Source of the DNA: a virus
IMG/VR virus record: IMGVR_UViG_3300024185_000034
Coordinates: 1 to 27,767 of that record
Length of the DNA stretch: 27,767 bases
Strand: one strand, 5' to 3'
A program made the translations under genes and the position numbers. This document shows positions 1 through 27,767 of this stretch, in pieces. The notes beneath the pieces were generated by a model. The model was not told the origin of the DNA. It worked only from the letters and a program-made list of their open reading frames with translations, and ran no database searches. The stretch's first letter is position 1, and each line of letters begins with the position of its first letter.

Positions 1-2
1 AA

Positions 3-224
3 AGTGATAAAGAAGTTATAGATGCTTTCTACGATATATACAAATATAACTTACAACAAGAGCTTTTAACATTAGAAGAATGTCAATGGGATTTAGAAAT
101 AGCTGAAGAAGAAGAACAGTATCTAGCCTGCGCAGGTATATTTAAAGCTATGAATAACTACCAAGCTATTAAAGATGAGAAGTTTAATGAGTTACTAATG
201 GAGATTATCACTAACACAGAATAA
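3..224 (+). CDS. 3' end of a truncated hypothetical protein
   Basis: An open frame enters from the left edge of the window and ends with TAA at 222-224, giving 73 visible residues; the start lies outside. The peptide is acidic and probably alpha-helical, with a Glu run (AEEEEQYLA) in the middle and the ending NELLMEIITNTE. No family is recognised. It sits just upstream of the terminase block, with a late-type regulatory motif between its stop and the next start, so it may belong to the preceding operon. Codon use (AGA, ATA, TTA) matches the rest of the window. The coding call is fairly safe because the frame is open and compositionally protein-like, but no function can be given. Confidence 0.6.
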   Translation, partial: SDKEVIDAFYDIYKYNLQQELLTLEECQWDLEIAEEEEQYLACAGIFKAMNNYQAIKDEKFNELLMEIITNTE

Positions 225-225
225 A

Positions 226-244
226 TAAAAATAGTTATCTTATT
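226..244 (+). promoter_or_regulatory. Late-region motif, copy 1
   Basis: TAAAAATAGTTATCTTATT lies directly against the ATG at 245. Four other copies with the same core (TAAAA-A/C-TAGTTA) occur at 10169, 19224, 20900 and 23118, each just upstream of a late-type rightward gene. It lacks the TAnnTTTG -7 box of the early promoters. A phage late promoter, activator site or translation-initiation element are all possible. At this copy and at 23118 the motif is exactly 19 nt and abuts the ATG. Confidence 0.55.
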
Positions 245-583
245 ATGAATAGTAAAGAAATAAATAATTCTACTAGATGCACAGATATTTGCAACTACAA
301 TAATGAATGTATTATGGTTAAGGATAATTACTCTATGTGCCATTATTGTGGTGCAAGAGGAAACTTAAAATCAAAAGTTCAATTTGCAGATTATAGTATT
401 GGAGAAAAACTATATTTGATAGACAATGGTGGTGGTGGACACAGACATTCCTCATTTGAGTTGATTGGTGTTTTTAGTGAGAAAACTGAAGCTCTTGAGA
501 TGTTGTGTGAAGAAAATTTGTGGGGAATTAAAGAGATTGAGTTAAATAAAATAAAAAAAAGTTATTTATATCCAAATGAGTAA
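245..583 (+). CDS. Cys-rich small protein upstream of terminase
   Basis: This is a 112-residue protein of unknown function. Cysteines at about 12, 16, 22, 32 and 35, ending in a CHYCGARG knuckle, suggest a small zinc-binding N-terminus. A Gly/His patch (DNGGGGHRHSS) and a helical, charged C-terminus follow. The ATG at 245 lies immediately after the late-region motif. Its stop overlaps the next gene in the octamer ATGAGTAA, the same junction used between the next two genes, so the three are probably translated as a coupled unit. The position before the terminase genes suggests a packaging or late function, but that is inference from context only. No catalytic residues can be pointed to. Confidence 0.6.
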   Translation: MNSKEINNSTRCTDICNYNNECIMVKDNYSMCHYCGARGNLKSKVQFADYSIGEKLYLIDNGGGGHRHSSFELIGVFSEKTEALEMLCEENLWGIKEIELNKIKKSYLYPNE

Positions 584-962
584 TTCAAAAGAAATAAAGC
601 CTACTGATGGCAGAAAGGGCAACTCTAGGAAGAAATCTATACCTAAGTTGCCTATACCAGAAAGAGAAAGGTCTAATAAGCCAATGCTTAATCAAGCAAA
701 GAAAAGCAGAAAGAAACAATATGCAAAGAAAGCTATCAAGAATGTATTTGGTAGTGAAGTTGCTATGTTTGAATCTATGGCTAAGAAAGCTAAAAAAGGT
801 AGCTATAACCATATGAAGCTACTTACTGATATGATGTATTCAGAAGATAAAGATAATGTAGGAACAACTGTTAAAGCTCCTATTATAAACTTCTTTGGAG
901 ATAGTGATGTAAGTAAGAAAGTTAAAGATAAGATTATAGACGTAACACCTAAAGATGAGTAA
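576..962 (+). CDS. terS: Putative terminase small subunit
   Basis: This is a 128-residue, very basic protein. Lys/Arg-rich stretches cover roughly residues 8-60 (KKSRKKQYAKKAIKNVFG), and a more acidic tail contains APIINFFGDSD. Small terminases recognise phage DNA and bring it to the TerL motor. They usually lie directly upstream of terL and are of about this size. The gene overlaps terL by eight bases (ATGAGTAA), implying translational coupling and a fixed stoichiometry. A helical segment with the pattern GSYNHMKLLTDMMYSED precedes the hydrophobic IINFF motif, a layout seen in small terminases of Bacteroidetes phages. I see no clean HTH, so the call rests on position, size and charge. Confidence 0.55.
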   Translation: MSNSKEIKPTDGRKGNSRKKSIPKLPIPERERSNKPMLNQAKKSRKKQYAKKAIKNVFGSEVAMFESMAKKAKKGSYNHMKLLTDMMYSEDKDNVGTTVKAPIINFFGDSDVSKKVKDKIIDVTPKDE

Positions 963-2166
963 ATTAAGCATACACAATAAATACATACCACTATTTAAAG
1001 AACCTTCAAGATACTTCGTTGTAACTGGAGGTCGTGGTTCTGGTAAATCATTTAGTATTAACGTATTTCTACTTAACTTAACCTATGAGAAAGGTCATAA
1101 GGTTTTGTTCTCACGTTATACAATGATTTCTGCACATACATCTATTATACCTGAATTTATAGAGAAGATTAACCTAATGGGAGTTCACGAAGACTTTAGG
1201 ATAACTAAAGATGAGATAATGAATCTAAAGACAGGTAGCTCTATAATATTTAAAGGTATTAGAACCTCATCAGGTAACCAAACAGCAGCACTTAAATCAT
1301 TAAACGGTATTACAACATTTGTAGTAGATGAAGCAGAAGAATTAGTTGACGAGGAAACATTTGATAAGATAGACTTCTCTATACGTTCACAACTCAAACA
1401 GAACAGAGTTATTTTAGTAATGAATCCGACAACTAAAGAGCATTGGATATATAAACGTTGGTTTCAATCAGAAAATGTCTTAGGAGGCTCTAATATGAGC
1501 TTAAATGATGTAACTTATATACATACAGACTACAGAGACAATAAAGATAACCTATCAGAGTCATTCTTACAACAAATTATGACAATGAAAAAGAAAAGAC
1601 CAGATAAGTATGAGCATCAAATACTTGGAGGTTGGTTAAATAAAGCTGAAGGTACTATAATAAGAAAATGGAGAGTAGGAGATTACATCCCCACAGAACT
1701 AACTTGTTATGGACAGGATTTTGGTTTCTCTGAGGATTTAACGACCCTAATTAAGATATCTGTAGATAAAAATGCTAGAAAGGTATGGGTTAAAGAGATA
1801 TTTGGGCAGAAAGGCTTAAATACATCACAAATATATATGAAGAATAAGTCAGAATGTGGTTTAGACTTAATTATATGTGATAACTCAGAACCCAGACTAA
1901 TAAATGAATTAAAAGTATTGGGTCTTAACATAAAACCTACTATAAAGAAGAAAGGTAGTATATTGTCTGGTATAGCTTTAATGCAAGATTATGAGATAAT
2001 AGTAGATAGAAACTCTCACGGTATTATAAGAGAGATTAACAACTACGTTTGGAAAGATAAAGGAGAAGTGCCTGTAGATAAGTTTAATCACTATATGGAT
2101 GCAATGCGTTATGCAATGATGTACTTAATACAGGGCATAAACTCTGGCGTCTATACAATTAGATAA
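955..2166 (+). CDS. terL: Terminase large subunit (ATPase-nuclease)
   Basis: This 403-residue protein is the motor that pumps DNA into the procapsid and cuts it. The N-terminal ATPase has Walker A GGRGSGKS at residues 25-32, Walker B FVVDEAEEL with D125-E126, and a MNPT coupling motif near 156-159. The C-terminal RNase H-like nuclease shows the expected acidic residues: D255 (GQDFGFSED), D309 (IICDNSE) and D382 (HYMDAMRYA). This order and length fit the Terminase_3/PBSX-type group. The start at 955 overlaps terS by eight bases. Unusually, no portal gene follows: the portal is more than 21 kb downstream, and the region after terL is a repeat-bearing intergenic segment followed by small non-structural genes. 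Confidence 0.95.
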   Translation: MSKLSIHNKYIPLFKEPSRYFVVTGGRGSGKSFSINVFLLNLTYEKGHKVLFSRYTMISAHTSIIPEFIEKINLMGVHEDFRITKDEIMNLKTGSSIIFKGIRTSSGNQTAALKSLNGITTFVVDEAEELVDEETFDKIDFSIRSQLKQNRVILVMNPTTKEHWIYKRWFQSENVLGGSNMSLNDVTYIHTDYRDNKDNLSESFLQQIMTMKKKRPDKYEHQILGGWLNKAEGTIIRKWRVGDYIPTELTCYGQDFGFSEDLTTLIKISVDKNARKVWVKEIFGQKGLNTSQIYMKNKSECGLDLIICDNSEPRLINELKVLGLNIKPTIKKKGSILSGIALMQDYEIIVDRNSHGIIREINNYVWKDKGEVPVDKFNHYMDAMRYAMMYLIQGINSGVYTIR

Positions 2167-2168
2167 GA

Positions 2169-2421
2169 CGTTTAATATAAAGGGGTATGTTTAATATGAA
2201 GGGGTAACTACTTCCAACCCTCTTCAATCCACCAATCACAATTCGGATATAAATCAAGTAAATCATTTACAACCTTGTCAATTAATTTTGGCGAGGTTTC
2301 TGCGTTTAATATGAAGGGTTTAAGTTCTGTATTGGTCTGAATGAATAAAGTTTGCATTTGTCTTATGTTTAATATGATGCCTTATGTTTAATATGAAGGG
2401 GTGCGTTTAATATGATGGGGT
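2169..2421. repeat. Six copies of a 19-bp-period repeat
   Basis: The 18-base unit YGTTTAATATGAAGGGGT occurs at 2169-2186, 2188-2205, 2303-2320, 2366-2383, 2385-2402 and 2404-2421, with one to four differences per copy. Spacing is exactly 19 bp between copies 1 and 2 and among copies 4, 5 and 6. The lone copy 3 lies inside a small leftward ORF, where it encodes PFILN. The unit length and regular period are iteron-like, but a recombinational or mobile origin is equally possible. All copies are in the same orientation. Confidence 0.85.
2208..2357 (-). CDS. 49-residue hypothetical protein inside the repeat array
   Basis: A leftward ORF starts at ATG 2357 and ends with TAG at 2208. The peptide begins MQTLFIQTNTELKPFILNAE and ends LYPNCDWWIEEGWK. 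The second half looks like a real amphipathic helix followed by a Trp-rich acidic tail. The middle of the gene contains one copy of the 19-bp-period repeat, read as PFILN, and the other copies flank it on both sides. A leftward -7 box lies upstream at 2528-2535. No family is recognised. It may be a small regulator, or a fragment left by an insertion or recombination event bounded by the repeats. Orientation is opposite to terL and to the small-gene cluster. Confidence 0.45.
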   Translation of the reverse strand: MQTLFIQTNTELKPFILNAETSPKLIDKVVNDLLDLYPNCDWWIEEGWK

Positions 2422-2656
2422 AATTTTGGTTTTTGTAACTATTCTAAATAACTTATATAGAATGATTATAAATTGTGTAAAAATAGTAATATTAAATATA
2501 TTTTTTGTATACGTCATTTTCATAGCACAAACATACAATTTAAAAGATCTTATTTTAAACAAAAAAAGTTCTTTAAATGTTTGGTAGATTAAAAATATTG
2601 TTGTACGCACGTACCTTATGTTTATAAATTATATAAAAAGTTTTTTTAATTTATAG
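2358..2656. other. Intergenic control region between divergent promoters
   Basis: No convincing gene is seen here on either strand beyond the repeat copies. The segment is strongly AT-rich. It contains a leftward promoter candidate at 2528-2562 and, further right, a perfect 5-bp inverted repeat GTACG-CA-CGTAC at 2603-2614, lying between that promoter and the rightward promoter at 2657. That layout would suit an operator. A leftward open frame over 2407-2610 exists, but it is low-complexity and spans the promoter, so I do not call it. Confidence 0.4.
2528..2562 (-). promoter_or_regulatory. Leftward Bacteroidetes-type promoter candidate
   Basis: Read on the minus strand, TATGTTTG (2535 to 2528) matches the Bacteroidetes -7 consensus TAnnTTTG exactly. 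The preceding bases AAATTG resemble those of the promoter before the GIY-YIG gene. The nearest -33-like TTG (2562 to 2560) is 24 bp away, longer than the 20 bp of the other leftward promoters, so this one is weaker or differently regulated. It would drive the 49-codon ORF at 2208-2357. Confidence 0.4.
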
Positions 2657-2686
2657 TTGATTATTGAAAAATGTTTTGTAGATTTG
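2657..2686 (+). promoter_or_regulatory. Rightward promoter for the small-gene cluster
   Basis: TTG at 2657-2659 and TAGATTTG at 2679-2686 are separated by 19 bp, a clean match to the Bacteroidetes -33/-7 pattern (TTG, TAnnTTTG). The first start codon of the small-gene cluster is about 40 bp downstream at 2726. No late-type motif is present here, which suggests these small genes are read early by unmodified host polymerase. Confidence 0.65.
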
Positions 2687-2725
2687 TACCCGTAAGGCAA
2701 CTAAGCCACATTAAAACCAAATAAA

Positions 2726-2806
2726 ATGAATTTAGAGCAAAAAATAAATAAAATGAATTTAGAGCAAAAAATAAATAAAATGAATTTAGAGCAAAAAATA
2801 AATTAT
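2726..2806 (+). repeat. 27-bp tandem repeat with in-frame start codons
   Basis: Three copies of a 27-bp unit start at 2726, 2753 and 2780, the third diverging at its last codon. Each encodes MNLEQKINK (third copy ending NY) and each begins with its own ATG in the same A-rich context. The repeat is in phase with the gene, so copy-number change adds or removes nine residues without a frameshift. Confidence 0.9.
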
Positions 2807-2944
2807 TTAGAAAATCAAATATATCAAACAACTTTAAACAATTTAAAACCAAACAAAATGACAAAAATTAAAAGAGTATTAAAAAAAGCAAATGAAGTAT
2901 TAAAAGAATGTGCAAAGGGTGCATCTTATGCAATTAGAAACTAA
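2726..2944 (+). CDS. Small protein with triplicated MNLEQKINK N-terminus
   Basis: A 72-residue protein of unknown function, the first gene of the rightward small-gene cluster. Residues 1-27 are three near-identical nonapeptides (MNLEQKINK), predicted to form a helix. The C-terminal part is strongly basic (TKIKRVLKKANEVLKECAKG) and amphipathic. Every repeat starts with ATG, so translation could begin at 2726, 2753 or 2780, giving 72, 63 or 54 residues. I give the longest form, which begins nearest the promoter. Basic helices suggest nucleic-acid or membrane contact, but this is a guess. Confidence 0.55.
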   Translation: MNLEQKINKMNLEQKINKMNLEQKINYLENQIYQTTLNNLKPNKMTKIKRVLKKANEVLKECAKGASYAIRN

Positions 2945-2971
2945 AATTATTAACTATAAAATATTAAAATT

Positions 2972-3154
2972 ATGACTAAAGAAAACAGAAAAGAAATAAA
3001 CGATTTAAACGAACAATACAGAAAGTTACACCTTGAATTGTTAGAAAATAAAATGTTTGATATTGCGAATAAATTAAGTTCTATATATTACAAAGTTCAA
3101 GGATTAAATTATAAAGACGGTATGGACTTTATTAATGAATTATACAAAAAATAA
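2972..3154 (+). CDS. 60-residue hypothetical protein
   Basis: A small, highly charged protein beginning MTKENRKEINDLNEQYRKLH, likely all helical over its first 45 residues, with a C-terminal GLNYKDGMDFINELYKK. No family is recognised. It sits 27 bp after the preceding small gene and 24 bp before the next one, in the same direction, so all are probably co-transcribed from the promoter at 2657. Base composition and codon use match its neighbours. The coding call is supported by operon position and by sensible amphipathic helices. Confidence 0.55.
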   Translation: MTKENRKEINDLNEQYRKLHLELLENKMFDIANKLSSIYYKVQGLNYKDGMDFINELYKK

Positions 3155-3178
3155 TAATAACTAAAAAAAATAAATAAT

Positions 3179-3460
3179 ATGAATTATATTGAAACAACAA
3201 ACACCAGAAGTATTTTTGTTAAATATTTAGGACCTACAAACTACAAAGGTTCTAGAATTAAGTTAATAGACAAATACAGAGATAATGAAAGTAAAACATT
3301 TTCATATAGTTATAAAACTGGTAGTGTATTACAACAAGCTATTGATATATTGAAAAGTAATGGAGCAAATATTGTATGCCGTTCTAGTATCACAGACTAT
3401 TACATAATTAATATAGAAAACTGGGGTGATGAATTTTTAAATATTAAAGACTTAAATTAA
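3179..3460 (+). CDS. 93-residue hypothetical protein
   Basis: A small globular-looking protein of unknown function, mixing beta-like and helical stretches: TRSIFVKYLGPTNYKGSRIK near the start, SYKTGSVLQQAIDILKSNGA in the middle, YYIINIENWGDEF near the end. It is the most compositionally balanced member of the small-gene cluster, which supports its being real. Its stop is followed one base later by the next ATG (TAATATG), a junction that recurs elsewhere in the window. Function cannot be inferred. Confidence 0.65.
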   Translation: MNYIETTNTRSIFVKYLGPTNYKGSRIKLIDKYRDNESKTFSYSYKTGSVLQQAIDILKSNGANIVCRSSITDYYIINIENWGDEFLNIKDLN

Positions 3461-3461
3461 T

Positions 3462-3689
3462 ATGACTACAAAAATAAGTATATCAACAGCGGTTAAAATA
3501 TTGAATAGTAACAAAGACTTTATATTTTACAAAGTTGAAAATGAAAGACTAAAAGTTGAAAATCAAAGACTAATTGACTTTACCCTCACAAATGATATTA
3601 GCCGTTTTAGAGCTAGATATAACAATAAATTTAAAATCTTAGCTGATATTAAAAAACAAATAAAAACCAATCTTAAAATACAATTATAA
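3462..3689 (+). CDS. 75-residue coiled-coil-like hypothetical protein
   Basis: The peptide begins with a helix resembling the start of a helix-turn-helix (ISISTAVKILNSNKDFIFYK), followed by an imperfect internal repeat ENERLKVENQRL suggesting a short coiled coil, and a basic end (KILADIKKQIKTNLKIQL). This could be a small DNA-binding or oligomerising regulator, but no family is certain. It joins the upstream gene through TAATATG and the downstream gene through TAATG (stop and start sharing an A), so translational coupling is likely. Confidence 0.55.
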   Translation: MTTKISISTAVKILNSNKDFIFYKVENERLKVENQRLIDFTLTNDISRFRARYNNKFKILADIKKQIKTNLKIQL

Positions 3690-3895
3690 TGAATAAACAA
3701 CAAATAAAACAATTAGAAGTAATTTCAAAAAGCATTAACGATATAATTAAGTTGTGCAAAAAACAAAGTAAAAGCCCAAAACACTATTTAAGAGATAGGA
3801 AGTTGAAATGGAATATACAAACACTAAATAGCTGCTGCATTGAAATGAATAACTTTAATAATTACCTATTGAATAATAACTTTAAAAACATATAA
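3689..3895 (+). CDS. 68-residue basic hypothetical protein
   Basis: A basic, Asn- and Lys-rich protein with two Cys (LCKKQSK and SCCIEMNN regions). No recognised domain. Its start overlaps the stop of the preceding gene (TAATG), and the next ORF follows after four bases. It lies mid-cluster, and the compact packing argues that it is translated. Low sequence complexity limits anything further. Confidence 0.5.
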   Translation: MNKQQIKQLEVISKSINDIIKLCKKQSKSPKHYLRDRKLKWNIQTLNSCCIEMNNFNNYLLNNNFKNI

Positions 3896-3899
3896 AAAA

Positions 3900-3998
3900 A
3901 TGGATAACATAAACAACCTAATAGATGCACACTATAACGAAATAGAAATAAATGATTTTAATTTTTACAATGATTTTAATAACAATATAAACCAATAA
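3900..3998 (+). CDS. 32-residue micro-ORF
   Basis: An acidic, Asn/Asp/Phe-rich peptide (MDNINNLIDAHYNEIEINDF, ending NNNINQ). It begins four bases after the previous stop. Its own stop is followed by AGAT and the next ATG, the TAA-AGAT-ATG junction shared with the two micro-ORFs that follow. It is too short for homology by eye. The conserved junction is the main support for translation; otherwise it could be a spacer. Confidence 0.35.
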   Translation: MDNINNLIDAHYNEIEINDFNFYNDFNNNINQ

Positions 3999-4002
3999 AG
4001 AT

Positions 4003-4134
4003 ATGATAAGAGAAAATATAATAAATAAAAAATACACTAATTACAATCATATTGTATATATGTGGGAACAAAAAATGATAAGTAAACAAGAGTATAAAAT
4101 ACTAAAAGATAATTTCAACAAACTAAATAAATAA
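4003..4134 (+). CDS. 43-residue micro-ORF
   Basis: A basic peptide starting MIRENIINKKYTNYNHIVYM, with a C-terminal half that looks like a helical hairpin (WEQKMISKQEYKILKDNF). The ending NKLNK is repeated in the 31-residue micro-ORF at 4287, hinting at an old duplication. It is preceded and followed by the TAA-AGAT-ATG junction. Function unknown. Confidence 0.45.
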   Translation: MIRENIINKKYTNYNHIVYMWEQKMISKQEYKILKDNFNKLNK

Positions 4135-4138
4135 AGAT

Positions 4139-4282
4139 ATGAACGAGCTAATATACGAGGGTTTAAAAATAGAGTATAACGGGTACACGCTCAGTGGCTT
4201 ATACTCTTACACCATAAAAAATACAGGGGATACAATATATTTATCTAAAACAAAAATAAAACAATTAACAATAAATAAGTAA
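4139..4282 (+). CDS. 47-residue micro-ORF
   Basis: A beta-rich peptide (LKIEYNGYTLSGLYSYTIKN) with alternating hydrophobic and polar residues, unlike its helical neighbours, ending KIKQLTINK. The start follows TAA-AGAT and the stop leads into another TAA-AGAT-ATG. Its codons include CTC, ACG and GGC, slightly less AT-biased than surrounding genes. Probably a small folded or dimerising protein; no family recognised. Confidence 0.5.
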   Translation: MNELIYEGLKIEYNGYTLSGLYSYTIKNTGDTIYLSKTKIKQLTINK

Positions 4283-4286
4283 AGAT

Positions 4287-4382
4287 ATGACTAAAAAAGA
4301 AATACTAGGAAGGTTAAAAACAAATTTAGCACCTAATAAGAGAAATGAATTATTGAGAATATATAACAAACTAAATAAATAA
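4287..4382 (+). CDS. 31-residue micro-ORF
   Basis: A basic peptide starting MTKKEILGRLKTNLAPNKRN and ending RIYNKLNK, predicted as one or two short helices. It lies between two junctions of the TAA-(A)GAT-ATG type. The ending NKLNK matches that of the 43-residue ORF upstream. Function unknown. Confidence 0.4.
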   Translation: MTKKEILGRLKTNLAPNKRNELLRIYNKLNK

Positions 4383-4385
4383 GAT

Positions 4386-4544
4386 ATGACGAGAGAGAGA
4401 AGATTTGAAATATTAGGGTACTGCAAAGATTGGCAAGATACAGTACCTACAATGAGTTTAAAAGAATGTTTTGACGCATTGTTACAAGATAGAATGATAG
4501 CTAAAAAAGAATTCAACTATCTTATTGATTGGATAACTATATAA
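4386..4544 (+). CDS. 52-residue hypothetical protein, last of the cluster
   Basis: A peptide with a balanced composition and good amphipathic helices (RRFEILGYCKDWQDTVPTMS, then ECFDALLQDRM and FNYLIDWITI). It starts after TAAGAT, the junction also used in the leftward operon at 6574, 6424 and 7288. It is the last gene before the hairpin terminator at 4573, so it closes the operon. No family recognised; the sequence looks more protein-like than the micro-ORFs before it. Confidence 0.5.
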   Translation: MTRERRFEILGYCKDWQDTVPTMSLKECFDALLQDRMIAKKEFNYLIDWITI

Positions 4545-4572
4545 ATAACAAACCTTTTTTATATAACTAAAT

Positions 4573-4597
4573 AGCCTCCTAACGGGGGTTTCTTTTA
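4573..4597 (+). terminator. Hairpin terminator after the small-gene cluster
   Basis: CCTCC (4575-4579) pairs with GGGGG (4584-4588), with one G-T pair and a four-base loop TAAC, and is followed by a T-rich tail TTTCTTTT. It lies about 30 bp past the last small gene, a standard place for intrinsic termination of the rightward transcript from 2657. Confidence 0.65.
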
Positions 4598-4598
4598 T

Positions 4599-5040
4599 GC
4601 TTATCAGCTAACTAAAAAGTACTGCAAATATTTGAGGGAATGTATATGAAATAAGATAGGTATATATATGAGGGTTAAAACCAATCGTTAATATCATACA
4701 ACAGCCTATAATAACAAACCTATACTAACATACCAGATAAATAATTAAATAGCTTAGAGAGGCTTAGAATAGCTTATATAGTATATGACAAATAGGCAGT
4801 AGATATATTTGGTAGTGTCATATTGACGTAAAACAAAGGTTGGTAATGTGTAGTAAGTCGATTAGATGAATTTAACGTAAATCCAGATGTTGCTATGTGT
4901 AGTAATCGATGGTTGCAAATTCAACAAATATTCAATGAAATAATTTATATTAATAAAAATACGTAATATGTGAAATGTTCTATAGGGGTGTTTTTGTGTA
5001 TATGTAACTTACTGGTTATCAGTCTTAGGCAAATAATTCT
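4599..5040. other. Non-coding stretch of about 440 bp
   Basis: I see no gene here on either strand with a sensible start and composition. It lies between the end of the rightward small-gene operon and the end of the leftward early operon, so it is a convergent intergenic region, yet far longer than other gaps in this compact genome. It contains a 16-17 bp direct repeat (4846 and 4895) and several short palindromic words such as GTCA-TAT-TGAC near 4818. A replication origin, attachment site or untranslated RNA are possible; none is shown by the sequence. Confidence 0.4.
4846..4910. repeat. Direct repeat ATGTGTAGTAA(G)TCGAT
   Basis: ATGTGTAGTAAGTCGAT at 4846-4862 recurs as ATGTGTAGTAATCGAT at 4895-4910, differing by one inserted base. 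The copies are 49 bp apart in the long non-coding stretch. The word does not appear elsewhere in the window that I can see. It could be a protein-binding pair such as an origin or regulator site. Confidence 0.6.
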
Positions 5041-5073
5041 TGTCGCACAATTACAGATATATGCGACATTTTT
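5041..5073. terminator. Hairpin at the end of the leftward early operon
   Basis: TGTCGCA (5041-5047) and TGCGACA (5062-5068) form a perfect 7-bp stem with a 14-nt loop. On the plus strand a T5 run follows. On the minus strand it is four bases past the GIY-YIG gene stop but is followed by a weaker AGAATTATTT. It could act in both directions between the convergent operons. Confidence 0.5.
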
Positions 5074-5076
5074 AGG

Positions 5077-5850
5077 TTAATCTACTAAAACGTATCGCTT
5101 TTTCATATAACTTTTAGTAAACCCATTCATAAAATACCATACTGCATTTTGTTTCTTGTTTACTTTTTCTGCGAATGTAATGTAATTGTGCCTCTCTATT
5201 TTACCAGTATGTGTGTCTAAGACTTTTCTAAAAGATGATTCTTTTGGCTTGTTCTTAGATAGTACATATCTTCCATATAACTTAGTCCTGTTCTCGGTTA
5301 GAAGATTATTTAAAGAGCTTTTAGTTGCGTTGAGTATAGTCAATAAATTACTCTTAGTATCTCTTATAACCTCCTCTGTTTTTAAATCAAATATATCGTA
5401 CTTGGCATCGTTGAATATAAACTCCTTATTAAGTTTAGGTCTGTACTTTGTTATAAGCCTCTTTTCTATTTTACCTAAAGATGATTCTCTTAGCACTGTT
5501 TTGTATAATACGGAGTCAAAGTTTTTACTTTTGATATGTGAATTTAACCTGCTCAATAAGTTGCCATTACTCATACCTATATACACCAGCTCATTATCTT
5601 TCATTAGGAAGTAAATAAACTTATCTATTCCAGAATTATTTAGGCTTATTATTTTAGGAAGATTAAATTCAGAGTACAAACTCTTATCAAAAGGGTATTT
5701 CTCTTCACTTATAGATATTCTGTTTACTACAGACATTCTCTTAGAACTCTTCTTTATATTACTAGCGTCTGTTCTTTTCTTTTGACAAGGTTTACAGTGA
5801 CCACTCTTATACCTGTCAGTTTCTTTGTTGCAATTACTACAATACTTCAT
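5077..5850 (-). CDS. GIY-YIG endonuclease with N-terminal zinc finger
   Basis: A 257-residue homing-type endonuclease. The N-terminus has four cysteines at 4, 7, 19 and 22 (CSNC, CKPC), a likely zinc finger. The GIY-YIG domain covers about residues 76-142: a degenerate first motif (FIYFL, Y80), VYIG at 89-92, then R101, H105 and the metal-binding E129 in IEKRL, ending RPKLN. The C-terminal third resembles repeated DNA-recognition modules (DTKSNLLTILNATKSSLNNL; YITFAEKVNKKQNAVWYFMN). Such enzymes cut a specific site and spread by repair. It has its own copy of the early promoter and sits last in the leftward region, a typical position for an inserted free-standing element. No intron or intein is evident. 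Confidence 0.85.
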   Translation of the reverse strand: MKYCSNCNKETDRYKSGHCKPCQKKRTDASNIKKSSKRMSVVNRISISEEKYPFDKSLYSEFNLPKIISLNNSGIDKFIYFLMKDNELVYIGMSNGNLLSRLNSHIKSKNFDSVLYKTVLRESSLGKIEKRLITKYRPKLNKEFIFNDAKYDIFDLKTEEVIRDTKSNLLTILNATKSSLNNLLTENRTKLYGRYVLSKNKPKESSFRKVLDTHTGKIERHNYITFAEKVNKKQNAVWYFMNGFTKSYMKKRYVLVD

Positions 5851-5873
5851 AAGTTATTTTTTACATTATTACG

Positions 5874-5904
5874 CAAACATACAAAATTAAAATGACATAC
5901 GCAA
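5874..5904 (-). promoter_or_regulatory. Early leftward promoter, copy 1
   Basis: On the minus strand, TTG (5904-5902), a 20-bp spacer and TATGTTTG (5881-5874) match the Bacteroidetes promoter exactly. The bases from the -33 onward, TTGCGTATGTCATTT, are shared with the promoters at 9549 and 10120. The -33 element begins three bases after the stop codon of the preceding gene. The downstream start codon is at 5850. Confidence 0.75.
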
Positions 5905-5907
5905 GTT

Positions 5908-6309
5908 TTAAGCCTTATATCTTTCTACTGTTCTTATTGCTATCTCTAATATTTCAGCTATATCTTTATTACTTATGCTTGGTTTTAGATTTAATATCTC
6001 TCTAACCTTCTCTTTAGTCTTTACTTTAGCTTCTCTACTTATCTCTCTTATCTTAACATCTATATCTAAGCTTCTTCTCATATCTGCTAAATACTTTTCT
6101 TGTCTTTGCTTATATTCTTTATTCCAATTATATGTATGATGATGTATCCAACTCATAGGTTTATTATAATCTTCAAAGTTACTTATGTAATGCCTAGACC
6201 AAATATCATCTGGTTTAGACATCCACACAAACTCATAACCATCATATATTACTTTATGGTTAGTTACTTCTTTAAGGTTCTTTAATTGTTCTGTAGTCCA
6301 GTTAGTCAT
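5908..6309 (-). CDS. HTH-containing hypothetical protein
   Basis: A 133-residue protein. The last ~30 residues (NLKPSISNKDIAEILEIAIR then TVERYKA) have the helix-turn-helix pattern of small sequence-specific DNA-binding proteins. The central part is a long charged helix (about residues 65-100). The N-terminus, with several Trp and a HHHTYNWN segment, may be a separate domain that I do not recognise. It is the last gene of the leftward operon before the GIY-YIG promoter. Its start follows the upstream stop by one base (TAATATG). A regulator of early or late transcription is plausible, but the HTH at the very end is the only functional evidence. Confidence 0.6.
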   Translation of the reverse strand: MTNWTTEQLKNLKEVTNHKVIYDGYEFVWMSKPDDIWSRHYISNFEDYNKPMSWIHHHTYNWNKEYKQRQEKYLADMRRSLDIDVKIREISREAKVKTKEKVREILNLKPSISNKDIAEILEIAIRTVERYKA

Positions 6310-6310
6310 A

Positions 6311-6424
6311 TTAATAATATATATAGTTAAACAACTCTCTACCTAAGAACTCTATTATTTTAAATCCTGTGTAAACCATAGATACTGTTGTATATAGTAT
6401 TACAAATAATGTTTTATATCTCAT
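6311..6424 (-). CDS. 37-residue single-membrane-segment peptide
   Basis: The peptide starts MRYKTLFVILYTTVSMVYTG and ends FLGRELFNYIYY. It is basic at the N-terminus, followed by a hydrophobic stretch long enough to span a membrane or act as a signal anchor. It starts after TAA-GAT-ATG, the junction used by three genes of this operon, and its stop leads into the next gene by TAATATG. The tight packing supports translation. A small membrane effector is possible; function unknown. Confidence 0.5.
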   Translation of the reverse strand: MRYKTLFVILYTTVSMVYTGFKIIEFLGRELFNYIYY

Positions 6425-6427
6425 ATC

Positions 6428-6574
6428 TTAATTTGTTAAATGTTTTTGTCTTATAATTCTTATTCTTAACTTTAACTGTAATTCACTTAGGTATGCTAAG
6501 CTTAGATAGTAATTAATATCTTTAACTTCTGTAGAGTGGTCTATAATATAATCTATCATCTGTCTTCTATACAT
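6428..6574 (-). CDS. 48-residue hypothetical protein
   Basis: The peptide starts MYRRQMIDYIIDHSTEVKDI and ends IRIIRQKHLTN, a helical and basic small protein. It lies between the methyltransferase gene and the membrane peptide, separated from each by the same three bases (TAA-GAT-ATG). No family recognised. Operon packing and good amphipathicity (ELQLKLRIRII) support a real gene. Confidence 0.55.
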   Translation of the reverse strand: MYRRQMIDYIIDHSTEVKDINYYLSLAYLSELQLKLRIRIIRQKHLTN

Positions 6575-6577
6575 ATC

Positions 6578-7288
6578 TTATAATTTATTAATTCTTTCTT
6601 TTGCTATCTCAAAATACTTATTATCCATTTCTATACCTATGAAGTTTCTTTTAGTATTAACACAAGCTACACCTGTACTACCAGAACCCATTGTGAAATC
6701 TAAAACAGTTTCACCTTCGTTGGTGTAGGTTTTAATTAAGTACTCCATTAATGGTACGGGTTTTTGTGTCGGGTGCAATCCTCTTTGTTGTTTGAAGTCT
6801 AAAACTCTCTTTGGTAATCTATCCCCTTTGTTAATTGTTGTTGTTGTTTTTGATTTAGTTCCTTGTATTTCAAATGTCCTTTCTTTTTTATCTCTAGTTA
6901 TTGTGTAAGGTTTTCCTTGCGTCTTTTGAGGATTATATAAACATTGTTTTTTATAAAACACGCTAATTATCTCAATGTCATTTAATGGCTGTTTTTTTGC
7001 TAAAAAAGGGTTTACTCCTTGTGGTTTTCTGTAAATCCAATCATACTTATAATTTTTAATGTTGCTCATTCTTAAAGCACTACTAAACGGCTCACTACCA
7101 AACAATACTATTGCACCATTAGGCTTTATTATCCTGTTAATCTGTTCCCACATAGGCTCGAAGGGTATCACGCTATCCCACTTACAAGCTGTTGTACCAT
7201 ACGGAGGGTCTGTTATAATAGCATCAATGCTACCTGAAGGTATTAACTTCATTTGTTCTAAACACTCTCCTTTTATTAAATTTATCAT
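6578..7288 (-). CDS. Beta-class DNA methyltransferase (N6-adenine or N4-cytosine)
   Basis: A 236-residue enzyme that transfers methyl from S-adenosylmethionine to an exocyclic amino group of DNA. The catalytic motif DPPY is at residues 27-30 (IITDPPYGTTACKWD). The AdoMet-binding motif I comes late (VLDFTMGSGSTGVAC, near 195-209), preceded by HPTQKPVPLMEYLI. This order defines the beta class (N6_N4_Mtase). No restriction enzyme is adjacent, so it is probably a solitary phage methylase protecting phage DNA from host restriction or marking it for replication or packaging. Target base and site cannot be read from sequence. A small insertion with Thr/Lys runs (KSKTTTTINKGD) is seen mid-protein. 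Confidence 0.9.
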   Translation of the reverse strand: MINLIKGECLEQMKLIPSGSIDAIITDPPYGTTACKWDSVIPFEPMWEQINRIIKPNGAIVLFGSEPFSSALRMSNIKNYKYDWIYRKPQGVNPFLAKKQPLNDIEIISVFYKKQCLYNPQKTQGKPYTITRDKKERTFEIQGTKSKTTTTINKGDRLPKRVLDFKQQRGLHPTQKPVPLMEYLIKTYTNEGETVLDFTMGSGSTGVACVNTKRNFIGIEMDNKYFEIAKERINKL

Positions 7289-7291
7289 ATC

Positions 7292-7774
7292 TTATAGTTT
7301 ACCAGTTAAATGTCTTTCTAATCCCGCTAATGCCCTCCAAGCTACTTTGGCTAGGTGTAATGTACCATCATCATCTATAGGGTTTATAGTGTGGTCTATT
7401 AGGTGTCTAGTTAAAGCATCGTACTCATCTTTAGACTTATCCATATCCCAATGTAACGGTTTGTCTGGATGATGTTGGTCATTACCTGCTTGACTACACT
7501 TAGCAACCTCTTTTAAGGCATTTGGAAAGTATTTTAATACTCCACTAAATACTGGTGTAGCTTTTCTCTCTTCTGCCTTTAGAATAGCATCTGCTACTAT
7601 CCTTGAGTCTGTGCAGGAATAAGAAGGGTCTAGTTCTTCTGTAGGTTTATTAAAACCATTAAGCATATCTTGCTCGTAGTGTTCTCCAGTATTACCATTT
7701 TGCTCTATAGTTCTTATTCTTCTTTCGTGTTCTGCTGATTCTAGCATCTCTATTTGTTTTTCTCTTGTATTCAT
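7292..7774 (-). CDS. DUF5664-type (d)NTP phosphohydrolase-like protein
   Basis: A 160-residue protein. The C-terminal part (about 75-156) follows the pattern of the family named dATP/dGTP diphosphohydrolase N-terminal (DUF5664), an all-alpha MazG-like fold: VFSGVLKYFPNALKEVAKCS, then HWDMDKSKDEYDALTRHLID with H124, an acidic DDDG, and LHLAKVAWRALAGLERHL with H140. Members include MazZ of phage S-2L, which acts on purine nucleotides. Here a dNTP-pool role is inferred. The first 70 residues are polar and probably a flexible extension. It sits between the DnaA-like and methyltransferase genes, consistent with DNA metabolism. No PurZ or DNA polymerase lies in this window, so base substitution cannot be claimed. 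Confidence 0.7.
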   Translation of the reverse strand: MNTREKQIEMLESAEHERRIRTIEQNGNTGEHYEQDMLNGFNKPTEELDPSYSCTDSRIVADAILKAEERKATPVFSGVLKYFPNALKEVAKCSQAGNDQHHPDKPLHWDMDKSKDEYDALTRHLIDHTINPIDDDGTLHLAKVAWRALAGLERHLTGKL

Positions 7775-8190
7775 TATCTTATTATTTTTAGTATTTTATT
7801 TAAATGGTTTAAGTCTTTCTGCATTAGAGCATTAAAAACTTCTCTTCTTACATCACTTATAACACTTTTTTTAGCTAACCTACTATTTTGGTATGTATCT
7901 GTAGCTTCTACTATAGCTCTTAGTTCTGTATAGTAAGATTTATACTTAGGCATTACTTCTAAATCATTATCTACTACTTTTATAGAATGTATAACGTTAT
8001 CGTGTTTCTGACCAAATAAGTCAGCTATATCCTGCAAAGTCATACCAGTAAGCTCTCTTATTATCTTACAAGCATACATTCTAGGTCTAACTATATTAGT
8101 TTTTCTACTCTTTACTCTACAATCAGTCTCGAAGTATTTGTTTACTTGTGTTATTGTTTCTTTCGCTATCTCGTACTGTTCCTTTGTCAT
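7774..8190 (-). CDS. DnaA domain IV-like DNA-binding protein
   Basis: A 138-residue protein whose residues ~11-75 closely follow the C-terminal, DNA-box-binding domain of DnaA: the VNKYFETDC lead, the VKSRKTNIVRPRMYACKIIR basic loop and helix, RELTGMTLQDIADLFGQKHD, and NVIHSIKVV corresponding to the DnaA signature (usually RDHSTVIHA). The AAA+ domain is absent. Such stand-alone domains occur in phages and may mark the phage origin or compete with host DnaA. The C-terminal 50 residues are helical and unassigned. The stop overlaps the next start (TAATG). Adjacency to dNTP and methylation genes fits a replication role, which remains inference. Confidence 0.75.
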   Translation of the reverse strand: MTKEQYEIAKETITQVNKYFETDCRVKSRKTNIVRPRMYACKIIRELTGMTLQDIADLFGQKHDNVIHSIKVVDNDLEVMPKYKSYYTELRAIVEATDTYQNSRLAKKSVISDVRREVFNALMQKDLNHLNKILKIIR

Positions 8191-8254
8191 ATTCTTCTAG
8201 TTTACAATAGCAACCGCCAATCCTAAGATGGCAGTCGCATATTCTTTGTTGCAT
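8123..8254 (-). CDS. Possible 43-residue Cys-rich peptide
   Basis: An ORF starts one base after the preceding stop (TAATATG), a junction used repeatedly in this window. It encodes MQQRICDCHLRIGGCYCKLE, followed by a polar tail. Four cysteines in two CxC pairs suggest metal binding. It overlaps the DnaA-like gene by 68 bp in another frame, long for this genome, so it may instead be only a leader. Confidence is therefore low. Confidence 0.3.
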   Translation of the reverse strand: MQQRICDCHLRIGGCYCKLEEYDKGTVRDSERNNNTSKQILRD

Positions 8255-8255
8255 A

Positions 8256-8609
8256 TTATATTTCATCTATTTGAGCTTGAGCATTCTTTAAGTACTCTTC
8301 TTTATTAGTCTCGTAATCACTTAAAAGACCTTCTATAATAACTAATTCATCTAAATCTAACTTAGATATAGTACTTATTACAGAATCTATCTTATTTAGT
8401 ATATTAGTAGTCATTTCTGGGTCTGATTGATATACTGAATCAAACTCTTCTCTTACTATAGGTTCTAACATACCGTTAACCCTATTTATCTGCTGTTTTA
8501 AGCTACCTTTGTATCTATTTGTTAATACTAGCTCTTCGTTAGCTTCTAATAGCAACTGAGAGGTTAATACTGACTTTAAATAACTAATTGTTTCTTTACT
8601 TACCTCCAT
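8256..8609 (-). CDS. 117-residue helical hypothetical protein
   Basis: An acidic, almost wholly helical protein: LKSVLTSQLLLEANEELVLT near the start, then TTNILNKIDSVISTISKLDL, ending KEEYLKNAQAQIDEI. It has heptad-like spacing of Leu and Ile, consistent with a coiled-coil or helical bundle. No family recognised. Its start shares bases with the stop of the 48-residue gene upstream (TAATG). It is in the middle of the leftward operon between the HNH endonuclease and DnaA-like genes, so it may be a replication accessory or simply an early protein. Confidence 0.6.
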   Translation of the reverse strand: MEVSKETISYLKSVLTSQLLLEANEELVLTNRYKGSLKQQINRVNGMLEPIVREEFDSVYQSDPEMTTNILNKIDSVISTISKLDLDELVIIEGLLSDYETNKEEYLKNAQAQIDEI

Positions 8610-8755
8610 TATAATCCTGTGTTTATGTTATTATCCATTACTTGTATTATATGTCTATATACACTTTTCTCTTGTTCCCCAATTAAATCAACTCCGTTTG
8701 CGAAGAATCTAAAGTGGTCTTTCTTGTCTGTTGCTCTTAATTCAAATTTATTCAT
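8609..8755 (-). CDS. 48-residue hypothetical protein
   Basis: The peptide starts MNKFELRATDKKDHFRFFAN and continues GVDLIGEQEKSVYRHIIQVM. The composition is balanced and protein-like. It overlaps the HNH endonuclease end by eight bases (ATGAATAA, the same geometry as ATGAGTAA in the terminase block) and the next gene by TAATG. These overlaps support translation. No family recognised. Confidence 0.6.
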   Translation of the reverse strand: MNKFELRATDKKDHFRFFANGVDLIGEQEKSVYRHIIQVMDNNINTGL

Positions 8756-9266
8756 CTTTACTGGTTTTAATTATTAAACTTAATTCTCTTTGATATGCTT
8801 CAGAAGCATCTTTTTCTTTATTAAATAAACCTATACACTTACGCTTTCCGTTTATGGTTATTTGAGCTCTCCACTTGCTCCTAGCTTTATCCCAATTAAC
8901 ACCTGTATATTTACTTGTACCTTTCTTAATATCTTTAACGGTGTTAAACCTTTGAGTTACAATTCTAAGGTTGTCTAACTTGTTATTGGTTTTGTTGCTA
9001 TCAATATGGTCTACAACTATCTTACGACTACCAATCTTATGGTTTAAGAACTCAATAGCTACAAGTGTATGTATCTTTACGGTATAACCTTTACCTTCAT
9101 TAAAAAGTACAACGTGAAAATAACCGTTAGCGTCTAAGTTTTCTTTTAATATTTTTTCTTTAACAGTCTTCCCAGTAGAACTTAACCTTTTTAGGCTTTT
9201 TACTCTACCTAAACTACTGACTTGATACTTACCTTCGTAACCCTTAATATCCTTAAATATCTCCAT
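8748..9266 (-). CDS. HNH homing endonuclease (NUMOD4-HNH-AP2)
   Basis: A 172-residue homing-type endonuclease with three modules. NUMOD4 at ~1-25 (EIFKDIKGYEGKYQVSSLGR) is a DNA-binding motif of these enzymes. The HNH core is at ~65-105: H66, then VVDHIDSNKTNNKLDNLRIV with D86-H87 and Asn ligands. An AP2-like three-strand domain at ~118-160 (SKYTGVNWDKARSKWRAQIT, then IGLFNKEKDASEAYQREL) would add specificity. It overlaps the upstream gene by 14 bp in another frame, and the next gene by eight. Such genes are usually selfish insertions. Here it sits inside an operon with overlapping neighbours on both sides, so it is well integrated or captured. Confidence 0.9.
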   Translation of the reverse strand: MEIFKDIKGYEGKYQVSSLGRVKSLKRLSSTGKTVKEKILKENLDANGYFHVVLFNEGKGYTVKIHTLVAIEFLNHKIGSRKIVVDHIDSNKTNNKLDNLRIVTQRFNTVKDIKKGTSKYTGVNWDKARSKWRAQITINGKRKCIGLFNKEKDASEAYQRELSLIIKTSKDE

Positions 9267-9519
9267 TTCTATTTGATTTTAATTGCATAACACTTCTAAA
9301 AAAATGTTTATCTTGCACTAAGTTGTGCTTTATAAACTTCTCTATTAAATAATACTCAGATAAAAACATCTCTAGTGAGTATCTAATTAATTGCTCGTTA
9401 TCAGAACCTTTCTCTTCTATATGTTTAAGGAAATGATAACTTCCGTCAGTATCTTTCTCCATAAATACTGTTACCTTACTTTTGCTATTTTCGTAACTCG
9501 CCAAGTCCTCTACTCTCAT
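9253..9519 (-). CDS. 88-residue hypothetical protein
   Basis: A small protein with a beta-like start (SKVTVFMEKDTDGSYHFLKH) and a helical middle (LIRYSLEMFLSEYYLIEKFI). No family recognised. It is the first gene downstream of the early promoter at 9549-9579, with a leader of roughly 25 nt, so it is probably among the most highly made early proteins of this operon. Its last codons overlap the HNH gene start, which may indicate the 3' end was rebuilt when the endonuclease entered. Confidence 0.6.
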   Translation of the reverse strand: MRVEDLASYENSKSKVTVFMEKDTDGSYHFLKHIEEKGSDNEQLIRYSLEMFLSEYYLIEKFIKHNLVQDKHFFRSVMQLKSNRNGDI

Positions 9520-9548
9520 AATTTTAGTTTTTAATTGTTAATAGGTTG

Positions 9549-9579
9549 CAATAATACGAAAAATAAATGACATACGCAA
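9549..9579 (-). promoter_or_regulatory. Early leftward promoter, copy 2
   Basis: On the minus strand, TTG (9579-9577), 20 bp and TATTATTG (9556-9549), one mismatch to TAnnTTTG. The spacer begins CGTATGTCATTTATTTTTCG, nearly identical to the copy at 10120 and similar to 5874. It drives the long operon from 9519 down to about 5908. Confidence 0.7.
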
Positions 9580-9580
9580 A

Positions 9581-9874
9581 TTATCTTTCATAATAATCTA
9601 AATAATCTTGTGTTTCTTGTATTTCTAATGAATCTCTCATATAGACTGTATGTAATTCTACTACATAATCAAATAGTTCCGTCATAGCTTTAGATTGTAT
9701 AGGTAATGGCATATCATCTGCCTTAGAATACACTTCTATGGTAAATAAACAATCCCAAGAGGTAAACCTTACATCTACGTCGTATTCTCCGTCTGAATAC
9801 ACTATATCCACTCCTTCGTGGTCTATTTCTGGATGTATTCCTTTTACTGCTTCAATAATTTCTTTTTGTGTCAT
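9581..9874 (-). CDS. 97-residue acidic hypothetical protein
   Basis: A protein with an alternating beta-like core (VDIVYSDGEYDVDVRFTSWD, then CLFTIEVYSKADD) and a helical, acidic C-terminus (FDYVVELHTVYM, ending QDYLDYYER). The strong negative charge and compact size resemble DNA-mimic or inhibitor proteins, but that is only a loose impression. It overlaps the upstream gene by four bases (ATGA) and ends two bases before the next early promoter, so it forms a two-gene unit with the gene at 9871. Confidence 0.6.
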   Translation of the reverse strand: MTQKEIIEAVKGIHPEIDHEGVDIVYSDGEYDVDVRFTSWDCLFTIEVYSKADDMPLPIQSKAMTELFDYVVELHTVYMRDSLEIQETQDYLDYYER

Positions 9875-10116
9875 CTTTTTTTCTTCTTTTTAATTAAATA
9901 ATCTTTTTCTGGTATGCCTTCTATATTAGTAAACCTAGTTTTTAACTCCATTCTAGCAAAAGACTTTCTTAATCCATCACTACGAACTATTGTATCTATA
10001 GAGTTAATAATATACCTGCCTGTACACTCTGTTTGTACTATCTCGTATATCTGATTGGTATTCAGACACTTAAACTTCCTAAATGTTATTATATTGTTTG
10101 AATCTAGTAATTCCAT
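9871..10116 (-). CDS. 81-residue hypothetical protein, probably leaderless
   Basis: A basic protein beginning MELLDSNNIITFRKFKCLNT and ending in an Lys/Arg run (YLIKKKKKR). The middle looks beta-rich (QIYEIVQTECTGRYIINSID). No family recognised. I use the ATG at 10116; a TTG at 10122 in the same frame lies inside the -7 box and is unlikely. The ATG begins only four bases past the -7 element, so the mRNA would start at or next to the start codon. It is the first gene of the leftward region, diverging from the late operon. Confidence 0.6.
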   Translation of the reverse strand: MELLDSNNIITFRKFKCLNTNQIYEIVQTECTGRYIINSIDTIVRSDGLRKSFARMELKTRFTNIEGIPEKDYLIKKKKKR

Positions 10117-10119
10117 ATG

Positions 10120-10150
10120 CAATACTACGAAAAATAAATGACATACACAA
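10120..10150 (-). promoter_or_regulatory. Early leftward promoter, copy 3
   Basis: On the minus strand, TTG (10150-10148), 20 bp and TAGTATTG (10127-10120). The spacer starts TGTATGTCATTTATTTTTCG, almost identical to the copy at 9549. It is divergent from the late-region motif at 10169, and the two elements are only about 20 bp apart. Confidence 0.65.
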
Positions 10151-10168
10151 GTTTTAACACACTTATTT

Positions 10169-10188
10169 TAAAAATAGTTATCTTATTA
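10169..10188 (+). promoter_or_regulatory. Late-region motif, copy 2
   Basis: TAAAAATAGTTATCTTATTA lies 14 bp before the ATG at 10203 and heads the whole late structural block. It matches copy 1 over its full length. It sits back-to-back with early promoter copy 3, so the 10117-10202 gap is the early/late switch point of the genome. Confidence 0.6.
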
Positions 10189-10202
10189 TACAAAAATAAT
10201 AT

Positions 10203-10919
10203 ATGGACAACGGTTTTAATTTAAGTATTCCTAAGACGTTAAGAGGTGTAAAGCTGCATCAGTGGGTTAAATTTATGGAAATCCACCAGAAAAACAAAGA
10301 TAATGAAACTTCTGAGTTTTTAGATAAGAAAATGATTGAAATATTATGTGATGTAAGCTTAAAAGAACTAGCATTAATACCTATAGCATCATTTGACACT
10401 GTTTTAGCTCATTTATACGACGTTTTAAACACTGAAGTAGATTTAGTTAATACATTTAAAATGGTAGGCTCTGATGGCGTAGAAGTAGAGTTTGGTATTA
10501 TACCTAACCTAGATAAAATGACTTATGGAGAATGGGAAGACTTAGAAAACTATATATTTGACCAAAAGAATCTACATAGAGCAATGGCTGTACTATACAG
10601 ACCATTAGTATATCAAATAGGAGGTAAATACAGAGTACATCCTTATCAAGGTACTGAGTTCTACGCAGATTTAATGAAAGAGATGCCAGTAGATATAGCT
10701 TTAGGTGCTAGGGTTTTTTTTTATCGTTTAGTGAAAAAATTAGGGAGCTATACAATGGACTCTATACTCAAACAATATCAACAGGAGCAGAAAGAGGGCA
10801 AGGACTCTCACAAGCATTCGGAAAAAAGTGGGGAGGATATCAAGCAATATTTGCTCTTGCAGAAGGAGATGTCAGAAGAATTGACGAAGTTACAAAACTC
10901 CCACTTCATCAATGTTTAA
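10203..10919 (+). CDS. Tail assembly chaperone, zero-frame product (G-like)
   Basis: A 238-residue protein at the head of the late operon, upstream of the tape-measure gene. Residues 1-171 are a mixed, well-folded sequence (FNLSIPKTLRGVKLHQWVKF near the start; MTYGEWEDLENYIFDQKN in the middle; PVDIALGARVFFYRLVKKLG). The last ~55 residues turn polar and Lys/Glu-rich (KQYQQEQKEGKDSHKHSEKS). Siphophages encode a chaperone that coats the tape measure and is made in two forms by frameshifting. Here a T9 run at codons 171-174 offers such a shift and the alternate frame is strongly protein-like. Family identity is inferred from position and architecture, not from a signature motif. Confidence 0.7.
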   Translation: MDNGFNLSIPKTLRGVKLHQWVKFMEIHQKNKDNETSEFLDKKMIEILCDVSLKELALIPIASFDTVLAHLYDVLNTEVDLVNTFKMVGSDGVEVEFGIIPNLDKMTYGEWEDLENYIFDQKNLHRAMAVLYRPLVYQIGGKYRVHPYQGTEFYADLMKEMPVDIALGARVFFYRLVKKLGSYTMDSILKQYQQEQKEGKDSHKHSEKSGEDIKQYLLLQKEMSEELTKLQNSHFINV

Positions 10920-10987
10920 TGTACCTAGAGTTCGTTAAAGAGAAGAATGAATTAGAAAATAAGTTAATAAAACAAAGTACAAGATAA
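10203..10987 (+). CDS. Tail assembly chaperone, -1 frameshift product (GT-like)
   Basis: If ribosomes slip back one base in the T9 run (10714-10722), reading continues from about 10721 to TAA at 10985-10987, giving about 261 residues. The new extension reads SFSEKIRELYNGLYTQTIST, then FGKKWGGYQAIFALAEGDVR, then LPLHQCLMYLEFVKEKNE, and looks like a genuine folded domain. In that frame a TAG stop (10708-10710) lies just before the T run, so entry is possible only at the run. Its stop overlaps the next gene start as TAATG, the junction used between many real gene pairs here, whereas the zero-frame stop leaves a 67-bp gap. A homopolymer sequencing error is the main alternative. Confidence 0.65.
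10713..10722 (+). other. Candidate -1 frameshift slippery site
   Basis: G followed by nine T. In the zero frame it is GTT-TTT-TTT-T, so both P- and A-site tRNA-Phe can re-pair after a one-base backward slip (T-TTT-TTT type heptamer). A -1 frame TAG lies three bases upstream. I did not identify a convincing downstream pseudoknot by eye. Confidence 0.6.
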
Positions 10988-12090
10988 TGAAGCACGTTTA
11001 CGACATATTAGATGTATTAAGAGATGAGTTAAGAAGCCATCCAGCTGTAAATACGGTCTCCTACGGAGACATCACTGACTTAGATTTAGATAAAACGACA
11101 ATGTTCCCATTGTCGCATCTACTAATCGATAGTGCATCTTACGGAGAAAGAACTGTAACATTCAGTATAAAAATATTATGTGCTGATATAGTAGACTATA
11201 ATCAATCAGAAAGCCAATTTGATGAGTTTTACGGCAATGATAACTTACACGATGTTATGAATACACAGTTTCAGGTAATTAACTCACTAATAATGAAACT
11301 TAGAAGAGGAGATTTGTTTAAGTCTAATTATCAAGTAACAAGCACACCTTCGGCAGAGCCATTTAAAGAAAGCTATGGTAATGTGTTAGCAGGATGGACT
11401 ACTCAGGTAGATATAGAGATACCTAACGCAATAGCTATATGTATCGAGTCAGGAAGCAGTAGTAATAATAGCAGTAGTAACAATAATGGTAGCAGCAACA
11501 ATAATGGAAGTAGTGGTAGTAGTGGTTCAGTACCTGTAGTTACTCGACCTACAACTAGGTTTGCTCAATTAGACTCGCAATTTAGCTATCAAGTAATTGC
11601 TACAAACAATCCTACAAGCTACAGCGTGTTTAGTCCACCAGAAGGGTTGGTAATTGATGAGTCTACAGGTTTAATCTCAGGTGTAACTACTGGAGATGCT
11701 AGACTAGATTCTATGTCGGTTAAAGCTGCAAACCAATATGGCGAATCCGAATCTGTTCTTATAGGTATTAGAATGATTGAAGAAGACCCTACTGTATTGT
11801 TGCCACCAGATGAATTAACAGCGACAGACCAAGGCTTTGATGTTAGTACTGGGTTTGAATTTAGATTAGGATGGAACTACCCTCCTTATACTGGAGATAT
11901 AACTATAATAGAGATATACAGAGATGGTGTTTTAAAAAGGACTGAAACTAATACGGTTGGAGGAAGTCAGCAAACTGCTACGGTTAGAAAGAATCTTAGC
12001 AATGTTCCAACGTACTCATATACAATTAGATTTGGAGATAGTGAAGGTAACTTCTCTGAAATGTCTGAACCTTTATTAGTAGATTTATAA
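10987..12090 (+). CDS. Tail terminator-like protein with Ig-like and FN3-like domains
   Basis: A 367-residue protein. Residues 1-154 resemble a phage tail completion/terminator domain (YDILDVLRDELRSHPAVNTV; TMFPLSHLLIDSASYGERTV; QFQVINSLIMKLRRGDLF). A Ser/Asn/Gly linker covers ~156-181 (SSSNNSSSNNNGSSNNNGSS). A putative Ig module at ~183-262 has the He_PIG pattern (FSPPEGLVIDESTGLISGVT), and an FN3-like domain covers ~273-367 (WNYPPYTGDITIIEIYRDGV). Tail terminators cap the tail tube near the neck; displayed Ig domains often bind host surface carbohydrate. The start overlaps the -1 frame chaperone stop. The first domain is a contextual guess; the linker and Ig-like parts are directly visible. 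Confidence 0.65.
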   Translation: MKHVYDILDVLRDELRSHPAVNTVSYGDITDLDLDKTTMFPLSHLLIDSASYGERTVTFSIKILCADIVDYNQSESQFDEFYGNDNLHDVMNTQFQVINSLIMKLRRGDLFKSNYQVTSTPSAEPFKESYGNVLAGWTTQVDIEIPNAIAICIESGSSSNNSSSNNNGSSNNNGSSGSSGSVPVVTRPTTRFAQLDSQFSYQVIATNNPTSYSVFSPPEGLVIDESTGLISGVTTGDARLDSMSVKAANQYGESESVLIGIRMIEEDPTVLLPPDELTATDQGFDVSTGFEFRLGWNYPPYTGDITIIEIYRDGVLKRTETNTVGGSQQTATVRKNLSNVPTYSYTIRFGDSEGNFSEMSEPLLVDL

Positions 12091-12093
12091 TAG

Positions 12094-12630
12094 ATGAATA
12101 AGAATAATCTAAAAAAAGCACTAGAAGAACTAGTTGTAGAGTATAAAAAGAAGCTTTCAGCACAAGCTAAGATAGATAAGACTCACGCAACAGGTAGATT
12201 TGCTAAGTCTTTTAAAAGTAAGGTTACCGAAGATGGTTTTGATATAACATCGGACTTAAAGTACTCAGGAACTGTTGATGGAGGTTCTAGATCTGCAAGA
12301 ACTAAAGATGATGGTATTGCTAAAAAGGATAGAATTAGAGAATGGGCAAGAATGAAAGGTTTGAGACCTTACAGAAAAACTAAAGCAGGAGGAACAAAGT
12401 TTGTTAAAATAACTGATGCATCTATGAAGTCAATGATCTATATGATATCAAAGACTATTAGAGAAAAAGGAACAATAAAGAGGTTTGGATACAATAAAGG
12501 TAGTGGTATCTTTGACACAGTATATCAATCTATAAGTAAAAAAGTAGGTGTAGAAATAGGATCTGCTTACAGTAAGGATATACAAGAAGATTTAAGAAAA
12601 ATGATAGATAAATTTAATACAAATAGATAA
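12094..12630 (+). CDS. HK97 gp10-like tail completion/neck protein
   Basis: A 178-residue, basic protein. Its layout resembles HK97-gp10-type proteins, which join head and tail: an N-terminal helix (LKKALEELVVEYKKKLSAQA), then ATGRFAKSFKSKVTEDGFDI and SDLKYSGTVDGGSRSA with a small-residue turn typical of the family, then a long basic region and a final helix (SKDIQEDLRKMIDKFNTN). It lies 3 bp after the preceding tail gene and its stop joins the next gene by TAATATG. Length is at the upper end for this family. Confidence is moderate because the family is defined by fold more than by motif. Confidence 0.6.
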   Translation: MNKNNLKKALEELVVEYKKKLSAQAKIDKTHATGRFAKSFKSKVTEDGFDITSDLKYSGTVDGGSRSARTKDDGIAKKDRIREWARMKGLRPYRKTKAGGTKFVKITDASMKSMIYMISKTIREKGTIKRFGYNKGSGIFDTVYQSISKKVGVEIGSAYSKDIQEDLRKMIDKFNTNR

Positions 12631-12631
12631 T

Positions 12632-13837
12632 ATGGGATTAATATTAACAAGAAGTCCATTTCACATAGGTAGAGGTAGTTTAGACGCTAATGCTTCGTTA
12701 ACCGTTCAAGTAGGTTACGTTGAGGAAGGTTATTTTCAGATAGACGAAACTTACACTTTAAATTTTAGGAATAATTATTATCTAGACATATCTCCTTTAG
12801 TTAGAAGCCATATAGGAACTTCGTATAATTACAGTACTACTCTTGGTAGATATACTTCAGATACCAATAGAGTTGATTCTTGTTATGTATCTGTAACGTT
12901 ATCTGGAAACAAAAATGATGTAGCTCAAGATGATGTAACTACCAGATATTCGGCAACAGAAGGTTATTTGTACTCAGAAGAATCACGGAACACGGATATA
13001 GTAAGCATATTACGTAACAACAACTTTTACGCAGGTAGCTCAAAGATAATATACAAATTAGATGATTCTTACGAGCTTAGGATTCCTGTAATGAACGTAG
13101 GTAAAGACCTTCTTGATGAACCTGCTCAAGATAATATAACTGCTAATTGGATTAGTAAAGGAAAAGTTGTTCATACTGTTGATTTAAACTATTGGGTAGA
13201 AGATGGAGGATGGACTTCAGTTCAGTCTTTAAGTACTTTTAATATTAATCCAGACGAGTCTTTTAAAGGTAGGATTAACGATGAGGATGGTGTATTAGAA
13301 TCATCTCAATGCTTAGAGGATTTCTTTAGTGAATTTAAACTGCTAGAAATAGACAAAATTACAATAAAATCAAGTCTTAATCAAAACCCTACAGTAATAC
13401 AAGTCAAAACCATAGAAGAATGTAAATATAACCCTTATCGAATAACTTTTAAGAATAGATACGGCGCTATGGAAGACTTATGGTTCTTTAAAAAGTCTGT
13501 AAAATCTATAAGCGTTAAGTCTGATGAATTTAGAGCTAATCAAGTTGAACAAAGAGTTAGTGGTCTAGGATTGATAAGGTCTTCTCAAGAATATAATAAA
13601 AACGGTTCAACATCTATAACACTTAATTCTGGTTTTGTAGATGAAGCTCTTAACGAGTCTTTTAAGCAACTTATGTTATCTGAAGAGGTGGAATTATATG
13701 ATTTTAATAATGATGTGTTAAGTGCTGTTAAAATTAAGGATTCAGAGCTTAAATTAAAGACGTCAACTAACGATAAATTAATAAACTACACAATAGAGGT
13801 AGAAATGAGTAATAACATAATAGACAACATAGTTTAA
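12632..13837 (+). CDS. Tail structural protein, possibly distal tail/baseplate
   Basis: A 401-residue protein, predominantly beta (ASLTVQVGYVEEGYFQIDET; TYTLNFRNNYYLDISPLV) with a conserved-looking segment RITFKNRYGAMEDLWFFKKS around residues 275-295. Similar aromatic segments (NxYG-W/M-E-x-hydrophobic-F-x-K) occur in tail proteins of Bacteroidetes phages from general knowledge. The C-terminal third (SITLNSGFVDEALNESFKQL; LMLSEEVELYDFNNDVLS) resembles domains that contact the tape-measure end or baseplate. It sits between the neck protein and the giant FN3-bearing tail protein, with overlaps or one-base gaps on both sides. Function is inferred from context. Confidence 0.55.
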   Translation: MGLILTRSPFHIGRGSLDANASLTVQVGYVEEGYFQIDETYTLNFRNNYYLDISPLVRSHIGTSYNYSTTLGRYTSDTNRVDSCYVSVTLSGNKNDVAQDDVTTRYSATEGYLYSEESRNTDIVSILRNNNFYAGSSKIIYKLDDSYELRIPVMNVGKDLLDEPAQDNITANWISKGKVVHTVDLNYWVEDGGWTSVQSLSTFNINPDESFKGRINDEDGVLESSQCLEDFFSEFKLLEIDKITIKSSLNQNPTVIQVKTIEECKYNPYRITFKNRYGAMEDLWFFKKSVKSISVKSDEFRANQVEQRVSGLGLIRSSQEYNKNGSTSITLNSGFVDEALNESFKQLMLSEEVELYDFNNDVLSAVKIKDSELKLKTSTNDKLINYTIEVEMSNNIIDNIV

Positions 13838-16728
13838 TGAGATTGCAGCCACAATTATATATAGACACAAGTGGTAATCCGTTAGGAGAACCTACATTTG
13901 AGAGAGTTGAGTTCTTTGACTTTGAGTCAATAGAAATAACATCTACCGTACAAGACTTTAGGGATATAAGCAAAGTATTTACAGATTACTCTAAGACATT
14001 TAATGTACCTGCATCTAGTACTAATAATAAGATATTTAAGCATTACTATAATTCAAGTATAGTTAATGGTTTTGATGCTAGAATAAAGCAAAAAGCAGAA
14101 ATACATATAAACGGTATATTTTGGAAGACTGGTTATGTTAGATTAACTAAATCATTGATATCTAACGGTAAAGCAAAATCTTATAGTATTACTTTCTTTG
14201 GTAGTTTAACCAATTTAAGTAATGTAATAGGTAATGCAGAGTTATCTGACTTATCTAGCTTAAACAAATACAATCACGAATATGAACAATTAAATGTTTA
14301 CGATGGTTTTACTCAAGGATTACAGTTAGACGGAGATACTATGAATAATGGGAATGATAGAGATATTATATACCCTGCTATATCTGCTAATGATAAGTGG
14401 TATTATGAATCTGGTACTGTTTCAGACCCTATTCCATATAATCAAGGGTATAGCGTTAATCTACACGATGAAGATGAAGACGGTACTTATGGAATTAACT
14501 GGTTATCATTAAAACCAGCTATAAAAATTAGACACATAATAGATGCTATACAAGAAAAATATAGTAGTATAAAGTTCTCTAACGAGTTCTTTGGAAGTGA
14601 TGAGATTGAAGACTTATATATGCTGTTACATAACAATAAAGGTGTATTAGCTCCTGCTTCAAATAGTATGGATGATGTTACTGTTACTTACAGAGTAGGC
14701 ACAAACAATAGTAATTCTGATTTTGTTTTGTCAGCCAGTAATACAGAGGCTAGACCTCCTAGAACTTATTGGGAAGTACCTAGTGATGGTGCTGACCAAA
14801 GAAGAGTGTTTCAATATCATTTAATATTAGATATTAGTAATACAGTTAAGTCTGGTGGTGGAAGTAATCCTAAATATACCGTGTCTGTATTGTCAGATGG
14901 TATTGAGATAGATAGGTTTACAAACTTAGAAGGAGATAAACAAGTAACATCTGTATTATGTACTGAAAACGTGAAAGAATGGGATAACCTAAGCGTTAGC
15001 ATAAGCACTAAGGAAAGTGAGTTGTCTAGTTTTGAATTGAAGTTAGACCTTAAATTTCTTAGATATAAACTACCTTATGACGGTTTTGATAATACTTGTG
15101 ATGTGAGTAATTTTACCTCAACAGGAGGTGTTCCTGTAACAGAAACTTCAACTTACAGTACCGCTGTATCTGGAACTCAGTCAATGGTTAAGACAATAGA
15201 GATAACTAATAATATGCCTAAAATGAAGATATTAGACTTCCTTCAGGGCGTGTTTAAAATGTTCAATCTTACAGCATTACCTAACGAGGAAGGTGTGTTA
15301 GAGGTAAAAACATTAAATAAATTCTATTCTGAAGGTAATACTATAGATATAACAAACAAGGTTAATACAGAAGAAATAAGTGTTAACAGAATGGATTTGT
15401 TTAAGAATATAGAGTTTAAATTTGCAGACCCTAAAACATTTGGTATAATAAACAACAATGAAGTTTCTGATACAGATTATGGAAACTTAGAATACCAAGC
15501 AACAGCAGACGGTACTGATTCTAGTTTAGTTTTTGACGGTAAAGATTATAAGATTAAATTACCTTTTGAAAAGCTATATTATGAGAGATTGTTTGATGAG
15601 ACTAGCGTATCTTCAAGAACTGAGTTTGGACACGGATGGTTAGCTGATAAAGACCAAAACGAGATACTTACAAAACCTATATTATTTTACAATATTGTTC
15701 AGCCAGTAAATACTGCGCTAGAAAACGATTCAGGAGGTCTTACAGGTTTAATAGGCTTTAGAGGTGTAAATAACATAACTCAATACAACAGACCTAGCAA
15801 TACAAATGCAAAAGAGCGTTATATATCGAACGTATGGACTACTGTACAAGGAACTAAGAGTATAAACTTTAATACAGAGTTTGATGAGTTTACTTTTACT
15901 GAAGTTAATCTAGGTTTGTTTAGAAAGTACTATCAGAACTATATATCAAGTATATTTAATAAAGGTACTAGGGTGTTTGATTTAGAAATGAAAGCTGATT
16001 TAGCATTCTTATTAAAGTACAATATAAACGATACATTAACTATAAAAGGAGAAGAGTTTTTAATAAATAACATAAGAACAAACCTTAATACTGGTTTAAC
16101 TAAGTTAGAATTAGTACTTAAATTCTTTATTGAAGATGAAGATAGTTTAGTAGGAGATACATTAACAACACCTACAGGTCTTTCTCAGTTTAGTTCTACG
16201 GAAAACATAATAAGATTTAACTGGAACGCAAACCCAATAGGAGAATTAGTTGCAGGATATAAGATATATGTTGATGATTTTACCACTCCTCACGCAACAA
16301 CCGTAGGGGTAGGTACTAACTATTCATTGTCTGGATTAACTATAAATACATCTTACAATATTAAGATTTCTGCTTACAACTCGCAAGGTCTTGAAAGTAG
16401 TTTAACATCAATAGTAGCTATGAACACAGGTGTTGCTGATACATTACCTCCTACAGCACCTACTAATCTTAGAGTTATAGAGCAAACAACTCTATATGTT
16501 AAGGTTGAATGGGATGCAAGTACTGATAACGTAGGTGTTACTGGTTATGATGTTTATATAGATAATGGTACTACGGTAACAACTCAAACATCAACGGCAA
16601 CAACGCACACTATTACAGGATTAGCAACAGGTTCTAAATACCCTGTGTTTGTTAGAGCAAAAGACGCAGCGAATAATTATTCAGCACAATCTAATACAAT
16701 TTCAGTTAAATTAACAGACCCAACATAA
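13837..16728 (+). CDS. Large tail tip/baseplate protein with two FN3 domains
   Basis: A 963-residue protein, the largest in the window. The N-terminal ~130 residues contain RDISKVFTDYSKTFNVPASS, a segment I associate with Bacteroidetes phage tail/baseplate proteins, followed by a beta-rich region. The centre (~210-780) has no recognised motif but is long and mixed. Two fibronectin type III domains close the protein at ~778-868 (FNWNANPIGELVAGYKIYVD) and ~872-960 (VEWDASTDNVGVTGYDVYID), each with the usual Trp and Tyr core. FN3 modules on phage tails commonly aid binding to host surfaces. It overlaps the previous gene (TAATG) and precedes the tape measure, so a role at the tail tip is likely, though order is not proof. 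Confidence 0.65.
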   Translation: MRLQPQLYIDTSGNPLGEPTFERVEFFDFESIEITSTVQDFRDISKVFTDYSKTFNVPASSTNNKIFKHYYNSSIVNGFDARIKQKAEIHINGIFWKTGYVRLTKSLISNGKAKSYSITFFGSLTNLSNVIGNAELSDLSSLNKYNHEYEQLNVYDGFTQGLQLDGDTMNNGNDRDIIYPAISANDKWYYESGTVSDPIPYNQGYSVNLHDEDEDGTYGINWLSLKPAIKIRHIIDAIQEKYSSIKFSNEFFGSDEIEDLYMLLHNNKGVLAPASNSMDDVTVTYRVGTNNSNSDFVLSASNTEARPPRTYWEVPSDGADQRRVFQYHLILDISNTVKSGGGSNPKYTVSVLSDGIEIDRFTNLEGDKQVTSVLCTENVKEWDNLSVSISTKESELSSFELKLDLKFLRYKLPYDGFDNTCDVSNFTSTGGVPVTETSTYSTAVSGTQSMVKTIEITNNMPKMKILDFLQGVFKMFNLTALPNEEGVLEVKTLNKFYSEGNTIDITNKVNTEEISVNRMDLFKNIEFKFADPKTFGIINNNEVSDTDYGNLEYQATADGTDSSLVFDGKDYKIKLPFEKLYYERLFDETSVSSRTEFGHGWLADKDQNEILTKPILFYNIVQPVNTALENDSGGLTGLIGFRGVNNITQYNRPSNTNAKERYISNVWTTVQGTKSINFNTEFDEFTFTEVNLGLFRKYYQNYISSIFNKGTRVFDLEMKADLAFLLKYNINDTLTIKGEEFLINNIRTNLNTGLTKLELVLKFFIEDEDSLVGDTLTTPTGLSQFSSTENIIRFNWNANPIGELVAGYKIYVDDFTTPHATTVGVGTNYSLSGLTINTSYNIKISAYNSQGLESSLTSIVAMNTGVADTLPPTAPTNLRVIEQTTLYVKVEWDASTDNVGVTGYDVYIDNGTTVTTQTSTATTHTITGLATGSKYPVFVRAKDAANNYSAQSNTISVKLTDPT

Positions 16729-16729
16729 T

Positions 16730-16879
16730 ATGATAATAAAACAAGCATTAGAATTATTAGCAGGAGATGACTGGCTAATAGAAGACAAGGATATACAAAT
16801 AGCAAAAGGGTTATACGAATTACCTACAACATTTGCTGAATTAAAAATGAATAATAAACGTAAAAAACTAGCGAAATAA
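16730..16879 (+). CDS. 49-residue protein just upstream of tape measure
   Basis: The peptide starts MIIKQALELLAGDDWLIEDK and ends MNNKRKKLAK: an acidic N-terminal half and a basic C-terminus. It starts one base after the tail protein stop (TAATATG) and its stop shares a base with the tape-measure start (TAATG), so it is tightly coupled to tape-measure translation. Tail chaperones are normally found in this slot, but this gene is far too short. It may be a small accessory or a remnant. No family recognised. Confidence 0.6.
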   Translation: MIIKQALELLAGDDWLIEDKDIQIAKGLYELPTTFAELKMNNKRKKLAK

Positions 16880-19206
16880 TGGCTGATAGTAACGAAGAAA
16901 TATTATTAAAGTTAAAGATACAAACTGACAAAGCTAACGCTGCGTTAAAGAAGACTGAAGTAGAAATAAAAAAGACTATACAATCTTTTAGAGGTTTAGA
17001 AAAGGGTAGTTTAGATTATCAAGCTGCACAAGCAAAGTTGGCTAAACAACAAGCTACTTTAGCTCAACAGACCGTAAAATATAACAATGCATTAAAGATT
17101 CAAACATCTGCTCAATCTAGTGCTGTTAAACAGACGAAGCAATTAAGGAGTGCTTCTGGTGGAGCAACTGCTTCTGTAATGGAGATGGGTAGGGTTATAT
17201 CGGATGCTCCTTATGGTATTAGAGGTATGGCGAACAACCTTACTCAGTTGGTTTCTCAGATGGGTTTTACTATAAAGTCTGCTGGTAGCCTTAAACTAGC
17301 GCTAAAAGAGATGTGGGCAGCTATGATGGGGCCCCTAGGTATAGTTTTAGCGATAACAACGGTTATATCTGCTTTAGACTTCTTTGCTGGAGGTACTAAA
17401 AAAGCAAAACAAGAATCAAATGCGTTAAGTAAAACTTTTGGCGAAAACTCTACTAAACTTATGGTCTTAAAGAGTGCGTTAGATGACTCTAATATATCTC
17501 TAGAAGATAAAAACGAGTTAGTTAAAAAAGCTAACGAAGAGTTTGAGGATTTAAATATAAAAATAGACGAGAATGGTAGGCTAACAGATGAGTCTGCTAA
17601 AGCTATAGATAGATTATCTCTATCTTTTATAAAGAATGCTAAAGCAAAAGCTATCGCTGGTTTAATACAAGAGGAGATGGCTGCACAGGCTAAACTGTCA
17701 GTTGAGAACATAGGTACTCAAATAGGTTATTTAGAAGGTTTTAGCTTAGCTGCTATGGCTGCATTTTCTGGTGGTCAAAAAGCGTTTAGTGCTTTCTTAA
17801 AGAAAGATAGCGATGACAGAGCAGAAGTTATGGACGAGTCTAGAGAAAGAATTGAAAGATATGTATCAATGCTTAAAAAGAATGGAGGAGAGTTAGCTAA
17901 GGAACTTTTTGGAGACAGTAAAGGCACTGGTAAAAATAAAGATAAGAAACTATCTCCATTCAAAACACCTAAAGAATTAGAGATAGATGTAAAGAATGCA
18001 GATAATGCAATTATACAATACGAAAGAAAGATAGAAGAATCTAGGTTAAAAAAAGAGCTTAATGATAAATTATCTGAAGCTACATCTGAAGAAGAGAAAA
18101 GAAAGATAAGAGAAGAGTATCAGTTAAAGAGACTACAAAGTCAATTAAATGCTGAAAAGAAGATGCTAGAACTAAAGCTATCTACAGAGAAGGCAGTGGT
18201 TAACACTAAGAGAAATAATCATATAGATGACTTAAAAAGAGCTACAGAACTTTATTTACTGAAGTTAAAGCACGAAGAAAAATTAGGTAATATTACATCT
18301 AAAGAGAGGGATGAATTAAGCCAAATGGCTAAGTCTCAACTACAAATAGCTACTAATCAAGCCAATACCGAAGCAGATAGTGCTATAACAGAGATTAAAG
18401 ATAAGTATCAAACTTTATTTGGCTTCTTTGAGCAATTAGGTATAGCAAGAAAAGATGCTTTAACTTCTGGATTTGGAGCTAAGAAAGATGATGATAATGA
18501 AGAGAAAGGTCCTATAGAGAAAATGAAAGAGAAGTTAGAAGGACTCGCACTTACTACGTCTAGGTATATGGAGGTAGCGTCAGGATTAACTAGCTTCTTA
18601 GATGGGGAGTTTCAGAGACAGATGACTATAGAGCAAAATAAAACTAACGCTATAAATAATGAGCTTAGAGAAAGATTAAATAATGAAAACCTATCTGCTG
18701 GAGAAAGAAAGAATATCCAATTAAAGATAGCTAGAAATGATGAGGAATTAAGAAAGAAGCAAGAGAAGATACAAAAGAAAAGATTTAAGATGCAAAAAGC
18801 TGCTAATATAGTAATGGCTCTAGCTGACACGTACAGAAACGCAGTAACTGCTTACGGTTCTCAATTAATAGTAGGAGACCCTACATCTCCAGCAAGAGGT
18901 GCTATAGCTGCTAAATTCGCTATAGCTTCTGGTTTGATAAATGTAGCTATGATTGCTAGACAAAAGTTTCAGTCTAGCGCTGGAGCAGCTCCATCTGCTG
19001 GTGCATTAGGTGGTGGTGGTTCTGGTAGTGGTACTGGAGATAGAAGTTTTAACTTTAATTTAGCAGGAGCTTCTAGAGAAAATCAACTAGCACAAACGTT
19101 GCAAGGTAGATTTGACCAACCATTACAAGCATACGTTGTTAGTAGAGATATAACTAATCAACAACAGTTAGATATGGATATACAAAACAATGCTAGTTTC
19201 GGTTAA
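16879..19206 (+). CDS. Tape-measure protein
   Basis: A 775-residue protein that sets tail length and passes through the tail tube during injection. It has a Lys/Gln-rich helical N-terminus (residues 1-90), the segment MGRVISDAPYGIRGMANNLT common in tape measures of these phages, and a hydrophobic stretch at ~147-171 (GPLGIVLAITTVISALDFFA) that could enter a membrane. Long coiled-coil regions follow around 370-520 and 590-640 (LRERLNNENLSAGERKNIQL), with a small-residue, Gly-rich region near the end (GALGGGGSGSGTG). A tape measure this size suggests a tail of roughly 100 nm by the usual scaling. It lies after tail-tip genes and before the head block. Confidence 0.88.
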   Translation: MADSNEEILLKLKIQTDKANAALKKTEVEIKKTIQSFRGLEKGSLDYQAAQAKLAKQQATLAQQTVKYNNALKIQTSAQSSAVKQTKQLRSASGGATASVMEMGRVISDAPYGIRGMANNLTQLVSQMGFTIKSAGSLKLALKEMWAAMMGPLGIVLAITTVISALDFFAGGTKKAKQESNALSKTFGENSTKLMVLKSALDDSNISLEDKNELVKKANEEFEDLNIKIDENGRLTDESAKAIDRLSLSFIKNAKAKAIAGLIQEEMAAQAKLSVENIGTQIGYLEGFSLAAMAAFSGGQKAFSAFLKKDSDDRAEVMDESRERIERYVSMLKKNGGELAKELFGDSKGTGKNKDKKLSPFKTPKELEIDVKNADNAIIQYERKIEESRLKKELNDKLSEATSEEEKRKIREEYQLKRLQSQLNAEKKMLELKLSTEKAVVNTKRNNHIDDLKRATELYLLKLKHEEKLGNITSKERDELSQMAKSQLQIATNQANTEADSAITEIKDKYQTLFGFFEQLGIARKDALTSGFGAKKDDDNEEKGPIEKMKEKLEGLALTTSRYMEVASGLTSFLDGEFQRQMTIEQNKTNAINNELRERLNNENLSAGERKNIQLKIARNDEELRKKQEKIQKKRFKMQKAANIVMALADTYRNAVTAYGSQLIVGDPTSPARGAIAAKFAIASGLINVAMIARQKFQSSAGAAPSAGALGGGGSGSGTGDRSFNFNLAGASRENQLAQTLQGRFDQPLQAYVVSRDITNQQQLDMDIQNNASFG

Positions 19207-19223
19207 AAATAAAACGATAATAA

Positions 19224-19243
19224 TAAAAATAGTTAACTTATTA
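19224..19243 (+). promoter_or_regulatory. Late-region motif, copy 3
   Basis: TAAAAATAGTTAACTTATTA, one base different from copy 2 in the core (GTTAAC for GTTATC). It is 11 bp before the ATG at 19255, at the boundary between the tail and head blocks, and would start the head operon. Confidence 0.6.
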
Positions 19244-19254
19244 AATAATATATT

Positions 19255-20178
19255 ATGGATACAATAGAATTAATTATAGACGAACAACTAGGAGAAGAAG
19301 GTATAAATGCTATCTCTTTAGTAGAGTTCCCAGCTATAGAAGAAAACTTTGTTGCACTTAGTAAAGACCAACATAAAGTAGAGTTCAAAACTGTAGATAA
19401 AGAGAAAAGAATTATTGTAGGATTAGCATTAGTTCCAGATAAGCTCATATATCGTCGTAGAGGCGATTACGAGTATAATATAACATTCTCTAAGGAAACT
19501 GTGAGAAAAGCGTCTGAGCTATACTTAAAACGTCTTAAAAACAATAATACAACATTAGAACATCAAGAATTTACTTCTGGTGTATCTGTAATAGAATCTT
19601 GGATAGTAGAAGACCCTAAACAAGATAAAACTGCTTTATATAACTTAAATGCTAAAGAAGGAGATTGGGCAGTAGTTATGAAGATAGATAATGATGCTGT
19701 ATGGCAAGATGTAAAGAATGGTAAATATTTAGGTTTAAGTATTGAAGGTATTTTTAGTGATAAGAAGCAAGAAGATATGAGTGCTATGGAAGATGTAAAT
19801 ATAGAAGATATATCTGAAGAAGAGGCTTACGAAATGATACAAGACATTATAGAGCTTATGGATGAAGAGAAGTTAGCTTCTTATAGTGATTACCCACAAG
19901 CTGCTAAAAACAATGCTAAAAGAGCTATAGCTTATAAGAAAAAGAATGGTTCTAGTTGTGGTACTTCTGTAGGTTGGACTAGAGCTAGTCAATTAGCTAG
20001 TGGAGCTGCATTATCTCGTTCTACTATTGCAAGAATGGCATCATTTAAAAGACATCAACAAAACAAAGACGTACCTTACTCTGAAGGATGTGGAGGTATT
20101 ATGTGGGATGCTTGGGGTGGTTCTGCTGGTGTTAACTGGGCAATATCTAAACTTAAAAAGATAGATAATGAGAGCTAA
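19255..20178 (+). CDS. XkdF-type prohead serine protease with C-terminal extension
   Basis: A 307-residue protein. Residues ~50-170 match the phage head-maturation protease of the XkdF group: RIIVGLALVPDKLIYRRRGD, TTLEHQ with H103, and YLGLSIEGIF with S162, the probable catalytic His and Ser. It would cut scaffold and capsid N-termini during head assembly. A short acidic region follows, then a distinct C-terminal domain at ~208-305 with YSDYPQAAKNNAKRAIAYKK, CGTSVGWTRASQLASG and WDAWGGSAGVNWAISKL, Trp-rich with Cys235 and Cys279. I recall similar segments in other phage head proteins but cannot name a function. The late-region motif lies just upstream. Confidence 0.8.
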   Translation: MDTIELIIDEQLGEEGINAISLVEFPAIEENFVALSKDQHKVEFKTVDKEKRIIVGLALVPDKLIYRRRGDYEYNITFSKETVRKASELYLKRLKNNNTTLEHQEFTSGVSVIESWIVEDPKQDKTALYNLNAKEGDWAVVMKIDNDAVWQDVKNGKYLGLSIEGIFSDKKQEDMSAMEDVNIEDISEEEAYEMIQDIIELMDEEKLASYSDYPQAAKNNAKRAIAYKKKNGSSCGTSVGWTRASQLASGAALSRSTIARMASFKRHQQNKDVPYSEGCGGIMWDAWGGSAGVNWAISKLKKIDNES

Positions 20179-20398
20179 GTATTGTAAATCAAAGAATACA
20201 TATACTATAAAAGACTGTAAGAATTGTAAGTGTCAATACTATTGGAAACAAGGTATTGGCTCTATACATAATAACGACCACGTATCTAATATTGTTAACG
20301 AAGATACTGAAAGGGTAGAAACACATACTGCTTCTGCAAAGACTTCTCAAGAAGGTAGTGTTACGAATATAGATACTACAAGAATTATTAATAATTAA
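20168..20398 (+). CDS. 76-residue Cys-rich hypothetical protein
   Basis: The N-terminus has C6, C17, C20 and C22 (KDCKNCKCQYYWKQGIGSIH), suggesting a small zinc-binding knuckle. The rest is polar, Thr/Asn-rich and probably disordered. It overlaps the protease gene by 11 bp. Its position among head genes suggests a minor head protein, but no family is recognised. Confidence 0.5.
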   Translation: MRAKYCKSKNTYTIKDCKNCKCQYYWKQGIGSIHNNDHVSNIVNEDTERVETHTASAKTSQEGSVTNIDTTRIINN

Positions 20399-20409
20399 AA
20401 CTAAATTTT

Positions 20410-20853
20410 ATGTTTAAGAACACTAGCTACAATGTTAGACCAGACAGGCATACGTCTGCCGAGATAGCATTGTTAAAGCCAGAAGAAAGTGTTATCGTTT
20501 ACGACACAGATGAAAAAGTAAACAAGTTCTGGAATGGAACTTCTTGGGTAAGTGTAAATGGAGAAAGTGGTCAGAACCTAAGAATAGGTAAATTAGTTAG
20601 TGGTAATACATTAAACGGAGAAAAGATAGATGAGTTTGCAATATGGGATAGCAATCAAGGTGGTAATATATCTAGCATATACAATAGTGGCTCTACATTT
20701 GATTTATCTACATTAACAACAGAACCTAAACATTGGTGGAGAATGGGAGACGGAGATTCATATCCTTACTTGCAAGACAATGGTACTGAGGCTAGTTGCA
20801 TCTTTCAAATGTACAATATGACAAGTGCGAACATAGTAACTGACACTCCGTAA
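20410..20853 (+). CDS. LamG-like decoration or adhesin protein
   Basis: A 147-residue beta-rich protein. The first half (AEIALLKPEESVIVYDTDEK, then FWNGTSWVSV) resembles a short domain common at the start of phage fibre/decoration proteins. The second half (KIDEFAIWDSNQGGNISSIY, then WWRMGDGDSYPYL) resembles ends of LamG/concanavalin-like lectin modules found in marine phages. It would be exposed on the virion and may bind carbohydrate. It sits between protease and scaffold genes, which favours a head decoration role over a tail role. Short length suggests a single domain. Confidence 0.55.
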   Translation: MFKNTSYNVRPDRHTSAEIALLKPEESVIVYDTDEKVNKFWNGTSWVSVNGESGQNLRIGKLVSGNTLNGEKIDEFAIWDSNQGGNISSIYNSGSTFDLSTLTTEPKHWWRMGDGDSYPYLQDNGTEASCIFQMYNMTSANIVTDTP

Positions 20854-20899
20854 CTATTTGGTTATTAGTGTTATATGCTTGAATATAAAACAGTTAAAA

Positions 20900-20919
20900 T
20901 AAAAATAGTTATATTAATA
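20900..20919 (+). promoter_or_regulatory. Late-region motif, copy 4
   Basis: TAAAAATAGTTATATTAATA, 18 bp before the ATG of the scaffold gene at 20938. The first thirteen bases match the other copies; the end is more divergent. It would drive the scaffold-capsid unit. Confidence 0.5.
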
Positions 20920-20937
20920 TATTAAAATCAATCAATT

Positions 20938-21471
20938 ATGAATAGTAAAGAAATTCTTACAAGCATCAAAGAATTAGTAGGTTTATCTAAGGAAGAAGCT
21001 ACTAAAGAAGTTGAGGCTACAGAAGAGGTTATCTTATCTACAGAAGTAATTGCTGAAGAAGTTATCGAAGAAAAAGTTGAAGAAGTAGAGTTATCTACAG
21101 AAGAGACTAAAGAAGAGGTAGTTGAAGAAGCAGTTGAATTAGCTGAAGAAAAAGAAGAGCCTAAAAAAGAAGCTGCACCTGCAGTTGAAGCACCAGTTCA
21201 AATGAACTTTGCAACACAAGAAGAGTTATCTCAAGTTAAACAAGAGTTGTTATCTATGATTAAAGCAATGATGGAAGACAAATCTGATTATGCTGAGGCT
21301 GACGTACCTGCTAAATTATCTGCTGAAGAAAAAGAAGCTGTAGAGCTTTCTGAAGAAGTGGAAGAAGAGGTAGTACATTCTCCTGAAAGTGTAACTGAGA
21401 CTAGACAGAAAAATTTTAACAATAAAGGAATGACTGCTGCCGAACGAGTGTGGTCAATGATTAATAATTAA
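20938..21471 (+). CDS. Acidic scaffold-like protein
   Basis: A 177-residue, extremely Glu-rich protein directly before the major capsid gene, the usual place and character for a scaffolding protein that guides capsid assembly and is then removed. The middle is low-complexity (EEVIEEKVEEVELSTEETKE) with several related ELS/LS-E words (VELSTEE, VELAEE, VELSEE). A predicted coiled coil at ~95-120 (TQEELSQVKQELLSMIKAMM) could mediate dimerisation. The C-terminus (NNKGMTAAERVWSMINN) is conserved-looking and could contact the capsid protein. A late-region motif lies 18 bp upstream. The Glu-rich part resembles disordered scaffolds and gives little homology signal. Confidence 0.7.
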   Translation: MNSKEILTSIKELVGLSKEEATKEVEATEEVILSTEVIAEEVIEEKVEEVELSTEETKEEVVEEAVELAEEKEEPKKEAAPAVEAPVQMNFATQEELSQVKQELLSMIKAMMEDKSDYAEADVPAKLSAEEKEAVELSEEVEEEVVHSPESVTETRQKNFNNKGMTAAERVWSMINN

Positions 21472-21499
21472 TTAAATTAAATTTAAAATTCGCTAAATT

Positions 21500-22450
21500 A
21501 TGGCAACAAGTACAAGTATTACTACTACCTATGCTGGAGAAAGTGCTGGGAAATACATCTCGGCAGCTTTATTAGCTGGTAACACAATCGCTAACGGAGG
21601 TTTAACTATTAGACCAAACGTTAAATTTAAAGAAGTTGTAAAAAGATTAGAATTAGACGGTATCGTAAAAGACGGTACTTGTGATTTCGCTGACACTTCT
21701 ACATTAACACTTACTGAAAGAATCCTTCAACCAGAAGAATTTCAAGTAAACTTAGAATTATGTAAGAAAGATTTCCGTTCTGACTGGGATGCTATCTCAA
21801 TGGGATATTCTGCTTTCGATAACTTACCTTCTTCTTTCCAAGATTATTTAATTGGACACGTTGCTGCTAAAGTAGCACAGAAACAAGAAATCAATGTATG
21901 GAGAGGAGCTAACGCTACTGCTGGAGAGTATGATGGTTTTTCTACTTTATTAGCTGCTGATGCTGATTTACCTGCTTCACAAGAAGTTGCTGGTACTTCT
22001 GTAGATGCTTCTAACGTTGTAGATGAATTAGGAAAAGTTGTAGATGCTATTCCTGCTGCTTTATACGGAAGAGATGACTTAATGATTTATGTTGCTCAAA
22101 ACGTATTTAGAGCTTACAAGAGAGCTTTAGGTGGTTTCCAATCTGGAGGTCAAGGAGCTGCTGGTTTCCAAGATAAAGGAAACAATCAGAATATCAATAT
22201 CGAGAGCTTTGATGGTGTAAAAATCTTTATGGCTAACGGACTTGCTTCTGATACTATGATTGCTACTACTAAAGATAACTTACATTTCGGTACAGGTTTA
22301 ATGTCTGACCAAAACGAAGTTAAGATTTTAGATATGGCTGACTTAGATGGTTCTCAAAACGTAAGAATCATAATGAGGTTTACTGCTGGTGTTCAGTATG
22401 GAATTGTTGAAGATATCGTAACTTACGGAATCTCTAACTCTGCTAACTAA
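21500..22450 (+). CDS. Major capsid protein
   Basis: A 316-residue protein of HK97-fold character. Segments include PNVKFKEVVKRLELDGIVKD, then LQPEEFQVNLELCKKDFRSD, FQDYLIGHVAAKVAQKQEIN (a helical spine) and DDLMIYVAQNVFRAYKRALG, with a beta-rich C-terminus ending in GVQYGIVEDIVTYGI. This is the pattern of Bacteroidetes phage capsids. The gene lies 28 bp after the scaffold and is followed by a strong terminator. Isoleucine is nearly always ATT or ATC, whereas ATA dominates most other genes here, consistent with selection for high expression. Identity by context and sequence character is good; no maturation cleavage site is identified. Confidence 0.85.
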   Translation: MATSTSITTTYAGESAGKYISAALLAGNTIANGGLTIRPNVKFKEVVKRLELDGIVKDGTCDFADTSTLTLTERILQPEEFQVNLELCKKDFRSDWDAISMGYSAFDNLPSSFQDYLIGHVAAKVAQKQEINVWRGANATAGEYDGFSTLLAADADLPASQEVAGTSVDASNVVDELGKVVDAIPAALYGRDDLMIYVAQNVFRAYKRALGGFQSGGQGAAGFQDKGNNQNINIESFDGVKIFMANGLASDTMIATTKDNLHFGTGLMSDQNEVKILDMADLDGSQNVRIIMRFTAGVQYGIVEDIVTYGISNSAN

Positions 22451-22468
22451 GATTAGTATAAATAAACT

Positions 22469-22499
22469 AAAAGGGTAGGTTTAACTATCTGCCCTTTTT
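22469..22499 (+). terminator. Intrinsic terminator after the capsid gene
   Basis: AAAAGGGTAG (22469-22478) pairs with the following CTGCCCTTTT segment (22489-22498), with one G-T pair, closing a short AT-rich loop and followed by T5. It ends the transcript after the capsid gene but allows some read-through, since the next gene has no late-region motif. Confidence 0.75.
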
Positions 22500-22523
22500 A
22501 TTAACTTTTAAAAATATAATATA

Positions 22524-23048
22524 ATGAGTTGTGATATTTCAAGAGGACGTTTAGAGCCTTGTAAAGATTCAGTTGGTGGATTAAACGCTGTTTATTTCAT
22601 TAACAAAGGAGGAATAACTGCTGGTTATGACGTTACTGATACTGACGTTATTGATGACCTAGGTTCTCCTACTGCTTATAAATTTGATATTAAAGGTGGT
22701 TCTACATATACAGAAAACATTACCTCTTCAAGAGAGAATGGAACTACTACCTTTGAGCAAGTTTTAGAGCTTCAATTGACAAAATTAACTAAAGAAGACC
22801 ACAAGACGGTTAAGTTATTAGCTTACGGTAGTCCTCACATTTTAATCGAAGACAATAACGGAAACGTATTTGTTGCAGGTTTAGAACACGGATTAGATGT
22901 ATCTGGTGGTACTATCGTTTCTGGAGCTGCTATGGGAGATATGAGCGGATATACTTTAACATTCTCAGGAATGGAGAAGGCTCCTGCTAACTTCATAAAA
23001 GATGGAGACTTAGCTGCTGCTGGTGTATCAGTTACTGTTGGTGTTTAA
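22524..23048 (+). CDS. Probable major tail tube (or second major virion) protein
   Basis: A 174-residue protein of beta character: FDIKGGSTYTENITSSRENG, TTFEQVLELQLTKLTKED, SPHILIEDNNGNVFVAGLEH and AMGDMSGYTLTFSGMEKAPA. The closing pattern, TLTFSGMEKAPANF, resembles tail tube proteins. Codon choice follows the capsid gene, with few ATA, so it is probably made in large amounts, fitting a tube or decoration protein. Terminators stand on both sides. Tail tube genes usually lie next to the tape measure, so a capsid accessory remains an alternative. The start is ATG at 22524 following an A-rich leader. Confidence 0.6.
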   Translation: MSCDISRGRLEPCKDSVGGLNAVYFINKGGITAGYDVTDTDVIDDLGSPTAYKFDIKGGSTYTENITSSRENGTTTFEQVLELQLTKLTKEDHKTVKLLAYGSPHILIEDNNGNVFVAGLEHGLDVSGGTIVSGAAMGDMSGYTLTFSGMEKAPANFIKDGDLAAAGVSVTVGV

Positions 23049-23069
23049 TAACCAATAAATCAATTATTT

Positions 23070-23099
23070 AAAAGCCTTGCATTATGTGAGGCTTTTTTT
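23070..23099 (+). terminator. Intrinsic terminator after the tube-like gene
   Basis: AAAAGCCT (23070-23077) and AGGCTTTT (23089-23096) form an 8-bp stem with an 11-nt loop, followed by a T tract to 23099. A textbook hairpin, just before late-region motif copy 5. Confidence 0.85.
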
Positions 23100-23117
23100 A
23101 TTATAAAACAAAATAAT

Positions 23118-23136
23118 TAAAACTAGTTATCTTAGT
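23118..23136 (+). promoter_or_regulatory. Late-region motif, copy 5
   Basis: TAAAACTAGTTATCTTAGT directly abuts the ATG at 23137, exactly as copy 1 abuts 245 (19 nt from motif start to ATG). It follows the strong terminator and would restart transcription for the portal block. Confidence 0.6.
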
Positions 23137-23493
23137 ATGATAATATTACAACCAATAACAACATCTCAAACTATATCTATAATGCCTAGAGTAGACTTAT
23201 CTACTGTAATAACATTATCTATTAAATTAAGAAGAGATGGAGATGCTAAGTCAGATACAATAACTGACGCAGTAGTAGGTAGTGATAATGATTTCACAAC
23301 ATTAGAATTCTCTAGTTCTATATTTTCTGAAGGCTCTACTTATTTTATGGAGATAGAAGCTGACGACAATCTAGCATATAGAGATAAAATATTCTGTACT
23401 AGTCAAGATGATTATACTGTTAAACATATAGTATCACAAGACAGATATATACAACCTACAGGAGAGATAAATGATAACACATATATTATATAA
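23137..23493 (+). CDS. 118-residue hypothetical protein upstream of portal
   Basis: A beta-rich protein: RVDLSTVITLSIKLRRDGDA, FTTLEFSSSIFSEGSTYFME and DDYTVKHIVSQDRYIQPTGE. The size and strand pattern suggest a small immunoglobulin-like or connector domain. The start lies against the late-region motif, and the stop shares a base with the portal start (TAATG), so it is coupled to portal synthesis. A head decoration, spike or connector role is possible; no family recognised. Confidence 0.6.
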   Translation: MIILQPITTSQTISIMPRVDLSTVITLSIKLRRDGDAKSDTITDAVVGSDNDFTTLEFSSSIFSEGSTYFMEIEADDNLAYRDKIFCTSQDDYTVKHIVSQDRYIQPTGEINDNTYII

Positions 23494-25241
23494 TGAAAGA
23501 TAATAAGAAGCAACAAAATGTAAGGATACTTAATTTATCATCTTACGAAGCACCAGAAGTAAAAGAAGTTCACAATAGAGATTGGGTTTCTTGGGGTGCT
23601 GATAATAATTATTTTGGTAGACTTATAGAATTAGATACTTCTAGCCCAACTAATGCTAGATGTAATAACGGTATAGCTGATATGGTATTTGGTAGAGGTA
23701 TAGAATCTACTAACTCTGAGTTATTACCAGAACATTATGTAAGAATGAAAAAACTATTAAGACCTAGAGAAATTAAAAAGGTAGTAATAGATAGAAAGAA
23801 ATTAGGACAAGGTGCAATTAAACTAACCTACAATAGAAATAAAACTAAGATATTAAAAGTATCTCACTTTCCTATGGAGACTTTAAGAGCTGAGAAAGCT
23901 AACTCTAAAGGAATTATACAAGCATACTACTACCATCCTAATTGGGCAGATGCTAAACCTAGTGATAAGCCTAAAAGAATACCTTGTTTCAAACACGGAG
24001 GTAAATCACAAAGAGAAGAGATATATGTAATTAAGCCTTATAGAAGTGGTTTCTACTATTACTCTACTCCTGATTACCAAGCTTGTTTACAATATGCTGA
24101 TTTAGAATGTGAAGTATCTAACTACCATATATCTAATATACAAAATGGATTAGCTCCTAGTTTATTTATTAACTTTAACAATGGTATTCCTAACGAAGAA
24201 ACACAAGGTGCTATTGAAAGAAAGATTAATGATAAGTTTTCTGGTAGCTCTAATGCAGGTAGAACTATTATAGCATTTAACGAGTCTAAAGAAACTCAAG
24301 CAGAAATAGAAGCTATACACTTACCTGATGCTCACGCACAGTATCAATTCTTATCTGATGAAGCTAGAGAAAAGATTATGTTAGGACACGGTATTGTATC
24401 TCCTATCTTATTAGGTATTAAAGACAATACAGGATTTGGTAACAATGCAGAAGAATTAAGAACAGCATCTGTATTAATGGACAATGTAATTATTAGACCA
24501 TTCCAAGATGAGATTAAATACTGTTTAGAAGATATATTAGACTTTAACGGTATTACACAAGATTTATACTTTGTAACATTACAACCAATAGAGTTTACAG
24601 AATTAGATAACATATCTACTAAGATTAGAAAAGAAGAAGAAACTGGAGAGAAATTATCTTCACAAGTTAATGAGGACTTTTCTGAAGAACAAGGAGATGA
24701 TATGCTAGAGCAGTTAGAAGGCTTAGGAGAGGTTTTAAGCGATGATTGGGAAGTTGTGCATAGCGAAATATATTCAGAGGATATAAGTGACGTTAGAATG
24801 GCTACAATTAAGTCTAGCAACAAATCATCTAAAGAGGATAGTGATATCTATAAAATTAGATATGCTTATATGCCAGTAAGAAGTAATCCTAATAGTAGAG
24901 ACTTCTGTAAAAAGATGGAAACATTTACTTCTAGAAATATAGTATTTAGAAAAGAAGATATTAATATGATGTCTTTTAGAGGTGTAAATAAAGAGTTAGG
25001 TCATAACAAACAGAACTATAGCTTACTTAAATTTAAAGGAGGTAAAAACTGTCATCACTACTGGGAGTTAAGAGTATTTAAATTAAAAGGAGATAAAAGA
25101 GTAGACCCTAATTCAGCTTATGAGAAAGGTTTAAAACAACCTAACAATCCAGATGAAATGGGAGAAAGAATGATTGACAGAGATGATAACGGTGCTTACA
25201 GAAGTACATTAAGTAAAATTAAAAACATATTAGGACTATGA
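23493..25241 (+). CDS. Portal protein with C-terminal Cys/His domain
   Basis: A 582-residue protein forming the ring through which DNA enters and leaves the head. Portal character shows in SPTNARCNNGIADMVFGRG, DRKKLGQGAIKLTYNRNKTK, SNIQNGLAPSLFINFNNGIP and GIVSPILLGIKDNTGFGNNA, followed by ELRTASVLMDNVIIRPFQDE. From about residue 450 a second domain appears (YKIRYAYMPVRSNPNSRDFC; DINMMSFRGVNKELGHNKQN; GGKNCHHYWELRVFKLK) with Cys and His that could bind metal, resembling minor-head or protease-related modules. The gene is followed at once by a connector gene (ATGA overlap). Its distance from terL is atypical. Confidence 0.85.
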   Translation: MKDNKKQQNVRILNLSSYEAPEVKEVHNRDWVSWGADNNYFGRLIELDTSSPTNARCNNGIADMVFGRGIESTNSELLPEHYVRMKKLLRPREIKKVVIDRKKLGQGAIKLTYNRNKTKILKVSHFPMETLRAEKANSKGIIQAYYYHPNWADAKPSDKPKRIPCFKHGGKSQREEIYVIKPYRSGFYYYSTPDYQACLQYADLECEVSNYHISNIQNGLAPSLFINFNNGIPNEETQGAIERKINDKFSGSSNAGRTIIAFNESKETQAEIEAIHLPDAHAQYQFLSDEAREKIMLGHGIVSPILLGIKDNTGFGNNAEELRTASVLMDNVIIRPFQDEIKYCLEDILDFNGITQDLYFVTLQPIEFTELDNISTKIRKEEETGEKLSSQVNEDFSEEQGDDMLEQLEGLGEVLSDDWEVVHSEIYSEDISDVRMATIKSSNKSSKEDSDIYKIRYAYMPVRSNPNSRDFCKKMETFTSRNIVFRKEDINMMSFRGVNKELGHNKQNYSLLKFKGGKNCHHYWELRVFKLKGDKRVDPNSAYEKGLKQPNNPDEMGERMIDRDDNGAYRSTLSKIKNILGL

Positions 25242-25750
25242 AAGCATTATTCATAAGTATAGCAGACTTAAAAGCTAAGTCTATAATAGACGGTAACACA
25301 GATGCAGATAAGCTAATTCATCAAATTGAAGTAGCACAAGATATGCATATACAAAACTACTTAGGTGGTAAACTATATGACAAGCTACAAGACTTAATAT
25401 TATCTGGAGATATAGACTTACCTGCTAATAGTGATTATAAAGCTCTTAGAGACGATTATATTAAGCCTATGCTAATATGGTTCACTCAATTAGAGTACTT
25501 ACCATTTGCTATGTTTAAAATAGATAATGGAGGTATAAACAGACATAGAGGACAAGAGTCAGATACGGTAGACTTTAGAGATGTAGATAGAATGCAGAGT
25601 AAGATTACAGATAGAGCAGAGTTCTATACTAAAAGATTTATAGATTATATCTGCTTTAACAGCCAGAAGTTTCCAGAGTACAATAATAATAGTAATGGAG
25701 ATATGTATCCTGATAAAGATGCAGATAGCTTCTCAAGTTTTGTATTATAA
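25238..25750 (+). CDS. Head-tail connector/adaptor protein
   Basis: A 170-residue, mostly helical protein starting MKALFISIADLKAKSIIDGN, then HQIEVAQDMHIQNYLGGKLY, the pattern of DUF6712-type phage proteins that I would place as head completion adaptors. It overlaps the portal gene end (ATGA), the expected order for an adaptor that sits below the portal ring. The middle (DYIKPMLIWFTQLEYLPFAM) is a helical hairpin and the C-terminus is polar. Function is inferred from family and position. Confidence 0.65.
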   Translation: MKALFISIADLKAKSIIDGNTDADKLIHQIEVAQDMHIQNYLGGKLYDKLQDLILSGDIDLPANSDYKALRDDYIKPMLIWFTQLEYLPFAMFKIDNGGINRHRGQESDTVDFRDVDRMQSKITDRAEFYTKRFIDYICFNSQKFPEYNNNSNGDMYPDKDADSFSSFVL

Positions 25751-25751
25751 G

Positions 25752-25868
25752 ATGAAGAGAAAGTATAAAACAAAGAAAAAGAATATAGTAAATTTAGATA
25801 AATTCTATAATAAGTTTAATAAAGAAATAAAAGACAAAGACAATGGCAAACGAAATATACGAGAATAG
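25752..25868 (+). CDS. Possible 38-residue basic peptide
   Basis: The peptide starts MKRKYKTKKKNIVNLDKFYN, a strongly basic ORF that begins one base after the connector stop (TAAGATG). It overlaps the next gene by 26 bp in another frame. Low complexity makes it doubtful, but the tight start position is like other accepted small genes here. It could simply be a linker. Confidence 0.3.
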   Translation: MKRKYKTKKKNIVNLDKFYNKFNKEIKDKDNGKRNIRE

Positions 25869-26106
25869 TTGGTGGGGTAGTCCTACTTCTACAGGTTGGG
25901 GTAGTATTTACTATGAGTATGCAGTAATAGTTCCCTCTGAAGTAACAACTAGATTTAGTGATAGAGTAATTGCTGATGGTGGTGTAGTAGAGTCTTTAGA
26001 TTGTATTGATAGAAATATTGATTTAAAATCTGATAACTGGACTTATTACTTTAGAGTAACTGATGATGGAGGTATAGTAGAATCTTTAGAATGTGTAACA
26101 ATATAA
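25843..26106 (+). CDS. Small virion protein with duplicated DGG-VESL-C motif
   Basis: An 87-residue protein with a Trp/Gly-rich start (SWWGSPTSTGWGS) and a repeated motif: IADGGVVESLDCI at ~43-55 and TDDGGIVESLECV at ~73-85. Similar DGG-xVES(L/I)xC motifs appear in small virion or tail-fibre-associated proteins of flavobacterial phages, from general knowledge. The two copies suggest internal duplication. It sits between the connector and the large adhesin, consistent with a tail-tip or fibre role. Confidence 0.55.
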   Translation: MANEIYENSWWGSPTSTGWGSIYYEYAVIVPSEVTTRFSDRVIADGGVVESLDCIDRNIDLKSDNWTYYFRVTDDGGIVESLECVTI

Positions 26107-26137
26107 ATAAAAATAATATAATTAAAATAAATTAAAA

Positions 26138-27706
26138 ATGGCAATACCAAGTTTAGCAATGATACCTTCAGGGTATAAAGACGGGAAAGTATATAGTGTA
26201 CTTCCTAGCAATGGAGACGGAGACTTTACGTTCTCTAGAGGCTCTAATGCAACAAGAGTGAATAAAAATGGTTTAATAGAAACAATGCCTTTAGAGCTAG
26301 GAGAAGAGTTAGTTACTAATGGAGATTTTGCAACTGATAGTGATTGGATTAAGGGAAGCGGTTGGAGTATTAGTGGTGGTGAAGCAAATTGTTCTGGTAG
26401 TGGTACTGGTCAAGTTTTATACCAGCAGAATATAATGCCTTTAGGTACTAAATATAAAATAACAGTTACAGTATCTTCGTTTGTATCTGGATATTTATCT
26501 GCTTTCGGAGGGGATTGGGATACTGAAATTATACAATCAAACGGCACTTTTACAAGATACACGAAATCTCTTTCTGTAAATACTGGTTTTGTTGGTAATA
26601 ATTTCATAGGCTCAATAGACAACGTATCAGTAAAAGAAGTTATATCTGGCTTAGACACACCTAGACTAGACTATTCAGATAGTTCTTGTCCTAGTTTATT
26701 ATTAGAGCCACAGAGGACTAATTATTTAACTCAATCTAATCAGTTTGATACTACTTGGAATTTAGATAATATAACTATTTCAAGTAATGAAACTGGTGTT
26801 GGAGGAAGTGTAGATGCGTGGAAATTAATTCCAAACACAGTAAATACATCTCATAGAATTACAAATTCAATAAGTGGTACTCAAAATTTAGCGGTTACTT
26901 TATCTGTTTATGCTAAAGCAGATGGTTATAACTTTTTAAGAATTTCTGAAAATGGTTCTACTGGAGATTATGCAACATTTAATATTTTAGATGGTATCGT
27001 TGAAAGCAATACAAGTTCAGAAGCAAAGATTGAAAGCGTAGGTAATGGATGGTACAGATGTTCAAGTTCTATTATCGCAACCACATCTCATAGGTTTGAT
27101 ATGTATGTAATGCAATCTGCCACAATTCAAGAACCTTGGTCTGGAGATGGAACAAGTGGAATTTATGTGTTTGGCGCACAAGTAGAAGAAGGCGGTTACG
27201 CTACATCGTATATTCCTACATCTGGAAGTGCAGTAACGAGGTTGGGTGATGAGTGCACTAATGCAGGTAACGACCAAGTAATAAACTCTAGTGAAGGTGT
27301 GTTATATGCAGAGATAAGTACAAAAACAGATGATGCAGATAAGGCTATATCAATAAGCGACGGAAGTACTAACAATAGAATATGGGTTGGTTATAGTACT
27401 ATTAATAAGAGAGCTTACGCTTTAGGTTATTCGGGTAGCACGCTTCAGTTTGTTTTTTTTAAAAATTTAGTAAACGAAGAAGATATGATTAAAGTAGCTT
27501 GTAGATATAAACAAGACGACTTCAGTTTTTGGGTTGATGGTGTTAAAGAAGGAGAAGATACAAGTGGATTGACCCCCATAGGTATGAATGAATTAAGTTT
27601 TAATATAGGAACTGTTAGTGGTAGTTTCTATGGAAACGTTAAAGACGTAAGAGTTTACAACACAGCATTAACAGATGCAGAATTAGAAGAATTAACAACA
27701 CTATAA
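26138..27706 (+). CDS. Tail fibre/adhesin with carbohydrate-binding-like modules
   Basis: A 522-residue beta-rich protein. Its N-terminus includes MIPSGYKDGKVYSVLPSNGD and GDFTFSRGSNATRVNKNGLI, common at the start of marine phage adhesins. The middle (LVTNGDFATDSDWIKGSGWS; VTLSVYAKADGYNFLRISEN) resembles CBM4/9-type carbohydrate-binding folds. A conserved-looking FGAQVEEGGYATSYIPTSGS links to a C-terminal LamG/concanavalin-like lectin domain (FSFWVDGVKEG; GNVKDVRVYNTALTDAELEE). It would recognise host surface glycans. A hairpin terminator follows. No chaperone or peptidase domain is evident. The last module ends in the typical AELEELTTL helix. Confidence 0.8.
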   Translation: MAIPSLAMIPSGYKDGKVYSVLPSNGDGDFTFSRGSNATRVNKNGLIETMPLELGEELVTNGDFATDSDWIKGSGWSISGGEANCSGSGTGQVLYQQNIMPLGTKYKITVTVSSFVSGYLSAFGGDWDTEIIQSNGTFTRYTKSLSVNTGFVGNNFIGSIDNVSVKEVISGLDTPRLDYSDSSCPSLLLEPQRTNYLTQSNQFDTTWNLDNITISSNETGVGGSVDAWKLIPNTVNTSHRITNSISGTQNLAVTLSVYAKADGYNFLRISENGSTGDYATFNILDGIVESNTSSEAKIESVGNGWYRCSSSIIATTSHRFDMYVMQSATIQEPWSGDGTSGIYVFGAQVEEGGYATSYIPTSGSAVTRLGDECTNAGNDQVINSSEGVLYAEISTKTDDADKAISISDGSTNNRIWVGYSTINKRAYALGYSGSTLQFVFFKNLVNEEDMIKVACRYKQDDFSFWVDGVKEGEDTSGLTPIGMNELSFNIGTVSGSFYGNVKDVRVYNTALTDAELEELTTL

Positions 27707-27714
27707 AAGTAACA

Positions 27715-27743
27715 ATTACCCTCGTTTAACTATCGGGGGTAAT
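27715..27743. terminator. Hairpin after the adhesin gene
   Basis: ATTACCCTCG (27715-27724) and CGGGGGTAAT (27734-27743) form a 10-bp stem with one G-T pair and a nine-base loop. No T tract follows on the plus strand (AATAAATAAATAATT), so termination efficiency is uncertain, but the stem is strong and lies 9 bp past the stop. Confidence 0.55.
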
Positions 27744-27758
27744 AATAAATAAATAATT

Positions 27759-27767
27759 ATGATATAT
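27759..27767 (+). CDS. Possible start of the next gene (truncated)
   Basis: ATG-ATA-TAT at the right edge follows an A/T-rich leader after the hairpin. Only three codons are visible, so this is a pointer to a possible downstream gene rather than a call. Confidence 0.2.

Follow-up and report, generated by a model that had tools for sequence, protein, structure and literature searches.

A conserved run of nine T's at the junction of two overlapping frames points to a G/GT-like two-product gene in a phage tail module

Does a run of nine T's in an uncultured phage genome join two overlapping reading frames into one long protein, and, if it does, would the frame be moved by the ribosome or by RNA polymerase? 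The question is raised by a stretch of 27,767 nt (positions 1 to 27,767 of IMG/VR record IMGVR_UViG_3300024185_000034; hereafter the window), for which a preliminary description proposed that tandem ribosomal slippage at the run gives a tail chaperone in two forms. The lambda proteins gpG and gpGT are tail assembly chaperones, reportedly from the work of Xu, Hendrix and Duda. Frameshifting that yields G and GT is well known in phages (PMC5009743, PMC10885494). Our analysis indicates that a conserved two-product recoding gene, G/GT-like and with a -1 transition at the T9 run, is very probably present in the tail module of this phage.

Two overlapping frames meet at a T9 run

No other homopolymer in the window reaches the length of the T9 run at 10714–10722 (plus strand); the next longest are two A8 and one T8. 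In the zero frame, the codons across it are GCT AGG GTT TTT TTT TAT, the run itself being read as GTT TTT TTT TAT, and the heptamer T_TTT_TTT lies in register at 10715–10721. Both the run and a TAG at 10709–10711 (plus strand), which closes the -1 frame just 5' of it, are present as first described. The zero-frame, G-like gene (10203–10919, plus strand) encodes 238 aa and matches PHROG 32199 (E = 9.5e-12). The -1-frame extension (10721–10984, plus strand), a T-like domain of 88 codons, is followed by the stop TAA at 10985–10987, which overlaps the ATG of the next gene at 10987; the reported extension of about 88 codons ending in TAATG is therefore present in the sequence. Residues 1–173 of the zero-frame gene are common to both products, and its last 65 codons belong to the zero frame only. 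The shifted product is 261 aa (173 + 88) and the unshifted product 238 aa, which agrees with the two candidates of 238 and about 261 residues proposed earlier. The zero frame was also said to end 67 bp before the -1 stop; it does end first, but the distance is 68 nt. The junction peptide of the long form would be ..A-R-V-F-F-L-S-F.., identical under the polymerase and the ribosome route.

The stretch 10722–10919 (plus strand) is read in both frames. When synonymous codons were resampled with the zero-frame protein fixed, only 0.015% of trials left the -1 frame without a stop across the 65 codons of the overlap. The arrangement of a T9 run with overlapping frames is far beyond chance.

The junction is retained in related phages

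Related loci were searched for with the extension or the upstream protein, and never with the T run. In IMG/VR, the extension by itself retrieved 58 loci, and a profile of the extension retrieved at least 589 relatives. Further searches were made with the extension of phage P12024L, with a mixed profile, and with two probes (a consensus-like G probe and the L006 extension, whose C-terminus is inexact); the probes only fetched loci, and the loci's own DNA was then read. In this way 232 related loci were read, corresponding to 204 distinct sites and to 58 protein clusters at 60% identity or 26 at 50%, with the lowest pairwise identity at about 18%. An early weak match without the junction (L065) was left out of the counts, and L256 was rejected as a relative.

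In each of the 232 loci a zero-frame ORF leads into a T9 or T10 run at the junction, and the extension lies in the -1 frame. The run is T9 in 193 of the 204 distinct sites and T10 in 11; neither T7 nor T8 was found at any of them, and T_TTT_TTT is in register in all 204. No switch to another heptamer was seen in the 58 clusters. Comparison of the extension with related phages, which had been suggested as a check, revealed that both the extension and the junction are kept in every distinct site, and the minimum of nine T's is deeply conserved. A true run of T8 or T10 in this genome, or homologues with the two halves fused in one frame without a run, had been named as findings that would speak against the frameshift; both were sought among the relatives read, and neither was found, no one-frame fusion being present among them. 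Residues F33, K36, W37, Y40, and L69 of the extension are invariant among the relatives. The zero-frame tail varies in length: it mostly runs for 57–69 codons from the junction, but for 19–29 in P12024-like sites and in a few others. Of the two, the extension is thus the part that varies less.

Among annotated phages, tblastn with the extension matched only Nonlabens phages, and with the zero-frame protein it matched no annotated phage record. P12024L, a Nonlabens/Persicivirga phage, carries CTTTTTTTTTATCATTTAGG between gp40 and gp41, and gp38/gp39 of P12024S have the T9 site and the same -1 relation. The presence of T9 in these two complete genomes, as well as in the distinct sites, bears out the homopolymer length, for which confirmation by accurate reads had been advised. 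The cultured relatives are confined to phages of a marine flavobacterium, which makes Bacteroidota the likely hosts of this phage family. Bacterial genomes hardly ever contain the extension: among 395 Bacteroidota genomes searched there was one real match, in a MAG contig, and a second, weak match turned out to be spurious on reading.

A structure-level relative of G was also observed in Flavobacterium phage 6H (L234, Duneviridae; 10352–10927, minus strand). Its 3' end reads TGT TTT TTC TAT AGC ACC CGA TAA, and an extension-like ORF in the -1 frame comes next and overlaps it; in that frame a TAG stands right after the heptamer.

Both frames are constrained and the extension lacks a start of its own

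We compared third-position divergence in 721 pairs of relatives with 60–92% identity. In the zero frame it fell from 0.44 ahead of the run to 0.17 within the overlap, and in the -1 frame it was 0.19 in the overlap and 0.30 past the zero-frame stop; divergence in the overlap was depressed at all codon positions relative to the single-frame stretches. This drop indicates that both frames are constrained, the -1 frame strongly.

Runs of T typically attract single-base indels in sequencing or assembly, and an error of this kind would produce an apparent frame break in the present record. The T9 run is, however, repeated in 204 distinct sites and in the finished genomes of two isolates, and the selection on both frames is independent evidence against an error, the probability of which we regard as negligible. 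Because the run is conserved in this many sites, a sequencing error in this record is ruled out.

Homopolymers are also prone to slippage during replication, and genomes might alternate between T9, giving the short protein, and T10, giving the fused one. This type of phase variation is very improbable, because the 11 distinct T10 sites arose by substitution and still have the extension out of frame, and a fused state was found in none of the 232 loci.

In GenBank, the extension of the two cultured phages is entered as a gene of its own (gp41 of P12024L and gp39 of P12024S), which would imply a separate protein made from an internal start. In the -1 frame, however, no ATG occurs between the upstream stop and extension codon 25 in 200 of the 204 sites, and in 138 of the 204 there is no ATG, GTG, or TTG in the same stretch. 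The conserved residues of the extension begin at residue 1–3, and L1 and F3 precede the annotated start of gp41. An internal start would, moreover, leave the invariant T9 unexplained. The internal-start reading is thus already largely refuted, and we consider it highly unlikely. In P12024L (L066, JQ823123; 14552–15246) and P12024S (L160, JQ823122; 1052–1746), GenBank appears to split one frameshifted gene in two, with the second gene starting too late and, in the case of gp41, leaving out the conserved residues at the head of the extension.

A programmed -1 frame transition, the core of the preliminary description, is therefore upheld by the same junction in 204 of 204 sites, by selection on both frames, and by an extension without a start codon. 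The G/GT-like transition with two products is well supported by these sequence comparisons.

Ribosome or RNA polymerase

The shift itself was attributed at first to tandem ribosomal slippage. The heptamer in register fits this assignment, but the conserved run of nine or more T's fits polymerase slippage equally well, and no ribosomal stimulator was found. Tandem slippage on the ribosome requires just T_TTT_TTN. A change from T to C at base 10721, the Z position of the heptamer, would turn TTT into TTC in the zero frame and TTA into CTA in the -1 frame, both without effect on the protein; in the common contexts where T-to-C is synonymous in both frames, this base was never C (0/177). Conserved Phe columns outside the junction have TTC in 5–45% of cases, and parsimony assigned no change to base 10721, as compared with 5–28 changes at the other conserved Phe columns. 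Two loci have exchanged a T at one end of the run for a T at the other: L161 lost the 5' T (GGT) and gained a 3' T (TTG), giving GGT TTT TTT TTG, and L112 lost the 3' T (ATC) and gained a 5' T (TTT), giving TTT TTT TTT ATC, each with exactly T9. The chance of both compensations was estimated from site frequencies, with phylogeny ignored, at about 6e-4. A scan of IMG/VR for sites with T8 ahead of the most frequent 3' context gave six matches, none of them in this gene. Because base 10721 is never C, because L161 and L112 compensate, and because T7 and T8 do not occur, the sequences suggest that the length of the homopolymer (at least nine), and not just the heptamer T_TTT_TTT, is what is kept.

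A downstream RNA structure, another of the checks put forward earlier, was not found: in 41 representatives, the energy of pseudoknot-free folds was not below that of shuffled sequences (mean z 0.03), and alifold gave no consensus structure downstream of the run. Shine-Dalgarno-like tetramers were not enriched (0.14 vs 0.14 in the background). A Shine-Dalgarno element or a downstream structure is usual for -1 ribosomal frameshift sites, but not strictly required.

In a purely ribosomal reading, the P- and A-site tRNA-Phe would slip together at U_UUU_UUU, and protein constraint and slipperiness would hold the Z base as well as the two T's beyond the heptamer. UUU may slip more than UUC for the ribosome or tRNA-Phe, and hydrophobic residues needed in both frames could alone hold T at 10714 and 10722. 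This reading draws on the in-register heptamer of every site, on the precedent of lambda and other phages, which shift ribosomally for G/GT (PMC5009743), and on the direction of the shift. A shift that always goes one way is taken to point to the ribosome and not to transcription, whereas homologues with either direction mark the transcriptional type (PMC3711429). The direction is -1 in all 232 loci, and homologues of either direction, which transcriptional slippage does not strictly require, were not found, although the overlap alone would hinder a switch to the other direction. The ribosomal reading accounts less readily for the lack of T7, T8, and any other heptamer in 58 clusters, for the compensatory changes in L161 and L112, and for the absence of a Shine-Dalgarno or structural stimulator. 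From the sequence pattern, we regard it as a serious possibility, though one held tentatively.

Alternatively, RNA polymerase would add one U to U9, and the resulting U10 in the mRNA would put the extension in frame. Programmed transcriptional slippage goes with a selected homopolymer of 8–9 or more A/T, and a run of nine or more T's stands at 204 of 204 sites. In bacterial genomes, signs of selection against slippage in transcription are common for runs of nine, and the long product of mxiE in Shigella flexneri is made through one extra U at a U run (PMC1088944). We give this route about an even chance; judged from the run, a slip during transcription, of the kind known from Shigella mxiE, is no less likely than one on the ribosome. 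Some other mechanism, or both routes in equal measure, is quite unlikely. In a partial search of the literature, no report of transcriptional slippage for phage tail chaperones or for this site was found.

Position in the tail module and predicted structures

The gene after the extension (10987–12090, plus strand) has an N-terminus that resembles P12024L gp42 (PHROG 30964), together with an Ig-like domain. It is followed by a gene for an HK97-gp10-like or tail-completion-like protein (12094–12630, plus strand; weak Pfam match to HK97-gp10_like, E = 0.23), with weak similarity to P12024L gp43, which in turn matches PHROG 5 (tail completion/Neck1). Next are a syntenic relative of P12024L gp45 (12632–13837, plus strand; PHROG 35281, E = 2.2e-15) and a large tail protein related to P12024L gp46 (13837–16728, plus strand; PHROG 38559, E = 8.9e-76, and tail PHROGs). 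The likely tape measure protein of 775 aa (16879–19206, plus strand) is 42% identical over 72 aa at its C-terminus (E = 3e-11) to P12024L gp50, which matches tape-measure PHROG 9483 (E = 5.6e-12). Since these downstream genes match P12024L gp42–gp46 and a tape measure protein, the two-product gene heads a series of tail genes. Lambda-type G/GT genes stand between those for the major tail and tape measure proteins and adjoin the latter; here four genes separate the two-product gene from the likely tape-measure gene, so that this adjacency was not found.

Several other features were observed in the window. The C-termini of the tape measure proteins (18991–19206 in the window, and gp50 of L066) share the motif V..D.TNQQQ.D.D, and the rest has diverged. 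The terminase gene is at 955–2166, and genes for head maturation protease-like, capsid-like, and portal proteins follow the tape measure gene at 19255–25750; either this module order (terminase early, head genes after the tape measure gene) is unusual or the record is circularly permuted. A tandem repeat at 2661–2944 encodes MNLEQKINK three times in a small ORF, and an HNH endonuclease-like gene (8748–9266, minus strand) lies between early genes.

Searches of G and the extension against Pfam, PHROG, and PDB sequences gave no named family and no chaperone match, and hhalign comparison with lambda G and T as single sequences was negative. The AlphaFold2 model of G had a mean pLDDT of 88, with long helices after residue 163, and that of the extension was all helical (pLDDT 79.7). 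Foldseek gave a weak match (E = 0.29, probability 0.75) to A0A8S5V8Z8, annotated as a tail assembly chaperone, and structure searches matched P12024S gp38 and many unnamed proteins of uncultured phages. A FERM-domain fold for G had chance-level matches only in a PDB fold search, and the POU-domain likeness of the extension (VIA-align Z 2.3) was not meaningful; both were rejected. The BFVD entries A0A516L611, A0A516L5A8, A0A6J5SVK3, and A0A6J5N0W0, which are uncultured-phage proteins of 240–267 aa, match the models of both G and the extension. These model matches suggest that one-frame fusions of G and extension may exist in distant phages, and such fusions would support, not refute, the fused product.

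The proposed identity as a G/GT-like tail chaperone is thus sustained by the architecture and the tail-gene setting, but not by a family link or by a place next to the tape-measure gene. A real two-product gene with another role, such as a neck or connector factor, would suit its distance from the tape measure, the lack of a family link to chaperones, and its place in P12024L directly 3' of the terminase gene. This role is nevertheless unlikely, since the architecture is that of G/GT, the gene sits in a run of tail genes, and the weak Foldseek match is to an annotated chaperone. From the layout and the neighbouring tail genes, we infer a tail chaperone that would work like G/GT without being a member of the lambda family.

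Proposed mechanism and comparison with known systems

We propose that this tailed phage, whose host probably belongs to Bacteroidota, would mostly make the 238-aa protein by reading straight through T9. In a minority of events the frame would move by -1 at the run, and the 88-aa helical domain would then take the place of the last 65 zero-frame residues, giving the 261-aa protein. The pair might serve, like gpG and gpGT of lambda, as a tail-assembly chaperone in two forms at a fixed ratio. The production of both proteins, their ratio, and the chaperone role are what we infer from this arrangement. The recoding gene, so far unannotated, is common to at least several hundred environmental phages (at least 589 relatives), and the annotation of P12024L and P12024S divides one gene into two. 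There is a little under an even chance that this large and diverse phage group makes both tail-chaperone forms by polymerase slippage on nine or more T's and not ribosomally. A transcriptional slip, if that is what occurs, would provide the control of phage tail length with a second, independent means of setting the G:GT ratio, one dependent on the host RNA polymerase.

The nearest known systems are gp40/gp41 of P12024L and gp38/gp39 of P12024S, which are alike in the gene pair, the T9 site, and the -1 relation. They differ in being only about 23–30% identical, in a zero-frame tail of just about 28 codons past the slip, and in being annotated as two hypothetical proteins, each on its own, with no record of the frameshift. 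Shigella mxiE and other 9A/9T slippage genes (PMC1088944, PMC5009743) consist of two ORFs that overlap and are brought into one frame by an additional U in a run of U's, and in mxiE, as proposed here, slippage gives the longer product; mxiE is a bacterial regulator, whereas the present gene would act in the structural assembly of a phage. With lambda gpG/gpGT it shares the layout of a short and a long product that have a common N-terminus and arise by a -1 shift near the end of the first ORF, although no sequence or profile similarity to lambda G/T was detected in single-sequence comparison. The slip site of lambda is G GGA AAG, whereas that of the present gene is a T9 homopolymer, past which the zero frame runs for 65 codons and four genes intervene before the tape-measure gene.
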